A DNA stretch of 64,000 nt from an uncultured Roseobacter sp. (lineage in GTDB: Bacteria > Pseudomonadota > Alphaproteobacteria > Rhodobacterales > Rhodobacteraceae), in the NCBI RefSeq assembly GCF_947492555.1, contig NZ_CANLNE010000001.1, positions 744,001-808,000 on the forward strand. Reading direction: 5' to 3'. Below are positions 1 through 64,000 of this stretch, piece by piece; position 1 is the stretch's first letter, and each line of letters opens with the position of its first letter. The notes below the pieces were generated by a model that worked only from the letters and a program-made list of their open reading frames with translations, did not search any database and was not told the origin of the DNA. The position numbers and the translations under genes were made by a program.

Positions 1-1
1 G

Positions 2-109
2 GCGGCTGCTGTACAAAAAGCCACTGAACTGAACGCAAAAATCGCCGGTCTGCCGATCGCGCGAACACCGGTGAACCGTCCCGAGCCGGCCACCGGGGAA
101 GAGGGTTGA
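2..109 (+). CDS. C-terminal end of an unidentified protein (partial)
   Basis: An open frame enters from the left edge and ends at TGA 107-109, giving 35 residues rich in Ala, Pro and Glu at the tail. No motif is recognisable. It converges on the FKBP gene, whose stop lies 10 bases further on. It could be the tail of a real gene, since the frame is open from the edge, but the length is too short to be sure. Confidence 0.4.
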   Translation, partial: AAAVQKATELNAKIAGLPIARTPVNRPEPATGEEG

Positions 110-118
110 CCCGCCGCC

Positions 119-547
119 TCAGGAAATCGACATTAATTCGATATCGAACTTGAGGTCCTGACCGGCCAGCGGGTGATTGGCGTCGATCGTCACCGTTGCC
201 TCGTCCACCGCGACAACCATCACCTGCATCGCCTGCCCCTCGGGTGTCTGCACGTTCAGCTGTATACCAATATCGAGCGGAACATCGTCCGGAATGCCCT
301 CGCGCGGTACTGCCTGTCGCATTTGCGGATTGATCGGACCATAGGCCTCGGCGCAGGGTACCTCCACCGTCTTCTTGTCGCCCACGCTCATGCCGGGCAA
401 CGCCTCGTCCAGCCCGGGAATGATCTGGCCGGACCCCACTTCGAATTCCAGCGGATCACGCCCTTCGGAGCTGTCGAACTTTGTGCCATCCAACAGGGTG
501 CCTGTGTAGTGAATGCCAACCGTGTCGCCCGTTTTCACCTGGGTCAT
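119..547 (-). CDS. SlyD-like FKBP-type peptidyl-prolyl cis-trans isomerase
   Basis: Encodes 142 residues that catalyse cis-trans isomerisation of prolyl bonds and probably act as a cytoplasmic folding helper. The N-terminal half holds the FKBP fold (VGIHYTGTLLDGTKFDSS, then the GQIIPGLDEALPGM stretch). The middle is an IF (insert-in-flap) chaperone domain as in SlyD, and the chain ends in DIEL. There is no signal peptide and no His-rich metal tail, unlike E. coli SlyD. The frame is open further upstream, but the start MTQVKTGDT is preceded by a GGAG ribosome site and matches the usual start of the family. An upstream in-frame ATG at 562 is less likely. Confidence 0.9.
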   Translation of the reverse strand: MTQVKTGDTVGIHYTGTLLDGTKFDSSEGRDPLEFEVGSGQIIPGLDEALPGMSVGDKKTVEVPCAEAYGPINPQMRQAVPREGIPDDVPLDIGIQLNVQTPEGQAMQVMVVAVDEATVTIDANHPLAGQDLKFDIELMSIS

Positions 548-731
548 TGATGCTCCGATCATATCTGGAAAAGGATGTGCGAGGCCGCGTATCTGCGCGG
601 GTTCTCCTGAGATGAGCTCAGCCTGCCTGTCCGATCCGCATGAGTAAAGGTGTAAAACCCTGCATTTGGGCCTTTTCGCTTGAGCTGAGCCGTGACACTC
701 TGGCGGCGAGCATTTGTGAAGGGGTCCGCCC

Positions 732-1418
732 ATGTCGATTACGACCTGTGTCTTTGACGCATACGGCACCTTGTTCGATGTTGCGGCGGCAGCACGACAG
801 GCCGCGTCCGAGCCGGATTTCTCCAAACTGGAAAGCACCTGGCCCGCGCTGGCGGAGCATTGGCGGCTGAAACAGCTGCAGTACACATGGCTGCGGGCGG
901 TCACCGATGATCATTGTGATTTCTGGGAAGTCACGCAGCAGGGTCTTGATTGGGCGCTGGAGAAAACCGGGCTGGCGGGCGATGCCGCCCTGCGCGAACG
1001 GCTGCTGGCGCTCTATTGGGAATTGCAGAGTTATCCGGAAGTGCCGGACATGCTGCAGCAGCTCAAAGCAGGCGATATGGCCACAGCCATTTTGTCAAAC
1101 GGCTCCCCTGATATGCTGAACGGGGCGGTCACCTCCGCTGGCATCGGTGCGGTGCTGGATGACACGCTCTCGGTACAAAGTGTCGGGGTCTTCAAGCCGG
1201 ACGCGCGGGTCTACGACCTCGTCGCCAAGCGGTTCGGCTGTGACAAGGAAGAGGTGCTCTTTGTCTCCTCCAACGGGTGGGACGCGGGCTGTGCCACCGG
1301 CTACGGGTTCACCACCGCCTGGGTCAACCGTGCGGGTGATCCGGTGGATCGTCTGCCATGGACACCAACGCACATCCTGTCCGATCTCATCGGCATTCCG
1401 GCATTGGCGGGGCTCTGA
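732..1418 (+). CDS. Haloacid dehalogenase, type II (L-2-haloacid dehalogenase-like)
   Basis: A 228-residue HAD-superfamily hydrolase. The type II family replaces the halogen of (S)-2-haloalkanoic acids by hydroxyl through an aspartyl ester. Visible elements are the nucleophile motif FDAYGTLFD with Asp9, the SNGSPDML motif carrying the conserved Ser/Asn, FKPDARVY with the conserved Lys, and the SSNGWDA loop typical of this family rather than of phosphatases. Length matches the family. Its TGA overlaps the ATG of the next hydrolase by one base, so the two are probably co-translated. Actual substrate is not shown by sequence. Confidence 0.88.
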   Translation: MSITTCVFDAYGTLFDVAAAARQAASEPDFSKLESTWPALAEHWRLKQLQYTWLRAVTDDHCDFWEVTQQGLDWALEKTGLAGDAALRERLLALYWELQSYPEVPDMLQQLKAGDMATAILSNGSPDMLNGAVTSAGIGAVLDDTLSVQSVGVFKPDARVYDLVAKRFGCDKEEVLFVSSNGWDAGCATGYGFTTAWVNRAGDPVDRLPWTPTHILSDLIGIPALAGL

Positions 1419-2242
1419 TGGCGTTTTTCCGAACTTCCGACAAGCTATCGCTCTACTACACCGACGAGGGTACGGGCCCGCCGATACTCTGCCTTGCCGG
1501 GTTGACCCGGACGACGGCGGATTTCGACTATGTCACCCCGCATCTCAACGGCGTGCGTCTGATCAAGATGGACTATCGCGGACGTGGTCGTTCGGATTGG
1601 GACACGACCTGGCAGAATTATGCGTTACCCGTCGAATGCCGCGACGTGATCGAGCTGCTGGACCATCTGGGGCTGGATAAGGTTGCGATCCTCGGCACCT
1701 CGCGCGGCGGTCTTAATGCGATGGGCCTTGCCATGGGGGCAAAGGACCGACTGACCGGCGTGGCGCTGAACGACATCGGCCCGATTATTGAGCCGGAAGG
1801 GCTGGAGTTCATCTCAAACTATCTCGGGCGTCCCCCGGCGGCGAAAACCCTTGCGGACGCGGCCCATGGCATGGGCAGCACCTACACCGGCTTCAAGGAT
1901 GTGCCGCAATCGCGCTGGATCGAAGAGGCGCACAAGCATTTTCGGCAGACGGACAATGGGCTGAGCATCACCTATGATCCACGCCTGCGCGACGCCTTCG
2001 ACGCAGCGGGCGCACAGGAGGCGCCCGATCTCTGGCCCTATTTCGATGCGATGGAAGACCTCCCGCTGGCCTGCATTCGCGGCGAAAACTCCGATCTGCT
2101 CAGCCATGAGACCTTTGCAGAGATGCAGCGCCGCCGCCCCGATATGATTGGTGTCACGGTGGCGGGCCGCGGCCATATTCCGTTTCTGGATGAGCCTGAG
2201 TCCGTGGCCGCGCTGCAAACCTGGATCAATGCGTTGAGATGA
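1418..2242 (+). CDS. Alpha/beta hydrolase
   Basis: A 274-residue alpha/beta-fold hydrolase. The nucleophile elbow is GTSRGG (93-98, Ser95), with an oxyanion region near LCLAGLTR (25-31) and a C-terminal GRGHIPFLDEP supplying the catalytic His. The start is taken at 1418, where ATG overlaps the TGA of the dehalogenase (TGATG); the frame is open further upstream, but that part lies inside the dehalogenase. It sits in a catabolic run with a dehydratase and pcaD. It may cleave an ester or a C-C bond in the same pathway; the substrate is unknown. Confidence 0.85.
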   Translation: MAFFRTSDKLSLYYTDEGTGPPILCLAGLTRTTADFDYVTPHLNGVRLIKMDYRGRGRSDWDTTWQNYALPVECRDVIELLDHLGLDKVAILGTSRGGLNAMGLAMGAKDRLTGVALNDIGPIIEPEGLEFISNYLGRPPAAKTLADAAHGMGSTYTGFKDVPQSRWIEEAHKHFRQTDNGLSITYDPRLRDAFDAAGAQEAPDLWPYFDAMEDLPLACIRGENSDLLSHETFAEMQRRRPDMIGVTVAGRGHIPFLDEPESVAALQTWINALR

Positions 2243-2252
2243 GGGGCCTGCG

Positions 2253-3254
2253 ATGAACATCGACATGATCAGGGCAGCAGCCCGACGGCTTGAAGGGCAC
2301 GCGCGGCGCACACCGCTCTTGTCCTCGCCGTTTCTGGACGCGATTGCCGGTCGCCGGGTCTGGATCAAGGCGGAGTGCCTGCAACACACCGGCAGTTTCA
2401 AGTTTCGCGGGGCCTGGTCTGCGGTTTCCGCCCTTGCGGAGGAGACGCGTGCCCGCGGCGTTGTCGCCTTTTCCAGCGGCAACCATGCGCAGGGTGTCGC
2501 GCTGGCGGCGCAGGCCCATGGGGTGCAGGCCGTCATTGTCATGCCGCGTGACGCCCCCCGGGTGAAGATTGAAAACACCCGCCGGTTGGGGGCGGAGGTG
2601 GTGCTTTATGACCGGGCCTCGGGCGAGGATCGTGACGCGGTGGGGGCCAGGCTGGTGGACGAGCGGGGCCTTACCCTGATCAAACCCTACGATGAGCCGC
2701 AGGTCATCGCAGGCCAGGGCACCACCGGTCTGGAGATCGCCGCGCAGGCGGCAGAGGTTGGTGTGACAGAAGCCGACGTTATTGTCTGCTGCGGCGGCGG
2801 TGGGTTTTCCTCCGGCATCGCGCTGGCGCTTGAGGCGGAGGCGCCGGGGCTGAAGGTGCGTACGGCGGAGCCCGAAGACTTCGATGATGTCGCCCGCTCG
2901 CTCCAGTCCGGCAAGATCGAACGCAACACGGTGCTCTCCGGAAGCCTCTGCGACGCGATTGTCACGCAGCAACCGGGCAATCTGACCTTCCCGATCCTGA
3001 AACGGCTGGCCGGGCCGGGATTTGCCGTGACCGAAGACCAGGCGCTGCTGGCCGTTGCCCACGCGTTCAACCGGCTCAAGGTGGTGGCCGAACCCGGCGG
3101 TGCCGTGGCCCTGGCTGCTGCCCTTTTCCACGGCGACCGGATTTCAGGTGAGGATGTAATCGTCACAATCTCAGGCGGGAACGTGGACCCGGAAGTGTTC
3201 CAGCAAGCGCTCACCCTTGCCGACGCACAGGACAGACAGGGAGATGCAGCATGA
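2253..3254 (+). CDS. Threonine/serine dehydratase-like PLP enzyme
   Basis: A 333-residue fold-type II PLP enzyme. Such enzymes deaminate Ser, Thr or 3-hydroxyaspartate to 2-oxoacids and ammonia. The PLP lysine is Lys50 in SFKFRG, SSGNHAQG follows as the substrate and cofactor loop, and a glycine-rich phosphate-binding loop (CCGGGGFSSG) lies near residue 180. There is no C-terminal ACT domain, so it resembles catabolic or racemase-like members rather than allosteric IlvA. Its stop overlaps the next ATG (ATGA at 3251-3254), linking it to pcaD. Which hydroxy amino acid it uses cannot be read from the sequence. Confidence 0.85.
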   Translation: MNIDMIRAAARRLEGHARRTPLLSSPFLDAIAGRRVWIKAECLQHTGSFKFRGAWSAVSALAEETRARGVVAFSSGNHAQGVALAAQAHGVQAVIVMPRDAPRVKIENTRRLGAEVVLYDRASGEDRDAVGARLVDERGLTLIKPYDEPQVIAGQGTTGLEIAAQAAEVGVTEADVIVCCGGGGFSSGIALALEAEAPGLKVRTAEPEDFDDVARSLQSGKIERNTVLSGSLCDAIVTQQPGNLTFPILKRLAGPGFAVTEDQALLAVAHAFNRLKVVAEPGGAVALAAALFHGDRISGEDVIVTISGGNVDPEVFQQALTLADAQDRQGDAA

Positions 3255-4039
3255 AGATACTCGACCTTGGCGATGTCAGGCTCCACTACCGGGTCGATGG
3301 CCCGGCCGAGGGTGCGCCCGTGGTCTTTGCCAATTCACTTGGCACCGATCTGCGGCTTTGGGATCTGGTCCTGCCCTACCTGCCAGACGGCCTGCGGATC
3401 ATCCGTTTTGACAAACGCGGGCATGGGCTCTCCAGCTGTCCGCCAAGCCCTTACACGATGGGGGCGCTGATCACGGATACCGAACAATTGCTCGATCACC
3501 TGCAGGTGCGTGACTGCGTCTTTGTCGGGCTTTCCATCGGCGGTATGATCGCGCAGGGGCTGGCCGTGAAGCGGCTGGATATGATCCGCGCGATGGTCCT
3601 TTCCAACACGGGCGCCAAGATCGGCACGCCGGATATGTGGTCAGAGCGCATCGAGAGTGTCCGCCAGGGCGGGATCGAGAGCCTTGCCGATGCGGTGATG
3701 GAGCGCTGGTTCTCCGAAGGCTTCCGCGCGACGCCGGAGCTGGAGCTGTGGCGCAACATGCTGACGCGACAGGAGGACGAAGGTTACATGGGATGTTCCG
3801 CCGCCATTTCCGGCACGGATTTCTACACAACCACGGCCAGCCTGCGCCTGCCCACGCTGGGCATCGCGGGATCGGAGGATGGCTCAACCCCGCCCGATCT
3901 GGTACGCGAAACCACCGACCTGATCCCCGGCAGCCAGTGCCATGTGATCCGTAAGGCCGGCCATCTGCCCTGCGTCGAACAGCCCGAAGAATACGCAGCA
4001 CATCTGACACGGTTCCTCAAAGAGGTGGGCCATGTCTGA
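3251..4039 (+). CDS. pcaD: 3-oxoadipate enol-lactonase
   Basis: A 262-residue alpha/beta hydrolase that opens 3-oxoadipate enol-lactone in the protocatechuate branch of the beta-ketoadipate pathway. The nucleophile elbow is GLSIGG (93-98, Ser95) and the C-terminal AGHLPCVEQP carries the catalytic His, as in PcaD. Length fits the family (about 260). It overlaps the dehydratase stop by four bases and is followed after 28 bases by pcaB, the classic partner, which supports the call. The gene for 4-carboxymuconolactone decarboxylase (pcaC) and the ring dioxygenase genes are not in the window. Confidence 0.85.
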   Translation: MKILDLGDVRLHYRVDGPAEGAPVVFANSLGTDLRLWDLVLPYLPDGLRIIRFDKRGHGLSSCPPSPYTMGALITDTEQLLDHLQVRDCVFVGLSIGGMIAQGLAVKRLDMIRAMVLSNTGAKIGTPDMWSERIESVRQGGIESLADAVMERWFSEGFRATPELELWRNMLTRQEDEGYMGCSAAISGTDFYTTTASLRLPTLGIAGSEDGSTPPDLVRETTDLIPGSQCHVIRKAGHLPCVEQPEEYAAHLTRFLKEVGHV

Positions 4040-4067
4040 CCTTCGGACCGCCAAGGTCGCCTGATCC

Positions 4068-5393
4068 ATGGCAGCAAGCGTTTTTGACAGCCCGCTTTTT
4101 GCAGGTCTTTTCGCCACCGGCGAGGCGGGCCGTCTGTTTTCCGATAGCGCCGCCCTGCGGGCCATGCTGCTGGTCGAGGGGGCGCTGGCCAAGGCGCAGG
4201 GCACTCTGGGCATCATCCCGGAAATCAGCGCCGCCGCGATCCATCGCGCCACCTTGGAGATCCAGATCGACCCGGGAGCCCTGGCGCAATCAACCGGCAC
4301 GAACGGGGTCAGCGTACCGGGCATGGTCGCCGCCTTCCGGGCAGAGATGAATGCGCCTGAACATGCGCAATACCTGCACTGGGGGGCAACCTCTCAGGAT
4401 ATCATCGACACCGGGCTGATGCTGCGCCTGCGCCAATCGCTTGCCTTGGCCGAGGCTGACCTGCGCCAGATCACAAAGGCCCTGGCGGATCAGGCAGAGC
4501 AACATGCAGAGCTTCCAATGGCCGCGCGCACCTATGGCCAACAGGCGACGCCGACAAGCTGGGGCGCAGTACTGGCCGGATGGGGGATGCCCTTGCTGGA
4601 TGCGCTGGAGGCATTGCCTGACCTGCGTGAAAACAGTCTGTGGGTCTCCCTGTCGGGCGCCGCTGGCACGGCGGCGGCCTTGGAGGACAAGGCCCCCGCC
4701 TTGCGCGCGGCCATTGCCGAGGGGATGGCGTTAAAGGACCCGGGCCGCAGCTGGCACACGGATCGTGGCCCTATCCTGCGCATCGCGGGCTGGATGGCCC
4801 AGATCACCGCGACACTCGCCGCCATGGGTCAAAGCCTGATTGCCCTTGCTGCCACGGAACTGCGCGAGGTCACCTTTCAGGATGCCGGTGCCTCCTCCAC
4901 CATGCCGCAAAAACAAAACCCGGTTGCCGCTTCGGTGCTCGTAGCCCTCTCGCATCAAATAGGCGGATTGCAGGCCGCGCTGCAGGCTGCCGCCGCGCAT
5001 CAGCATCAACGCGATGGGGCGGCGTGGTTCACCGAATGGATGGTGATGCCTCAGATCATGCTCAGCGGTGCCAGCGCCCTGCAGCACGCCAGACAGATCA
5101 CAGAGAAGCTGCAACCAAACCCGGCGCAAATGGCGGGCGGCTTGAGGAGCGGGCTGGGCCTTATCCATGCGGAGGCATTGAGCTTTGCCTTGGCCACCAA
5201 AATGCCCCGCCCGGAGGCGCAGGCAGAGACCAAAGCGCTCTGCCGCCAAGCGGCGCAATCCGGCGAGCCCCTGGAACCCCTCGCCCGCGCGCGACACCCT
5301 GATCTGCCCGCTGATCTGTTCCGCCCAGACGCGCAACTCGGGCAGGCCCCGGCCGAGGCGCACGCCTTCGTGGCCCGCGCGCGCGCGCTTTAG
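4068..5393 (+). CDS. pcaB: 3-carboxy-cis,cis-muconate cycloisomerase
   Basis: A 441-residue member of the fumarase/aspartase superfamily that lactonises 3-carboxy-cis,cis-muconate in protocatechuate breakdown. The family signature is SSTMPQKQNP at 276-285, with HWGATSQDIIDTG at 104-116 forming part of the active site. Adenylosuccinate lyase shares the signature, but the neighbouring pcaD and the absence of purine genes favour PcaB. The reading frame stops at TAG 5391-5393, three bases before the MFS transporter start, so the two genes are almost certainly one transcript. Confidence 0.85.
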   Translation: MAASVFDSPLFAGLFATGEAGRLFSDSAALRAMLLVEGALAKAQGTLGIIPEISAAAIHRATLEIQIDPGALAQSTGTNGVSVPGMVAAFRAEMNAPEHAQYLHWGATSQDIIDTGLMLRLRQSLALAEADLRQITKALADQAEQHAELPMAARTYGQQATPTSWGAVLAGWGMPLLDALEALPDLRENSLWVSLSGAAGTAAALEDKAPALRAAIAEGMALKDPGRSWHTDRGPILRIAGWMAQITATLAAMGQSLIALAATELREVTFQDAGASSTMPQKQNPVAASVLVALSHQIGGLQAALQAAAAHQHQRDGAAWFTEWMVMPQIMLSGASALQHARQITEKLQPNPAQMAGGLRSGLGLIHAEALSFALATKMPRPEAQAETKALCRQAAQSGEPLEPLARARHPDLPADLFRPDAQLGQAPAEAHAFVARARAL

Positions 5394-5396
5394 CGG

Positions 5397-6614
5397 ATGC
5401 GCCCGGCCGTTCTTTTCATTCTCATCACGGTCATGCTCGATTCCATGGGCATCGGGCTGATCATCCCTGTGATGCCGGACCTCATTCAGGAGGTGCAGGG
5501 CACAGGGTTGAGCACCGCGGCCCTCTGGGGTGGGGTCCTGTCCACCACCTTCGCCGTGATGCAGTTCCTCTTTGGCCCGGTCATCGGCGGGCTCTCTGAC
5601 CGTTTTGGCAGACGGCCTGTCCTGCTGCTCTCGCTGGTGGCAATGGCGCTCGACTATCTGGTCATGGCCGTGGCGGGCAGCATTTTCCTGTTGCTGCTGG
5701 GGCGCATCGTCGGCGGGATCACCGCCGCCACGCAATCCACGGCCAACGCCTATATGGCCGACATCTCCGGCCCCGATGACCGGGCCGCAAATTTCGGCCT
5801 GATCGGCGCAGCCTTTGGGGTGGGATTTGTGCTGGGCCCCCTGCTGGGCGGCATCCTGGCCGAATACGGCACGCGTGCGCCTTTTTACGCGGCGGCAGGG
5901 CTGGCCGCCTTGAACGCGGTTTTTGGCTACTTCGTCCTGCGCGAAACGGTCACGGAAGATATCCGGCGGCCTTTTCGCTGGGCGCGGGCAAACCCGCTTG
6001 GCAGCATCCGCCAGCTGGGTCGCGTGCCGGGCGTCGGTCCCTTGCTGATCGTCTTCTTCCTCTATCAGGTGGCGTTCATGGTGTACCCGGCCATCTGGTC
6101 CTACTTCGGGAAGGAACGTTTCGGATGGGAGCCCGCGACCATCGGGCTCAGCCTCGCGCTTTTCGGGATCATGATGGCCGTGGTGCAAGGCGGGCTGATC
6201 CGCTGGGTCCTGCGCCTGCTGGGGGAACGCGGCACGGTGATCTACGGCCATGTCTTCGACATCGTCGCTTTCCTGTCGCTGGCCTTTGTGACCAGTGGCA
6301 CGGTAGCGCTGATCCTGACCCCGCTCGCGGCCTTGGCGGCGGTTATCACGCCCGCGCTTCAGGGGATCATGTCAAAAGCGGTCAGTGCGGATGCGCAGGG
6401 AGAACTGCAGGGCGCGCTGACTTCTGCCACGGCGCTGGCGATGATCCTGTCACCGATGGTGATGACCGGCACCTTCGCCGCCTTTACCGACACCGATGCC
6501 GCATTTTACCTGCCCGGGGCGCCGTTCTTGCTCTCGGCAGCCCTGATTGTTGTCGGGCTTGCCGTGTTTCTTGCTTTCCCGCCCAAGCGCGCCCTGGTCC
6601 CCGACGCGGGATAA
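5397..6614 (+). CDS. MFS transporter, TetA/TCR-like 12-helix exporter
   Basis: A 405-residue inner-membrane major facilitator with about 12 hydrophobic segments. The first helix [24 protein letters not shown] and the loop [14 protein letters not shown] (conserved G-x-x-x-D-R-x-G-R-R motif A) are those of the TetA/multidrug subfamily of drug:proton antiporters. It begins three bases after the pcaB stop, with no gap for its own promoter. The setting in a catabolic run suggests export or exchange of an aromatic or organic acid rather than antibiotic resistance; homologues annotated as tetracycline resistance are common in non-resistant marine bacteria. Confidence 0.85.
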
Positions 6615-6720
6615 GAGCGACCTTTCATGTCGGTTTGCGTCTTGCGTTGGCGTTCAACATCGGGTCACCCTGCCCACCGGGACCCGCGCAAGATCGCGCC
6701 TGAGAGGAAGACACCGACAG

Positions 6721-7821
6721 ATGCAAACGATCAAAGCCGCCGTGTGCCACGCCTTTGGCGCCCCCCTCGAAATCGAAGACATTCAGCTGCGCGCCCCGGA
6801 GATGGGCGAAGTTGAGGTCACGCTGGACGCGGTGGCGATCTGCCATTCCGACATCTCCTATGCCGACGGGGCCTGGGGTGGCTCGCTGCCTGCCGTCTAC
6901 GGGCATGAGGCTGCGGGTGTGATCAGTGCCTGTGGGGCCGGTGTGCACGGACTGTCTGTCGGCGACAGCGTGGTTGTCACTCTGATCCGCGCCTGCGGCT
7001 CCTGCGGCAACTGCGCGGGCGGCAAGCCGACCTTGTGCGAAACCCCCTATGACGGTGACAAGGGACCAATCACCACCGCCCAAGGTGGCAAACTGCATCA
7101 GGCCATGGCCTGCGGTGCCTTCGCCGAGAAAATCGTGGTGGCGCAAAATCAGGTGGTCCGCATCGGTGCGGACATCCCCAAGGACGCCGCCAGCCTGATC
7201 GCCTGCGGTGTCATCACCGGCGTCGGCGCGGTGGTCAATGCCGCTGGTCTGCGCGCCGGGCAGGATGTGGTGGTGATTGGCGCAGGCGGCGTCGGGCTCA
7301 ACGCCATCCAGGGCGCGCGCATCGCCGGGGCCCGCCGCATCGTCGCCGTGGACATGAGTGCCGAAAAGCTGGAGATCGCCCGGGAATTCGGGGCAACCGA
7401 CGGCGTCCTGGCCACATCAGACAAACCCTGGAAAGCCGCGTTCGAGGCGCTTGGCGGGCGTGGCGCCGACGCGGTCATCGTTACGGTCGGCGCCATCCCG
7501 GCCTATGATCAGGCCCCGCGTTATCTGGGCTCCGGCGGCAAGGTCATCATGGTGGGCATGCCGCATTCCGGGGCGCAATCAACTTATGAACCCGTCATTC
7601 TGGCTGCAGTCGGTCAGGGCATGGTGGGATCAAAAATGGGCGACGTGGTGATCCAGCGGGACATCCCGTGGATGGTCGATCTCTACGCCCAGGGGCGGCT
7701 CAAACTGGATGAGTTGATATCGGGACGTTGGTCATTGGACCAGATCAACGAAGCCATCGCAGACACCAAAACCGGGGCTGCACGGCGCAACGTCATCCTC
7801 TTCGACCGACAGACACAGTAG
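6721..7821 (+). CDS. Zinc-dependent alcohol dehydrogenase (class III-like MDR)
   Basis: A 366-residue medium-chain dehydrogenase. Catalytic zinc residues are Cys41 with His42 and GHE at 61-63; the structural zinc site is Cys92, Cys95, Cys98 and Cys106. A Rossmann motif GAGGVGLN lies near residue 187, followed by an acidic residue after the second strand, suggesting NAD. The start at 6721 has a GAGAGGAAG ribosome site about ten bases upstream; the frame is open further left but that part lies inside and beyond the MFS gene. It probably oxidises an alcohol in the same pathway; substrate unknown. Confidence 0.87.
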   Translation: MQTIKAAVCHAFGAPLEIEDIQLRAPEMGEVEVTLDAVAICHSDISYADGAWGGSLPAVYGHEAAGVISACGAGVHGLSVGDSVVVTLIRACGSCGNCAGGKPTLCETPYDGDKGPITTAQGGKLHQAMACGAFAEKIVVAQNQVVRIGADIPKDAASLIACGVITGVGAVVNAAGLRAGQDVVVIGAGGVGLNAIQGARIAGARRIVAVDMSAEKLEIAREFGATDGVLATSDKPWKAAFEALGGRGADAVIVTVGAIPAYDQAPRYLGSGGKVIMVGMPHSGAQSTYEPVILAAVGQGMVGSKMGDVVIQRDIPWMVDLYAQGRLKLDELISGRWSLDQINEAIADTKTGAARRNVILFDRQTQ

Positions 7822-7849
7822 GCAGGTAAGGTGGGCTTCAGGCCACCTT
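7821..7849 (-). repeat. Interspersed inverted repeat family A, copy 1
   Basis: A 29-base element with core GGTGGGCTTCAGGCCACC, an imperfect palindrome, in the 47-base gap between the alcohol dehydrogenase and the enolase-superfamily gene. Its reverse complement matches the element at 49571-49599 with a single difference and the one at 39610-39639 with two or three. It begins on the last base of the dehydrogenase stop. It may form a hairpin between the two genes. Confidence 0.75.
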
Positions 7850-7868
7850 TGGGCAAAAGGACACCGCG

Positions 7869-9101
7869 ATGAAACTACAGGACCTCGACATCATCGTGAC
7901 GGCACCACCAGCGCCCGGCTGGGGCGGGCGCTACTGGATCCTCGTCAAACTCACCACCGACACCGGCATCACCGGCTGGGGTGAATGCTATGCCGCTGCC
8001 GTCGGCCCCGAGGCGATGCGCGGTGTGATCGAAGATGTGTTCACACGTCACATGCAGGGCGAAAGCCCCGAAAACATTGAAAAAATGTTTCGCCGCGCCT
8101 ATTCCTCCGGTTTCACGCAACGCCCCGATCTCACGGTCATGGGGGCGTTTTCCGGCCTCGAAATCGCCTGCTGGGACATCCTCGGCAAAGCGCGCGAGCG
8201 CCCGGTCTGGGCGCTTCTGGGCGGACGCATGAACGACCGCATCCGCGCCTATACCTACCTCTACCCCCTGCCGCATCACGATCTCACCGCCTTCTGGACC
8301 TCCCCCGAGATGGCTGCAGAAAGCGCCACTGACTGCGTTGCGCGCGGGTACACGGCGGTGAAATTCGACCCGGCAGGGCCCTATACCCTGCGCGGCGGTC
8401 ACATGCCCGCCATGAGCGACATTTCCCAGTCTGTGGCCTTCTGCAAGGCGATCCGGCAGGCCGTGGGCGACAAGGCCGACCTGCTCTTTGGGACCCATGG
8501 ACAGTTCACGACCGCAGGTGCAATCCGACTTGGTCAGGCGCTGGAGCCTTATTCCCCCCTCTGGTTCGAGGAGCCCATTCCGCCAGATGCCGTTGAAGAA
8601 ATGGCAAAGGTCGCCCGCGCCGTGCGCATCCCCGTGGCCACGGGCGAGCGGTTGACCACCAAGGCCGAGTTCGCACCGGTTCTGCGCGCTGGCGCCGCCA
8701 CGATCCTGCAGCCCGCATTGGGACGTGCAGGCGGCATCTGGGAAATGAAGAAAGTCGCGGCCATGACCGAAGTCTACAATGCGCAAATGGCCCCCCACCT
8801 TTACGCAGGCCCCATCGAATGGGCCGCGAACATTCACTTCGCGGCCTCGATCCCCAATCTGCTGATGGCGGAAACCATTGAGACGCCGTTCCACGACGCG
8901 CTCATCAAAGGCAGCATCCGTGTGCAGGAGGGGTTCATCACCCCGCCGGAAACGCCTGGGCTGGGCATCGAGGTGGATGAAGAGCTTGCCCGCGCGCATC
9001 CGTACACTGGTAGCGGGTTGCATCTGGAAATGCGGGATGAGCCCTGCGACTATGTGAATGGCAACGCATTTGAAGGTGGCGCGCCAGCACCAAAAAACTA
9101 G
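7869..9101 (+). CDS. Enolase-superfamily (mandelate racemase/muconate lactonizing type) protein
   Basis: A 410-residue member of the mandelate racemase-like group, whose usual members dehydrate or epimerise acid sugars using a divalent metal. The N-terminal capping domain is followed by the barrel with YTAVKFDP, GTHGQF (208-213), FEEP (233-236) and TGER (258-261). Compared with galactonate dehydratase, Glu234 and Glu260 and the acid/base His210 are at the expected 26-residue spacing, but the first metal ligand Asp is Gly208. A second His is in APHLYAGP. It is therefore either a variant subfamily or impaired in metal binding. It ends convergently with the CIA30-like gene, sharing four bases. 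Confidence 0.83.
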   Translation: MKLQDLDIIVTAPPAPGWGGRYWILVKLTTDTGITGWGECYAAAVGPEAMRGVIEDVFTRHMQGESPENIEKMFRRAYSSGFTQRPDLTVMGAFSGLEIACWDILGKARERPVWALLGGRMNDRIRAYTYLYPLPHHDLTAFWTSPEMAAESATDCVARGYTAVKFDPAGPYTLRGGHMPAMSDISQSVAFCKAIRQAVGDKADLLFGTHGQFTTAGAIRLGQALEPYSPLWFEEPIPPDAVEEMAKVARAVRIPVATGERLTTKAEFAPVLRAGAATILQPALGRAGGIWEMKKVAAMTEVYNAQMAPHLYAGPIEWAANIHFAASIPNLLMAETIETPFHDALIKGSIRVQEGFITPPETPGLGIEVDEELARAHPYTGSGLHLEMRDEPCDYVNGNAFEGGAPAPKN

Positions 9102-9571
9102 CGGTAAAGGCGTATCCCGGCGATGGCCAGATCGGCCGAAAACGCCCGCCCCACTGCCAGCACGCCAACGCGACGCACCTGGGCGGCATCGAACTGCGCA
9201 TCGATTTTATTGGCTTCAAGCGTCGAGAAAGGCACCTTGACGCTGCGCCAGCTTTTGGGTGCCACAAAGGACGTTCGGAACGATTGCCAGGGTCGCGTCA
9301 CCTGATCCGTGCGCAAGCGCAGATCATAGCGCTCTCCGTTGCCCATCACGTCGATCTCGAGCCCGGTCCAGCCGCTCACATCCATCCGCAGGTCAAAAGC
9401 GACCTGGATAAAGCCGCCGCTATTTTCCGTCGATACCTCACCCGTTAGGCGTATCGCCTCCCGACCCTCAACCATCATATGCACGGCCTGACCGGTTGAC
9501 ACACCGCCCATCACGCCATCAGCGACATACTCCCATTGCGGGGACAGCTCCATACGCGTCTCCTCTGTCAC
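9098..9571 (-). CDS. CIA30/NDUFAF1-like carbohydrate-binding-fold protein
   Basis: A 157-residue protein resembling the CIA30 family (complex I intermediate-associated protein 30), a galactose-binding-like beta-sandwich. Seen here are the conserved DGVMGGVS near the N-terminus and a SGGFIQV/DVSGWTGLEIDVMGNGERY run in the middle, both typical. No signal peptide. It is the last gene of the long leftward array, 28 bases after the RraA-like gene. The start could be the ATG at 9571 or the internal ATG at 9553. A role in complex I assembly in bacteria is not established. Confidence 0.72.
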   Translation of the reverse strand: MTEETRMELSPQWEYVADGVMGGVSTGQAVHMMVEGREAIRLTGEVSTENSGGFIQVAFDLRMDVSGWTGLEIDVMGNGERYDLRLRTDQVTRPWQSFRTSFVAPKSWRSVKVPFSTLEANKIDAQFDAAQVRRVGVLAVGRAFSADLAIAGIRLYR

Positions 9572-9599
9572 GATTCAGCTCATACGCTGGCTTGCGTGA

Positions 9600-10292
9600 T
9601 TAAGTACGCGCAGCCTCAAAAGCAGCCCACACCGCCTCGAACCCCTCGAAATCAATCTGCTTGCCTTTGACCGCATCGAAAACGATCTTCTCAGACCGCA
9701 TCAGTGTTGCGATCGCGTCAGAAAGCTGCGGGATCACATCGTCTGGAATGACAACCGCCCCATGTTGGTCCGCGTGCACAAGGGCACCGGGTGCGACCGC
9801 CATACCGAAAACCTCAACCGATTGGTCAAAGTCGATCACATGCACAAACCCGTGGCTCGGACCGATAGACCCGGCCACCACCGGGAACCCTTCGGGCAAG
9901 TCGCCCAGATCGCGCATCACGCCATTGGTCAGCGCACCCGAAAGACCAAAGGCCTTGTGGATATTGGTGTTCACCTCACCCCAATAGGCCCCTATGGCCA
10001 TTTCCCCATCCATGTCCTGCACCACCGCAACGCCGGGGCGCGGTCCCTCGGCCATATACTTGTAGTAAGCCATGCGCCGCGCCTTGATGACCTCGGGCGC
10101 CTCCTCCGGCGGGGTCACGGCACGGATGCGCGCGGTGCGGGCATAGCCCACCATCACCTCCCCCGGGGCAGAGCACTGCATCGTGCCTCGGGTGAAGTCA
10201 TTGAACCCGCGCTTGCCTTGCGCAACCTCGATGGCATTGCAAACGGTCGGTGTATCAACCGCCTGCAGCAGCTTGAGAAGGGTTGCGTCCAT
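9600..10292 (-). CDS. RraA/HMG-aldolase family protein
   Basis: A 230-residue protein of the RraA superfamily, which includes 4-hydroxy-4-methyl-2-oxoglutarate and 4-carboxy-4-hydroxy-2-oxoadipate aldolases that release pyruvate, and the RNase E inhibitor RraA. Visible are the N-terminal DTPTVCNAIE, GVMRDLGDLP with the conserved Arg-Asp pair that serves the aldolases, and a C-terminal VHADQHGAVVIPDDV. The aldolases need a substrate Arg and a metal-binding Asp, both apparently present. Its start overlaps the stop of the MetE-like gene by one base. In this operon an aldolase that yields pyruvate is the more likely role. Confidence 0.8.
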   Translation of the reverse strand: MDATLLKLLQAVDTPTVCNAIEVAQGKRGFNDFTRGTMQCSAPGEVMVGYARTARIRAVTPPEEAPEVIKARRMAYYKYMAEGPRPGVAVVQDMDGEMAIGAYWGEVNTNIHKAFGLSGALTNGVMRDLGDLPEGFPVVAGSIGPSHGFVHVIDFDQSVEVFGMAVAPGALVHADQHGAVVIPDDVIPQLSDAIATLMRSEKIVFDAVKGKQIDFEGFEAVWAAFEAART

Positions 10293-11419
10293 TATCGTCC
10301 CTCCGCCAGCTTCACCCCGTCGCGCAAGGCTTCGAGCTTGGCATAGGCGATTTCAGGGTCGACGGCCCCAAATCCGGCGAATGTTCCAAAACCACAATCT
10401 GACCCGGCCATAACCCGATCCACGCCCACAATTTGTGTGAATTTGTCAAGTCGCTGAGCCACCAGTTCGGGGTGTTCAACGAAATTTGTCGTCGTATCAA
10501 CAACGCCCGGCACCAGTATCTTGTCGTCCGGGATATCCCCTTTGCGGTCACGGAAAACTGTCCATTCATGCGCGTGGCGCGGGTTCGAGGTTTCAAAAAG
10601 CAGATAGGAGGCCTTGGTCGACATCAGCGTGTCAAAGACCTTTTCCATCCCGATGTCGCAGACATGCGGACCCTCGTAGTTCCCCCAGCAGATATGCACG
10701 CGCACCCGGTCCTGTGGAATGCCGTCGAGCGCGTGGTTCAGCGCCTCCACATGAGCCCCTGCAATCTTGAGAAACTCCGCATCGGAGAGGTCGTTGAAAA
10801 GCATATGCCGGGACAGCGCAAGATCAGGACAGTCCAGCTGCAGATCGAGCCCCGCGTCAACAATGGTCCGGTATTCCTCACGCATGGCATCCGCGAGGGC
10901 CGCGAGATAGGCATCGCGCGTCTTGTAGTGATCGTTTTGAAGGAAAAGCGAAATCACCCCCGGGCTTGCCGCGTTCATGAACCCGCGCGCTGCCCCATGA
11001 TCAGTCATCGCAGCGACAAGGTTGGCGATGTCTTTTTGAAGCTCTCCCTGCCCTTTTGACGTCACCTCGCCGGTACACATGGGACGCGCATATTTCGGCG
11101 TCCCGCCATCCTCCGCCAGGCGCTTGAGAAAGCTGGGAAATTTCTTGAGATCCGCAGGCGCGTTGCGCGGGCTGTCGCCGGAAAACCCGGTGTAGCGGTC
11201 CTTGACATAGGTGGCATAGGAGATCTTGGACGTTTCGCCATCACTGACCACGCCGACGCCCGCTGCCACCTGTTTGGCAACCGTGGCAGAAACCGCCTCG
11301 GTCATCGCGGCGTCAAATTCTTTGGGGTCGTAGGGCGTGCCATGTTCGCGGGCAAAGATAAAATCGACGACTTTTTGCGTGCGCGGCAGCGAGCCTGCGT
11401 GAGTTGTCAGGATAGGCAT
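10292..11419 (-). CDS. MetE-C-terminal-like (cobalamin-independent methionine synthase family) protein
   Basis: A 375-residue protein equivalent to the catalytic half of MetE, a family that also contains epoxyalkane:coenzyme M transferases and other zinc methyl or alkyl transferases. It starts MPILTTHAGSLPR; zinc ligands are probably the His and Cys of HICWGN and the Cys of GSDCGFGT. The folate/homocysteine N-terminal domain of full MetE is missing. The frame is open 35 codons further upstream but that part overlaps the methyltransferase and lacks the conserved start. Together with the methyltransferase next door it hints at transfer of a methyl group in the pathway; acceptor and donor are unknown. 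Confidence 0.8.
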   Translation of the reverse strand: MPILTTHAGSLPRTQKVVDFIFAREHGTPYDPKEFDAAMTEAVSATVAKQVAAGVGVVSDGETSKISYATYVKDRYTGFSGDSPRNAPADLKKFPSFLKRLAEDGGTPKYARPMCTGEVTSKGQGELQKDIANLVAAMTDHGAARGFMNAASPGVISLFLQNDHYKTRDAYLAALADAMREEYRTIVDAGLDLQLDCPDLALSRHMLFNDLSDAEFLKIAGAHVEALNHALDGIPQDRVRVHICWGNYEGPHVCDIGMEKVFDTLMSTKASYLLFETSNPRHAHEWTVFRDRKGDIPDDKILVPGVVDTTTNFVEHPELVAQRLDKFTQIVGVDRVMAGSDCGFGTFAGFGAVDPEIAYAKLEALRDGVKLAEGR

Positions 11420-11430
11420 GGCGGGTCTCC

Positions 11431-12033
11431 TCAGATCTTGCGCGCCATGAGCACGCTGTGTTTGTTCGTCTCCGGGTCCTCGGCCAGATAACCGGTTAAC
11501 CGCAAACCATTTTCTTCCAGACATGTGGCATATTGCGCTGGCGAGAGCGAGGCGTGATAGACAGGCTGCCCCCCTACGGTGCCGGTGACCTCCCCCGCCT
11601 CCGGCCCAACTGTCATCAGCAGCGAAGCCCCCTGTTTCAAATGGGTGGCCATGCGCCCGATACAGCCGCGTTGTTCCGCCGGCGTGAGGTGGAAAAAGCT
11701 GTCCCAGGCAACAATCCCGTCAAAGGTCTGCCCCAGCTCGAAGCTGCGCATATCCCCCTGCCGCCAGTCGCCCTGCGGCCAGCGGCTGCGCGCAATCTCC
11801 AGCATCGCATCAGCAAAATCCACACCAGTCACCCGGAAACCCTCGGCGATGAACCAACGCGCGATGGGCTCCCCTGCGCCACAGCCCAGATCGAGCACCC
11901 GACCGCCAGATGGGAGACAGGCCGCGAAACGCGCAAGCCAGCGTGCTTCGAAAAGCGCGCGGGAGCGTTGCGCATCATAGAGCGCAGCCTGCGTCTCATA
12001 GACGTCGCGAATGCCGTCAGGGTCGGCGGTCAT
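11431..12033 (-). CDS. Class I SAM-dependent methyltransferase
   Basis: A 200-residue methyltransferase with motif I VLDLGCGAGEP, then VTGVDFADAMLEIA (acidic end of strand 2) and GQTFDGIVAWDSFFHL (post-I). The start is placed at 12033, where ATG overlaps the stop of the cupin gene as ATGA; an upstream in-frame ATG at 12042 would lengthen the overlap. No substrate-recognition domain can be named. It sits 11 bases before the MetE-like gene. Confidence 0.82.
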   Translation of the reverse strand: MTADPDGIRDVYETQAALYDAQRSRALFEARWLARFAACLPSGGRVLDLGCGAGEPIARWFIAEGFRVTGVDFADAMLEIARSRWPQGDWRQGDMRSFELGQTFDGIVAWDSFFHLTPAEQRGCIGRMATHLKQGASLLMTVGPEAGEVTGTVGGQPVYHASLSPAQYATCLEENGLRLTGYLAEDPETNKHSVLMARKI

Positions 12034-12995
12034 CCCTGCCACGTCGGGCCAGCGGGATCCGTGGTCCCCACGATGTGATACAACGCCGCGTCGCCGGTCA
12101 TCGACGGCACCACGCTGTGCATCAGGTTGTCAGGCACCGACATCGTGTCACCCGGCGCAAGCGTGGCGCTGCCGCCGTCCCATGTGACCCGCCAGTGGCC
12201 GGTGACGGGCATGAGCACCGAGGGCCTGTCATGCGCGTGCATCGCGTCAGTGGCGGATCCGCGGGTCATCAGCGTCACCTCGAACCCCGGCTTGTCACGC
12301 AGCATCGCCTCCGCGCCAATGACTTTTGCGGGTGTCTTGTCGGCCAGAGCGACCATGTCCCAGTAGCGCGCAACGTAATGAGGGATCACATCGGAGGTCG
12401 TTGGTTCCGGGTAGGCTTTCAGTTCATCGTCGGTCAAAAGCGGCATGGGCTTCACACCGTCGGGCAGGGCCTGACCCTGCTTGGTGTCATAAAGTTTGCC
12501 GTCCTCCGATAGGACCAGCCCGTGATCCGCCGCGTCCTCGATGACCTGCGGCGCCCAGATCACACCCCCGCCCGCGTCATCGCCGCCGAGGATAGCCATG
12601 ATCATCCCGTAATCATCACCGATGTTCTCGAACCCGCGGAAGATGCCGGTGGGAATGTTGAAGATGTCGCCCTCCTCCAGCACCACCTCGCCCGCGTCAC
12701 CCCAGCGGCCCCAGAAGAAGCGCCAACGGCCCTTCAGCACAAAGAACACCTCCGCTGTGCGGTGACTGTGCAGCGAGTTGCGGCACTTCGGCGGCTGGCC
12801 CGCGGCACCGATATTGAAGCCGTGTGGAATGGAAATATGCACGTGCTGGTCTGGGCTTTCCGAGACACCGCCGCCAATGATGGTGAAGTTCTCCTTCTGG
12901 TCAGAGCCGGGCGTGTGGGCATCGATAAAGGCGGTCTTGCACGGGTGGAGGTCGCCATAGCGGACAATGCGGGCTTCCATGTCAGCGGGGGTCAT
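12030..12995 (-). CDS. Two-cupin-domain protein
   Basis: A 321-residue bicupin. The first barrel has CRNSLHSHRTAEVFFVLKG with the His-His-Glu metal set and a later His/Asn-rich end; the second has DAMHAHDRPSVLMPVTG and ends near LMHSVVP. The layout resembles gentisate or hydroxynaphthoate dioxygenases and sugar-isomerase-type bicupins, so an oxygenase or isomerase role is possible. No signal peptide. It follows the PPOX-like gene with no gap and overlaps the methyltransferase by four bases, so it is co-translated with both. Substrate unknown. Confidence 0.78.
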   Translation of the reverse strand: MTPADMEARIVRYGDLHPCKTAFIDAHTPGSDQKENFTIIGGGVSESPDQHVHISIPHGFNIGAAGQPPKCRNSLHSHRTAEVFFVLKGRWRFFWGRWGDAGEVVLEEGDIFNIPTGIFRGFENIGDDYGMIMAILGGDDAGGGVIWAPQVIEDAADHGLVLSEDGKLYDTKQGQALPDGVKPMPLLTDDELKAYPEPTTSDVIPHYVARYWDMVALADKTPAKVIGAEAMLRDKPGFEVTLMTRGSATDAMHAHDRPSVLMPVTGHWRVTWDGGSATLAPGDTMSVPDNLMHSVVPSMTGDAALYHIVGTTDPAGPTWQG

Positions 12996-13625
12996 TCAGG
13001 TCTCTCTTCTTTCAAGTTGGGCGCGCAGGACGGCTAATTCATTGACCAGGCGCGTATTTTCAGTTTCAAGCCGCTCAATCTCGGGCGCGACAAGGGCGGT
13101 GAGTTCGGCGGTGTCAAACCGCGGGGTGATGAATTGTGGGCAGTTCCAGTCAAAAGCGTCGAGGCTGATGGTCGCCAACCGTTCGACACGGCCCTGCCCT
13201 TCGGCGGCCAATTGCGCGGCGAGCTCGGGGTTCCCGGCGGCGGGCTCGAACCGTGCGCGGCCCTGCAGTTTCATCCGGGCCTTGCGCGGGTAGTCCATCA
13301 GGAAGAGCGACACGCGATCGTCGCCGGCGAGGTTGCCTTCGGAGATATGCTGGCGATTGCCGCGATAATCGGCGAAGCCTAGCGTGTGATCGTCGAGCAC
13401 CTTGAGGAACCCGGCAGGCCCGCCTCGATGCTGAATGTACGGCCAGCCCGTCTCGGACACCGTAGCCATGTAAAAGGACGTGCGGCTGGTGATAAAGGCC
13501 ACCTCGTCTTCGTTGAGCGCGTGGGTGCGGGCGCCGTAGCTGCGGGCATAGGTCTCGGCGGTGCCGTCGACCTGTTGGAGCGCCTTGACCGCCGACGTGA
13601 ACATGATGTCGTCATAACGTTGCAT
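12996..13625 (-). CDS. Pyridoxamine 5'-phosphate oxidase-like FMN-binding protein
   Basis: A 209-residue PPOX/split-barrel flavin protein of the kind often annotated as a pyridoxamine phosphate oxidase-related FMN-binding protein. FITSRTSFYMATVSETGWPYIQHRGGPAGF is the expected FMN-binding strand pattern; QHISEGNLAGDDRVSLFLMDYPRK follows. The C-terminus carries an extra helical tail (about residues 175-209) with heptad-like Leu and Glu, possibly for dimerisation. Stop and next start (12995) are directly adjacent. No vitamin B6 context is present; an oxidoreductase or F420/FMN-dependent role is as likely. Confidence 0.78.
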   Translation of the reverse strand: MQRYDDIMFTSAVKALQQVDGTAETYARSYGARTHALNEDEVAFITSRTSFYMATVSETGWPYIQHRGGPAGFLKVLDDHTLGFADYRGNRQHISEGNLAGDDRVSLFLMDYPRKARMKLQGRARFEPAAGNPELAAQLAAEGQGRVERLATISLDAFDWNCPQFITPRFDTAELTALVAPEIERLETENTRLVNELAVLRAQLERRET

Positions 13626-13699
13626 GGTGCGAACCTCTTGGGTGTGTAAGTCCCTCCAAATTGGGGACTGACCAGTTCCAATACAAGGTCATGGTGCCC

Positions 13700-14668
13700 T
13701 CACCCAGTCTGCAACAGGATCTGTTTCCAGATCGTCGTTTCATCAAAGATGACATATTCCCGACGCAGACCCCAGGGGCCGAATTCAGCATGGCTGATGC
13801 CCAACACATAGACCTCGGCTCCCGTAGGCGCGCCGAAACGACCCCAGCCAGAGTGTTTCCCGTGTAGTGACCAGCGCAGGGCGGCACGTGGCGGCATCAT
13901 CGGATCATCCCGCCCGATCTGGTGGTCGATCTGGAAAGTCGCATCCGGGAAAGATGCGCGCAGACCCATCCAGAACTGATCCACATCGCCGTGGCTGTGC
14001 CCGGTGTGCCCCCCGGGGTATTCCAAATGGCACCCCCGATCGTATTCAGCAGGTATCGCCGCCATATCAGCCCCCATGAGGCGGGTGAGGATATCAGCGT
14101 ATTTCGCGCCCCATTCATTGTCGTTGCCGTTGCCCTTGTAGGGTCCCGGCTGATCATTGGAGAGCGTCAGCGGCTGCACACAGGCCTCTGGCCCGCCTTC
14201 CCGCGCGATAAGGTCGGCAGCATAAGCCTTCGGCTCCCATCCCAGCTGCCGCACGATGGCCCCTTGATCGCGGATCAGCCATTCATCGTTGATCTGATTG
14301 TTGATGGCGTGGCAATCGGCAAGGATGCGGTAGGTGAGCGTCTTGCCCGTTGCCTCTCCGTAGACACCATCGTGCGCATGGGTGGCCCGGCTGAGAATAC
14401 GGTGAGAGGAGAGCATCCCCTCCTCGGGCGTGCCGGACCAGATCACGTCTTCACCAAAGAGCGTGCGATCTGGAAACTCGGCCAGCGTTGCCATCGTCGC
14501 ACCGATGACATTGGCGTTGCCCAGCACCACCGAGGCAGGCGAGCGCACCACGATGTCGTCGGAGTAATACTGGTGCAGGGTCGCGATACCGCGGTCCTCC
14601 CAGATTTCCTTGGTGATGCCGATGATGTAATCGGGGAAATCGCGAAACTTCGGATCGAAGCCTTTCAT
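13700..14668 (-). CDS. Two-domain SnoaL/NTF2-like protein
   Basis: A 322-residue cytoplasmic protein with two NTF2-like halves (about 10-150 and 180-315), each with the SnoaL pattern of an aromatic-rich cone. Related members of the array are at 16458-17504, 18908-19438 and the broken copy at 24403. The SnoaL family includes polyketide cyclases and small hydratase/isomerase enzymes; no residue set allows a precise reaction. Its start overlaps the LacI stop as ATGA, so it is translated with the regulator. A 74-base gap separates it from the next gene, the largest in this part of the array. Confidence 0.75.
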   Translation of the reverse strand: MKGFDPKFRDFPDYIIGITKEIWEDRGIATLHQYYSDDIVVRSPASVVLGNANVIGATMATLAEFPDRTLFGEDVIWSGTPEEGMLSSHRILSRATHAHDGVYGEATGKTLTYRILADCHAINNQINDEWLIRDQGAIVRQLGWEPKAYAADLIAREGGPEACVQPLTLSNDQPGPYKGNGNDNEWGAKYADILTRLMGADMAAIPAEYDRGCHLEYPGGHTGHSHGDVDQFWMGLRASFPDATFQIDHQIGRDDPMMPPRAALRWSLHGKHSGWGRFGAPTGAEVYVLGISHAEFGPWGLRREYVIFDETTIWKQILLQTG

Positions 14669-15687
14669 TTACTCTGTCCTTTGGGTGCGCGGGCCGAGCC
14701 GCGGATAATCAGGGGGCCGTCGAGCGTGATGCGGCGGGGTTCGGTATCTTCTTCGGTGAGCCGCGCCATGAGCGCGTCTACCGTAGCGGCAACCATGCGA
14801 CCGGCAGGCTGTCGCACGGTGGTCAGATCATAGCTGGGCCAATGGGCTAGCGTCACGTCATCATAGCCCACGACCGAGACATCCTCGGGCACGCGCAGGC
14901 CCAGCTCGTAGCGCAGCACGTCCATCACAGCAAAGGCCATGTGGTCGTTGGCGACAAAGACCGCATCGGGGCGGTCTTCTGGGCCAAACATTGCGCGGGC
15001 GGCGGCCTGTGCCGTCTCGAAATCGAAATTGCCCAGGCCCCGGGCATAGAGCGTCATACCCGCCGCCTCCAGCCCGGCGATGAAGCCACGTTCGCGGTCG
15101 ATCTGGGTCGAGGCGCCTTCCCATCCGGCAATATGGGCGATGCGGGTATGACCGCCCGCAATCAGGAACTCAGCCAGCTTACGCCCACCCGCCTCATTGT
15201 CGGAGGCAACTGAGGTGAGCCGATCATCGTATTGGTGTCGGTTAAAGAGCACGATGGGAATGCCCAGCCCTTCACAGCGCTGCGTCAAGTCATTCGAGAG
15301 ACCCACGGAGGCGGCGATGATGGCATCCACCTGGTAGTCCAGCAGCTCGTCGATGACCGTTTGCGTGGCGGCGTGATCGTTCGAGGCCATGAAGACAAGC
15401 ACGTGGTAGCCTTCGGCCTGCAGCGCCTTGCTGAGGCGCTCAATGGCTTCGGGGTAGAACTGGTTTTCCAGATAGGCGACCACCAACCCTATTATGCGAC
15501 TACGTCCGGTGATGAGCGAGCGCGCCAGCACGTTGGGTCGGTAACCAAGTGCTGCGGCGGCCTTGCGCACCTTCTCGGCGGTGTCCTTGCTCACCGAAGC
15601 GCCAGGTGTGAACACACGGCTGACTGCGGAGCGACTGACGCCCGCCTTTGCAGCCACTTCGAGGGACGTCACTTTACCCATATTCAT
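14665..15687 (-). CDS. LacI-family transcriptional regulator
   Basis: A 340-residue repressor with an N-terminal helix-turn-helix TSLEVAAKAGVSRSAVSRVF and hinge, and a periplasmic-binding-like effector domain starting at SRIIGLVVAYLENQFYPE. Start choices are 15687, 15681 or a GTG at 15690; 15687 is used. It lies inside the array, between the SDR and a SnoaL gene, and overlaps the latter by four bases. The perfect palindrome at 24340-24357 upstream of the transporter is the best candidate operator. The ligand is probably the transported substrate or a breakdown product. Confidence 0.9.
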   Translation of the reverse strand: MNMGKVTSLEVAAKAGVSRSAVSRVFTPGASVSKDTAEKVRKAAAALGYRPNVLARSLITGRSRIIGLVVAYLENQFYPEAIERLSKALQAEGYHVLVFMASNDHAATQTVIDELLDYQVDAIIAASVGLSNDLTQRCEGLGIPIVLFNRHQYDDRLTSVASDNEAGGRKLAEFLIAGGHTRIAHIAGWEGASTQIDRERGFIAGLEAAGMTLYARGLGNFDFETAQAAARAMFGPEDRPDAVFVANDHMAFAVMDVLRYELGLRVPEDVSVVGYDDVTLAHWPSYDLTTVRQPAGRMVAATVDALMARLTEEDTEPRRITLDGPLIIRGSARAPKGQSK

Positions 15688-15699
15688 CACCCGTGCCCA

Positions 15700-16461
15700 T
15701 CATCCTGCGGTCCACCCCCCGTCGATTAGCATCGAGGTGCCGGTGACCATGGCAGAGGCATCGGAGGCAAGGAAGAGCACCGCGCCCATGATATCCTCGA
15801 CCTCGCCGACGCGGGGCAGCTTTATCTTCTCCATGATCCAGGCGAGGCGCTCGGGATTGTCGAACGTCACCTGGCTGAGCGGTGTGCGGATGAAGGTTGG
15901 ACAGATTGTGTTGATGCGGATACCAGCCTTACCCCACTCGATAGCCATGGCCTTGACCATGCCTTCGAGCCCGTGCTTCGAGGCGCAGTAAACCGCCCGG
16001 TCGACACCGCCCACATGGCCCATCTGGCTGGAGATATGGATGATGGAGCCCGGCTTTCCTTCTGTGATCAATGCCTTGGCCGCTTGAGCTGAGAGGAAGT
16101 AGGCCCCGCGCAGGTTGAGGCCCATCACCGCATCATAGTCTTCCGGTGTGGTTTCCGTCGCCGGGCAGTGGCGCGCGAGCCCCGCCGAATTCACGACGAT
16201 GTCGAAGGGCGCGTCAAAGGCCCCGGCGAGGGCCGTCACATCGCTCTGATCCAGCGGCATCGCGTCCACCGACCAGCCCTGTCCGGCCATCGCATCGACG
16301 GCCTCCTGCAGAACCTCGGCCCTCCGCGCGGCACAGACCACATGCGCGCCCGCCTCGGCCAAGGCCACCGCACAGCCCAAGCCGATACCCGAAGAGGCGC
16401 CGGTCACCAGCGCGCGCTTGCCCGAAACATCGAAGCTGGGGGTGCGGGGCAGATCGCTCAT
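15700..16461 (-). CDS. Short-chain dehydrogenase/reductase
   Basis: A 253-residue classical SDR. TGASSGIG at 20-27 binds the dinucleotide, NSAG is at 91-94, and the catalytic triad is Ser145, Tyr158, Lys162. A C-terminal DGGWTAG is typical. An Ala-Arg-Arg (45-47) after strand 2 suggests NADP is possible, but specificity is not certain. It overlaps the two-domain SnoaL gene by four bases (ATGA) and precedes LacI by 12 bases. Likely oxidises or reduces a secondary alcohol/ketone in the pathway, complementing the HisD-like enzyme. Confidence 0.87.
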   Translation of the reverse strand: MSDLPRTPSFDVSGKRALVTGASSGIGLGCAVALAEAGAHVVCAARRAEVLQEAVDAMAGQGWSVDAMPLDQSDVTALAGAFDAPFDIVVNSAGLARHCPATETTPEDYDAVMGLNLRGAYFLSAQAAKALITEGKPGSIIHISSQMGHVGGVDRAVYCASKHGLEGMVKAMAIEWGKAGIRINTICPTFIRTPLSQVTFDNPERLAWIMEKIKLPRVGEVEDIMGAVLFLASDASAMVTGTSMLIDGGWTAG

Positions 16462-17504
16462 AAGGCCACTCCGGTTTCGGGATCAAACCCCGCGCGCGCC
16501 TTGTTGAATTCACGCATGCGGGCCAGCACATCGACACCAATCTGATCGTACATGTGCAGCAGGTCCACCATCACCCAGTTCTCGCGGATAAGCCTCTTCT
16601 CGATACGCCAGAAGTCGAGGCTTCGCATCTCGATCTTCTTACCCGTCGGCGCAATGCCGAGCCAGCCGCCATGGGTGATCGACTGGTACATGTCGGGCCA
16701 GCCTGTCACGGCCGCGTAGTTGCGATCACCGAAGAAGTGATATTCGATCTCATCCACATATTGCCCACGGTCCGGCATACCGTTGAGAAACGGGATCTGG
16801 TGCCACTTGCGGAAGCCCTCGATCCCGCGCCCGGTGCCGATCCCGGACGGCCCGTACCAGGTCATGCGTGGATGCCAGAATCGTTCCATCTCCATCACCT
16901 CGGGGCCACCTTGCGACGGGTGGCGCTTAAGGTATTCGAGCATCTCGACGATGTGATCGCGGCTCGCCTGCGCAGCCTCCGCATCATAAGGCCCCGGCAC
17001 CAACCCGTCACAGGTGGCAGGCCCCGGAATGTGCCACTCCCGCCCCAGCGACGGGCTCATCGGCCAGGCGCCCGCCTGCATCATCACCTCCGGGATATCC
17101 CAAAGCGCCTGCATCTCGGTGATCTTGCCACCCTCGAACCGGTAAAACTCGTGAAACCGCATATGCACCAGATGCCCGGTTGGCGGAATGTCGAGCCAGG
17201 GCGCGCGAAACGTACCGGTGAAGAACCCGCCACAGCCGATCCAATCCGCCCCCTCCGGCGTGGGGCCCGCTATCACGATGTGGTCGCGCCGCTCCAGATC
17301 CGGCACCGCGCGGCCCAGTGGCCCATAAACCGCGTCCACGTAGGCATCGACGCCCCGGATCGTCTCGAAAGGAAAGGCCATGCGAAAGACTACATCCGGC
17401 GCGCAAATGTCATGCAGAACCGCACGCACCGCCCCGAGGTCAAAATCATACATCGCCGCGCGCAACGGCGACAAAAGCGCTTTGTGAGAGGAATGTGCGT
17501 CCAT
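16458..17504 (-). CDS. Two-domain SnoaL/NTF2-like protein
   Basis: A 348-residue protein with two NTF2-like domains (about 20-145 and 185-335). The second domain has MTWYGPSGIGTGRG and NWVMVDLLHMYDQIG, which match the second half of the broken gene at 24403-25379 and the single-domain protein at 18908-19438. Aromatic and charged residues line the expected cone, but no known catalytic set could be named. The ribosome site AGAAGAAG before the start lies within the repeat at 17507-17557. Confidence 0.77.
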   Translation of the reverse strand: MDAHSSHKALLSPLRAAMYDFDLGAVRAVLHDICAPDVVFRMAFPFETIRGVDAYVDAVYGPLGRAVPDLERRDHIVIAGPTPEGADWIGCGGFFTGTFRAPWLDIPPTGHLVHMRFHEFYRFEGGKITEMQALWDIPEVMMQAGAWPMSPSLGREWHIPGPATCDGLVPGPYDAEAAQASRDHIVEMLEYLKRHPSQGGPEVMEMERFWHPRMTWYGPSGIGTGRGIEGFRKWHQIPFLNGMPDRGQYVDEIEYHFFGDRNYAAVTGWPDMYQSITHGGWLGIAPTGKKIEMRSLDFWRIEKRLIRENWVMVDLLHMYDQIGVDVLARMREFNKARAGFDPETGVAL

Positions 17505-17506
17505 GT

Positions 17507-17557
17507 CTTCTTCTGGCCAAAAATATCCCGGGGGTCCGGGGGCAGCGCCCCCGGGCG
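17507..17557. repeat. Interspersed hairpin repeat family B, copy 1
   Basis: Begins CTTCTTCTGGCC, then AAAAATATCCCGGGG and a hairpin with an 8-bp stem (17536-17543 with 17547-17554, loop AGC). Very similar elements are at 56265-56313 and, in the right half only, at 27632-27664. It occupies the 62-base gap between the HisD-like gene and the next SnoaL gene, and its left edge supplies the AGAAG-rich ribosome site of the latter on the - strand. Confidence 0.8.
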
Positions 17558-17566
17558 GCGTAGATC

Positions 17567-18895
17567 CTACTCGGCAGCCTCCTGCGCAGGCGCGCCCTCG
17601 CCGTAAGGCACGTTTACACCACCGTAGCGTCGCACCCGAAGGTTACACTGCTCGGCATGCCCCACGAACCCTTCCAACATGCAGAGCCGCGAGCCATAGG
17701 CCCCGATCTCCGCCGCCGCCGCATCCGTTGTCACCTTCTGATAACTATGCGTTTTCAGAAACTTGCCAACCCAGAGTCCGCCGGTATAGCGCCCCGCCTT
17801 CTTGGTGGGCAGCGTGTGGTTCGTCCCAATGACTTTATCGCCGTTGGCCACATTGGTGCGCGGCCCGAGAAAGAGCGCGCCATAGCAGGTCATATGGTCA
17901 AGGAACCAATCGTCGCGATCCGTCATGACCTGCACGTGCTCGCTGGCCACGTCATCAGCCACCGCGAGCATCTCGTCGTAGCTGTCGCAGAGGATCACCT
18001 CACCATACTCCTGCCAGCTCACCTGCGCGGTCTCCGCCGTCGGCAAAATGGTCAGGATTCGCTCGATCTCGGCCAGCGTCTCCTCCGCCAGTTTGCGCGA
18101 ATTGGTCAGCAGAACTGCGGGCGAGTTGTAGCCGTGCTCCGCCTGCCCCAGCAGATCCGTCGCACACATCTCCGCATCGACAGTCTCATCGGCAATCACC
18201 ATCGTCTCTGTCGGACCGGCGAACAAATCAATGCCGACGCGGCCAAAGAGCTGGCGCTTGGCCTCCGCCACGAAGGCATTGCCAGGGCCGACGATCATAT
18301 GCACGGGGTCAATGGTTTCCGTCCCGAGTGCCATCGCACCCACGGCTTGAATGCCACCCATCACATAGATCTCATGCGCACCACCCAGATGCATCGCGGC
18401 GATCACACCGGGGTTCGGCTTGCCCTTGAAGGGAGGGGTGCAGGCGATGATGCGCGGCACTCTCGCGACGCTCGCCGTCGCTACCGACATATGCGCCGAG
18501 GCGACCATCGGGAACTTTCCGCCGGGCACATAGCAGCCCACGGATTGCACAGGGATGTTCTTGTGTCCAAGGATCACCCCCGGCATCGTTTCGACCTCGA
18601 TGTCCAGCATCGAATCCCGTTGAGCCTGGGCGAAGTTGCGCACCTGTTCCTGCGCGAACTTGATGTCTTCCAGCTCGCGCGGAGATAGCTGTGCGATCAG
18701 GTCATCGATCTCCTGCTGGCTCAGCCGGAAGGACGCGGGGCTGTAGTTGTCGAACTTCTCGCTGAGCTCCCGCACGGCCACATCGCCCCGCGCCTCAATA
18801 TCCGCCAGCGTGGCCTCGACCGCCGCGCGCGTCTTGGCGTCATCGTCGGCGCGCTCGGCTTCGGGCTTGCCGCGTTTCAGATACTCGATTGCCAT
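17567..18895 (-). CDS. HisD-family NAD-dependent dehydrogenase, HpsN-like
   Basis: A 442-residue histidinol dehydrogenase-family protein. The complete HisD catalytic set is visible: zinc ligands Gln251, His254, Asp353 and His413 and the acid/base pair Glu319-His320, at nearly the E. coli HisD spacing (259, 262, 360, 419; 326-327). The family performs two successive NAD-dependent oxidations from alcohol to carboxylate. No histidine biosynthesis genes are nearby, and the ABC transporter, SDR and LacI context point to a catabolic relative such as HpsN, which oxidises sulfopropanediol. The sulfonate-specific genes (sulfolactate lyase, HpsO/P) are absent, so the substrate may differ. Confidence 0.87.
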
Positions 18896-18907
18896 CTTAC
18901 TCTCTCC

Positions 18908-19438
18908 TCACTGATCGGGGCGCGGTGGGGTTTTCTCGCCCCGATCAAAGGCTTCCCAGCCTTCGCCCCCGAAAACATCAACGCCCAGCTGGGCCAACAC
19001 ATGCGGAAAATCAACCATCACCCAATTGTCGGTGATCCTGCCGTCTTCCACCTTCCAGAAATCCATGTACCGAATGTCCACCCGCTTGCCGGTCGGCGCC
19101 ACGCCCATGAACACACCCGAATGGGTTGCCTCCTGCCGCCCGAAGGCAGCCGCCCATTCGCCCATGTAAAGCCGCGCTTCATCCACGCAGACCTTGTCGG
19201 AAAACGCGGCTTGAAACGGGCGCTGCCAGTTGTCCTGAAACTCCCGCAGGCCCGTCTTGGTGCCACAGCCCTGGTTGCCCATCCAGCGGAAGCTCTCCGC
19301 AAAGAACGCGCCGATGTCGTCGATGCGGTGGTCGTTGAGCCCATCGACCATGCCTTCGATCACGGCGCGGGTGGCCTCTGTCTTGCTCATGTCCGTGTCT
19401 TTGGTCAGCACGGCCTGCTCTGGTCTGGATCCCTTCAC
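18908..19438 (-). CDS. SnoaL/NTF2-like protein (single domain)
   Basis: A 176-residue NTF2-like protein, one domain of the kind duplicated in its neighbours; NWVMVDFPHVLAQLGVDVF near the C-terminus repeats the motif NWVMVDLLHM of the two-domain copy at 16458. The start is the GTG at 19438, chosen because AGGAGG stands five bases before it, whereas the internal ATG at 19390 lacks a site. It lies 12 bases before the HisD-like gene. Confidence 0.75.
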   Translation of the reverse strand: MKGSRPEQAVLTKDTDMSKTEATRAVIEGMVDGLNDHRIDDIGAFFAESFRWMGNQGCGTKTGLREFQDNWQRPFQAAFSDKVCVDEARLYMGEWAAAFGRQEATHSGVFMGVAPTGKRVDIRYMDFWKVEDGRITDNWVMVDFPHVLAQLGVDVFGGEGWEAFDRGEKTPPRPDQ

Positions 19439-19567
19439 CGGGTCCTCCTGTCATCATCAATCGTGAAAGGTGCGTGGGTTAAGACGCACCTCCCGTGATG
19501 AAATCCCGTGGCATCCGGTTCAGCGCCGGGTGGCGCTGCATGAGACCGGAGCGTGCGCGCTTGCTCA

Positions 19568-20725
19568 TCAGCCCTTCACCGCCCCCGCTGTCAGGCCGCT
19601 GACGATCTGGCGTTGGAAGACCATGACCAGCAGGAAGAGCGGTGCGGTGATCGACACTGCGGCGGCGACCGCTTCGACCTGATCGGTGGTCGTCGTTTCC
19701 CGGTTGAAATAGCCTGCAATGGCCGGGACCATGGTCTGGTTCTGCGCGTCAAGCAGAAGAGCGGTCACGAGGAAGTCGTTGTAGCCCAGCAGGAAGGAGA
19801 ACAGCCCCGTGGTGATGACGCCCGGCCACATGACGGGCATGATCACCCTGCGGAAGGCCTGAAAGTGCGAGCAGCCATCGACACGGGCGGCCTCGTCCAG
19901 CTCGGCGGGGATATTCTGGAAGAAGCTGCGCAGCATCCAGATGGTGAAGGGTTGGTTGATCGAGACGAGCACGGCGATCACCGCCCAGGGCTGGCCATAG
20001 AGCGTGGGCGCGCCCTCGCCAAAGATAGGCGCGAGGATTTCCGAGGAATTGATGAAGACCGGCAGGTAGCCTGCGACGAGCACCGAATGCGGCAGTGCGC
20101 GGAAGACCAGAGCGACAATTAGGAGCCAAAAGGCCAGATCAGATCCCGAGCGTGCCAGCCCGTAACCCGCCAACGTCCCGACGGTGAGCGAGATGGTCAC
20201 GACGCCCGCAGTCACCAGCATGGAGTTGAGGAAGTTGCGATAGAATTCATTCTCCGCCCAGACGGCGACATAATGCTCGGTTGTCATGCCAAGAACGGGT
20301 GTGCCAAGTGGCCCGAGGATGCCGTTGAGCGCGCCAAGGATCATGGGTAGCAGTCCAAGGAAAATCAGCACGAAGGCGATGGCGTAGACCAGAGCCCCGA
20401 CAAGCCAGCCCAGCGCGATGAGACCCGGCGGGCAGTAGTGCCGCACCCAGCCCGGGAGCCGGGTGAAGGCCCAGCGGATCGCGAAGTAGAGCACGACCAG
20501 GCCGAAGATGACGTCAAGCACGGAAAGCCCATCGCCGCCTGCGCGTGTGGCAGGGCCGAGGATTACATCCCACGCGCTGTCAGCGAAGGCATCGACAGGA
20601 GATTTGAAGCTCATCACCGCGATCCAGAAGATGGGGAAGGCGGCAAGCAAGCACCAAATGGCGAGGAAGGTGCCGGAGGAGAGGCGCAGGGCCAGGGGTT
20701 GCTGCATGGCTTTGGGGGTAGACAT
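19568..20725 (-). CDS. CUT1 ABC transporter permease (second membrane subunit)
   Basis: A 385-residue inner-membrane permease of the MalG/UgpE type. The cytoplasmic loop ELDEAARVDGCSHFQAFRRVIMPVMWPG is the EAA motif that docks with the ATPase. It has a first helix near 20-40, a long extra hydrophobic stretch (about 70-150) and five later helices, so the N-terminal part is longer than usual. ATG overlaps the preceding permease stop as TGATG. A 129-base gap with no feature follows before the SnoaL gene. Confidence 0.88.
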   Translation of the reverse strand: MSTPKAMQQPLALRLSSGTFLAIWCLLAAFPIFWIAVMSFKSPVDAFADSAWDVILGPATRAGGDGLSVLDVIFGLVVLYFAIRWAFTRLPGWVRHYCPPGLIALGWLVGALVYAIAFVLIFLGLLPMILGALNGILGPLGTPVLGMTTEHYVAVWAENEFYRNFLNSMLVTAGVVTISLTVGTLAGYGLARSGSDLAFWLLIVALVFRALPHSVLVAGYLPVFINSSEILAPIFGEGAPTLYGQPWAVIAVLVSINQPFTIWMLRSFFQNIPAELDEAARVDGCSHFQAFRRVIMPVMWPGVITTGLFSFLLGYNDFLVTALLLDAQNQTMVPAIAGYFNRETTTTDQVEAVAAAVSITAPLFLLVMVFQRQIVSGLTAGAVKG

Positions 20726-21750
20726 CAGTGCGCGCTCCCTTTGTGGTCGCGCCAGGTGCGGCGCAGCGGCAGGATCAGCAGGATGACGATGCCGATCATG
20801 GTGAGCATGGAAGAGGCGGAGGCGCGCGACATCGCGCGGTTGCCCGCATCGTCTGGTGTCATAAAGTCGAACGTCAACCACTGCAGCGAAATCACATGCG
20901 CTTGGCTGCGGAAGCCGACGATTTCATCAAATACCCGGTAGCAGTCCATCAGGTGGATCAAGGCGATGAAGATGATCAGCGGCATAAGGTGCGGCACAAT
21001 CACGTGGCGCAACCGTTCCCAGCGGCTCGCCCCGTCGATCACGGCGGATTCCAGCGTGTCCATGTTCACGGTTTGCAGGCCGGCATAGAAGATCACGAAG
21101 GCGAAGGGGGCAACGTGCCACACGCGATAGAAATACATCAGCAATTCAATGGTCCAGGCCTGTGCGAACATCGAGATATTCGTGCCTGTCCAGCGTTCCA
21201 TCATCGTCGTCAGGATACCGTCACCCACGAAGAGCCAGTAGATCGACAGTGACCCGATCACCGGTGTGATGATGAAGGGCAAAAGCGAGATGAAAATGAT
21301 GGGGCCGCGGATGGACCGCGTGGCGTTGTTTACCGCCAATGCGATGGCGAGGCCAACGCCAATCACCAGCGGCAGGGTCAGCAGCGTAAAGGAAAGCGTG
21401 AAGCGCAGCGCCTTCCAGAAGTCGATCTGCATGATCTGGTTCCAACTGCCGTTGCCGACGGCGGCCCAGAATTTGTCCATCTGCAAAACGTTGCGGTAAC
21501 TTTGCAGCCCCACCCATTGCGTTTCCGTGATCATCTTGCCGTTCTCGTCGAGTATCGGAACTGTCTTGATCTCGGTTGTACAGGTCTGGGTCAGAAAGCC
21601 TGGTGTACAGGTTTCGACTTCGACTTGCTCCAAGATCGGCTGCGTGACCTGAAAACTCTGAATGAAAACACTAACCAGTGGGGCCGCAATGAACAGGAGC
21701 ATCATGAAGACCGAGGGCCCGACGAAGGCTGCAAATGTCTTGAACTTCAT
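20725..21750 (-). CDS. CUT1 ABC transporter permease (first membrane subunit)
   Basis: A 341-residue permease of the MalF/UgpA type with about seven helices. The EAA loop is DTLESAVIDGASRWERLRHVIVPHL. The periplasmic loop after helix 1 (about residues 40-85) carries two Cys 10 residues apart, possibly a disulphide. It is one base-overlapped with the second permease. Upstream are paired TTTGCAAA sites and an intercistronic hairpin that separate it from the binding-protein gene. Confidence 0.88.
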   Translation of the reverse strand: MKFKTFAAFVGPSVFMMLLFIAAPLVSVFIQSFQVTQPILEQVEVETCTPGFLTQTCTTEIKTVPILDENGKMITETQWVGLQSYRNVLQMDKFWAAVGNGSWNQIMQIDFWKALRFTLSFTLLTLPLVIGVGLAIALAVNNATRSIRGPIIFISLLPFIITPVIGSLSIYWLFVGDGILTTMMERWTGTNISMFAQAWTIELLMYFYRVWHVAPFAFVIFYAGLQTVNMDTLESAVIDGASRWERLRHVIVPHLMPLIIFIALIHLMDCYRVFDEIVGFRSQAHVISLQWLTFDFMTPDDAGNRAMSRASASSMLTMIGIVILLILPLRRTWRDHKGSAH

Positions 21751-21774
21751 GATCGCCTCCTAGCGACAAACCAG

Positions 21775-21804
21775 TTTGCAAAGTGGCCGTGAAGAGTTTG
21801 CAAA
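21775..21804. promoter_or_regulatory. Paired TTTGCAAA palindromes
   Basis: TTTGCAAA occurs at 21775-21782 and 21797-21804, 22 bases (two helical turns) apart, 25-54 bases upstream of the first permease start. The same half-site TTTGCA makes the outer ends of the 18-bp palindrome at 24340-24357. Possibly a secondary binding site for the LacI regulator; not proven. Confidence 0.35.
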
Positions 21805-21846
21805 ACACACATCTGATGCGCTTGACACACCCTTGGGCCGGCGAGG

Positions 21847-21869
21847 GCTGGCCGGGCGACCCGGCCAGC
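21847..21869 (-). other. Intercistronic stem-loop after the binding-protein gene
   Basis: A 10-bp perfect stem, GCTGGCCGGG with CCCGGCCAGC and a three-base loop, lies seven bases past the stop of the binding-protein gene. There is no T-run, so it is unlikely to be a full terminator. A hairpin at this place is a common way to stabilise the binding-protein message over that of the permeases. Confidence 0.6.
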
Positions 21870-21875
21870 ACCAAT

Positions 21876-23093
21876 TTACTTGAGGACGCCCGCTTCCTTA
21901 GCGGAGGTGGTGTAGGCTTCCTCGATGGCCGTCAGCGTCGCCGCAGCATCCCGCTCACCAGTCAAAAAGGCGGGCAGTTCGTTGCCCAGGGCGGTGTGCA
22001 ACAATCCCATCTGGGTCGTGGACGGGTAGGCAGGCGGCGCCGGGTTGGCAGTTGCCGTTGCAATTGCCCCCTCGGCGATGTCCGTCGGTTGGTATCCATC
22101 AACCAGCCAGATGGCCGCGTCGTTTGCGCCCTGCACCGTCTCGGCATCCAGACCTTCCATGGCTAGACGAAACGCAGCATCTGCCTCTTCATCCGAGATG
22201 TTCTTGGCGATCACGATACCGTCCCACCAGAGCGTCGTGGCCGGGGCGCCATCGGCCACCGCCTTGGGCGCGGCCGCCATCGCGACCTTGCCGACAACCT
22301 GACTTTCAGCCTCATCGTTCATCGCGCCCGCGCGGCTTGCCCAGAGGTTCGCCATGGCGATTTTGCCCTGCTGAAACTGCTGTTGCACGTAGGTAGAATC
22401 GCTCACCAGCACCTCGGGATCGGTGAATTCCAGCGCCGCCTGCATTGTCTCGAGCGACGCCAGACCTGCGTCCGAGTTGACCGCTGTTGTATTGTCATCA
22501 TTGAAGAATTTGCCGCCGTGACCGGGATGCATGTTCACAAATTCCTGGGCGAGGTTCCAGCCGGACTTCATCGTTGCGCCCAGCGGATACTCCATAACAC
22601 CCGCTTCTTTGATCTTAGCAGCGGCTGCGTAGACTTCGTCCCAGGTGGTCGGCGTCTCGATGCCGAGATCGGCCAACACATCGGAGCGATACATCAGGTG
22701 CTGCGTGTTCACCATCATTGCCACAGCCATGATCTGACCATTGATCCGGATGAGTTGGTTCGGCTTGAGATTGGCGCCGTACTTCTCAACCAGATCGTCC
22801 AGCGGACGAATGGTGCCCGCGTTCAGGAGCGGCGTGATGGTGCCGTTCGACACACCGCCGATCTGGTAGAGCGAGGGGTTGGCTTCAAAGGCCGCAGGCT
22901 GCTTGGTCCGGAATTCCTGATCGAGTTCGGCCTGGAAATTTCCGCATTCGGCCATGGCGTCGGTGACGGCTTTCCACGCCTCGAACCCGGCGCTGAGAGA
23001 CTTGACCGGCACCTCATTCTGATAGGAGCAGGCCAGCGCCGCGCTCCCCAAGAGCGAGACAGCGCCCGCCAGTGCGATTTTCTTCAAGAACAT
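21876..23093 (-). CDS. CUT1 ABC transporter substrate-binding protein
   Basis: A 405-residue extracytoplasmic solute-binding protein of the MalE/UgpB class. The signal peptide is KKIALAGAVSLLGSAALA, with a Cys just after the probable cleavage site, so a lipoprotein is possible although the lipobox is weak. The start at 23093 has GGGAG seven bases upstream; the frame is open further left without a site. Motifs such as YRSDVLADLGIETPTTWDEVYAAA and WNLAQEFVNMHPGHGG are typical of sugar-binding members. Trp and Tyr content fits a polyol or sugar, but the ligand cannot be assigned. Confidence 0.88.
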   Translation of the reverse strand: MFLKKIALAGAVSLLGSAALACSYQNEVPVKSLSAGFEAWKAVTDAMAECGNFQAELDQEFRTKQPAAFEANPSLYQIGGVSNGTITPLLNAGTIRPLDDLVEKYGANLKPNQLIRINGQIMAVAMMVNTQHLMYRSDVLADLGIETPTTWDEVYAAAAKIKEAGVMEYPLGATMKSGWNLAQEFVNMHPGHGGKFFNDDNTTAVNSDAGLASLETMQAALEFTDPEVLVSDSTYVQQQFQQGKIAMANLWASRAGAMNDEAESQVVGKVAMAAAPKAVADGAPATTLWWDGIVIAKNISDEEADAAFRLAMEGLDAETVQGANDAAIWLVDGYQPTDIAEGAIATATANPAPPAYPSTTQMGLLHTALGNELPAFLTGERDAAATLTAIEEAYTTSAKEAGVLK

Positions 23094-23104
23094 ATGCAAA
23101 CTCC

Positions 23105-23145
23105 CTTTTGCAGTTTTGCAGAGTGCATCTTGCAAGGCTGCACTC
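23105..23145. promoter_or_regulatory. TTTGCA-rich leader with small hairpin before the binding-protein gene
   Basis: The 76-base gap between ATPase and binding-protein genes contains TTTTGCA twice (23105-23120) and an inverted repeat GAGTGCA/TGCACTC (23121-23127 and 23139-23145) enclosing TTGCAA. The repeated TTTGCA echoes the sites at 21775 and 24340. It may be an internal operator or a leader structure. Confidence 0.35.
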
Positions 23146-23169
23146 GTGATTGGCCCCTTAGGGCATGTG

Positions 23170-24261
23170 TTATCCTGCGGCACCGATGTGTGCGCTCGTT
23201 TCTGATCCTCTGGCGTCGATGCGCTGCCCGGTGGCCGTATCGAACAGGTGGCAAATCGCCACGGGAACAGCGAAGGAGATCGTATCGCCAATTTCGGCGC
23301 GGAACTCCTTATGGGCCTTCACCGACACCAGCTGCCCCCCGGCGCGGACGGTCAGCATCGTGGCATCACCCAGAAGCTCGATCGTGTAGATCGGCGCAGT
23401 GATCTGCCCGTCACTACCTTCGGCCAAGGTCGCGTCCTCGGCCCGGAAGCCCAGCGTGACCGGACCGTCCGGACCTGAGAGGCCCAAGATCGATACATTA
23501 TCGCCAGTGAAGGTGCCGCCCTGCATCTCGCCGTCCATCAGGTTCATGGCGGGGCTACCGATAAAACTTGCCACGAAGGTATTGGCGGGGTGGTCGTAGA
23601 TGTCGGTGGGCGTGCCAACCTGCTGCACCTTGCCCTGTTTCATCACCACGACACGGTCGGCGAGCGTCATCGCCTCGATCTGGTCGTGGGTCACGTAGAC
23701 GGTGGTCACCTTCAGCTCGTGGCTGAGGTTCTTGATCTGGGCGCGAGTCGAGACGCGCAGCTTGGCGTCGAGGTTCGAGAGCGGCTCGTCCATGAGGAAC
23801 ACGTTGGGTTCGCGCACGATGGCGCGGGCAAGGGCCACGCGCTGACGCTGGCCGCCCGAGAGCTCCGCCGGTTTGCGGTGCAGGAAATCATCAAGCTCCA
23901 CCATGGCGGAGGCGCGGCGCACGCGTTCGTCATGTTCGCTGTCGGGCACTTTGCGCACCTTCAGCGGAAAGCGGATGTTCTCATAGACGTTCATGTTCGG
24001 GTAGAGACCGTAGGACTGAAACACCATGGCCACGTCGCGGTCTTTGGGGTCGAGGTCATTCACCACGCGCCCGTCGATAATGATCTCGCCGTCGGTGGCG
24101 TCTTCAAGCCCGGCAATCATGCGCATCGTCGTGGTCTTGCCGCAGCCCGATGGCCCCAGCAGCACGAGAAACTCCTGGTCGGCAATCGTGAGGTCGAAAT
24201 TATCGACCCCGACAAAGCTGCCCCACCGTTTATTGATGTTACGCAGTTGAATCTCAGCCAT
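23170..24261 (-). CDS. CUT1 ABC transporter ATP-binding protein (UgpC/MalK-like)
   Basis: A 363-residue ATPase: Walker A GPSGCGKT (36-43), Q-loop FQSYGLYP near 81-88, signature LSGGQ (134-138), Walker B FLMDEP (155-160) and switch His in YVTHD. The C-terminal TOBE/regulatory domain (about 240-363) is that of MalK/UgpC transporters. It is the first gene of the leftward array and lies just downstream of the 18-bp palindrome. The order ATPase first, then binding protein and two permeases, is typical of many alphaproteobacterial polyol transporters. Confidence 0.92.
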   Translation of the reverse strand: MAEIQLRNINKRWGSFVGVDNFDLTIADQEFLVLLGPSGCGKTTTMRMIAGLEDATDGEIIIDGRVVNDLDPKDRDVAMVFQSYGLYPNMNVYENIRFPLKVRKVPDSEHDERVRRASAMVELDDFLHRKPAELSGGQRQRVALARAIVREPNVFLMDEPLSNLDAKLRVSTRAQIKNLSHELKVTTVYVTHDQIEAMTLADRVVVMKQGKVQQVGTPTDIYDHPANTFVASFIGSPAMNLMDGEMQGGTFTGDNVSILGLSGPDGPVTLGFRAEDATLAEGSDGQITAPIYTIELLGDATMLTVRAGGQLVSVKAHKEFRAEIGDTISFAVPVAICHLFDTATGQRIDARGSETSAHIGAAG

Positions 24262-24339
24262 GCCGCCCCCGCTGTCGTGCCCTGCCTTTTGCAGGATGCC
24301 TTAACGCTAGACATTCAACTTGGCGCTTGGCAAGAGTTT

Positions 24340-24357
24340 TTTGCACACGTGTGCAAA
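24340..24357. promoter_or_regulatory. Perfect 18-bp palindrome, probable LacI operator
   Basis: TTTGCACACGTGTGCAAA is a perfect inverted repeat with a central CG, the form expected of LacI-family operators. It is 79 bases upstream of the ATPase gene and about 45 bases upstream of the broken divergent SnoaL gene, so one protein dimer could control both directions. The LacI-type regulator encoded at 14665-15687 is the obvious candidate. Confidence 0.65.
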
Positions 24358-24402
24358 GCTTAGTCAAAACCGGCAGGACCTGCCCCTACACAGAGCGCAA
24401 AG

Positions 24403-25379
24403 CTGATAATTCACGATTTTTTAAACGGCCTGCGTCAGCTTGAAGATGCCGCGTTGCAGCGCAGATGCGATCAAGGTCTGCACCCTGATTGCCGCTTTTA
24501 TATGTCGCATCCTTGCAGTTCTTTGCCGGGTACTGACGCGATTGCCGAACGGGTCTTCAAACCGCTTTGCGCCGCACTGCAGCACGCGCACCGAAGAGAC
24601 GAAATATTCATCGCCGGGTCCTGCCGACGCGCAGAAGGCTATGGCTGGATCGCCTCTGCAACGCACTATCTCGGCATTTTTTGTGCCCCTTTTTGGTGCA
24701 TTCGCCCGTCCAAAAGAATGGCGTTTCTGCGCGTCGGCGAGTTTTACAGGGTCAAAAACAGCCGAATAACCCAGGCGCGAATCATCCTCGATCTGCCCGA
24801 TCCGATGCGACGGGCCGGGCGCGATCCATTCGGGTGCAATTCGGGCTGGAAACCCTTTTCCCAGGCCCGGCGACCCATGACGGGGTGTTGCCCTACGGTG
24901 ATCACGGCGCCCAAAGCCTGGACCTGGTCGAGGCAATGCTGGGCGATCTGCACATCTATGACCCGGCAACGGGTGGCTCCAATGGACAGACAGGCAAGGA
25001 CGGCAATTGGGCTGAAGACATGTTGTGGTACGGGCCCTGCGGTATCGGATCAAATTACCGCTGGGAAAGGTTCGTCGAAGACCATCGTACGCCGTTCCTG
25101 GCAGCATTCCCGGATCGTAAGGGCGGCAATCACGACTGCCGGATCGGGGACGGCAACTACGCCGCCGTATCAGGCTGGCCGTCGATGACCATGACACACC
25201 AAGGCCCCTATCTGGGCGTCGCTCCAACGGGCCGGGCGCTGACGTTGCGAGTGATGGATTTCTATCGCTGCGCGGATGGCAAAACTGCTAAAAACTGGGT
25301 GCTGCTGGACTACATGCACGTGATGGATCAGAGGGGCTTGGACCTGATCGCGCACTCCAATGCGATGTCAGGCAACTAG
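24403..25379 (+). pseudogene. Frameshifted two-domain SnoaL-like gene
   Basis: Two adjoining frames together encode one SnoaL/NTF2 protein. Frame 1 runs from about 24403 (IIHDFLNGLRQLED, later DCRFYMSHPC and RVGEFYRVKNSRITQ) to the Trp codon at 24847-24849; the rest (ETLFPGPATHDGVLPYG to the TAG at 25377) is in frame 3. One missing G in the run at 24847-24849 explains the shift. No ATG, GTG or TTG lies near the expected start in frame 1, so the 5' end may also be lost. The second half has WYGPCGIGSNYRW and NWVLLDYMHVM, like the gene at 16458. It is divergent from the transporter. A sequencing error is the alternative explanation for the shift. Confidence 0.75.
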
Positions 25380-27545
25380 GTTTTTTACAGCAGCAACAAT
25401 ACTATCGCGCGAGGGTAATGTGGCGGCATACGCCGGGCCCGTGGCGATGAAACTGTCCTCAGCTGTCAGCCGCACGCTTTCCATCTCCTTTTCCGCAAAT
25501 AAAGCCATGAGAGCCTCGGCCTGACCGCCCGTGCGGCGACATTCATCGACAATGAGAAGTTTGCCACAGGTCTCGACGGCCTCCAGCAGGGCAGCTTCGG
25601 GCAACGGCGCCAGCCAGCGCAGGTCGACGACTCGAGTCGATATACCTTTCTCCGCCAACAAGTGCTGCGCCTGACGCGAGAGATAGTGCCCATTGCCATA
25701 GGTTACGATCGCCACATCCGTGCCATCACCGTGGACCCCGACCTGACCCAGCGCGATGCGCGCGTCAGGGTCGGGGTAGCGCGTCATCCACGCACCATCG
25801 CCTGCATCCTGCAGGTCCCGCATGGGGTAAAGCGCGATGGGTTCGACAAAAACACAAACCCGCTGCTCTTCTCTTGCCAGGCGATGACACTCCCGCAGCA
25901 TCCGCGCGGCATCGGCGCCGGTGGACGGGCAGGCAATGACGATGCCGGGAATGTCCCGCAGCACGGCCAGCGAGTTGTCATTGTGAAAATGTCCGCCGAA
26001 CCCCTTCTGGTACCCTAGCCCCGCTATGCGCAGGACCATCGGGTTGGTCCACTGCCCGCTGCTGAAGAACGGCAGCGTGGCCGCTTCGCCTCTCAATTGA
26101 TCCTCCGCGTTGTGCAGGTAAGCGAGGAACTGGATTTCGGGCATGGGGATGAACCCGTTGTGCGCCGTACCGATGGCCAGTCCGAGGATCGACTGTTCAT
26201 CCAGTAGCGTGTCGATGACCCGGTCTGGGCCGAAGCGCGCCTGCAGCTTCTGCGTGACCCCGTAGACCCCCCCCTTGCGCCCTACGTCCTCGCCCATGAC
26301 CAAGGTCTCAGGATGCGCTAGCATAAGATCGTGCAGTGCCCAGTTGATGATCCGCGACATCGGCTGCGGCGCTTCCATCTGTTGGACATCGCCACCGAAC
26401 AGGCGCAGACGTTGCTGCGGATCGGGACCGTTTGTTGGCGCACAGTTTCGCGCGGGCGGGATCAAGCTCGCCATAACGTCTTGTGCAGAGCCAAGATGCG
26501 GGCGTTTGACAACCTTCTCCGCTTCCGCCGCCACGGCCTCCAAGGTCTCGCGATAAATGTCGGAAAGCACCTCCGCCGATGTCCCCTGCGCGGCTATCAG
26601 CAGACGCGCCGAATGCAGCAAGGGATCATTCGCCTCATCCGCTTCCACCTCGGCGCGCGGCAGATAGCTGGTCGCGACATCAGCCCCTGCATGACCATAG
26701 AGCCGCACCATCCGCAGGTGCAGAAACGCGGGCTGCCGTCTGGTCCGCACGAAATGTGCCGCCTCAGATGCAACGGCAAAGGTGTCAAAGATATCCAGCC
26801 CATCCGCTTCAAAGTATCGGATGCCTGGGCGATGCTGGAAGGAGGCCTTGATCCATCCAGCGGGTGTCTTTGTGGAAATCCCGATGCCATTGTCTTCGCA
26901 GACCATCAAAAGCGGCAGGGGCACGCCCTGCGCTGCCGTCCAGCCTGCGGCGTTTATGGCTCCCTGCGCCGTTGAATGATTGGCAGAGGCATCGCCAAAG
27001 GAAACCATCGCCAAACCGTCCCGCGCAAGACAACGATGTTCGGGCGCGCGGCGACGGGCGAGACCAATGCTATAGGCCGCGCCAAGCGCCTTGGGCAGAT
27101 GACTGGCGATGGTCGAGGTCTGAGGCGGAATCATCAACGGCCGGCTGCCCAGCACCTTGTGCCGTCCACCACTCGTGGGATCCTCCGCCGAACAGGCAAA
27201 ACTCAGCAGCATATCCCGCATCATACCCGTTTGCCCGGCCTGCTGCGCCCGCGCGATCTGAAACGCGGCGTCGCGGTAGTGTAAAAAGGCGATATCATCA
27301 GGGCGCAAGGCCTGCGCCACAGCCGCCATACCCTCATGCCCGGACGAACCAATGGTATAGAACCCCTGCCCCATCTTCTGCATTGCGCGGCTTTGGATAT
27401 CCAGCGCCCTGCTCAGCGCCTGCGCCCGGTAAAGCTCCAGCGCCACGGTCGGTTCAAGCGGCCCTGCCGGTGCCGCACCATCCGGAAAATCACCCGCCGC
27501 AAGCCGCCGCACCAAGGCCTCATGCACAATCTTCACGCGGTCCAT
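25368..27545 (-). CDS. Fused alpha-beta 2-oxoacid dehydrogenase E1 component
   Basis: A 725-residue thiamin-diphosphate enzyme joining the E1 alpha (about 1-370) and beta (about 385-725) chains of branched-chain or pyruvate/acetoin dehydrogenases. The alpha part has GHEGM and the ThDP motif GDASANHSTAQGAINAAGW through DNGIGIS; the beta part has VMGEDVGRKGGVYGVT and DTLLDEQSILGLAIG. It decarboxylates a 2-oxoacid and passes the acyl group to a lipoyl E2; no E2 or E3 gene is nearby. Its 3' end overlaps the broken SnoaL gene by 12 bases. Confidence 0.87.
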   Translation of the reverse strand: MDRVKIVHEALVRRLAAGDFPDGAAPAGPLEPTVALELYRAQALSRALDIQSRAMQKMGQGFYTIGSSGHEGMAAVAQALRPDDIAFLHYRDAAFQIARAQQAGQTGMMRDMLLSFACSAEDPTSGGRHKVLGSRPLMIPPQTSTIASHLPKALGAAYSIGLARRRAPEHRCLARDGLAMVSFGDASANHSTAQGAINAAGWTAAQGVPLPLLMVCEDNGIGISTKTPAGWIKASFQHRPGIRYFEADGLDIFDTFAVASEAAHFVRTRRQPAFLHLRMVRLYGHAGADVATSYLPRAEVEADEANDPLLHSARLLIAAQGTSAEVLSDIYRETLEAVAAEAEKVVKRPHLGSAQDVMASLIPPARNCAPTNGPDPQQRLRLFGGDVQQMEAPQPMSRIINWALHDLMLAHPETLVMGEDVGRKGGVYGVTQKLQARFGPDRVIDTLLDEQSILGLAIGTAHNGFIPMPEIQFLAYLHNAEDQLRGEAATLPFFSSGQWTNPMVLRIAGLGYQKGFGGHFHNDNSLAVLRDIPGIVIACPSTGADAARMLRECHRLAREEQRVCVFVEPIALYPMRDLQDAGDGAWMTRYPDPDARIALGQVGVHGDGTDVAIVTYGNGHYLSRQAQHLLAEKGISTRVVDLRWLAPLPEAALLEAVETCGKLLIVDECRRTGGQAEALMALFAEKEMESVRLTAEDSFIATGPAYAATLPSRDSIVAAVKNLVA

Positions 27546-27631
27546 ACCGTCCCCAAACCCATTTCGTCCCGCGTTTTTATGTTACAGCACATAGGCTGAC
27601 CAGACGCCCCGCTTCATTGTTCGAGCAATAT

Positions 27632-27664
27632 GCTCGGGGGTCCGGGGGCAGACAGCCCCCGGCG
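27632..27664. repeat. Hairpin repeat family B, partial copy 2
   Basis: Shares CGGGGGTCCGGGGGCAG with the copy at 17507 but lacks its left CTTCTTCTGGCC part. The stem is CCGGGGGC (27642-27649) with GCCCCCGG (27655-27662) and a five-base loop. It lies just after the gcdH stop on the - strand and upstream of the E1 gene, so it may help end the gcdH transcript, although no T-run is present. Confidence 0.65.
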
Positions 27665-27672
27665 CGCGCCGC

Positions 27673-28896
27673 TCAGAAAAATGCCTGGATCCCCGTCTGC
27701 GCCCGGCCAAGGATCAGTGCATGAACATCATGCGTGCCCTCGTAAGTGTTCACCGTCTCCAGGTTCATCATGTGCCGGATCACCTGGAACTCACCGCTGA
27801 TGCCATTACCGCCATGCATATCCCGGGACATGCGCGCAATATCGAGTGCCTTGCCACAGTTGTTCCGCTTCACGATGGAGACCATTTCAGGGGCGGCATT
27901 GGCCTGGTCCATCAGGCGACCGACGCGCAGCGCACCCTGCAAGCCCAGTGAAATCTCCGTCATCATGTCCGCAAGCTTTTTCTGGAAAAGCTGCGTGCCC
28001 GCCAGAGGCTTGCCGAACTGGTGCCGGTCCAGCCCGTATTGCCGCGCCGCGTGCCAGCAGAATTCAGCCGCCCCTATCGCCCCCCAGCTGATGCCATAGC
28101 GCGCCCGGTTCAGACATCCGAACGGGCCTTTCAGACCCTGCACGTTGGGCAGCAGCGCCTCGTCGCCCACTTCGACGCCCTCCATGACAATCTCGCCGGT
28201 GACAGAGGCCCGCAGGGACAGCTTGTTGCCCACCTTCGGCGTGCTCAGCCCGGTCATGCCCTTTTCAAGGATAAATCCGCGGATCTTCCCACCATGCTCT
28301 TCGGACTTCGCCCAGACCACGAAAACATCCGCAATCGGCGCATTGGAAATCCACATCTTGGCACCGGTCAGCTTGTAGCCGGTCGCCGTCTTTTCCGCCC
28401 GGGTTTTCATGCCCGCCGGATCAGACCCCGCATCCGGTTCGGTCAACCCGAAACAGCCGATCCATTCGCCTGCACAGAGCTTTGGCAGGTATTTCTTGCG
28501 TTGAGCTTCGGAGCCGTAGGCGTAGATCGGGTAGATCACCAGGCTCGACTGGACCGACATCATCGACCGATAGCCGGAGTCCACCCGCTCCACCTCGCGC
28601 GCGACCACACCGTAGGAGACGTACGACCCTCCCAGCCCGCCATATTCTTCTGGGCAGGTCACGCCGAGCAGCCCCATCTCTCCCATTTCGCGGAAAATCG
28701 CGGGCTCGGTTGTCTCATTTGCGAAGGCGTCAATGATGCGCGGTTGCAGCTTTTCCTGCGCATAGGCGCGGGCGGATTCCTCAATCATCCGCTCGTCCTC
28801 TTCAAGCTGGTCGGCCAGGCGAAACGGGTCGGACCAGTCAAACGCACCCAGATCAGGCGCGTCCTTGGCTTTCAGAACGGGGGCTTCAACATTCAT
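27673..28896 (-). CDS. gcdH: Glutaryl-CoA dehydrogenase
   Basis: A 407-residue flavoprotein acyl-CoA dehydrogenase that oxidises and decarboxylates glutaryl-CoA to crotonyl-CoA in lysine, tryptophan and glutarate breakdown. The calls rest on [22 protein letters not shown] with the substrate Arg, and [10 protein letters not shown] with the catalytic Glu, all diagnostic of GcdH. The start is [11 protein letters not shown]; the frame is open 36 codons further up but those lie in the control region. It is divergent from a LysR gene, an arrangement common for gcdH and its regulator. Confidence 0.93.
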
Positions 28897-28930
28897 GTCA
28901 TATCCTCGCAGCAATGCGCCCGGGCCGGGC

Positions 28931-28961
28931 TTTGCCGCATTATTGCAAAAGCACGGGCAAA
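28931..28961. promoter_or_regulatory. Possible LysR-type binding site between gcdH and its regulator
   Basis: TTTGCC (28931-28936) and GGCAAA (28956-28961) form an inverted pair in the 93-base divergent gap, with an AT-rich centre that contains TTATTGCAAAA. LysR proteins bind such paired sites in divergent promoters. The match to a LysR T-N11-A box is not exact. Confidence 0.3.
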
Positions 28962-28989
28962 TGACTAACGATGCTTTATCCTGCGATCC

Positions 28990-29895
28990 ATGAGAAAAAA
29001 TCATATGTCGGTGCCGCGCCGCTATCTACCGTCCATTTCCGTGCTGATCGCTTTTGAAGCTGTGGCACGGCTCGGCAGCGCGACGCAGGCAGCAGCGGAA
29101 CTGTCGCTGACGCAGAGCGCGATAAGCCGTCAGTTGAAGGCGCTGGAGGACCAGCTGGGTGTGACGTTGCTGGCCCGAGAAGGGCGCGGGTTGGTCCTGA
29201 CCCTCAAAGGAGAAGATTATGTGAGAGAGGTGCGCACTGTCCTGCACCATCTGGCGCAGGCCGCTGTTTCCGCGCAAACGGATGTCGAAAGCGGACCGCT
29301 GAACCTCGCCATCCTGCCAGCCTTCGGGATGCACTGGCTGGCGCCGCGCCTGCGCGACTTTGCGCGCAGGCACCCCGAAGTAACAGTAAACCTGTCCACC
29401 CGGCTTGCCCCGTTTGATTTTCGCACCTCTTCCTTTGACGCAGCCATTCACTTCGGGCGCGAGGACTGGTCCGGCGTGGACTACCTGCCCTTGCTGTCAG
29501 AGACTGTTGTGCCGGTTTGCGCCCCCAGCCTGATTGATTCCGCCCTAACGGACCCGGAAGAAATCCTGCGCTACGATCTATTGCATCTGGATACCCGGCC
29601 ACGCGGATGGGCGCGGTGGTTGCAGGCGCTCGGACACGCACAAGAGCCGCCTCCGGGCATGGTTTTCGATCAGTTCTCCACCATGGCGCAAGCAGCAATT
29701 CACGGGCTGGGCATTGCCCTTTTGCCCACCTTCTTTGCGGAGCCCTATCTGGCCGATGGTCAGCTGGTTCTCGCCTCGGAACAGACATCGCAGAGTATCG
29801 GTAGCTACTATCTTGTTTGGCCGCAGGAGCGCGCGGAGTCGCCCGCGCTTGCATCCTTTCGCGACTGGCTGGCGACCCAAAGGCTAACCCCCTAG
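28990..29895 (+). CDS. LysR-family regulator, probably of gcdH
   Basis: A 301-residue LysR transcription factor: winged helix near 10-65 ([37 protein letters not shown]) and an effector domain like that of GcvA/GcdR. The ATG at 28990 and the one at 29005 ([10 protein letters not shown]) are both possible; neither has a strong ribosome site. Being divergent from gcdH and of the GcvA subgroup suggests it senses glutarate or glutaryl-CoA metabolites. Confidence 0.88.
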
Positions 29896-30067
29896 ACAAT
29901 ATAGACATTTGCGGAAAATAAACACACCCTTAACGAGAAAACACTGATGTTTCAGTGCATTGTACCGAGTTTAGAAACACTCTGTGCGCGGGTCGATTGC
30001 CGCTGCGGCGACACTGGTCCGGCCATTTTCAGCCCTAATTCAACTTTAGTTCAAACTCATCTGCCGA

Positions 30068-30442
30068 TTGGGTGGGATCGGTTCGAGGGTGTTTGTTTTG
30101 TTGCTCAAATCTGTTTCGTTAGTTGCCTTGTTACTCCTTGGACCGATCCCATTCACCGGGGATCCCGCGCATGCCGAAGAGCGCGTGATCATGATCCTGC
30201 AAACCGCCTATTTCCCCAGTCGCACCGCGTTCGAGCCCGGTGACACACTGCGGTTTGTCAACGTCAGCGGACAGGCGCATACGGTCAGCAGTTCCGAGGG
30301 CATCTGGACAACCGGAGCCATCGAGCATGGCGATGAGATTACCTTAAAGGTGGACGCCTCTATGGCCGGACGGTTTCACGGCAAGTCCCAACGTTTGATC
30401 GAAGGACGTCTGGACCTGGCGCGGACACCGCTCACGCGCTGA
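30068..30442 (+). CDS. Small exported cupredoxin-like protein
   Basis: Up to 124 residues with a signal peptide (VFVLLLKSVSLVALLLLGPIPFTGDPAHA, cleavage near residue 35) and a mature part of about 90 residues. FEPGDTLRFVNVSGQAHTVSS matches the N-terminal metal-site strand of plastocyanin-type cupredoxins, with His in AHTV. The usual Cys-x-x-x-x-His-x-x-x-x-Met end is missing; GRFHGKS provides another His only. Start is uncertain: TTG at 30068 or GTG at 30089. Probably periplasmic; copper binding is doubtful. Confidence 0.6.
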   Translation: MGGIGSRVFVLLLKSVSLVALLLLGPIPFTGDPAHAEERVIMILQTAYFPSRTAFEPGDTLRFVNVSGQAHTVSSSEGIWTTGAIEHGDEITLKVDASMAGRFHGKSQRLIEGRLDLARTPLTR

Positions 30443-30471
30443 GTCGCATAAAAATATCCGATTTCAAGACA

Positions 30472-31155
30472 TCAGGCGTCGTCGGCACCAGCCAGCGGCG
30501 CTGTCAATTCAGCCCCGGCCACCTTGTTTGAGTTCACCGCACGATCCACGCGATGCCAGCGCAGTGCATCTTCCGGCGCTGCGCGCATCAGGCGCGCCGC
30601 CCCATGGCCCGCTTCGCCCAGCCAGAGTGGCCAGTCAGAAGGCTGCAGAATCACGGGCATACGGTGGTGGATTTGGGACATGCCGCGATTGGCTGCCGTT
30701 GTGACGAGCGCACAGCACCGCCTCCGGTCACCTTCCGGGCTGATCCAGTCTTGCCAGACGGCGGCCATAACCAGAACCTCACCTTTGGTCGGTGTGATGT
30801 ACCAGGGATTGCGCAGACCATCTGGTGATTTCGTCCACTCGTAGAACCCGCTGGCAACAACCAGCGCGCGCCTTTGGCGCGCAGCATCGCGAAACGCCGG
30901 TTTGTCAGCGATGGTTTCAGCGCGCGCACTGATCAGCAATGGACCCGCGGTCGGGGTCTTGTACCAATGCGGCAGAAATCCCCAGCGCATGGAAGTCAGC
31001 CGCCGCGTCCCACCGCCGGCGCCCTGCACCACATGCACCTGCGTTGTCGGGCAAGCATTATAGTTCGGAACATCCGGCAGGTCGTTGTCCGGCAAGGCCT
31101 CAAACAACTGCACCATATCATCGGTCGGAAGGGCTATGACAAAGCGTCCGCACAT
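30472..31155 (-). CDS. SRAP-domain abasic-site crosslinking protein (HMCES/YedK family)
   Basis: A 227-residue SRAP protein that protects abasic sites in single-stranded DNA by forming a thiazolidine crosslink through an N-terminal Cys. The start is fixed by MCGRF, since Cys2 must become the first residue; the longer frame above it would hide it. The other active-site parts are NYNACPTT, ISARAETI, SGFYEW (Glu) and HHRMPVIL (His). All are present, so the protein should be active. Confidence 0.9.
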   Translation of the reverse strand: MCGRFVIALPTDDMVQLFEALPDNDLPDVPNYNACPTTQVHVVQGAGGGTRRLTSMRWGFLPHWYKTPTAGPLLISARAETIADKPAFRDAARQRRALVVASGFYEWTKSPDGLRNPWYITPTKGEVLVMAAVWQDWISPEGDRRRCCALVTTAANRGMSQIHHRMPVILQPSDWPLWLGEAGHGAARLMRAAPEDALRWHRVDRAVNSNKVAGAELTAPLAGADDA

Positions 31156-31210
31156 TGTCGGCAACCTAGTTGTCATGTTCTGTCAACACCAGCAGGTAAG
31201 CGTTGGATAC

Positions 31211-31243
31211 GAAAAACGCGCGCGAAAATCTCCGCGCGCGTTG
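31211..31243 (-). terminator. Rho-independent terminator of the 5'-nucleotidase gene
   Basis: A ten-pair stem, AACGCGCGCG (31216-31225) with CGCGCGCGTT (31234-31243) and an eight-base loop, lies about 20 bases past the stop of the UshA-like gene. On the - strand it is followed by TTTTTCG, a T-run. This is the expected form of an intrinsic terminator. Confidence 0.7.
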
Positions 31244-31263
31244 GCTACACTGCAGAGGCTTGG

Positions 31264-32820
31264 TTACTTCGCCGTGATGCGGCCATCCGTGTAGGGTGTA
31301 TAGGGACCGCTCGCCGCCAGGAACTCCGCCGTGACATCCGCAAGGTCAGGCCCGAAGTCATAGGCGTTCTGTGCATCCTTGAACATGGCGTAACCATCCC
31401 CGCCGTTGCGCACGTAGTTGTTCGACACGACCGAATACACTTTGTCCGGGTCAATCGGCGCATCACCCACCATCACGTCGCTGATCCGGCTGCCTGCAGG
31501 TTGCGCCACATCAAAGGCAAAGCTCATACCCGCCACCTGCGGGAAGCGGCCTGCGCCCTCTTCGTGCTGACTGACACCATTCTCCAACGCCTCAATGATC
31601 TTGGCACCGGTCACGTCGAAGGTGCTCAGCGTGTTTTGGAACGGCAACACGGTCAGCACTTCGCCCATGGTCACCTTGCCCGCATCGATGCTGGCACGGA
31701 TACCGCCACCGTTCTGGATGGCGATCTCAACCCCCTGATCCTTTACGCGATCCAGCATCGCATCGGCAATCAGGTTGCCCATGGCGCATTCGCGCGCCCG
31801 GCAGTCTTCGCGCACACCGATGATCTCGGAGGCCGTTTCCGCCACCACCTTATTGCGGATTTCCTCCAGTGGTTTGGCCGCCTCGGCAATGCGGTCAGCG
31901 GTGGCGCTGTCCTTGTTTACGGAGGCATCAATCAGCAGCGGTTCGCCCTTGGCTTCGGTGATGTTACCCGCATCGTCGAAGGTCAGGTTCAGTTCACCCA
32001 GGAATTTGCCGTAAGCGTAGGCCTGCACAATGGCGGTCTCGCCCACCATCGTAGGATATGGCCCATCCGCACGATCAGAGGTGTTCGACAGCAGCGAGTT
32101 GGAATGCCCGCCGACAATCACATCGACACCGGTGGTCTCGGCCGCTACACGCTGGTCAACGCCATAGCCAGAGTGGCTGAGCACGATGATCTTGTTCACG
32201 CCGTCGGCCGTCAGCCGGTCAACCTCTCCCTGCACGGCAGCCACGGGATCGGAGAAGGTGATGTTATCCCCCGGCGAGGCCAACTCGTCGGTGTCCTCGG
32301 GCGTCAGGCCGATCAGGCCCAGCCTTTCGCCGCCCCGCTCAATGACGGTGGATTTGGCCAGTATGTCCGCCAGTAGCGGTTCGGCCGAAACATCCGCATT
32401 GGACATCAGGACCGGGAAATTCACCGCATCCATGAACCCGCGCAGCACCTCTGGGCCATCGTCAAATTCGTGGTTGCCCACGGTCATCGCGTCATAGCCC
32501 ATCTTGTTCATCATCTCGGCCGCCAGCGCGCCCTTGTAGTAAGTATAGAACAACGTGCCCTGGAACTGATCCCCGCCGTCGACGAGGATGGCGTTGTTGG
32601 ACCGCGCACGGGCCTCTTCAATCGCCGTAACCAGTCGCGCGGAACCGCCAAAGCATTTGCCTTCGGCATCATCCTCGACGGAACAGCCGCTGTCATACTT
32701 GCTGATCGGCTCGAAACGGGCGTGGAAATCATTGGTGTGCAGGATGGTCAGGCTGTACTCAGCCGACGCCATGCCGCTTGTCAGGGCAAGCGCGGCGGTC
32801 GCTGTCAAGAATCGTTTCAT
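31264..32820 (-). CDS. Secreted 5'-nucleotidase/UDP-sugar hydrolase (UshA family)
   Basis: A 518-residue periplasmic metallophosphoesterase. The signal peptide is KRFLTATAALALTSGMASA, followed by LTILHTNDFHARFEP (metal site), VDGGDQFQGTL, TVGNHEFDDGPE and VGGHSNSLL, the dinuclear metal motifs of the UshA N-terminal domain; the C-terminal substrate domain (about 340-518) has NGGGIRASIDAG. It frees nucleosides from extracellular nucleotides, supplying phosphate. The start at 32820 gives a normal signal peptide; the frame above is longer but lacks one. Confidence 0.9.
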   Translation of the reverse strand: MKRFLTATAALALTSGMASAEYSLTILHTNDFHARFEPISKYDSGCSVEDDAEGKCFGGSARLVTAIEEARARSNNAILVDGGDQFQGTLFYTYYKGALAAEMMNKMGYDAMTVGNHEFDDGPEVLRGFMDAVNFPVLMSNADVSAEPLLADILAKSTVIERGGERLGLIGLTPEDTDELASPGDNITFSDPVAAVQGEVDRLTADGVNKIIVLSHSGYGVDQRVAAETTGVDVIVGGHSNSLLSNTSDRADGPYPTMVGETAIVQAYAYGKFLGELNLTFDDAGNITEAKGEPLLIDASVNKDSATADRIAEAAKPLEEIRNKVVAETASEIIGVREDCRARECAMGNLIADAMLDRVKDQGVEIAIQNGGGIRASIDAGKVTMGEVLTVLPFQNTLSTFDVTGAKIIEALENGVSQHEEGAGRFPQVAGMSFAFDVAQPAGSRISDVMVGDAPIDPDKVYSVVSNNYVRNGGDGYAMFKDAQNAYDFGPDLADVTAEFLAASGPYTPYTDGRITAK

Positions 32821-32973
32821 GGTTATCCCCTCAGTTGGAAACTGGTGCAATGGTGGCGGCTGAGGCGGCGGGTGTCAAAGATTGTGTGGGCTTTGCGGGA
32901 CGCTCTGACCCTTGGTCACCATTGGCGTCGGGCACCCTTGACCCTGCATGCCCCGCAAGGCATCACCGCGCGC

Positions 32974-33324
32974 ATGATGATATTTAAAATTTTCCGAAGT
33001 GATGAATGGGCAGAATTGCGTGCCAGGGGCACAACTGCCGGAGCGCCAATCGACGTGACCGACGGGTATGTGCATTTCTCAACCGCAGCACAGGCGGCTG
33101 AAACGGCTGCCAAGCATTTTGCCGGTATGGATGGCCTGATGCTTCTTGCGGTGGAGACCGACCGGCTGGGCGATGATCTGAAGTGGGAGATTTCGCGGAG
33201 CGATCAGCCTTTCCCGCATCTCTATCGGGACTTGCGCCTCGAAGATGTGGTCTGGGCGCAGCCCTTGCCGCTCGACGGCGGTGTTCACCAGTTCCCCGCA
33301 GGTCTGGAAGAAGCCAGCGCGTGA
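32974..33324 (+). CDS. DUF952 family protein
   Basis: A 116-residue cytoplasmic protein of the DUF952 family: starts [14 protein letters not shown], with [20 protein letters not shown] and [22 protein letters not shown], which are typical. The function of the family is not established. The start may be the first or the second ATG (32974 or 32977). It is 13 bases upstream of pyrD and so probably co-transcribed with it, an arrangement also seen in other Rhodobacterales. Confidence 0.82.
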
Positions 33325-33337
33325 CCGGGCATCACCG

Positions 33338-34381
33338 ATGAAACGCGCGCTGGAACAGCTGGGCCTGCGGGCGCTGCGTCAGATCGACCCCGAAAAGGCC
33401 CATGGCCTGGCCCTGCGCGCGTTACGCGGCGGGCTAGCCGCCGCACCGGGCCCGATCACCACGCCACGTCTGGAAACAGAAATCGCCGGGCTGGCTTTGC
33501 CGAACCCCGTCGGGCTGGCCGCCGGCTTTGACAAGAACGCAGAAGCAATCACGCCGCTGTCGCAGGCAGGTTTCGGATTTTTGGAAGTCGGCGCGGCAAC
33601 GCCCCTTCCCCAACCCGGCAATCCCAAACCACGGCTTTTCCGCTTGCGCGAGGATGCGGCGGCCATCAACCGGTTCGGGTTCAACAATGACGGGATGAAG
33701 GTGATTGGACAGCGCCTTGCAGCGGCCCATGCATCCATACCGGTAGGCATCAACCTGGGCGCCAACAAGGCCAGCCAGGATCGGGCCGCCGATTTTGCCC
33801 AAGTCATGGCGCATCTGCGGGGAGATGTGGATTTTGCGACTGTCAACGTCTCCTCGCCCAACACCGAAAAGCTGCGCGACTTGCAGGGCCCTGCAGCGTT
33901 GGCGGCTCTGCTGGACGGTGTCATGCAGGTACGTGACAGCACGCCTGTTTTCCTGAAAATCGCCCCTGACCTCAACGCGTCCGAGATCGCGGATATCGCC
34001 GTCGTTGCAAGCGATGCGAAGGTTGACGCGATCATCGCAACCAACACAACGCTGTCGCGCGACGGGTTGCGGAGCCACCATGCCCAAGAAGCGGGTGGCG
34101 TCTCCGGTCAGCCGCTCTTTGACCGCGCCACCAAGGTGCTGGCGCGGCTTTCCCAGCACACAGACATCCCCCTCGTCGGGGTTGGCGGCGTCGGCTCTGC
34201 CGAACAGGCCTATGCCAAGATCTGCGCGGGCGCTTCCGCTGTCCAACTTTATACAGCGCTGGTCTATGGGGGGCTTTCGCTTGTGCAGGACATTGCCCTT
34301 GGGCTTGATCGCCTGCTCGAGCGCGATGGTTTTGCCTCCGTGCAGGAGGCTGTTGGTAGCCGCCGGGCCGATTGGCTCTAA
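33338..34381 (+). CDS. pyrD: Dihydroorotate dehydrogenase (quinone), class 2
   Basis: A 347-residue FMN enzyme that oxidises dihydroorotate to orotate with quinone in pyrimidine synthesis. The N-terminal helix pair (1-45) binds the membrane, as in class 2. [23 protein letters not shown] and [15 protein letters not shown] (catalytic Ser) and [14 protein letters not shown] (FMN phosphate) are present. The start [23 protein letters not shown] is the family's usual beginning; the frame extends upstream but into the DUF952 gene. Stops of pyrD and the MATE gene are adjacent, facing each other. Confidence 0.93.
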
Positions 34382-35716
34382 TCACACCTTCTCGGCAGAG
34401 GCTTCCAGTGCAGGATAGCGCAACCCCAGGGTCACTCCACGTACGATGAAGGAGATCAGCAGCGCCAACCACAACCCGTGATTGCCCAGCACCGGCAGCA
34501 GTATCGCAATGGCCGCCCAGTAAACCACAAAGCTGACCGCCATCATGTTGCGCATGTCCTTGCTGCGGGTGGCTCCGATGAAAATTCCGTCGAACATCCA
34601 GGCGGCACACCCTACCAGCGGCGCGATGATCATATAAGGCAGGAAAACCCGCGCGGTCTCCTGCACCTCTGCGTTTTTGGCCATCACATCAATGATCCAT
34701 CCCCCCGAGAATGCAAAGGCAGCAGTGGTTACGATGCAAATCACCATACCCCAACAGGATGTGATCAGCGCCGCGCGGCGCACATCGGCTCTGTCGCCGC
34801 GTCCAAAGGCCCGCGCGATCAGCGTTTCGGCGGCAAAGGCAAAACCGTCCATCGCGTAGGCGGTGATGTACATGAACTGGATCAGCACCTCGTTTGCGGC
34901 CAGCGTCACATCGCCAAACCGCGCGCCAATAAAGACGAAGGAGGAAAAGATGATCATCAGCATGGCCGAGCGCAGCAGGATATCTGTGTTCAGGAGCGCC
35001 ATGCGGATAAGCTTGGCCCGGTCAAAGATGCGCGGCCAATCCCGCCAGTCAGGCCGCGCAAAGGCAGCGCGACAGAACCACAAGCCAAAGGCGGCGCCGG
35101 TCAGTTCTGCGATCACTGTCGCGACGGCCACCCCCTGAACGCCCCAGTCCAGAACCAACACGAAGAGCAGATCGAGCAGGATGTTGACGCCATTCATCAC
35201 CAGCTGCACCCAGAACACACCGCCGGTGCGCTCCATTGCCACAAGCCACCCGGTCAGCGCATAGACCGCAATCGCCGCGGGCGCGGACCAGATCCGGATG
35301 CTGAGGTAGGACCAGGCGAGGCTTTCCACCTCGTCGCTCGCGGGGGCAAGGTTGAGCGCGCCCCAGAAGATCAAGGGCTGCAACACGATCAACGCAAACC
35401 CGCCCGCAAGCGCCACCAGCAGCGCACGGGTCAGCCAGGCTGAGACCTCGGCGCTGTCCCCCGCCCCTTCGGCCTGCCCGACGAGACCGACGGTGCCCAT
35501 GCGCAGAAACCCGAAAATCCAATAGACCGTGGAGAGAATGATTGCTCCCAAGGCAACCGCCCCAATAGGGGCCGCCTCTCCCATCTGCCCCACGACACCC
35601 ACGTCGACCGCGCCCAGAATGGGCACCGTTGCATTCGATAGAACGATGGGCAGCGCAATCTTCAGAACGCGGCGGTGGGTGACCCCAACCGGTGCGCCCT
35701 GAACGGTGTCACTCAC
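34382..35716 (-). CDS. MATE-family efflux transporter (DinF-like)
   Basis: A 444-residue inner-membrane protein with about 12 hydrophobic helices arranged as two related halves, as in MATE cation antiporters. The first helix has ALPIVLSNATVPILGAVDVGVVGQMG, matching the DinF subgroup, and the N-terminal bundle has an Asp near residue 37 in VDVGVV. Such proteins export toxins or metabolites using sodium or protons. It overlaps the thioesterase gene upstream by eight bases and is likely to be transcribed with it. Confidence 0.88.
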   Translation of the reverse strand: MSDTVQGAPVGVTHRRVLKIALPIVLSNATVPILGAVDVGVVGQMGEAAPIGAVALGAIILSTVYWIFGFLRMGTVGLVGQAEGAGDSAEVSAWLTRALLVALAGGFALIVLQPLIFWGALNLAPASDEVESLAWSYLSIRIWSAPAAIAVYALTGWLVAMERTGGVFWVQLVMNGVNILLDLLFVLVLDWGVQGVAVATVIAELTGAAFGLWFCRAAFARPDWRDWPRIFDRAKLIRMALLNTDILLRSAMLMIIFSSFVFIGARFGDVTLAANEVLIQFMYITAYAMDGFAFAAETLIARAFGRGDRADVRRAALITSCWGMVICIVTTAAFAFSGGWIIDVMAKNAEVQETARVFLPYMIIAPLVGCAAWMFDGIFIGATRSKDMRNMMAVSFVVYWAAIAILLPVLGNHGLWLALLISFIVRGVTLGLRYPALEASAEKV

Positions 35717-36224
35717 GCCGCTGGGGCATCAGGAAATGCCCCGTGGCCTGTGCAAAAAGCCGGTTGCGATTGTCCTGCCACGCCTCCACATGCACAGAAG
35801 CGTACCGGCGGCCAGAGCGGTTGATCCGCGCCCGCGCATAAGCATCGCGCGGCAGGCCGGACCGCAGATAGTCCGTTGAAATATCAATTGTCTTCGGCAA
35901 GCGCGGCAGGCCACCCGCCTCCAGCGTTGCCGTATCAATTGCCCCCGACTCCACGTCTTCCCAAAGGTACGTCCAACTCAGCGTGATGATCGCCGTCACC
36001 TCCAGAAAGGCCGCCGTCACGCCGCCATGAATGGCGGGCAGCATCGGGTTGCCGATCAGCTTCTGGTCAAAGGGCAGAACCCCGGTCAGCTCATCACCCT
36101 TACGCTCGAACTGCATGCCCAGATACTGGATATAGGGCACCCCCTCAACCAGCGCCCGCAACGTGGCATCGCGGCGTTGCTTGATCACCTGAACCGGCTC
36201 GGGCGGGCGGCGCGGCGCCTTCAT
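35709..36224 (-). CDS. PaaI-like hotdog thioesterase (first of two)
   Basis: A 171-residue hotdog-fold protein of the PaaI/YbgC type that splits acyl-CoA thioesters. PAIHGGVTAAFLEVTAII holds the expected HGG and the position of the catalytic acidic residue (Glu), and DYLRSGLPRDAYARARI is the second conserved strand. A Pro-rich N-terminal extension of about 20 residues precedes the fold. It overlaps the second thioesterase by four bases (ATGA) and the MATE gene by eight, so the three form an operon. Substrate unknown. Confidence 0.84.
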   Translation of the reverse strand: MKAPRRPPEPVQVIKQRRDATLRALVEGVPYIQYLGMQFERKGDELTGVLPFDQKLIGNPMLPAIHGGVTAAFLEVTAIITLSWTYLWEDVESGAIDTATLEAGGLPRLPKTIDISTDYLRSGLPRDAYARARINRSGRRYASVHVEAWQDNRNRLFAQATGHFLMPQRRE

Positions 36225-36643
36225 CGCGCGGCCTCCACGGTGAAGGCACCGGTCGCAGATGCCACGGGATTATCCGTATCCTCATCCGTCGCCGTTGCGC
36301 GCACGAACGCCACCGTACGGGTAACGTGATAGCAGATTGCAGTGGCCGTGATCGACTGGCCCGGCGTGGCGGCACGCATGTAGTCGATGCGTAAATCGAT
36401 CGTGGCCGTCCCACCGGGGCTCGCCGGGTGGCTCATCACCGCAGCCCCGCAGCAGGTGTCCATAAGGGCCGAGACAGCACCGCCGTGCAGCACCCCGGTT
36501 TCAGGATCCCCCACGAGCTTTTCATCGTAGGGCATCTCAATGGTCGATGTCCCCTCTCCCATCTCCGTCAAGCGCATGCCAAGCGCCTTGCTGTGTGGAA
36601 TCGCTTCGATAAACTGTCGCGCGATATCGGTCTTCGTGGCCAT
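36221..36643 (-). CDS. PaaI-like hotdog thioesterase (second of two)
   Basis: A 140-residue hotdog thioesterase. TGVLHGGAVSALMDTCCG carries the HGG and Asp of the PaaI active site, and DLRIDYMRAATPGQSI is the second strand. The start at 36643 is close to the MerR gene on the other strand; the frame is open well beyond it, overlapping that gene. The two neighbouring thioesterases are related but only weakly alike, so they probably serve different acyl-CoAs. Confidence 0.87.
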   Translation of the reverse strand: MATKTDIARQFIEAIPHSKALGMRLTEMGEGTSTIEMPYDEKLVGDPETGVLHGGAVSALMDTCCGAAVMSHPASPGGTATIDLRIDYMRAATPGQSITATAICYHVTRTVAFVRATATDEDTDNPVASATGAFTVEAAR

Positions 36644-36775
36644 GGAAGTCTGCTCCGAGGGGCGGTGCCCGGTTTCGTCTGCCCCTTTATCAACGCATCC
36701 AGCTGCCAAGAGCAAGAGCGACGGTTGCGCTCGGGCAGCGCCCGGCCTAGCCTGTGCTTCAGGGAGAGAAGTTGC

Positions 36776-37150
36776 ATGGCAGACCACCGCCTGACATTCA
36801 AAGAAATGTGCGCCGAATTCGACGTAACCCCGCGCACGTTGCGCTACTACGAATACATCGAGCTGCTTGAGCCAGACCGCGAAGGGCGCGCCCGATTCTA
36901 CGGCCCCCGCGAACGGGCCCGCATGAAGCTCATCCTGCGGGGGCGCAAATTCGGTTTCCAGCTCGAAGACATCCGCCAATGGCTGCTGATTTACGAAAAC
37001 GAGGGCACCTCGGCGCAGATGGAGGCCTGGGTGGCGCTTGCCGATGGGCAGCTCAAGGAACTGGCGGATCAACGCAGGCAATTGGATGAGGCCATGCAGG
37101 AGCTTCAGGACCTGCGCGATTCTGTTGCCAAAGAGATCACGAAACCCTGA
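36776..37150 (+). CDS. MerR-family regulator (first of two paralogues)
   Basis: A 124-residue MerR-type protein: HTH with [23 protein letters not shown], then RARFYGPRERARMKLILRGRKFGFQLEDIRQ and a C-terminal coiled coil (about 85-120). There are no Cys residues for metal binding in the effector part, so it belongs with the small fatty-acid/aromatic-CoA type (LiuR/AtuR-like) rather than the metal sensors. It closely resembles the protein at 37380, and is divergent from the thioesterase genes, which it may control. Confidence 0.85.
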   Translation: MADHRLTFKEMCAEFDVTPRTLRYYEYIELLEPDREGRARFYGPRERARMKLILRGRKFGFQLEDIRQWLLIYENEGTSAQMEAWVALADGQLKELADQRRQLDEAMQELQDLRDSVAKEITKP

Positions 37151-37237
37151 CCCAAAAACCGCGTAAAAGCGCGCCCTGGCGCGGATATACGCAAGTTTCC
37201 GCACATCCTCCCGCGTCTTTTGGCTCGGACAGCCTTT

Positions 37238-37312
37238 GTGACGTGACGTGCCACTGGGCTTCCGTCATGGCAGCTGTCAAAGTGACGTGACGTTCAGGTT
37301 ACGTAAACGTCA
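37238..37312. promoter_or_regulatory. ACGT-rich control region before the beta-oxidation operon
   Basis: The 229-base gap contains GTGACGTGACGT twice (37238-37249 and 37282-37293, 44 bases apart) and TTACGTAAACGTCA (37299-37312), an imperfect palindrome. MerR-type LiuR/AtuR regulators of acyl-CoA and branched-chain breakdown bind ACGT-containing palindromes of this general form. The site is 68 bases upstream of the second MerR gene, so autoregulation and control of the following operon are likely. Confidence 0.55.
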
Positions 37313-37379
37313 TCCTGTGTTGTAGCTGAACACCCAGTTCCTATTTGTGCCGCGTTCCGCCGTTGAAAGAGTGAAGCCG

Positions 37380-37781
37380 ATGACCGACGAAATCATGACC
37401 ATCCGCCAGATGTGCGATCAGTTCGATGTAACCCCGCGTACGCTGCGGTTCTACGAATCCAAGGAATTGCTGTTTCCGATCCGGGAAGGTCAGAAACGCC
37501 TGTTCACGCGGCGCGACCGCGCTCGGCTCAAGCTGATTCTGCGGGGCAAGAAGTTTGGCTTCAGTCTTGAGGAAATCCGCCAGCTGCTCGACCTTTACGA
37601 CATGGGAGATCAACAGCAGACACAGCTTGCACGCACCTATGAAGTAGCCCGTCAACGCCTGGCCGACCTGGTCAGTCAACGCGACGCGCTGAACGAGGCC
37701 ATCGCCGAACTGACAGAACAGTTGAAATGGGGGGAAGAGATGTTGACCTCCATGCGCGCACCGCGCAGCGCCGCCGAATAA
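37380..37781 (+). CDS. MerR-family regulator (second of two paralogues)
   Basis: A 133-residue MerR protein: [23 protein letters not shown], then [31 protein letters not shown] and a C-terminal coiled coil (about 85-125). It shares most of the DNA-binding half with the gene at 36776, so the two are duplicates. The start is [10 protein letters not shown] at 37380, with a GAAAGAGTGAAG site just upstream. It is followed 38 bases later by the acyl-CoA dehydrogenase and is probably its regulator. Confidence 0.86.
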
Positions 37782-37819
37782 CACACCCGACATCACGTTT
37801 TCAGGGAGAGAGAGACAAG

Positions 37820-39601
37820 ATGCCCCGCTACACCGCCCCCACCAAAGACCTGCAATTCGTGCTGCATGATGTGCTGAACGTCACCGGCCAGAATATCCCC
37901 GGTTATGACGAGCTGGAGGCTGATTTCACCTCCGCCATTCTCGAAGAAGCTGGCAAGCTGACCTCCGAGGTGCTGGCCCCGTTGAATGTGGTGGGTGACA
38001 CCGAAGGCTGTGTTCTGGAAAACGGCGTGGTGCGCACCCCTACGGGCTTCAAGGAGGCCTTTGAGCAGGTCAAGGAAGGCGGCTGGCCGGGGCTGGACAT
38101 GCCCGAAGAATACGGCGGGCAGAATATGCCCTACGTGATCGGCACAGCTGTGGGCGAGATGTTCTCCTCCGCCAATATGGCCTTCACCATGTACCAGGGC
38201 CTGACGCACGGTGCTGCCTCGGCGATCCTCGCCCACGGCACCGAGGCGCAAAAGGACACCTATCTTCCTAAAATGGTATCCTGCGACTGGACCGGCACAA
38301 TGAACCTGACGGAGCCGCATTGCGGCACCGACCTCGGCCTCATGCGTACCAAGGCCGAGCCGCAGGATGACGGCAGCTACAAGATCACCGGGCAGAAAAT
38401 CTTCATCTCCGCCGGTGAGCACGACATGTCCGAAAACATCATCCACCTGGTACTGGCCAAGATCACCGGCGCGCCGGAGGGCATCAAGGGCGTATCGCTC
38501 TTCATTGTTCCAAAAATATGCGTGAAGGACGATGGCAGCCTGGGCGCACGCAACGGCGTCGCGGTCGGCAAGATCGAAGAGAAGATGGGCATCCACGGCA
38601 ACTCCACCTGCGTAATGAACTACGACGAGGCGACCGGGTATCTCTTGGGCGACGCACATAAGGGTATGCGCGCCATGTTCACCATGATGAACGAAGCGCG
38701 TCTAGGCGTCGGCATGCAGGGCATGTCCCAGGCCGAAGCCGCCTATCAGAACGCGCTGGACTACGCCAAGGATCGTCTGCAGGGCCGTGACGTGACGGGC
38801 GCAAAAAATCCCGAAGGCCCTGCCGATCCGCTGATCGTGCATCCGGACATCCGTCGCTCGTTGATGGACCAGAAGAGCTTTGCCGAAGGCGCGCGGGCGT
38901 TCATCCTCTGGGGTTCTACGCTGATCGATGCCGCCCACCGCGGGCAGGACAAGGACGCCGACGGTCTGGTCTCGCTGCTGACGCCTGTTATCAAGGGTTT
39001 CCTGACCGATCAGGGTTATGACATGACCGTCAAAGCCCAGCAGGTTTACGGCGGGCATGGGTATATTGAGGAATGGGGCATGTCGCAATTTGCGCGCGAC
39101 GCCCGGATCGCGATGATCTACGAAGGTGCGAACGGCGTGCAGGCGCTTGATCTGGTGGGCCGCAAGCTGGCGCAGGACGGCGGCAAGCATGTGATGGCCT
39201 TCTTCGACGTGGTAAAGAGCTTCATCAAGGAAAACGCGGGCCAGGATGCGGAATTCGACGCGCAGTTCCTGGAGCCTTTGAAGGCGGCCTCCAAGGATCT
39301 GCAGGCGGCGGGCATGTACTTCATGCAGAACGGCATGAAAAACCCCAACAACGCGCTTTCCGGCTCTTACGACTTCATGCATATGTTCGGCCACGTCTGC
39401 CTTGGCCTGATGTGGGCGAAGATGGGCAAAGCTGCACAGGACGCGCTGGCAAATGGTGCATCCGACGTGGACTTCTACGAAAGCAAGCTGCACACCGGGC
39501 GCTATTACATGGCGCGCCAGCTGCCCGCGACCGCATTGCATCTGAGCCGGATCGAAACCGGCGCGGACACCGTCATGGCATTGGATGCGGCCAACTTCTG
39601 A
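37820..39601 (+). CDS. Large acyl-CoA dehydrogenase (FadE/DmdC-like)
   Basis: A 593-residue FAD enzyme, larger than the usual 380 residues because of a C-terminal extension (about 460-593). [19 protein letters not shown] (flavin contact), [10 protein letters not shown] and [15 protein letters not shown], with the catalytic Glu, are visible. This size class includes DmdC, which oxidises 3-methylmercaptopropionyl-CoA, and long-chain dehydrogenases. Because fadA/fadB-type genes follow it, a fatty acyl-CoA role is preferred. It starts beta-oxidation in the operon that runs to 46117. Confidence 0.88.
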
Positions 39602-39609
39602 TTCGGGTC

Positions 39610-39639
39610 AGGGTGGCCTGAAAGCCCACCCTACCTGCC
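39610..39639 (+). repeat. Interspersed inverted repeat family A, copy 2
   Basis: A 30-base element after the acyl-CoA dehydrogenase stop: GGGTGGCCTGAAAGCCCACC followed by CTACCTGCC. Compared with the copy at 49571 it has one extra A and a couple of changes. It is in the 56-base gap before the small 70-residue gene. Confidence 0.75.
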
Positions 39640-39657
39640 AACTGAAAGGACCCAGCC

Positions 39658-39870
39658 ATGCCGAAACGGTTTCGCCTGACCCGCCGCTTTCCGGTTGCGA
39701 TGACCGAGGACGGATACCGCAGGCTGAAAAGGTTTGCAACCGATGCGGGGTTGGATGAAGGCGAGGCGCTGTCTTTTCTCTTCGAGAACTTCGATAGTGT
39801 GATGAACGAGGAGACGTTTGGCCACAGGCTGCGGCTCTTCAATGCGGAGCTGGACGACCGCAAGAAATGA
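39658..39870 (+). CDS. Small basic protein of unknown function
   Basis: Encodes 70 residues: a basic start ([10 protein letters not shown]), then a probable helix-turn-helix-like fold with [32 protein letters not shown]. The strand-then-two-helices outline recalls a ribbon-helix-helix DNA-binding protein, but this is only an impression. ATG has AAAGGA about eight bases upstream. It is between two acyl-CoA dehydrogenase genes on the same strand, and thus likely in the operon. Confidence 0.65.
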
Positions 39871-39895
39871 ACGCGTCTGGGGAGGGTGCGGCAGG

Positions 39896-41050
39896 ATGGA
39901 TGGCTCAAACAACACGCCCGGTTGGATGACCGAGGAACACCGCATGATTGCGGAGATGACCGCGCAGTTCATCACCACCGAATGGGCGCCGAAGTTCGAA
40001 TCCTGGCGCAAGCAGGGCCAGATGGACCGCGAGACGTGGGGACAGGCCGGGGAGTTGGGTCTGCTCTGCCCTTCGGTGCCTGAAGAATACGGCGGGCCGG
40101 GTGGTAACTTCGGCCATGAGGCGGCAATCCTGATCGAGGCGGCGCGCGCCAACCTGGCCAGTTGGGGGCATGGCATCCATTCCGGGATCGTTGCCCATTA
40201 CGTGCTGGCCTATGGCACCGAAGACCAGAAGACGCGCTGGCTGCCGCAAATGATCTCGGGGGACATGGTAGGGGCGCTGGCAATGACCGAACCCTCGACC
40301 GGTTCCGACGTCCAGGCGATCAAGACCAGGGCGGTGAAGGACGGCAACGTCTACCGCCTGTCTGGTCAGAAGACCTTCATCACCAACGGACAGCACGCCA
40401 ACCTGATCATTGTGGCGGCAAAGACCGACCCCTCCGAGGGATCGAAAGGTGTGTCTTTGGTCATGCTGGAAACCGATGGCGCGCAGGGCTTCTCCCGCGG
40501 GCGTAATCTGGAGAAGGTGGGGCTGCATGCGAATGACACCTCGGAGCTCTTCTTCGACGACGTCGCGATCCCGCCCGAGAACATCCTTGGTGGCGAAGAG
40601 GGCAAGGGTTTCTACCAGATGATGCAGCAGTTACCACAGGAACGGCTGATCATCGGCTGCGGTGCGGTTGGGGCGATGGAGGGTGCCGTGGAACGCACCA
40701 TTGCCTATTGCAAGGAGCGTGAGGCCTTTGGCGGGCCGCTGACGCAGTTCCAGAACACGCGCTTCAAGCTTGCGGAATGCAAGACACGCACGGCGGTGGC
40801 GCGGGCCTTTCTTGATCAATGCATCGCCGAACATCTGCGTGGCGAACTGACCGTAGAGAAGGCCGCCATGGCGAAATACTGGCTGACCGATACCCAATGC
40901 GAGGTGCTGGACGACTGTGTGCAACTGCATGGCGGCTATGGCTTTATGCAGGAATACGCGGTCGCGGAAATGTGGGCAGATGCCCGTGTGCAGCGCATCT
41001 ACGGTGGCACCAATGAGATCATGAAAGAACTGATTGCGAGGACTCTATGA
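39896..41050 (+). CDS. Acyl-CoA dehydrogenase
   Basis: A 384-residue FAD-dependent dehydrogenase. [18 protein letters not shown] and [14 protein letters not shown] are the flavin/substrate motifs and [14 protein letters not shown] is the C-terminal signature; the Glu in the C-terminal helix and that in the internal position (near [16 protein letters not shown]) cannot be told apart for catalysis by sequence alone. The start [17 protein letters not shown] at 39896 has GGAGGG upstream; the frame is open above it but overlaps the small gene. Its stop overlaps the GST start by four bases. Confidence 0.89.
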
Positions 41051-41685
41051 CCATCCAACTCTACTGTTTCGGGGAAAGCGGAAACGCCTACAAAGCCGCC
41101 CTCGCCCTGCAGCTGTCAGGCCTCGACTGGGAGCCGGTGAAGGTCGATTTTTTCGGCGGTGAAGCCCGCACGCCGGAGTACCGCACAAATGTCAACATCA
41201 TGGGGGAAGTTCCGGTGCTGGTGGACGGTGATCTGCGCCTCACGCAATCGGGGGTGATCCAGGACTATGTCTCAGAAAAGTCCGGGAAGTTCGGCGGCAA
41301 GGATGCAACTGAACGGCGCGAGATCCTGCGCTGGGTGCTCTGGGACAACCACAAGCTCAGCTCGACGGCTGGCCCCACCCGGTTCCTGATGCATTTTCTG
41401 CCCGAAGACAAACGCCCGGCGGAGGTGATTGCTTTCAACCAGGGGCGTCTCAAGGCCGCCTATTCAGTTTTGAACGGCCACCTCGCAGATCGTGACTGGA
41501 TTGTGGGTGACGGGATCACCAATGCCGACATCAGCTGCTGCGGGTACCTGTATTATCCTGAGAAATTTGGATTTGAGCGGGCAGATTGGCCCCACATCGA
41601 TGCGTGGCTCACGCGTCTATCCGACACACCGGGCTGGAAGGCCCCCTACGATCTGATGCCCGGCAGCCCCGCTGACCGCGCCTGA
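41047..41685 (+). CDS. Glutathione S-transferase family protein
   Basis: A 212-residue GST. The N-terminal thioredoxin-like domain has [18 protein letters not shown], with EVPVLVDG (cis-Pro) and [10 protein letters not shown] (glutathione contact); the C-terminal helical domain begins near residue 90. It overlaps the acyl-CoA dehydrogenase stop by four bases and belongs to the beta-oxidation operon. A role in detoxifying reactive acyl or peroxide products is possible but the substrate is unknown. Confidence 0.88.
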
Positions 41686-41753
41686 CTGACACGCTGCGCG
41701 GCACCGCGCTTGATCAAGATACCGCGCGGGACCCGCGTGAGAAGGAGACAGAT

Positions 41754-42965
41754 ATGACCGAAGCCTACATCTATGACGCCCTGCGCACGCCGCGCGGCAA
41801 GGGCCGCAAGGACGGCAGCCTGCACGAGGTGACCTCACTGCGCCTCTCGGCCCAGACGCTGAACGCTGTGAAGGAACGAAACAACCTCGAAGGCCACGCC
41901 GTTGAGGACGTGATCTGGGGCAATGTTACGCAGGTGATGGAACAAGGTGGGTGCCTGGCCCGTTCCGCTGTGCTGGCTTCTGATCTGGACGAACGCATTC
42001 CCGGTCTGGCAATCAACCGCTTCTGTGCGTCCGGCATGGAGGCTGTGAACCTCGCCGCCAACCAGGTCAAGGGGGGCGCAGGCGACGGCTATATCGCGGG
42101 CGGTGTCGAGATGATGGGACGGGTCGCGATGGGCTCTGACGGCGCGGCGATCGCCGTGGACCCGACGCTGGCGATGGAAAAGTATTTTGTCCCGCAAGGG
42201 ATCAGTGCGGACATCATTGCAACGGAATATGGCTTCACCCGCGACGACGCCGACCAATTGGCCGTTGAATCCCAACGTCGTGCGAAGGCCGCGTGGGACG
42301 ACAAACGCTTTGCCAAATCCGTCATCGAAATCCGCGATCAGAACGGTCTGCCGATCCTCGATCATGACGAATACATGCGCCCGCAGACGGACATGCAGTC
42401 CCTTGGTGGGTTGAACCCGGCGTTTCAGGCCATGGGCGAGGTCATGCCGGGCTTCGACAAGGTCGCGCTGATGAAATACCCGCATCTGGAGCGGATCAAC
42501 CACATCCACCACGCGGGCAACTCAAGCGGGATTGTGGATGGGGCCGCCGCGGTCCTGATCGGTTCCAAGGAATTCGGCGAAAAGCACGGGCTGAAACCCC
42601 GCGCGCGCATCCGGGCCACGGCGAAGATTGGCACCGACCCGACGATCATGCTGACTGGACCCGTTCCCGTGACCGAGAAAATCCTCGCCGACAATGGCAT
42701 GAACATCAAGGACATCGACCTTTTCGAGGTCAATGAGGCCTTTGCCGCCGTTGTCCTGCGATTCATGCAGGCCTTTGATGTGGACAGCGACAAGGTCAAC
42801 GTCAACGGCGGCTCGATCGCCATGGGCCACCCTCTGGGCGCGACCGGCGCGATGATCATCGGGACCCTGCTGGATGAGATGGAGCGGGCGGATAAGGAAA
42901 CCGGCCTTGCCACCTTGTGTATTGCATCAGGAATGGGAGCCGCCACGATCATCGAGCGGGTCTGA
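41754..42965 (+). CDS. Acetyl-CoA acyltransferase (thiolase, FadA-like)
   Basis: A 403-residue thiolase that splits 3-oxoacyl-CoA in beta-oxidation. The nucleophile Cys is in NRFCASGMEAV (near residue 91), with HHAGNSSGIVDGAA, NEAFAAVVLR (catalytic His region) and NVNGGSIAMGHPLGATGA and CIASGMGAA carrying the second Cys. Length and motifs are those of the class that pairs with FadB. It is followed by the unknown duplicated-domain gene and fadB in the same direction. Confidence 0.92.
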   Translation: MTEAYIYDALRTPRGKGRKDGSLHEVTSLRLSAQTLNAVKERNNLEGHAVEDVIWGNVTQVMEQGGCLARSAVLASDLDERIPGLAINRFCASGMEAVNLAANQVKGGAGDGYIAGGVEMMGRVAMGSDGAAIAVDPTLAMEKYFVPQGISADIIATEYGFTRDDADQLAVESQRRAKAAWDDKRFAKSVIEIRDQNGLPILDHDEYMRPQTDMQSLGGLNPAFQAMGEVMPGFDKVALMKYPHLERINHIHHAGNSSGIVDGAAAVLIGSKEFGEKHGLKPRARIRATAKIGTDPTIMLTGPVPVTEKILADNGMNIKDIDLFEVNEAFAAVVLRFMQAFDVDSDKVNVNGGSIAMGHPLGATGAMIIGTLLDEMERADKETGLATLCIASGMGAATIIERV

Positions 42966-42968
42966 TTT

Positions 42969-43919
42969 GTGACCCCCGCTGACGCCATCGCCATTTATCA
43001 GGACACGTTGGACAGTATATCCGACGCCATCATGACGGAAAACGCGGTGACGTTGCTGGAACGGGTCAAGCTGCCACACTTGTGGCGCACGCTGAGCCAC
43101 GAAGTCATCGTGGAGACGCGGGAGGACCTGATCAATGGCATGGTGACTTTCGGTCAGGCCATCAAGGGGCTGGGCGCAACCAATCTGGTGCGCCTGGCCA
43201 CCGAAGCTGAGTTTCTCAGCGAGAACTACATCACCGGGTATCACGTCACCCATACGCTGCGCGATGCGCTCCCGGTGATCGAAAGCTATGCAAACCGCAT
43301 GGTTTTGATCCGCGAGAACGACGTCTGGAAGATGCTGGAACTGGATAGCATGTTAGATAACCCACATTGGCCCATCTACGTCCCCCGCGTGCAAAAGCAC
43401 GGGGGTGGGCGACTGGCGCCGCGGTCGCCGGAAAACGACGCGCGCAAGCTGTCGGTTGCGCCGCTCACCATCTACCAAAAGTTCATCAACGAGCTTTCTG
43501 ATGCGAACAATCAGGACGATCTGGCGCTTTATTGCAGCTATTTGCTGTTTCCCTACACCTCGCACACAGAATCTGCCGATACGATCATTTCGACGCCAGA
43601 GGAGGTACAGCCCTTCTTTGACATGCTGCGTGACCTGCTGGAGGAGAAATCCTGCGACCGGTTGGTGCGGCGCGCGGAAGACGCGGAGTTCATCTCCAGC
43701 GACCTGATCTGCGGCTATCATGCCACTGAATTCTGCGCGGGTGAGACCTGTATCTTTGGCCCCATCAAATCGCGGATGGTGCTCAAGCGTGAGAACACCA
43801 ATTGGTACCTGAAGTCGGTGACCAATTCGCTTTCGAACGCCAATTTCCCCTACAATGTCCCCAAGCCGTCGAACGCCTTGGTGACCCTCAGAACCATCCA
43901 AGAAAGGACCCGGACATGA
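42969..43919 (+). CDS. Protein of unknown function with two similar NTF2-like halves
   Basis: A 316-residue cytoplasmic protein starting with GTG at 42969, three bases after the thiolase stop. Two related halves are visible: about 5-140 and 165-305. Each begins with IYQ plus a helix and has a WxxL or FP-x-T turn, then AE-x-EF-(L/I)-S-(E/S)-x-(Y/L)-I-(T/C)-GYH and later (S/A)-x-R-M-V-L-x-R-E-N-x-x-W. This outline recalls SnoaL/NTF2 domains. No recognised family name or active-site set can be given. Placed between thiolase and fadB, with a four-base overlap with the latter (ATGA), it may be a small acyl-binding or hydratase-like accessory. Confidence 0.75.
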   Translation: MTPADAIAIYQDTLDSISDAIMTENAVTLLERVKLPHLWRTLSHEVIVETREDLINGMVTFGQAIKGLGATNLVRLATEAEFLSENYITGYHVTHTLRDALPVIESYANRMVLIRENDVWKMLELDSMLDNPHWPIYVPRVQKHGGGRLAPRSPENDARKLSVAPLTIYQKFINELSDANNQDDLALYCSYLLFPYTSHTESADTIISTPEEVQPFFDMLRDLLEEKSCDRLVRRAEDAEFISSDLICGYHATEFCAGETCIFGPIKSRMVLKRENTNWYLKSVTNSLSNANFPYNVPKPSNALVTLRTIQERTRT

Positions 43920-46117
43920 CCGAGTTTACAACGACAACCGACGGCGACGGCATCGCCACGATCACCTGGGATGTGCCCGGAAAATCCATGAACGTGATGT
44001 CCTACGAAGGCCTCTCGCAGGTCGACAAGCTGATGGATGAAGCGCTGGCTGATGATGCGGTGAAGGGCATTATCCTGACCTCCGGCAAGGAGGGGTCCTT
44101 CGCGGGCGGCATGGACCTGAACCTCATCGCCAAAATGAAGGCGGATGCGGGCGAGAACCCGGCCAAAGGGCTTTTCGACGGCGTGATGGACATGCACCGC
44201 CTGCTGCGCAAGATCGAATTGGCCGGGATGGATCCCAAGACGCAAAAGGGCGGCAAGCCGGTGGCCTGCGTTTTGCCCGGCACCGCGCTTGGCATCGGGC
44301 TGGAACTCCCCCTGTCGTGTCACCGCATCTTTGCCGCCAATAACCCCAAAGCCAAGATCGGCCTGCCCGAGATCATGGTGGGCATTTTCCCGGGTGCCGG
44401 TGGCACCACGCGGCTGGTGCGCAAGATGGGCGCCATGGCCGCCTCGCCCTTCCTGCTGGAAGGCAAGCTGGTCGACCCTGCGAAAGCCAAGGCAGCCGGT
44501 CTGATCGACGAGGTTTCCGGCGACCCCATGGCCGCGGCCCGCGAGTGGGTGCTGAACGCCAAAGACGCTGACCTTGTGAAACCCTGGGATGCCAAGGGCT
44601 ACAAGATGCCCGGCGGTGCGCCTTACCATCCGGCTGGCTTCATGACTTTCGTGGGCGCGTCGGCCATGGTCAACGGCAAGACGCAAGGGGTTTATCCGGC
44701 TGCCAAGGCACTGCTCTCCGCCGTCTATGAAGGCGCGCTGGTACCCTTCGACACGGCGCTCAAGATCGAGGCGCGTTGGTTCACCTCGGTGCTGATGAAC
44801 CCCTCCTCCGAGGCGATGATCCGCTCGCTCTTCATCAACAAAGAAGCGCTGGAGAAAGGTGCTGTGCGCCCGCAGGATGTGGCCGACCAACGGGTCAAAA
44901 AGCTCGGCGTGCTGGGGGCCGGCATGATGGGTGCGGGCATCTCACTCGTCTCCGCCCAGGCCGGTATCGAGGTCGTACTGATCGACCAGACGCAGGAAGC
45001 CGCCGACAAGGGCAAGGCCTATACAGCCAACTTCGCCGACAAGGGCATTCAGCGCAAGAAGACCACGCCGGCGAAGAAAGAGCAGCTGCTCTCCCTCATC
45101 ACCGCAACAACTGATCTGGAGGCGCTCAGGGGCTGTGACCTGATCATCGAGGCGGTCTTCGAGGACCCGAAGGTCAAGGCCGAGATGACGCAGAAGGTCG
45201 AGGCGGTGATCCCGGAGGATTGTATCTTTGCCTCCAACACCTCCACCCTGCCAATCACGGAGCTGGCTAAGGCCTCATCCCGCCCGGAGCAATTCATCGG
45301 CATCCACTTCTTCTCGCCCGTCGAGAAAATGCTGCTTGTGGAAATCATCAAAGGCAAAGGCACGGGCGACCGCGCCGTGGCCAAGGCGCTCGACTACGTG
45401 CGCCAGATCCGCAAGACGCCCATCGTGGTGAATGACGCGCGCTTCTTCTACGCCAACCGCTGCATCATTCCCTACATCAACGAAGGCATCCGCATGGTCG
45501 CCGAGGGCGTTGAGCCCGCGTTGATCGAGAACGCCGCGCGCCTCGTCGGCATGCCGCTGGGGCCATTGCAACTGGTCGATGAGACCTCGATTGATCTCGG
45601 CGCCAAGATCGCCCGCGCAACGAAATCCGCGATGGGCGATGCCTATCCGGATGCGGCGGTCGATGAGGTGATCTTCTGGATGGAAGACCTCGGACGGCTC
45701 GGCCGCAAGTCCAACGCGGGCTTCTACAGCTACGACCAGAAAGGCAAGCGGCAGGGGCTGTGGGACGGGCTGAACGGCCAGTATGCCATTGCACAGGACC
45801 AGCCCGAGCTGACGGATGTGCAGCACCGCCTGCTCTTTGCGCAATCGCTGGAGGCCGTGCGGGCGCTGGAGGAAGGCGTGCTGATGGACATCCGCGAAGG
45901 CGACGTGGGTGCGATTCTCGGATGGGGTTTTGCACCCTGGTCCGGCGGTCCCCTGAGCTGGCTCGACATGATCGGCGCGCCCTACGCCGCCGAACGCTGC
46001 GATCAGCTGACCGAAACCTTTGGCGACCGGTTCAAATGCCCCGACCTGCTGCGCGAGATGGCCGCGAAGGGCCAGAGTTTCTACGGTCGGTTCGGCGCCA
46101 CAGCCGCTGCTGCTTGA
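43916..46117 (+). CDS. fadB: Multifunctional enoyl-CoA hydratase/3-hydroxyacyl-CoA dehydrogenase (FadB-like)
   Basis: A 733-residue fusion: an N-terminal enoyl-CoA hydratase/isomerase domain (about 1-190, with KGGKPVACVLPGTALGIGLELPLSCH and LPEIMVGIFPGAGGT), a linker, then a 3-hydroxyacyl-CoA dehydrogenase (KLGVLGAGMMGAGI near 325-338, and IGIHFFSPVEKMLLVEIIKG) and its C-terminal domain. It hydrates enoyl-CoA and oxidises the hydroxyacyl-CoA with NAD. It pairs with the thiolase as in fatty acid oxidation complexes, and is the last gene of the operon, followed by a terminator. Confidence 0.92.
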   Translation: MTEFTTTTDGDGIATITWDVPGKSMNVMSYEGLSQVDKLMDEALADDAVKGIILTSGKEGSFAGGMDLNLIAKMKADAGENPAKGLFDGVMDMHRLLRKIELAGMDPKTQKGGKPVACVLPGTALGIGLELPLSCHRIFAANNPKAKIGLPEIMVGIFPGAGGTTRLVRKMGAMAASPFLLEGKLVDPAKAKAAGLIDEVSGDPMAAAREWVLNAKDADLVKPWDAKGYKMPGGAPYHPAGFMTFVGASAMVNGKTQGVYPAAKALLSAVYEGALVPFDTALKIEARWFTSVLMNPSSEAMIRSLFINKEALEKGAVRPQDVADQRVKKLGVLGAGMMGAGISLVSAQAGIEVVLIDQTQEAADKGKAYTANFADKGIQRKKTTPAKKEQLLSLITATTDLEALRGCDLIIEAVFEDPKVKAEMTQKVEAVIPEDCIFASNTSTLPITELAKASSRPEQFIGIHFFSPVEKMLLVEIIKGKGTGDRAVAKALDYVRQIRKTPIVVNDARFFYANRCIIPYINEGIRMVAEGVEPALIENAARLVGMPLGPLQLVDETSIDLGAKIARATKSAMGDAYPDAAVDEVIFWMEDLGRLGRKSNAGFYSYDQKGKRQGLWDGLNGQYAIAQDQPELTDVQHRLLFAQSLEAVRALEEGVLMDIREGDVGAILGWGFAPWSGGPLSWLDMIGAPYAAERCDQLTETFGDRFKCPDLLREMAAKGQSFYGRFGATAAAA

Positions 46118-46131
46118 CGCTTACAACAAGT

Positions 46132-46162
46132 AAAAAAGGGGGGTCTGCCGGCCCCCCTTTTT
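46132..46162. terminator. Strong rho-independent terminator after the beta-oxidation operon
   Basis: AAAAAAGGGGGG (46132-46143), an eight-base loop, then CCCCCC (46152-46157) and TTTTT (46158-46162). The stem extends into the A/T runs. It lies 15 bases past the fadB stop and can also serve the leftward Hint gene as a two-way terminator. Confidence 0.85.
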
Positions 46163-46200
46163 GCTGCTCGCGTTCTGCTCGACGCCTTGTTTGAAAAATC

Positions 46201-46887
46201 TCAGGCCACCAGAACCATTTCGGTGGCCCCAAAAACATACCCAGTGCTTTGCACCAGCGCCTCGCGGACTTGATCGCTCTGCGCCAGTATCGCACGCGCT
46301 TCTTCAAGCGACGCAACGGAGTACAGCGTGTCTGCAGGAGACACCACATCATGCAGCAGGGCCATGTTGCGCGGGCAATGGATCAGTAAACCACCATCAA
46401 TGTAGATAACTTCGTCATCCGCGAAATAGAGCGTGATCAAGTCGACCGGGTGCAGCGGCTGTTGCCGATGGATCCCGCACAGTCCCTCCAAAGCCTGTGC
46501 GGGCACGATCGCAAAGGGATCGCCCATCGGGTCGGATGCAGCGTCGCTCTCCAGCATGACACCTTGATCCGGCAACAGCATGACTTCGTTCAAATTCGCA
46601 AGAGCCTCCGCCGGGATGGTTACCGGCCAGCAGCCAGGCATCATCTTTTGAGGGTCCAACCAGAGCGTGGTGCGTTGCATCTCAACAATGCGCTGAACCC
46701 CATTGTCAAACGTCAGGACCTTGTCCCCTACCGTCAACGCTTCCACCGGGCGCCAGCCGAAATTGGAAGCAACCCGCGTGCCCGCAATCAAACCGTGGCT
46801 TGCAGGCACCGGCTCGGAATGCGGGGTGGCAAATGCCTCATGCGGCCTATACGGCTTTGCCGTTACATTCACACTCCATCCGTACAT
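46201..46887 (-). CDS. Hint-domain protein lacking the splicing nucleophile
   Basis: A 228-residue protein with a Hint-type (Hedgehog/intein) domain at about 32-165. GTRVASNFGWRPVEALTVGDKVLTFDNGVQRI is the usual N-terminal block, but the Cys or Ser nucleophile expected before it is Gly32. The His-containing block (LLPDQGVMLE) is also altered. It may be a non-splicing member of the Rhodobacterales Hint group, whose role is unknown. The C-terminal part (about 170-228) is helical with no known motif. No signal peptide. Confidence 0.72.
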   Translation of the reverse strand: MYGWSVNVTAKPYRPHEAFATPHSEPVPASHGLIAGTRVASNFGWRPVEALTVGDKVLTFDNGVQRIVEMQRTTLWLDPQKMMPGCWPVTIPAEALANLNEVMLLPDQGVMLESDAASDPMGDPFAIVPAQALEGLCGIHRQQPLHPVDLITLYFADDEVIYIDGGLLIHCPRNMALLHDVVSPADTLYSVASLEEARAILAQSDQVREALVQSTGYVFGATEMVLVA

Positions 46888-47130
46888 ATCTTTTCAATCC
46901 CCAGTGGCGTTCCGTAGTTCAAATCCGGCAGGAACATGGTCCTTACCCAGCCAGACGACGACCAAAGCGTGACAGCGCTTTGCTGCGAATGCGGCGCATC
47001 TAAGGCATTGCTTCCACTAAAACGTGAAATACTTCTATATCGGGATGGATTGACCCCAAAAAAGAAACAAAAATCCGCCGATGACTGTGGAATACACCAA
47101 ATACGTTAACCAATTCCCTCTTGCCGAGAA

Positions 47131-47787
47131 TCACTCATCCGGATCGAAGCGATACCCAAATCGCGCGATATCCTCCGCGCAAAGCTTTGCCACGATCTGC
47201 CGTGTCCGCGCGTCATAGCAGGCCCGGTAGTCCACAACCCGCCGTGACGGGTTCAGGTGAGGCAAGGACAGCTGGAACCCAAGGTGATCCATCAGGGGGG
47301 CCGCATCTTTCTCGAAAGCTTCAAGCCTAATGTAGAGAGAGCAGTGCTCTGCGCCCGTCGCATCGCGCATGTAACTGCTGGCAGGTGAGTGCTGCAGACT
47401 GCCCTGAATCAATGGTGCCGCCAGGAATTCTTCGAAGGGTAAGGATTTGGACAGCATCACCGCCGGGTGGTCGAACTCCTGATCCTGCAGCCAGTGATAG
47501 TAGCTGATCACGCGGTCCCATGGGTTGCGCACCAGGGTGAACGCAAACATCTGGCCAATTTCCTCGGGGGTCAACAGCCCATCAATATCCGTGAGGGTCG
47601 CATGTTTCCACAGACGCCCCCGTGTCTGCAAACCCTTCAGGCGAGATTTGCGCTTGCGGGCTTTAGGTGTGTCACCAATCAGCAGGTCATCTTTCATCGC
47701 GCGGGCTTCGAGAGCCGCTGCGAGCGAGGTTCCCCCGGTTTTTGGGATATGCACAAACACATAGGACCGATCCCGGGAAATGATCAT
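47131..47787 (-). CDS. Sulfotransferase family protein
   Basis: A 218-residue sulfotransferase-2-like protein. The PAPS 5'-phosphosulfate loop is FVHIPKTGGTS (11-21) and the 3'-phosphate motif is TLVRNPWDRVISYYHW. Such proteins transfer sulfate to carbohydrates or lipids; in marine bacteria they often modify cell-surface polysaccharides. It ends 243 bases from the Hint gene on the same strand, so it may be independent; that gap holds no recognised element. It is divergent from the acyl-CoA ligase. Confidence 0.82.
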   Translation of the reverse strand: MIISRDRSYVFVHIPKTGGTSLAAALEARAMKDDLLIGDTPKARKRKSRLKGLQTRGRLWKHATLTDIDGLLTPEEIGQMFAFTLVRNPWDRVISYYHWLQDQEFDHPAVMLSKSLPFEEFLAAPLIQGSLQHSPASSYMRDATGAEHCSLYIRLEAFEKDAAPLMDHLGFQLSLPHLNPSRRVVDYRACYDARTRQIVAKLCAEDIARFGYRFDPDE

Positions 47788-47843
47788 GCGGCGCCTCCCA
47801 CCATATCAGCTGTTTCGCAATCGGAATCCCAAATGTAAGACAA

Positions 47844-47873
47844 TTGACTTTCCAAATGCCGCAAAAACAATAT
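47844..47873 (+). promoter_or_regulatory. Probable sigma-70-type promoter of the acyl-CoA ligase gene
   Basis: TTGACT at 47844-47849 and CAATAT at 47868-47873 are separated by 18 bases and lie about 54 bases before the start codon. The ribosome site GGGAGGA stands in front of the ATG at 47928. Confidence 0.45.
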
Positions 47874-47927
47874 CGTAATAGCCGCGCCGTGCATAAACTA
47901 CCAACGGCAAACGGGAGGACAACAAAA

Positions 47928-49559
47928 ATGGGCTGGATGAGTGACGAAACAGGGCTGGACAAATGTGCCGCCAATTACGTGCCGCTAACCCCCCTCTCGC
48001 ATCTCAAACGGGCCGCGCATGTCTTTGCCGGGCACCCGGCCGTTCACTATGGCACCCACCGTGTCACCTACGCGGAATACCATGAACGTTGCTCCCGCCT
48101 GGCTGGCGCACTGGCGGCGCGCGGTGTGACACCGGGCGATGTGGTGGCCACCCTTTTGCCCAACATCCCGGCGCAGGCAGAAGCGCATTTTGGCGTCCCT
48201 GCCTGTGGCGCAGTCCTGAATACGATCAATACGCGCCTCGATGTGGATACGGTCAGCTACATCTTTGATCACGGCGCGGCAAAGATTGTATTGGTGGACA
48301 GCCAATTCCTGCCACTGGTCGAAGCCGCTTGTCTCGAGATGGGCCGCGATGCGCCCACCCTGATCGAAGTCCCCGACGCGGCGGCCGGACATCCCGCATC
48401 TGGCCGGTATGAAACCTATGAAGATATGCTCGCCAGCGCCGACCCTGCCTTTGAATGGGTCATGCCGACGGATGAGTGGGAAAGCCTCGCGCTCAACTAC
48501 ACCTCCGGGACCACCGGACGCCCCAAGGGGGTCGTCTACCATCACAGGGGCGCCTACCTGATGACGATGGGCACTGTGGTCAGCTGGCGCATGGTGCTGC
48601 ACCCCGTTTACCTGACGATTGTACCCCTGTTTCATTGCAATGGCTGGAACCATACCTGGATGATGCCACTGATCGGCGGCACGATCATTTGCTGTCGTGA
48701 CGTCACCGCGCCCGCCATTTTCGACGCAATTGCGGATGATGGTGTGACCCATCTTGGGGGCGCACCCATCGTGTTGAACATGCTGGTGAACGCCCCCGAA
48801 GAGGAGCGGCGCGACTTCGATCACGAGGTGCAGGTCTTCACCGCGGGGGCACCGCCCGCGCCTGCCACGCTCAGCAAGATTGAAAAGCTCGGGTTCAATG
48901 TCACGCAGGTTTACGGGCTCACGGAAACTTATGGCCATGTGACCGAATGCCTCTGGCGTGGCGCCGATTGGGACAGACTGGCAGAGCCGGAGCGCGCGGC
49001 GGTGAAAGCGCGGCAGGGTGTGGCCTTTCCGATGATGGAAGACATCACCGTGCTGGACGAGGACATGCTGCAGATTCCAATGGATGGTACAGCCCAGGGC
49101 GAAATCATGATCCGCGGTAACTCGGTGATGAAGGGCTATTACAAAAACGCGCAAGCCACCGAAGAAGCTTTTGCAGGTGGCTATTTCCATTCCGGGGATA
49201 TCGCGGTGCAGCATGACGACGGCTACATGCAGATCGCGGACCGGGCAAAGGACATCATCATTTCGGGCGGGGAAAACATTTCTTCTGTCGAGGTCGAGGG
49301 GGTATTGATGGGGCATGAGGATGTGATGCTGGCCGCCGTTGTGGCCAAACCGGATGAGAAATGGGGCGAAGTCCCTTGCGCCTTTGTCGAGCTCAAACCT
49401 GGGGCAGCCACCGATGCGGCAGGCTTGATTGCCTTTGCGCGGGAAACGCTGGCAGGGTTCAAGACACCCAAGCATGTGGTTTTCGACGATCTGCCCAAGA
49501 CCTCCACCGGCAAGATCCAGAAGTTCGAGTTGCGCAAACGCGCCCGGGATATGTCCTGA
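47928..49559 (+). CDS. Acyl-CoA synthetase (AMP-binding, medium-chain/DmdB-like)
   Basis: A 543-residue ANL-superfamily ligase that activates a carboxylic acid to acyl-CoA via acyl-AMP. YTSGTTGRPKGVVYHHRG is the P-loop, YGLTETYGH the A5 motif, IADRAKDIIISGGENISS the hinge, and KTSTGKIQK holds the catalytic Lys. The size and N-terminal region resemble AlkK and DmdB (3-methylmercaptopropionate ligase) enzymes. The start at 47928 fits the ribosome site; the upstream frame is longer but passes through the promoter. Substrate probably a medium-chain or thiomethylated acid. Confidence 0.9.
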   Translation: MGWMSDETGLDKCAANYVPLTPLSHLKRAAHVFAGHPAVHYGTHRVTYAEYHERCSRLAGALAARGVTPGDVVATLLPNIPAQAEAHFGVPACGAVLNTINTRLDVDTVSYIFDHGAAKIVLVDSQFLPLVEAACLEMGRDAPTLIEVPDAAAGHPASGRYETYEDMLASADPAFEWVMPTDEWESLALNYTSGTTGRPKGVVYHHRGAYLMTMGTVVSWRMVLHPVYLTIVPLFHCNGWNHTWMMPLIGGTIICCRDVTAPAIFDAIADDGVTHLGGAPIVLNMLVNAPEEERRDFDHEVQVFTAGAPPAPATLSKIEKLGFNVTQVYGLTETYGHVTECLWRGADWDRLAEPERAAVKARQGVAFPMMEDITVLDEDMLQIPMDGTAQGEIMIRGNSVMKGYYKNAQATEEAFAGGYFHSGDIAVQHDDGYMQIADRAKDIIISGGENISSVEVEGVLMGHEDVMLAAVVAKPDEKWGEVPCAFVELKPGAATDAAGLIAFARETLAGFKTPKHVVFDDLPKTSTGKIQKFELRKRARDMS

Positions 49560-49570
49560 TCGGAGTGCAG

Positions 49571-49599
49571 AAGGTGGCCTGAAGCCCACCCTACCTGCC
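49571..49599 (+). repeat. Interspersed inverted repeat family A, copy 3
   Basis: The 29-base element AAGGTGGCCTGAAGCCCACC followed by CTACCTGCC, located 11 bases after the ligase stop. It is the reverse complement of the copy at 7821-7849 apart from one base, and close to the one at 39610. Because it lies after the gene end it may also act in 3' mRNA stabilisation. Confidence 0.75.
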
Positions 49600-49664
49600 C
49601 CTTTGCCCCGCGTCAGCCAGATGGTAAGCTGCGGCAAAGCACTAACGAGCAGCAGATCACCGCG

Positions 49665-50678
49665 ATGACGGCCCTCAAGAAATATGCCCGGCTGGAAGCC
49701 AGCGGTCTCTGGCGCGCGTCGCCGGAGGATCAGCGGCGCGAGGTGATTGTCTCCATCGGCGATGCCACTCTGATGATCTCTGATCTGCAGGATCGGGCGA
49801 TCACGCACTGGTCTCTGGCCGCCGTGCAGCGGGCTAATCCAAGCAAGCGGCCCGCGCTCTACCATCCCGATGGGGACACCGGCGAAACGCTGGAATTGGC
49901 TGAAGACGAACACCAGATGATCGATGCCATCGAGAAACTGCGCCGGGCGGTAGAACGCACCCGCCCACGTCCCGGCAGGCTGCGGTGGCTGGGTATGTCG
50001 CTCTCAATTGCGGCGGTTGTCGCCGCGGGGGTGTTCTGGGTGCCGAAGGCGCTGATCGACCACACGTTAGCGGTTGTACCAGAGGTCAAGCGTGTTGAGA
50101 TCGGCGATGCGCTGTTACAGCGGATCGAGCGGATGACGGGCCCCGCCTGTGCAGAACCGTCCGGCCAGCGCGCTCTGGCGACGTTCCGGGCGCGTCTCGG
50201 TTCGGACAGGATCAGTATCATGCCCGGCGCTGTTCAGACCAGCCTGCATCTGCCAGGTCGGCATATTCTGCTGAACCGCGGGCTGGTGGAAGATTTTGAA
50301 GAACCGGATGTGGCAGCCGGATTTGCCTTGGTCGAACAAAGCCTGTCCCGCGTCCGCGACCCCTTGCACGATCTTCTGGAGACCAGCGGAACCTGGGCAA
50401 GTTTTCAATTGCTCACCACGGGGCAATTAAAAAGCGAAGTTCTGGACAGTTATGCGGAAATCCTGCTGACTCAGGACAGATCAAAACCTGCGCCTGAAAG
50501 CCTGTTGCCTGTCTTTGCTGCCGCACAATTACGCAGTGCGCCCTACGCCTATGCCCGCGACATCACGGGAGAAACTGTCCTGCCTCTGATAGAAGCAGAC
50601 CCGATGGCGGGCACAGAACCAAAAGTGCTGCTCAGCGACGCAGACTGGCTGCGTCTGCAAAACATCTGTGGCGGTTAG
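49665..50678 (+). CDS. Membrane-anchored M48-like protein without an active site
   Basis: A 337-residue protein with a cytoplasmic N-terminal part (1-105), one transmembrane helix (about 110-130) and a periplasmic domain. The segment LPGRHILLNRGLVEDFEEPDVAAGF (196-220) matches the stretch before the zinc motif of M48 peptidases, but the place of the HExxH is taken by ALVEQSLSRV (221-230), so no zinc site can form. It is therefore a probable pseudopeptidase, perhaps a regulator or partner in membrane quality control. Stop overlaps the next gene's stop by four bases. Confidence 0.65.
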   Translation: MTALKKYARLEASGLWRASPEDQRREVIVSIGDATLMISDLQDRAITHWSLAAVQRANPSKRPALYHPDGDTGETLELAEDEHQMIDAIEKLRRAVERTRPRPGRLRWLGMSLSIAAVVAAGVFWVPKALIDHTLAVVPEVKRVEIGDALLQRIERMTGPACAEPSGQRALATFRARLGSDRISIMPGAVQTSLHLPGRHILLNRGLVEDFEEPDVAAGFALVEQSLSRVRDPLHDLLETSGTWASFQLLTTGQLKSEVLDSYAEILLTQDRSKPAPESLLPVFAAAQLRSAPYAYARDITGETVLPLIEADPMAGTEPKVLLSDADWLRLQNICGG

Positions 50679-51319
50679 TCGACCAGTCGCCGAGGCACCG
50701 TTTTTGTCCAGACCTGATGCATGGCGGCGTGTCCAGCCAATGTCTGTTCAGCCCGTCGCGGGTTCAAACGATCATCTTCCCAGACAGTGCGATAACCCTT
50801 CGGCACTTTGACGTTGAGCGTATTCCGGCGCGCTTCGTAGACATGGCGCGGCATCACGCGCATGGTCGGAGTGACACCCTTGGCTGCTGCATTTGCGGGC
50901 GTAACCACCGTGCCGACAAGGTTCGGTTCAGCGCGACGCTCCGAGGTGCCACGTGCCGCCGATGTGCGTTTTGGCACGCCCGGTCGCGCAACGGTCGGGG
51001 CCGGTGCGGGACTAAGGACCAGCACCTCTTGCGAACCGGCTGCCGGCGCCTGTGGTGCCGGTTCGCGCACGGTAAAGGTGGGTTTCAAACCACAGATCAA
51101 CCGCCGATCCCGGGTAACACGGGGCACCCATTGAACCGCATCATCGACACCGGCACGGATGAAAGCACAGCCCGCACTGTCCACGTACTGCCGGCCCCTG
51201 TAGTTGACCGGGGGAAATTCCTTGGGCGCAACAGTTGTTTGCGCCCGAACATCCACCCCTGCGACAGTCAGAGACGCAGCAGCCGCAAGAATCGCGATAA
51301 TTCTGGTAAATTTCATCAT
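50675..51319 (-). CDS. Exported protein of unknown function
   Basis: A 214-residue protein with a signal peptide (KFTRIIAILAAAASLTVAGVDVRA) and a mature part with a two-Cys N-terminal section (YVDSAGCAFIRAG, then RRLICGLKP), a Pro/Ala-rich middle (about 90-150) and a basic end. Starts could be 51319 or 51316. A frame above the signal peptide is not likely to be used. The Cys pair may form a disulphide. It resembles proteins annotated as SPOR or peptidoglycan-binding candidates in Rhodobacterales, but no SPOR domain can be seen clearly. Confidence 0.6.
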   Translation of the reverse strand: MMKFTRIIAILAAAASLTVAGVDVRAQTTVAPKEFPPVNYRGRQYVDSAGCAFIRAGVDDAVQWVPRVTRDRRLICGLKPTFTVREPAPQAPAAGSQEVLVLSPAPAPTVARPGVPKRTSAARGTSERRAEPNLVGTVVTPANAAAKGVTPTMRVMPRHVYEARRNTLNVKVPKGYRTVWEDDRLNPRRAEQTLAGHAAMHQVWTKTVPRRLVD

Positions 51320-51407
51320 TGCCCCCACAAGATATGGGGTGACGATGCCCGAAGAGCCGAAGCAAAGCAAGGCTCGCCGCAGTTATTTCCGCAGGTTCGG
51401 CGGCATT

Positions 51408-52040
51408 TTACTTGGTGCCGAACATCCGGTCACCGGCATCGCCCAAGCCAGGCACGATATAGCCGATGTCATTCAGCTTTTCATCTACCGCGGCGGTCAC
51501 GATGGGGACGTCCGGATGCGCCTCCTTCATGCGGGCAATCCCTTCGGGTGCGGCCAGCAGGCAGAGGAAACGGATATTGGTCGCTCCGGCCTTTTTCAGC
51601 AGATCGACTGCGGCCACGGATGAATTGCCGGTAGCCAGCATCGGATCGACAGCGATGACCAGACGATCATCCAGGCCCTCGGGCACCTTGAAGTAGTATT
51701 GCACCGGCTGCAGCGTTTCTTCATCGCGGTACAGCCCGACAAATCCGACGCGCGCCGAGGGGATCAGCTCCAGCACCCCATCAAGCAGCCCGTTGCCCGC
51801 GCGCAGGATCGAAATCAGCGCGAGCTTCTTGCCATCCAGCGTTGGCGCATCCATCACCTGCATCGGCGTCTCAATCTGCTTGGTCGTCATTGGTAGGCCG
51901 CGGGTCACCTCATAGGCCAGAAGCTGGCTGATCTCGCGCAAGAGCTGGCGGAAGACGGCGGTCGGCGTGCCCTTGTCCCGCATGATCGTCAGCTTGTGTT
52001 GCACCAACGGGTGATCAACAACGGTCAGATGGTCGGTCAT
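51408..52040 (-). CDS. upp: Uracil phosphoribosyltransferase
   Basis: A 210-residue enzyme that makes UMP from uracil and [20 protein letters not shown] and [14 protein letters not shown] (PRPP loop) and [16 protein letters not shown] (uracil-binding end) are all diagnostic. It is the last gene of the cdd-deoA-deoB-upp salvage cluster, with a 95-base gap after deoB. Together the four convert deoxycytidine and thymidine/uridine nucleosides to sugar phosphate and UMP. Confidence 0.95.
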
Positions 52041-52135
52041 GGGGCACCTCTTTTTAAACCTGCCTCCGTTTAGACCCGAAGGCGACCAAGCTGCAAGCAG
52101 GCGACAGCAAACTGCCAGGCCAAAGCCACAACGGA

Positions 52136-53332
52136 TCAGGCGGCAGGCACCGGCACACGCAGGTGCCGCGCAACAAGTGTCGCCACATCACTGAACCCAA
52201 TGTGTCCGAGGGCCTCGGTCCCCATACCCGCGATCAGCACTGGCACCCGTTCGCGGGTGTGATCCGTGCCGACCCAAGTGGGATCGTTTCCGTGATCGGC
52301 GGTGAAGACCATGATGTCTCCATCCCGCAATTGACCGATGAGCTTGCCGATTTCAGCATCGAACCACTCCAGCGCCCGCGCATAACCGGAGACATCACGC
52401 CGATGTCCGTACAGGCTATCAAACTCAACGAAATTGGCGAAGGTCAGGCTACCTTCCTCGGCTGTCGCCACCAGAACCGCTAGATGCTGCATCAGGGCTT
52501 TGTCCGGCCCCTTGCGCACGCGGTCGATGCCCTGCATCGAAAAGATATCACCGATCTTACCGACGCCATAGACCTTGTGCCCGGCATCCTGCACCCAATT
52601 GGTCAGCACGGGTTTCGGGGGCGCAATTGCAAAATCACGTCGGTTTGCCGTGCGCCGAAACCCGCTCTTTGGACCGCCAATAAACGGGCGCGCAATCACG
52701 CGACCCACCCGCATCTCGTGCAGCGTCGGTGCCAGCTCTTCACAGAGAGTCAGCAGCTTTTCCAACCCGAACGCCTCTTCGTGGGCAGCGATCTGAAACA
52801 CGGAATCCGCGGAAGTGTAGCAAATCGGTCGACCCGTTTCGATGTGCTCTGCGCCGCATGCCTCGATGATGGCTGTACCCGATGCATGGCAATTGCCCAA
52901 AATACCATCTGTCCCGGCCAGCGCGGCGGTCTTTTCCACCAGATCCGCCGGGAACGCAGGGTCTTCATTCGGGAAATAGTGCCAGTCCCACGGCACCGGC
53001 ACACCGGCCAGTTCCCAATGACCGGACGGTGTATCCTTACCCTTTGATATCTCCGTTGCGACCCCCCAGGTTCCCGTGGGTTCCTGCCCAAGGCCCAAGG
53101 CAATCTGCCCACTGGCCAGTTGTACGGCCCGCCCCAGGCCCAGGGCATCCAGGTTAGGCATGCGCAAAGGGCCAAGGCGTCCCTCTGCCGCGCCGCCCTG
53201 CGCGCAGGCGCGCGCGATGTGCGCGAGTGTGTTTGCCCCCTCATCCGGGACGGCTCCGTTATGATAGAGTGCCGCGTCGGGTGCCCCACCGATCCCAACG
53301 GAATCCATCACAACCAGAAATGCGCGTGCCAT
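52136..53332 (-). CDS. deoB: Phosphopentomutase
   Basis: A 398-residue metal-dependent mutase of the alkaline-phosphatase superfamily that interconverts (deoxy)ribose 1- and 5-phosphate. The N-terminal [13 protein letters not shown] and the C-terminal [19 protein letters not shown] supply the metal ligands. The TTG/ATG region starts at 53332, sharing one base with the deoA stop (TGATG), so the two are co-translated. Confidence 0.94.
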
Positions 53333-54645
53333 CAGCCTACTCTCTCCTTGATCAGAGGCAGTGCCTCCGGAGCGGATGGGCTGATCGTGATCGCCGCCCG
53401 CACGGCCAATGCCGATCTGTCCGCCGCATCAGGCCGTGCCGCGTGGACAACCGCCAAGGGTTGGCCCTGCGCAATCTTATCGCCCAGACGCACCACCTGC
53501 CCCAAACCGACAGCAGGGTCAATCGTATCGCTTTCCACCACGCGTCCGCCGCCCAGATCGACCACAACCATGCCCAATGCTTCGCCGTCTATGGCCGTGA
53601 CATAGCCAGACGCCGGGGCTTTGACCTCGCGGATCACCGTCGCTTCGGGCAGGAAACGCGCCCAGTTCTCGACAAATCGAACAGGCCCGCCCATGGCCGC
53701 AATCATCCGCCCAAAGCGCTCTGCCGCGCGCCCGTCCTGCAACGCCGCCGTGATGGCGTCCGTGCCCGCCTGCACGTCCTTTGCCAACCCGGCATTGGCC
53801 AACAAAACACCGCCAAGCGCTGCGGAAATCTCCACGAGGGGGCCGCTTGGGTCAGCGGTCAGAACCCGCATCACCTCCGCCACTTCCAGCGCGTTGCCAA
53901 GGCTCGCAGCCAGCGGTTGGTTCATGTCGCTGATGACAGCCGTGGTTTTGCATCCGGCGGCATTGGCGGTCTCCACCAGCGCTTTTGCAAGCGCACGGGC
54001 CGCGTTCATATCCTTCATGAAGGCGCCGCTGCCGGTTTTTACATCCAGCACAAGACCTTCCAACCCTCCTGCCAGTTTTTTGGAGAGAATAGACGCGGTG
54101 ATCAGATCGAGGCTGTCCACGGTCGATGTGACATCCCGCACCGCGTAAAGCCGTTTGTCTGCAGGCGCGATGTCCGCACTGGCCCCGACGATCGCGCAGC
54201 CGGCCTCTGCGACCACATCCCGAAAGCGCGACTCCTCCAACTGCGTCGTAACGCCGGGGATCGCGTCTAGCTTGTCGAGCGTGCCGCCCGTGTGGCCCAG
54301 CCCCCGTCCAGAGATCATCGGCACAAAGGCACCACAAGCGGCCAGTGCAGGCGCCAGAACCAGGGAGACACAGTCTCCAACCCCACCGGTGGAGTGTTTG
54401 TCGACCACCGGCCCATCGAGGTTCCACTCCAGCACGCGCCCACTGTCCCGCATGGCCAGTGTCAGGGCGACCCGCGCCGCGTCATCAAGCCCGCGCACGC
54501 AGATGCCCATGGCAAAGGCCCCGGCCTGCGCGTCACTCACCGATCCGTCTGCCAGCCCGGCGGCCAGCCAGGTCAGATGTTCCTTTTGCAAGGCCTCGCC
54601 ATGCCGCAACCGGGCCAGAATGCTGCGAGCGGTCAACAGGCTCAT
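53332..54645 (-). CDS. deoA: Thymidine phosphorylase
   Basis: A 437-residue enzyme that splits thymidine or deoxyuridine to base and deoxyribose 1-phosphate. DKHSTGGVGDCVSLVLAPALAA (phosphate/nucleoside loop) and the pattern of the C-terminal alpha/beta domain (from about 340) are those of DeoA. The start at 54645 is chosen because MSLLTARSIL matches the family, and because ATG overlaps the cdd stop (ATGA). The longer frame upstream lies in cdd. Confidence 0.94.
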   Translation of the reverse strand: MSLLTARSILARLRHGEALQKEHLTWLAAGLADGSVSDAQAGAFAMGICVRGLDDAARVALTLAMRDSGRVLEWNLDGPVVDKHSTGGVGDCVSLVLAPALAACGAFVPMISGRGLGHTGGTLDKLDAIPGVTTQLEESRFRDVVAEAGCAIVGASADIAPADKRLYAVRDVTSTVDSLDLITASILSKKLAGGLEGLVLDVKTGSGAFMKDMNAARALAKALVETANAAGCKTTAVISDMNQPLAASLGNALEVAEVMRVLTADPSGPLVEISAALGGVLLANAGLAKDVQAGTDAITAALQDGRAAERFGRMIAAMGGPVRFVENWARFLPEATVIREVKAPASGYVTAIDGEALGMVVVDLGGGRVVESDTIDPAVGLGQVVRLGDKIAQGQPLAVVHAARPDAADRSALAVRAAITISPSAPEALPLIKERVG

Positions 54646-55031
54646 GTCTCCATATGCGCCGCATTGAACACGCCGGGCAAAAGCTCTGCAACCGTTGTGA
54701 CCTGCTCCACGCCGCCGGTGGTTGCCATGGTAACGCGGGCGGCGCCTTCGGCGAATTCGGCCAGCTTTTGACGGCAACCGCCGCAAGGTGTCACCGGCAT
54801 CGGTGATCCCGCAATCACATAGGCCTCCGTCAGTGCCATCTCGCCCGCCGCCACCATGGCCGCGATGGCCCCTGCCTCGGCGCAGGTCCCCTCGGGATAG
54901 GCGACATTCTCGACGTTGCAGCCAACGTAGACAGCGCCCGACTGGCCCCGGATCGCGGCACCGACCTTGAAGTTCGAATAGGGCGCATACGCATTCTCGC
55001 GCACTGCGGTTGCGGCCTCCTTAAGGGACAT
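54642..55031 (-). CDS. cdd: Cytidine deaminase
   Basis: A 129-residue homotetrameric-type deaminase converting cytidine and deoxycytidine to uridine compounds. NVENVAYPEGTCAEAGAI has the catalytic Glu and first zinc Cys, and TPCGGCRQKLAEF the other two zinc Cys. The start MSLKEAATAV at 55031 is favoured over the ATG at 55052 because GGAGAG lies just before it. First gene of the nucleoside salvage operon. Confidence 0.93.
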   Translation of the reverse strand: MSLKEAATAVRENAYAPYSNFKVGAAIRGQSGAVYVGCNVENVAYPEGTCAEAGAIAAMVAAGEMALTEAYVIAGSPMPVTPCGGCRQKLAEFAEGAARVTMATTGGVEQVTTVAELLPGVFNAAHMET

Positions 55032-55116
55032 CGGCAAAGCTCTCCACACCATCGTTCAGCCTGCAGGGTGTCCCCAGTTGCACGGCTTTGCAAGGGTATC
55101 AGCGCGGTTTTCTGCG

Positions 55117-56202
55117 CTATCCCTGCGTCGTCCGAAACACACCCGGCAGGGAGACTTCGAGCAATTCAATATCGTCGGAGGCGTCCGCATACCGTGTTTT
55201 CATCCCCGGCGGGATCACGAAGGCATCGCCTGCTTCCAGCGCGTGCGGCGCGCGGCCTTCGCCCTCCAGCACCATGCGCCCGTCCATGACAAAGGTGAAA
55301 AGGATGTCACTGTCATGCTGTGTCCAGACGCTTTCCCCGCTCTCCTTGCGCACCACATGCACGCCCGCCACATTCGCGGTATGCGCCGCAATCGTAGTGT
55401 CCCGGCTCTGGAATCCCGGCACGCGGAACGGCCGCCACCGGGCTTCCTCTGCCTTGTGGTGCACAAACCGCTGGCCCTGAAACACCCGGTCGGGATTGGC
55501 CGGACCGTTCGGAAGCTCCATCTCGTGGTCGATGGTTGTGACATGTTCGGCTGGCACGCCGATCTCGATCACTTCGATGTTGTCAGAGGCATAAAGGACC
55601 CGGTGGCGGATTTCCGGCGGCTGGATCACGCAGTTGCCCGCATGCAGGCGGAATGGCGCGCCCTGATCTTCATAAACCAGATCGACCCAGCCCCGATAGC
55701 AAAAGATCAGCTGAAACCCGACCGTGTGATAATGCACCATGTCCGGCACCGGGCCGCCATCCGGAATGCGGATGTGGCTGGCGATAATAGACCCGCCGAG
55801 CCGGTCAGGTATCAGATCGCGGTAGTGCATGCCCGCGCGCCCAATCACCCAGGGCGCCTGATCCGCCAATCGGCGCACAACAAAGCTGTGCACGGTGTCC
55901 GGCATCACCAGCGGTTCTTTCAGCGGGCGGATTTCGATGCGCGTGCCATTCGGTGCCGCCAGGTTTGTCCGACCCTCGGCAAAGCCCTCCGGATCATCCG
56001 TCAGAATGCGCAATACCCCGGGCGAGACGTCAGCACCCTTTTGCACCCGGACGCGCACCCCGTGGCCTGCGAAGACGGCGACCGTGGGATCGTCTGCCGG
56101 ATAGATCATCTCCATACGCATCCCCAACACCTTGGTAAAAAAGGGAATGTCCTCGCGCAATTCCTGCGTCGGCAGCAGTATTTCTGCCCTGATTTCGTCC
56201 AT
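55117..56202 (-). CDS. VOC (glyoxalase-like) domain fused to a bicupin
   Basis: A 361-residue protein. Residues about 5-92 have a VOC-like beta-alpha-beta module (LPTQELREDIPFFTKVLGMRMEMIYPADDPTVAVFAGHG), then two cupin barrels: one with PVPDMVHYHTVGFQLIFCYRGWVDLVYEDQGAP (metal His pair) and one near TANVAGVHVVRKESGESVWTQHDSDILFTFVMDGRMVLEGEG. The last barrel has no clear second His. The combination is uncommon. It may be an oxygenase or isomerase. It starts at 56202 and lies between the salvage operon and the malic enzyme without sharing an operon with them. Confidence 0.7.
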   Translation of the reverse strand: MDEIRAEILLPTQELREDIPFFTKVLGMRMEMIYPADDPTVAVFAGHGVRVRVQKGADVSPGVLRILTDDPEGFAEGRTNLAAPNGTRIEIRPLKEPLVMPDTVHSFVVRRLADQAPWVIGRAGMHYRDLIPDRLGGSIIASHIRIPDGGPVPDMVHYHTVGFQLIFCYRGWVDLVYEDQGAPFRLHAGNCVIQPPEIRHRVLYASDNIEVIEIGVPAEHVTTIDHEMELPNGPANPDRVFQGQRFVHHKAEEARWRPFRVPGFQSRDTTIAAHTANVAGVHVVRKESGESVWTQHDSDILFTFVMDGRMVLEGEGRAPHALEAGDAFVIPPGMKTRYADASDDIELLEVSLPGVFRTTQG

Positions 56203-56264
56203 TTACACCCCCCTCTCACGCCGTATCCTGCGCCGTCATCGCCCAATTGACAAGCCGCCGCCCG

Positions 56265-56313
56265 CTTCTTCTGGCCATAAATATCCCGGGGAGTTTGAGG
56301 GGCAGCGCCCCTC
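56265..56313. repeat. Interspersed hairpin repeat family B, copy 3
   Basis: Begins CTTCTTCTGGCC, then ATAAATATCCCGGGGAG and a hairpin (GAGGGGC at 56297-56303 with GCCCCTC at 56307-56313, loop AGC). It matches the copy at 17507-17557 along the left part and differs in the arms. It is in the 196-base gap between the VOC-bicupin gene and maeB, which are divergent. Confidence 0.78.
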
Positions 56314-56398
56314 ATCCAGTCCCAGGCAAAACAGCACCTTGGCCGCCGCCGCCACTTGGTTTAACACTAAACTATTCTCTGGGAGGAGCGTCCATTTC

Positions 56399-58675
56399 AT
56401 GACCGATACCAAGAACCTGCGCCAGGCGGCACTGGACTATCACGAATTTCCAAAACCGGGAAAACTCGAAATCCGCGCCACCAAGCCGCTGGCGAACGGT
56501 CGCGATCTGGCCCGCGCCTATTCCCCCGGGGTGGCCGAAGCCTGTCTTGAGATCAAGGCCGACCCGTCAACCGCCGCGCGCTACACCTCGCGCGGCAATC
56601 TGGTGGCCGTGGTCAGCAACGGTACCGCGGTGCTGGGGCTTGGCAACATCGGCGCGCTCGCCTCCAAGCCGGTGATGGAGGGTAAGGCGGTGCTCTTCAA
56701 GAAGTTCGCCTCCATCGATTGCTTTGATATCGAGGTCGACGAAACAGACCCGGAAAAGCTCGCCGATATCGTCTGCGCGCTGGAGCCTTCCTTTGGGGCC
56801 ATCAACCTCGAAGACATCAAGGCACCCGATTGTTTCACCGTTGAACGCATCTGTCGCGAGCGCATGAACATTCCCGTCTTTCATGACGATCAGCACGGTA
56901 CCGCCATCGTCGTTGGCGCGGCTGTGAAAAATGCCCTGCATGTATCGGGCAAGTCCTTTGAGGACATCAAGATTGTCTCGACCGGTGGCGGGGCGGCGGG
57001 CATCGCCTGCCTGAACATGCTGCTGAAACTTGGCGTGAAGCGCGAAAACGTCTGGCTCTGCGACATTCACGGCCTCGTCTATGAGGGGCGTGAGGTGGAT
57101 ATGAACCCCTCCAAGTCGGAATTTGCGCAAAACTCAGATCTGCGCACCCTGCAAGACGTCATCCCCGGCGCCGATCTCTTTCTGGGCCTGTCAGGGCCTG
57201 GCGTGCTGACGCCTGAGATGGTCAAGCAGATGACCGACCGACCGATCATCTTTGCCCTTGCCAATCCGACGCCGGAAATCCTGCCCGATCTGGCCCGCGA
57301 AGTCGCCCCCGATGCGATCATCGCCACAGGCCGCAGCGATTTTCCCAATCAGGTCAACAACGTGCTGTGTTTTCCCTTCATCTTCCGGGGCGCGCTGGAT
57401 GTAGGTGCCACCACGATCAATGACGAAATGGAACTGGCCTGTATCGACGGGATTGCAGAGCTCGCGCGCGCCACCACCTCTGCCGAGGCCGCCGCTGCCT
57501 ACCAGGGTGAGCAACTGACATTCGGGGCCGACTACCTGATCCCCAAACCCTTCGATCCGCGATTGGTCAGCGTTGTCTCCTCTGCCGTGGCACAGGCCGC
57601 GATGGAAACCGGGGTGGCCACGCGGCCCATCGAAGACCTGGATGCCTACCGCCAGAAACTCGACGGTTCGGTGTTCAAATCCGCTTTGCTGATGCGCCCG
57701 GTGTTTCAGGCGGCCCGTACAACCCCGCGCCGCATCGTCTTTGCCGAAGGTGAGGATGAACGCGTGCTGCGCTGCGCCCAGGCGATGCTGGAGGAAACCA
57801 CCGAACGCCCCATTCTCATCGGGCGCCCGGAGGTCATCGAGACGCGACTGGACCGCGCCGGCCTGACCATCCGGCTGGGCAAGGACGTGGATCTGGTGAA
57901 CCCCGAAAACGACCCGCGCTACCGGGACTACTGGGAGACCTACCACGAGCTGATGGCGCGGCGCGGCGGCACGCCTGACATCGCCCGCGCGATCATGCGC
58001 ACCAACACCACCGCCATTGGCGCGGTGATGGTGCACCGCGAAGAGGCCGACAGCCTGATCTGCGGCACCTTCGGCGAGTTCAGCTGGCATCTGAACTACC
58101 TGACCCAGATCCTTGGCCGGGACGATCTGGGTCCTGTCGGGGCGTTGTCGATGATGATCCTCGAAGACGGCCCGCTCTTTGTCGCCGACACGCAGGTGCA
58201 CCTGCATCCTGACCCCGAACAGATCGCCGAAATCGCCATCGGGGCCGCGCGCCACGTGCGCCGCTTTGGGATCGAGCCGCGGATCGCCTTCTGCTCACAA
58301 TCGCAATTCGGCAACCGTGGCGACGGCACCGGCGGGCGCCTGCGGGCGGCCATCCGGCTGCTGGATTCCCAAGGTCACGACTTCTGCTACGAAGGCGAGA
58401 TGAACATCGACACCGCGCTTGATCCGGAGCTGCGCGCGCGCATCCTGCCCGGCAATCGCATGCCCGACGGCGCGGCCAATGTGCTGGTCTTCGCCCATGC
58501 CGATGCCGCTTCGGGCGTGCGCAACATCCTGAAAATGAAGGGCGGCGGGCTTGAGGTTGGACCGATCCTGATGGGTATGGGCAACCGGGCCCACATCGTC
58601 TCGCCCTCGATCACGGCACGGGGTTTGCTGAACATGTCGGCTATCGCAGGCACGCCGGTGGCCCACTACGGGTAA
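56399..58675 (+). CDS. maeB: NADP-dependent malic enzyme with C-terminal phosphotransacetylase domain
   Basis: A 758-residue two-part protein: malic enzyme (about 1-430) and a phosphate acetyltransferase-like domain (about 440-758). The first part oxidatively decarboxylates malate to pyruvate; [29 protein letters not shown] and [15 protein letters not shown] (dinucleotide) are visible. The second part often regulates the enzyme by acetyl-CoA and need not be catalytic. The ATG at 56399 follows GGGAGGAG. The frame is open far upstream but with no homology. Confidence 0.92.
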
Positions 58676-58795
58676 GACCTTTCAGAACTTCTTAACAAAG
58701 CCTTCAGGACCCTGACCACGACGATCCGTAGTGAGCGCGGCAGCACGCGTGCATTTGCACGTTTTGCCAAACTCATTTTTGAAACGGATCAGGAT

Positions 58796-59119
58796 ATGAA
58801 ACGAAGGAAACACATTTTATTTGTCGGCGCGCTTTGCCTGCTCGGCGCGTGCGCCACACTGGTTGAAGAGGTGCGAGGCCAGGTAGTTGTCGATGGGGTC
58901 GCCTATGAAACCCGGACCCGGACCTACGCCCGCGCCGATGGCAGCGGGTTTACGAGCACCAAGGTGATTTTTCACGGGCAAACCTACTATTGTAGCACGA
59001 CGGGCGACCATACCTGCGCCGACACCGTGCGCGATCTCATCAATGGCAACCACCTCAATCACCCGGGACGGCGGTCAGTGACACCACCGGGCGGAGGCGG
59101 CTACACGCCTCCAATTTAG
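58796..59119 (+). CDS. Small exported lipoprotein, member 1 of a three-gene family
   Basis: A 107-residue protein with a lipoprotein signal (LLGAC lipobox, Cys19) after a basic start. The mature domain has VVVDGVAYETRTRTYARADGSGF and HGQTYYCSTTGDHTCADTV, with two Cys. The C-terminal part is Pro/Gly-rich. The same V-x-V-x-G-x-x-Y and Y-x-x-C and GD-x-C frame recurs in the next two genes, so all three come from one ancestor. Function unknown. Confidence 0.75.
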   Translation: MKRRKHILFVGALCLLGACATLVEEVRGQVVVDGVAYETRTRTYARADGSGFTSTKVIFHGQTYYCSTTGDHTCADTVRDLINGNHLNHPGRRSVTPPGGGGYTPPI

Positions 59120-59293
59120 CCCCACCGTCGGCGTGCTCCCCCATGCGGAGGGCACGCCGTCGCAAGCTCATCACGGCAAAACACGCTTTTGTAGGGACCA
59201 TATCCACGGGTTGATTTCCAATCGTACGATCACATCTCCTTTTCATATCGGTGCAGAACGCGCCGGTGTTTTTGTTCAGAAGGGAATTATCCA

Positions 59294-59569
59294 GTGTTCC
59301 GCAAATCGCGTTTTTTCGCCGCCCTCACCGTACTCGCCCTAGGGGCATGTGCTACCGTCGCTGAAGAACAGCTCAGCACCATCATTGTCGATGACGAGAG
59401 TTACGTTCTGCGCACCCGGACAATCGAAGGCCCGAATGGGCCTTTCGAGACCACAAGCGCCCGTGTCCGCGGCAAGTATTTTATTTGCAAAATCGACAGC
59501 CCCGGTGATTGTGAAGCCGCCGTGCGTCGCGGCAGGGAAGCCAATATCTTTGATCGGGATTCAATCTGA
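59294..59569 (+). CDS. Small exported lipoprotein, member 2 of a three-gene family
   Basis: A 91-residue protein starting with GTG at 59294, lipobox LALGAC, then IIVDDESYVLRTRTIEGPNGPFE and RGKYFICKIDSPGDCEAAV. The second half has the two Cys of the family and ends with RDSI. Compared with member 1, the core aligns from the IIVD strand to the second Cys. The gap to its left (about 175 bases) and to its right (about 160 bases) holds no gene. Confidence 0.72.
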   Translation: MFRKSRFFAALTVLALGACATVAEEQLSTIIVDDESYVLRTRTIEGPNGPFETTSARVRGKYFICKIDSPGDCEAAVRRGREANIFDRDSI

Positions 59570-59730
59570 TCCCAAACGACGGGCCAACCTGCCACGCGTC
59601 TGTCACGCGCGATCACTAGCATTCCAGATCCTGCAACATTCCGAGCGGCGGCCCGTCCCCCTTCCTAAATCGAAACTGCAAGTCCCGGCATTCTCCACAG
59701 GCCGGGACCTCATCGATAAAGGAGCTTCCT

Positions 59731-60048
59731 ATGAAAATCGTCTCCCTACCTGCCTTCATCCTCAGTGCGGCGACAGCACTCGGCGCAACAACAGCCTTCG
59801 CCGCCACACAATCCGGCACAGTAACCGTTCACGGTCGCGACTATGAAACCATCATTCGCGAATTCCACCAGCGCGGCGGCATCATCCTGACCGGCGAGGT
59901 GCGCGTCTATAATCGCAGCTGGGGGTGCAACCCGCTCGCGCCGGGCGATTGCGAAGATGTGGTGCAGCGCGTCCTCAACGCCGACTCGATCAGCACTAAT
60001 GGCGGGGTCAACGCCAGCCCGATCCGTGAAATAATCGGAAAGCGTTAG
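59731..60048 (+). CDS. Small exported protein, member 3 of a three-gene family
   Basis: A 105-residue protein with a Sec signal peptide (KIVSLPAFILSAATALGATTAFA) and no lipobox, so it is probably periplasmic. VTVHGRDYETIIREFHQRGGIIL and NRSWGCNPLAPGDCEDVV repeat the family core with the two Cys. An AAGGAG-like ribosome site precedes the ATG. It may be a soluble partner of the two lipoproteins. Confidence 0.75.
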   Translation: MKIVSLPAFILSAATALGATTAFAATQSGTVTVHGRDYETIIREFHQRGGIILTGEVRVYNRSWGCNPLAPGDCEDVVQRVLNADSISTNGGVNASPIREIIGKR

Positions 60049-60122
60049 CCCTCACATACTTGCCCTTCCCCTCACCTTGGGCGTAACCATGGCGCCGATA
60101 CGGTTCAGGGGGAGATTAATCG

Positions 60123-62015
60123 ATGACATACCGCGCCACCTATGACGCCAGCATGGCGGATCCCGAAGGTTTCTGGATGCAGGCGGCGGATGCCATTGAT
60201 TGGACGAAACCTCCAAGCAAGGCCTTGTTTGATCGTGGAGAACACCTCTACGAATGGTTTGCCGACGGGTTGACCAATGGCTGCTACAACGCGGTGGACC
60301 GCCACGTCGAAAACGGGCGTGGCGATCAACCGGCAATCATTCACGACAGCCCGATCACCGGCACCAAATCTTCCATCACTTACGCGGAGTTGCAGACGCG
60401 GGTCGCCTCGCTGGCGGGCGCGCTGGTCGCCCAAGGGGTGGCCAAGGGCGACCGCGTCATCATCTATATGCCGATGGTGCCGGAAGCATTGGAAGCCATG
60501 CTGGCCTGCGCGCGCATCGGCGCGGTGCATTCGGTGGTTTTTGGCGGGTTTGCCGCAAACGAGCTGGCGGTGCGGATCGATGATTGCCAGCCCAAAGCCA
60601 TCCTCGCCGCCTCCTGCGGGTTGGAGCCGGGACGGGTGATCCACTACAAACCCCTGCTGGATGGCGCGATCGACATCGCAACGCACAAACCGGACGTCTG
60701 CCTCATCCTGCAGCGGGAGCAGGAGCGCGCCACGCTGATCGATGGGCGTGATCTTGACTGGCACGCCGCACAGGACGGCGTTGCCCCCGCCGATTGCGTT
60801 CCTGTCGAAGGCAATCACCCCGCCTATATCCTCTACACCTCCGGCACGACCGGCGCGCCCAAAGGCGTGGTGCGGGCCACGGGCGGGCACCTCGTGGCGC
60901 TGCACTGGACGATGAAAAACATCTACAACGTCGATCCGGGCGATGTGTTCTGGGCCGCCTCCGATGTGGGCTGGGTCGTGGGCCACAGCTACATCTGCTA
61001 CGGCCCCCTGATCCACGGCAACACCACCATCGTCTTTGAGGGCAAGCCCGTGGGCACACCGGATGCGGGCACCTTCTGGCGCGTGATCGAAGAGCACAAC
61101 GTGCGCAGCTTTTTCACCGCCCCCACCGCCATTCGCGCCGTGAAACGCGAAGACCCCAAGGGCGAGTACAAGGCGAAATACGACCTCTCGGGCCTGCGTG
61201 CGCTCTATCTTGCGGGGGAACGTGCCGATCCCGATACCATCGAATGGGCGCAGGACCTGCTGGGTGTTCCGGTCTACGATCACTGGTGGCAGACGGAAAC
61301 CGGCTACACCATCGCGGGCAACCCCGCAGGGCTGGAGGCGTTGCCGGTCAAGGTCGGTTCTCCCACGGTCGCGATGCCGGGCTATGACGTGCAAATCCTT
61401 GACGAAGCCGGACATCCGCAAGAACCGGGCGAGCTTGGCGCCATCGCGATCAAGCTGCCACTGCCCCCTGGCACACTGCCGACGCTCTGGAACGCGACGG
61501 ACCGGTTCCGCAAAAGCTATCTGACCACCTTCCCCGGCTACTATGAAACCGGCGATGCGGGCATGATGGACGCGGATGGTTATCTCTACATCATGGCGCG
61601 CACCGATGATGTGATCAATGTCGCAGGCCACCGGCTCAGCACCGGTGCCATGGAAGAAGTCCTCGCAGGGCACCCGGATGTGGCGGAATGTGCCGTGGTC
61701 GGCGTCTCCGATCGTCTCAAGGGGCAATCACCCTTGGGTCTGTTGTGCCTGACCAACGGCGTGAACCGCCCGCACGGTGAGATCACGGGCGAATGCGTCA
61801 AACTGGTACGCGAACAGATCGGCCCGGTGGCTGCTTTCAAGAACGCCCTGGTCGTGGACCGCCTGCCCAAGACACGGTCCGGCAAGATCCTGCGGGCCAC
61901 GGTTGTGAAAATCGCGGACAATCAGGAGTTCAAGATGCCCGCGACAATCGATGATCCGGCCATTCTGGATGAAATCCGCACGGCCCTGCAGACCATCGGA
62001 TATGCCAAGGGATAA
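60123..62015 (+). CDS. prpE: Propionyl-CoA synthetase (PrpE-like)
   Basis: A 630-residue acyl-CoA synthetase of the acetate/propionate class. AYILYTSGTTGAPKGVVR is the P-loop, VYDHWWQTETGYTIAGNP the A5 motif, TGDAGMMDADGYLYIMARTDDVINVAGHRLST the hinge and KTRSGKILRA the catalytic Lys. Activates propionate to propionyl-CoA, and can act on similar short acids. The pathway for propionyl-CoA (methylcitrate or methylmalonyl) is not in view. ATG at 60123 follows GGGGAG closely. Confidence 0.9.
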   Translation: MTYRATYDASMADPEGFWMQAADAIDWTKPPSKALFDRGEHLYEWFADGLTNGCYNAVDRHVENGRGDQPAIIHDSPITGTKSSITYAELQTRVASLAGALVAQGVAKGDRVIIYMPMVPEALEAMLACARIGAVHSVVFGGFAANELAVRIDDCQPKAILAASCGLEPGRVIHYKPLLDGAIDIATHKPDVCLILQREQERATLIDGRDLDWHAAQDGVAPADCVPVEGNHPAYILYTSGTTGAPKGVVRATGGHLVALHWTMKNIYNVDPGDVFWAASDVGWVVGHSYICYGPLIHGNTTIVFEGKPVGTPDAGTFWRVIEEHNVRSFFTAPTAIRAVKREDPKGEYKAKYDLSGLRALYLAGERADPDTIEWAQDLLGVPVYDHWWQTETGYTIAGNPAGLEALPVKVGSPTVAMPGYDVQILDEAGHPQEPGELGAIAIKLPLPPGTLPTLWNATDRFRKSYLTTFPGYYETGDAGMMDADGYLYIMARTDDVINVAGHRLSTGAMEEVLAGHPDVAECAVVGVSDRLKGQSPLGLLCLTNGVNRPHGEITGECVKLVREQIGPVAAFKNALVVDRLPKTRSGKILRATVVKIADNQEFKMPATIDDPAILDEIRTALQTIGYAKG

Positions 62016-62075
62016 CGCCGACGCCACCAGGCCCGCTGGCCGAGGACACAGATCAATCGTGAAAAGGACCCCCAC

Positions 62076-64000
62076 ATGTCAAAGACCTCCGTCAGGCTGG
62101 GCGTCGATATCGGCGGCACGTTTACGGATGTGGTGCTGGAGGTCGCGGATCAGTCCTTTTCCACGAAGGTCCTGACAACTTATGCCGCCCCCGAAAACGC
62201 GATCATCGAGGGCATGCATCAGGTCTGCGCCAAGGCGGGCATCTCCCCCGATCAGATCGATCAGATCATTCATGGCACCACGCTGGCCACCAATGCGCTG
62301 ATCGAAAGGCGTGGGGCAAAGACAGCGCTGATCACCACAGAAGGGTTCCGCGATGTCATTGAAATGCGCACCGAATCCCGGTTCGAACAATATGACCTGA
62401 ACCTCACGCTGCCCGAACCGTTGCTGCCACGCCAGCGCCGGTACACGTTGTCGGAACGGGTGGATGCGCGCGGCGAGGTTCTAGTCCCGCTGGACCGGTC
62501 CGAGGTGGAAACCCTGGCGGATCAGATCGGTGAGGCGGGCTATGACAGCGTCGCGGTGGGCCTGATCCATTCCTATCTCAACGACGCCCATGAGCGCATG
62601 ATCTGCGAGGTGTTGGCAGAAAAGCTGCCGGGCGTGATGGTGTCGCTGTCCTCCGAGGTCAGCCCGCAAATGCGCGAGTATGAACGTTTCAACACCACCG
62701 TGGCCAATGCCTATATCAAGCCGCTGATGAAATCCTACCTTGGCCGTCTGAAAGGCCGCCTGCGCGATGAGGGTGCAGATTGTGACATCTTTCTGATGCA
62801 TTCGGGCGGCGGCATCATCTCGCTGGAAAGTGCGGCGGAGTTCCCGGTGCGGCTGGTGGAATCCGGCCCGGCGGGTGGTGCGGTTTTTGCTGCCCATATC
62901 GCGGCGTGTTACGGGCTCGAGAAGGTGTTGAGCTTTGACATGGGTGGGACTACCGCCAAGATTTGCCTGATCAAGAACCAGACCCCGAAAACTTCGCGCG
63001 TCTTTGAGGTGGCCCGCACATATCGATTTAAAAAGGGCTCCGGCATGCCGATTTCCATCCCGGTGATCGATATGGTGGAAATCGGCGCGGGCGGCGGTTC
63101 CCTTGCGCATGTGGATGCGATGCGCCAGATTCGCGTCGGCCCCGAAAGCGCGGGGTCGGAACCGGGCCCGGCCTGTTACGGGCGCGGCGGTGAGAAACCT
63201 GCGGTGACAGATGCCGATCTGGTGTTGGGCAGGCTCGACCCGGACACATTTGCTGGCGGCACGATCCGGCTTCACAAGGATCGCGCAGAGATCGCGTTGT
63301 GCGACCAGCTTGGCGCGGACCTGGATATGGATGCCCCCACTGCCGCCTTTGGGCTGGCCGAAGTGGTCGATGAAAACATGGCCAATGCCGCCCGCGTACA
63401 TGCTGTAGAAAACGGCGAGGACCTTGGCGAATACACCATGATCGCCTTTGGCGGCGCGGCCCCTTTGCACGCGGGCAGGCTTTGCGAAAAGCTGGGCGTA
63501 GATCGGTTACTGGTCCCGCCCGGGGCGGGTGTCGGCTCGGCCATCGGATTTCTGCGCGCGCCCTTCAGTTTCGAGGCGAACCGTTCCGTCTATATGAAAT
63601 TGTCGGACTTCGACGCCACCAAAATCATGGGGCTACTGTCTGACCTCAAAACAGAGGCGGCGGGGTTTGTGCGCAGCTGCGATGCCCAGAGCGACATTCT
63701 TTGCGAGTTCAAAGTCTACATGCGCTACACTGGTCAAGGTTGGGAAATTCCCATCGTGCTCAGCGAAGCGCAGGCCATGGCACCGGATGCAGAAACCTTC
63801 AAGCACCTGTTTGAGCAAGACTATATCAAGCTTTTTGGTCGCACCGTCGCCGGTCTCGACATTGAAATCACCGTCTGGTCGGTGAATGCGACAACACCGC
63901 CCGAACCCGTTACACGCGGAGAGACCACATCGGGCACCCTGCAAGCGCCTGTTGATGCGGAGCGCCAGATGTTTGACCCGGCAAAGGCCGCGTCCCTGAC
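62076..64000 (+). CDS. Hydantoinase A/oxoprolinase family protein (N-methylhydantoinase A-like), truncated by window edge
   Basis: The start at 62076 opens a frame to the right edge, 641 codons, out of about 690 expected for HyuA. Visible are the N-terminal ASKHA-type ATP motif LGVDIGGTFTDVVLEV, HGTTLATNALIERRG, the second phosphate loop SFDMGGTTAKICLI, and GAGGGSLA. Family enzymes open hydantoin or 5-oxoproline rings with ATP, usually with a HyuB partner whose gene should lie just to the right. It follows prpE by 60 bases on the same strand. Confidence 0.87.
   Translation, partial: MSKTSVRLGVDIGGTFTDVVLEVADQSFSTKVLTTYAAPENAIIEGMHQVCAKAGISPDQIDQIIHGTTLATNALIERRGAKTALITTEGFRDVIEMRTESRFEQYDLNLTLPEPLLPRQRRYTLSERVDARGEVLVPLDRSEVETLADQIGEAGYDSVAVGLIHSYLNDAHERMICEVLAEKLPGVMVSLSSEVSPQMREYERFNTTVANAYIKPLMKSYLGRLKGRLRDEGADCDIFLMHSGGGIISLESAAEFPVRLVESGPAGGAVFAAHIAACYGLEKVLSFDMGGTTAKICLIKNQTPKTSRVFEVARTYRFKKGSGMPISIPVIDMVEIGAGGGSLAHVDAMRQIRVGPESAGSEPGPACYGRGGEKPAVTDADLVLGRLDPDTFAGGTIRLHKDRAEIALCDQLGADLDMDAPTAAFGLAEVVDENMANAARVHAVENGEDLGEYTMIAFGGAAPLHAGRLCEKLGVDRLLVPPGAGVGSAIGFLRAPFSFEANRSVYMKLSDFDATKIMGLLSDLKTEAAGFVRSCDAQSDILCEFKVYMRYTGQGWEIPIVLSEAQAMAPDAETFKHLFEQDYIKLFGRTVAGLDIEITVWSVNATTPPEPVTRGETTSGTLQAPVDAERQMFDPAKAASL

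What the first reader, a model, noticed from the sequence alone, without database searches (positions are those of the whole stretch)
17567..18895. Catabolic HisD-family dehydrogenase with unknown substrate
Gln251, His254, Asp353, His413 and the Glu319-His320 pair match the HisD catalytic set, yet no histidine genes are near and the context is a sugar-type transporter. The nearest known catabolic member, HpsN, oxidises sulfopropanediol, but the sulfolactate lyase and related genes of that pathway are absent.
Basis: partly seen in the sequence, partly recalled or inferred. Interest (0 to 1): 0.65.

Follow-up and report, generated by a model that had tools for sequence, protein, structure and literature searches.

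The report
Histidinol-dehydrogenase relative in uncharacterised catabolic operon
This gene makes a relative of the last enzyme of histidine synthesis that seems to have been recruited to break down some unidentified acidic, sugar-alcohol-like compound; close versions of it occur in about half of the related genomes we sampled, often inside a shared set of genes for which we found no description.

Summary
It is neither the genome's histidinol dehydrogenase nor its HpsN: a strong HisD lies elsewhere, and an hpsN-hpsO-hpsP-type cluster lies on another contig. The protein belongs to a separate, supported clade that keeps the sulfonate-binding Lys of HpsN (Tyr in HisD), lacks the HpsN hallmark His126 (0 of 157 rows), and has invariant residues of its own. 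It lies in a 16-gene run with a CUT1-type ABC transporter, LacI regulator, SDR, three intact SnoaL-type proteins (a fourth, divergent one is broken), cupin, MetE-like protein and RraA-family protein. SnoaL genes accompany 47 of 56 well-flanked relatives. Best reading: an NAD-dependent four-electron dehydrogenase turning -C(OH)-CH2OH into -C(OH)-COOH on an anionic substrate, feeding an SDR and a pyruvate-type aldolase. The substrate is not shown. The paper searches aimed at the operon returned no paper. The boldest reading not excluded is breakdown of the mycosporine/deoxygadusol sunscreen core; it rests on pathway logic only.

The parts
17567..18895 (-). HisD-family dehydrogenase, clade X (P0001, 442 aa)
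   Evidence: PF00815 446.6 bits; catalytic residues; trees
18908..19438 (-). SnoaL-type protein A, single domain (start uncertain; 19399 used for alignment)
   Evidence: PF07366 1.7e-20; label in 40 of 80 loci
16458..17504 (-). SnoaL-type protein B, two domains
   Evidence: PF07366 2e-24, 2 stretches; label in 54 of 80 loci
13700..14668 (-). SnoaL-type protein C, two domains
   Evidence: PF07366 2.5e-12, 2 stretches; label in 60 of 80 loci
15700..16461 (-). SDR oxidoreductase, 39% identical to the genome's HpsO-type SDR
   Evidence: PF13561 6e-56; label in 62 of 80 loci
14665..15690 (-). LacI-family regulator
   Evidence: PF00356 and PF13377; label in 59 of 80 loci
19568..20725 (-). ABC permease 2 (start uncertain; ORF extends to 20881)
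   Evidence: PF00528
20725..21750 (-). ABC permease 1
   Evidence: PF00528
21876..23060 (-). ABC solute-binding protein (start uncertain; ORF extends to 23291)
   Evidence: PF01547; sugar binders among solved relatives
23170..24261 (-). ABC ATPase, MalK/UgpC type
   Evidence: PF00005; label in 59 of 80 loci
12996..13625 (-). PNPOx-type flavoprotein, not a conserved part of the operon
   Evidence: PF01243; no label in 80 loci
12030..12995 (-). Two-domain cupin; H76, H78, E82 and R120 invariant in 14 sequences
   Evidence: PF07883; fold match to quercetin dioxygenase/oxalate decarboxylase group
11431..12042 (-). Class I SAM methyltransferase, present in few relatives
   Evidence: PF13649; label in 7 of 80 loci
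10292..11422 (-). MetE catalytic-domain-like protein with conserved zinc-type ligands (ORF extends to 11524)
   Evidence: PF01717; H243, C245, E277, C343 invariant in 13 sequences; label in 48 of 80 loci
9600..10292 (-). RraA-family protein, aldolase candidate, with conserved Arg-Asp
   Evidence: PF03737; W104 G105 E106 and R127 D128 invariant in 13 sequences; label in 35 of 80 loci
9098..9571 (-). CIA30-domain protein at the end of the run; membership uncertain
   Evidence: PF08547; no label in 80 loci
24379..25370 (+). Divergent SnoaL-type gene whose reading frame is broken
   Evidence: tblastn matches of the relatives' proteins continue in a second frame; SnoaL match at G000:C1:769089-769331

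Best explanation
P0001 is a zinc- and NAD-dependent four-electron alcohol dehydrogenase of the HisD fold. It oxidises the primary alcohol of a -C(OH)-CH2OH unit (or, less likely, -C(NH2)-CH2OH) to the carboxylate, through an aldehyde, on a small substrate that carries an acidic group held by Lys354. It is a step in an operon-encoded catabolic route: uptake by a CUT1-type ABC transporter, work by SnoaL-type proteins and a cupin, partnership with an SDR, and aldol cleavage by an RraA-type protein (HpcH/HpaI-type in a Deinococcus plasmid). It is not HpsN and not histidinol dehydrogenase. Shown here: family, clade, conserved residues, conserved neighbourhood, separate HisD and HpsNOP-type genes. 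Inferred: the chemistry (from the HisD and HpsN mechanism), the acidic substrate (from Lys354 and from organic-acid transporters beside some relatives), the aldolase role. Not known: the substrate.
For: The zinc and catalytic residues are kept in 157 of 157 clade rows. Lys354, whose equivalent binds the sulfonate in CpHpsN (PMC11382572, passages), is Lys in 177 of 177 rows of the four catabolic clades and Tyr in 22 of 22 HisD rows. His126 of CpHpsN is Met, Leu or Ile in 157 of 157. Separate clade: SH-aLRT 99, 99/94. The genome has HisD at 561.7 bits and an HpsN-type gene with PF13561 and PF08240/PF00107 neighbours. An SDR match lies in 62 of 80 loci, 49 of 56 well-flanked ones and 15 of 21 plasmid records. 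TRAP, tricarboxylate and 'GntP family' transporters are annotated beside relatives. An HpcH/HpaI aldolase stands where others have RraA in Deinococcus.
Against: No enzyme of the clade was found assayed. Lys354 might serve water or cofactor in this clade. The 'GntP' protein of L201 gave no Pfam match under 1e-5. Six of 21 plasmid records have no SDR match, so the pairing is frequent, not fixed. The Massilia context is an aromatic-degradation-type cluster by its annotation and does not obviously supply a small acidic polyol. The model's active-site loops have pLDDT under 50, so no pocket could be measured.
Confidence: 0.68

Rival explanations
1. It is a divergent DHPS dehydrogenase (second HpsN) acting on R-DHPS or sulfolactaldehyde.
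For: Nearest characterised proteins are HpsN (E 4e-114; 36-42% identity in the fold searches); Lys354 shared; an SDR lies two genes away. A zinc alcohol dehydrogenase does lie in the window at 6547-7821, opposite strand, about 10 kb off, but is only 28% identical to the genome's hpsP-type protein.
Against: The motif G-R-Y-A/S-H is G-K-F-P-M here (0 of 157 His). An hpsP-type match (E under 1e-10) lies in 1 of 80 loci, L097. An hpsNOP-type cluster exists elsewhere in the genome. The published HpsN set required hpsO and hpsP neighbours (PMC11382572 section 2.8).
Confidence: 0.07
2. The HisD-SDR pair handles a C4 acid: 3,4-dihydroxybutyrate (the carboxylate analogue of DHPS) oxidised to malate, with the SDR inverting or opening C3 through the ketone.
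For: Same geometry as DHPS with carboxylate for sulfonate. In two rhizobial contexts a lactonase-family protein and a protein annotated 3-hydroxyacyl-CoA dehydrogenase are neighbours. The HisD occurs in many contexts.
Against: Does not explain the SnoaL, cupin, MetE-like and RraA genes of the window's operon; no direct evidence.
Confidence: 0.12
3. A step in breakdown of the mycosporine/4-deoxygadusol core: HisD oxidises the exocyclic CH2OH beside the tertiary alcohol; the MetE-like protein removes the methoxy methyl; the cupin opens the ring; RraA cleaves 4-carboxy-4-hydroxy-2-oxoadipate to pyruvate and oxaloacetate.
For: Each enzyme class finds a matching bond: MetE zinc-type ligands invariant, cupin model near ring-cleaving dioxygenases, RraA profile matches CHA aldolase 3noj (E 1.9e-4, third of three) with Arg-Asp conserved. 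Structures of mycosporines are recalled, not from a call.
Against: No MetE-like match in 10 of 47 SnoaL-type loci; cupin's fourth ligand position is Arg; the cupin fold match is weak (TM about 0.5) and includes oxalate decarboxylases and storage proteins; 81-82% identical orthologs on pRL8 and in CIAT894 have no SnoaL, cupin, MetE-like or RraA match in 31 and 21 kb; no supporting paper seen in the listings.
Confidence: 0.1
4. A true histidinol dehydrogenase, second copy for histidine synthesis.
For: Public records call relatives hisD; it passes the TIGR00069 cut-off.
Against: HisD rows have Tyr at 354, 22 of 22; P0001 lies apart from them; separate HisD in the genome; no his gene among the 18 window neighbours scanned.
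Confidence: 0.02

Closest known systems
HpsN, R-DHPS 3-dehydrogenase (CpHpsN 8v35/9cp7; RpHpsN 8wwe)
   Same: Fold, zinc site, Glu-His pair, Lys354, an SDR in the same gene group, LacI regulator nearby
   Different: 45-46% identity; lacks His126 and the GRY[AS]H motif; different operon; own genome has a separate HpsNOP-type cluster
HisD, L-histidinol dehydrogenase (1kae, 5vld, 4g07)
   Same: Fold and all zinc/catalytic residues
   Different: 34-37% identity to the two HisD rows compared; Lys not Tyr at 354; non-histidine context
HpsO-type SDR partner
   Same: PF13561 SDR in the gene group of a HisD-family enzyme; 39% identical to the genome's own HpsO-type SDR
   Different: No conserved HpsP partner; substrate unknown
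Class II pyruvate aldolases of the RraA family (CHA/HMG aldolase, 3noj)
   Same: RraA-like family (PF03737), conserved Arg-Asp
   Different: Only a weak sequence match (1.9e-4); activity untested

Membership tests
HisD superfamily (PF00815) | Full-length PF00815 match with zinc ligands Gln, His, Asp, His and Glu-His pair | tested here: met
   446.6 bits; residues 157 of 157
HpsN (DHPS 3-dehydrogenase) | His126 in motif G-R-Y-A/S-H | tested here: not met
   G-K-F-P-M in P0001; 0 of 157 clade rows have His, 10 of 10 HpsN rows do; motif defined in PMC11382572 (passages)
HpsN (DHPS 3-dehydrogenase) | Lys353 (here Lys354) contacting the sulfonate | tested here: met
   157 of 157
HpsN (DHPS 3-dehydrogenase) | hpsO and hpsP neighbours | tested here: not met
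   SDR present; hpsP-type match in 1 of 80 loci; the window's only zinc alcohol dehydrogenase found is about 10 kb off on the other strand, 28% identical to the hpsP-type protein; an hpsP-type gene sits with the other paralog
HpsN (DHPS 3-dehydrogenase) | Groups with HpsN in a tree | tested here: not met
   Separate clades, SH-aLRT 99 and 100; 99/94 and 100/99
HpsN (DHPS 3-dehydrogenase) | Oxidises R-DHPS | not testable with these tools
   Needs purified enzyme
Biosynthetic HisD | Tyr at the position of Lys354 and grouping with HisD | tested here: not met
   Lys in P0001; Tyr in 22 of 22 HisD rows; trees. That Tyr defines HisD is my finding on these rows, not a published rule
Biosynthetic HisD | Oxidises L-histidinol | not testable with these tools
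   Needs purified enzyme
RraA-type CHA/HMG aldolase (operon partner) | Conserved catalytic Arg-Asp | tested here: met
   R127 D128 invariant in 13 sequences; that this motif marks aldolases is recalled
Ring-cleaving cupin dioxygenase (operon partner) | Metal site with three or four of His, His, Glu, His | tested here: inconclusive
   H76, H78, E82 invariant in 14 sequences; fourth position is Arg120

The most novel reading that the evidence does not exclude
The operon degrades the mycosporine sunscreen core (mycosporine-like amino acids, gadusols). P0001 oxidises the hydroxymethyl beside the tertiary alcohol of 4-deoxygadusol or its ring-opened form, so that O-demethylation, cupin ring opening and RraA cleavage give pyruvate and oxaloacetate. 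In some strains a second HisD-family enzyme of clade Z with an amidase would serve amino-alcohol side chains such as glutaminol. None of the paper listings I saw offers a genetic route for these compounds.
Probability: 0.1. Interest if true: 0.88.

Novelty: new variant of a known kind. Interest (0 to 1): 0.5.

Why it matters
A dehydrogenase clade that public records name hisD, with a close member in 99 of 198 genomes drawn from the window's family, is very probably not a histidine gene. It marks a conserved catabolic-type operon with several SnoaL-type proteins for which I found no description, so one substrate would give meaning to about a dozen gene families at once. The Lys/Tyr difference at position 354 suggests, on the 199 rows examined, a simple check against misannotation, and the change at His126 separates this clade from the DHPS dehydrogenases used to map marine sulfur cycling.

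Tried and rejected
Rejected: HpsN identity (motif, tree and neighbours not met). Rejected: second histidine enzyme. Considered: TRIS catabolism, as a compound with a similar functional group; the main text of PMC10848231 (passages) has no occurrence of histidinol or hisD, so dropped. Considered: reading the substrate from the solute-binding protein; seven solved relatives under 1e-10 are mostly binders of varied sugars by their names, not decisive. Considered: reading it from rhizobial pRL8; the CoxMSL genes nearby are pea-rhizosphere induced (PMC3333776, passages), but no substrate is named and 'histidinol' does not occur in its main text. Structure: the AlphaFold model of P0001 has pLDDT under 50 in 318-389, so the pocket comparison was made by alignment to published contact residues only. 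A DNA-level search for the Salmonella-plasmid homolog in E. coli genomes gave no match. A PF04295 search gave one match, on contig C2, near neither cluster; I did not establish whether it is a sulfolactate lyase. Two Sinorhizobium stretches had no annotated feature; read by tblastn, the S. medicae one has transporter, HisD, SDR, LacI, cupin, RraA, hydrolase, amidase and a large SnoaL-type match, but no MetE-like match.

Four aimed at this operon or its SnoaL/HisD pairing returned no paper. One search (HisD-like family terms) found 3, of which 2 were listed, neither on this clade. The three on mycosporine breakdown found 493, 2 and 39 papers, of which 25, 2 and 15 were listed; I judged these from titles and abstract starts only. 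The library lacks most subscription journals and holds no bioRxiv preprints, so absence from print is not established.

Rows dropped: HisD-family hits with an internal stop or under 250 aligned residues were left out, giving 204 rows, 200 different. The large tree used 139 rows after removing rows 88% or more alike and rows under 330 aa. The motif table used 199 rows, near-identical ones included and one distant row (L193) excluded, with groups assigned by me from the tree; its counts are not independent events, and in the last columns only 6 of 10 HpsN rows have letters. Locus counts give the best window label at E under 1e-10 anywhere in the locus, so weak paralogs are included and genes beyond a contig end are missed. 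For partner proteins I took 14 sequences evenly by identity from 33 to 58 usable ones and dropped some by hand, aligning 10 to 14 with the window's own; the low-identity SnoaL A and B rows were among those dropped.

Full report
WHAT IS THERE. The finding lies on the minus strand: 17567-18895 encodes 442 aa from ATG. PF00815 matches residues 15-420 at 446.6 bits and TIGR00069 hisD at 429.6 bits. The closest solved chains are HpsN of Cupriavidus pinatubonensis (8v35, E 4e-114) and (R)-DHPS dehydrogenase (8wwe, Ruegeria pomeroyi by its title, E 3e-111), then histidinol dehydrogenases from 1e-71. The structure model has mean pLDDT 69.9; VIA-align gives Z 27.6 over 313 residues at 2.8 A to CpHpsN 9cp9, 21.0 to 22.5 to HisD entries, and 19.7 at 16 A to 8wwe.

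THREE PARALOGS IN ONE GENOME. A PF00815 search of the window's own genome (4.44 Mb, 11 contigs) gives three proteins: 561.7 bits at C1:1219948 (biosynthetic HisD), P0001 at 446.5, and a third at C4:119640, 443.5 bits. The third has the HpsN motif GRYSH (sequence) and matches 8wwe at 3e-219. Beside it are an SDR (PF13561), a zinc alcohol dehydrogenase (PF08240, PF00107) and a divergent LacI-family gene. This is the hpsN-hpsO-hpsP arrangement by which HpsN was selected in PMC11382572 (section 2.8). So DHPS oxidation has a better candidate elsewhere in this genome.

CLADE AND RESIDUES. A tree of 139 rows puts P0001 in a clade of 97 rows (SH-aLRT 99), called X here, apart from HpsN (10 rows, 100), a further clade Y (6 rows, 99), a clade Z (3 rows, 100) and HisD (quick method, midpoint root, several long branches). 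A careful tree of 23 rows agrees: X 99/94, HpsN 100/99, the two HisD rows apart with 100/99. Of ten ligand or contact residues published for CpHpsN (PMC11382572, passages; paper numbers are one lower than the chain index, mapping), eight are identical in P0001; Ser226 is Thr229, which 9 of 10 HpsN rows also have; His126 is Met130. His126 is Met, Leu or Ile in 157 of 157 X rows and His in 10 of 10 HpsN rows. Lys354 is Lys in 157 of 157 X, 10 of 10 HpsN, 6 of 6 Y and 4 of 4 Z rows, and Tyr in 22 of 22 HisD rows. Invariant in X and mostly different elsewhere: His135, Asn348, Ile356, Gln416; Trp375 is shared with Y and Z, and His111 with Z and part of Y. Outside the rows of that table these marks loosen: the Deinococcus and Arthrobacter members lack some of them.

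DISTRIBUTION. In 198 genomes sampled from the window's family, 138 have a match at E under 1e-100; 99 of 198, the own genome included, have one at 63% identity or more, and the next full-length matches are at 48% (counted). In 289 genomes sampled from the class, 39 have a strong match (E under 1e-160), with a gap from 63% to 52%; one further genome has a partial 78% match (counted). On plasmids, 177 of 72,556 records match at E under 1e-100, 53 of them under 60%; members at 56-70% occur in Salmonella, Paraburkholderia, Advenella, Massilia, Metabacillus, Deinococcus and Arthrobacter.

THE OPERON. Sixteen minus-strand genes run from 24261 down to 9098 with gaps of -13 to 168 bases: ABC ATPase, solute-binding protein, two permeases, SnoaL A, HisD-X, SnoaL B, SDR, LacI, SnoaL C, PNPOx-type protein, two-domain cupin, SAM methyltransferase, MetE-like, RraA-like, CIA30-domain protein. 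Labels found in these 80 (best window match at E under 1e-10, weak paralogs included): SDR 62, SnoaL C 60, LacI 59, ATPase 59, cupin 57, SnoaL B 54, permeases 53 and 52, binding protein 51, MetE-like 48, SnoaL A 40, RraA 35; some loci are cut by contig ends. Among the 56 loci with at least 9 kb before and 7.5 kb after the HisD gene, 47 have SnoaL genes; 39 of 56 have three or more; the other nine have none of cupin, MetE-like or RraA. Of the 47, cupin is in 44, LacI 45, SDR 41, an alpha/beta hydrolase 37, MetE-like 37, RraA 32. That hydrolase family was not found next to the window's operon. An hpsP-type protein matches in 1 of 80 loci. In the own genome, 6 of 13 PF07366 matches, from four genes, lie in this region; two of the six are under the family's cut-off.

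OTHER CONTEXTS OF CLADE X. Plasmid records show the same HisD in different company; the gene tables are incomplete, so I also read 21 records by tblastn. Rhizobium johnstonii pRL8: a LacI-type match, hisD, transhydrogenase genes, acs, with XdhC, MoaA, cyclase-family and SDR genes near, and no SnoaL, cupin, MetE-like or RraA match in 31 kb. [quoted passage not shown] Roseibium: TRAP transporter, HisD, SDR, LacI, cupin, hydrolase, RraA. Advenella: HisD, SDR, RraA, tricarboxylate-transporter binding protein. Metabacillus: iron alcohol dehydrogenase, methylmalonate-semialdehyde dehydrogenase, HisD, permease annotated GntP (no Pfam match for it under 1e-5). Mesorhizobium and Pararhizobium: sugar ABC, lactonase-family and 3-hydroxyacyl-CoA-dehydrogenase-type genes. 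Massilia: an aromatic-degradation-type cluster by annotation. Deinococcus: ABC permeases, three SnoaL-type genes (25-31% to the window's set and the relatives' large SnoaL), cupin (37% to the window's, though without a Pfam match under 1e-5), hydrolase, an HpcH/HpaI aldolase where others have RraA, HisD-X, LacI, SDR. An SDR match accompanies HisD in 15 of 21 records: a frequent, not a fixed, pair. Transporters for organic acids beside some relatives fit the conserved Lys354. The RraA/HpaI exchange suggests that the route ends in a pyruvate-type aldol cleavage.

HOW IT MOST LIKELY WORKS. By the HisD and HpsN mechanism (PMC11382572, passages) zinc holds the hydroxyl next to the primary alcohol, His320 and Glu319 serve as bases, and two NAD are reduced in turn to give the acid. 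For P0001 this is inference from conserved residues. The acidic group of the substrate should sit near Lys354; without His126, and with Met or Leu there, that group need not be a sulfonate. The SDR most likely acts on the same carbon skeleton, as HpsO does on DHPS (PMC11131964, passages). Order of steps and substrate are open.

THE BOLD READING. 4-Deoxygadusol, the core of mycosporine sunscreens, carries a CH2OH on a tertiary alcohol, a methoxy group and a 1,3-diketone (recalled). HisD-X, the MetE-like protein, the cupin and the RraA protein could act on these features and end at pyruvate and oxaloacetate. For: MetE-type zinc ligands and the RraA Arg-Asp pair are invariant in the 13 sequences of each alignment; the cupin model falls among ring-cleaving dioxygenases, though also oxalate decarboxylases and storage proteins, at TM about 0.5. 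Against: no MetE-like match in 10 of 47 SnoaL loci, the cupin's fourth metal position is Arg, close orthologs live without these partners, and the listings of three paper searches held nothing in support. I put it at 0.1.

VERDICT. The gene is a member of a known fold family in a widespread clade of its own, with a conserved operon for which I found no description. Interest is moderate as it stands and would be high once the substrate is known.

Noticed in passing
window 24379-25370 (+): A divergent SnoaL-type gene whose frame breaks midway: matches continue in another frame. Many relatives have a SnoaL gene in this place and orientation. Disrupted gene or assembly error.
   Followed up: partly
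L150:2033-3322, L084, L090:18478, L111:16583: A second HisD-family type (clade Z) near an amidase gene, in the same region as clade X. Its substrate is also unknown.
   Followed up: partly
L207:9188-10456 and 20312-21610: A Deinococcus plasmid carries two HisD-family genes around three SnoaL-type genes; one lies beside a carbon-nitrogen hydrolase (PF00795).
   Followed up: partly
L197:9001-10308: A conjugative IncFII plasmid of Salmonella enterica serovar Milwaukee carries a clade-X hisD with a LacI regulator and an MFS transporter; no DNA-level match in the E. coli genome collection.
   Followed up: partly
L154-L159: Clade Y, a further HisD-family group (48-52% to P0001) with Leu at the His126 position and Trp375; neighbours not examined.
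   Followed up: no
window 19568-23060: Two versions of the transporter occur in the operon: binding proteins about 61-73% alike to the window's in some loci and about 39-46% in most others, with the block inverted in several loci such as L085-L087, L092 and L115.
   Followed up: no
window 25368-29004 (-) and L143:2182-5585: A fused E1-type dehydrogenase and an acyl-CoA dehydrogenase lie next to the operon both here and in Ruegeria sp. THAF33.
   Followed up: no
window 6547-7821 (+): A zinc alcohol dehydrogenase gene (PF00107, PF08240) beyond the far end of the operon, opposite strand, only 28% identical to the genome's hpsP-type protein.
   Followed up: partly
window 7869-9101 (+): A mandelate racemase/enolase-superfamily gene just beyond the far end of the operon, opposite strand.
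   Followed up: no
L122, L124-L126, L128, L132: Genomes of uncultured Alphaproteobacteria with AG- isolate names (probably single cells) keep a rearranged version with MetE-like, SnoaL and cupin genes on the other strand.
   Followed up: no
L083: A contig binned as Flavobacteriales carries the operon at 84% HisD identity and sits beside a Planktomarina row in the tree: recent transfer or a binning error.
   Followed up: no
L097:16259-17371: The one locus of 80 with an hpsP-type match (49% over 377 aa) in the neighbourhood of a clade-X HisD.
   Followed up: no
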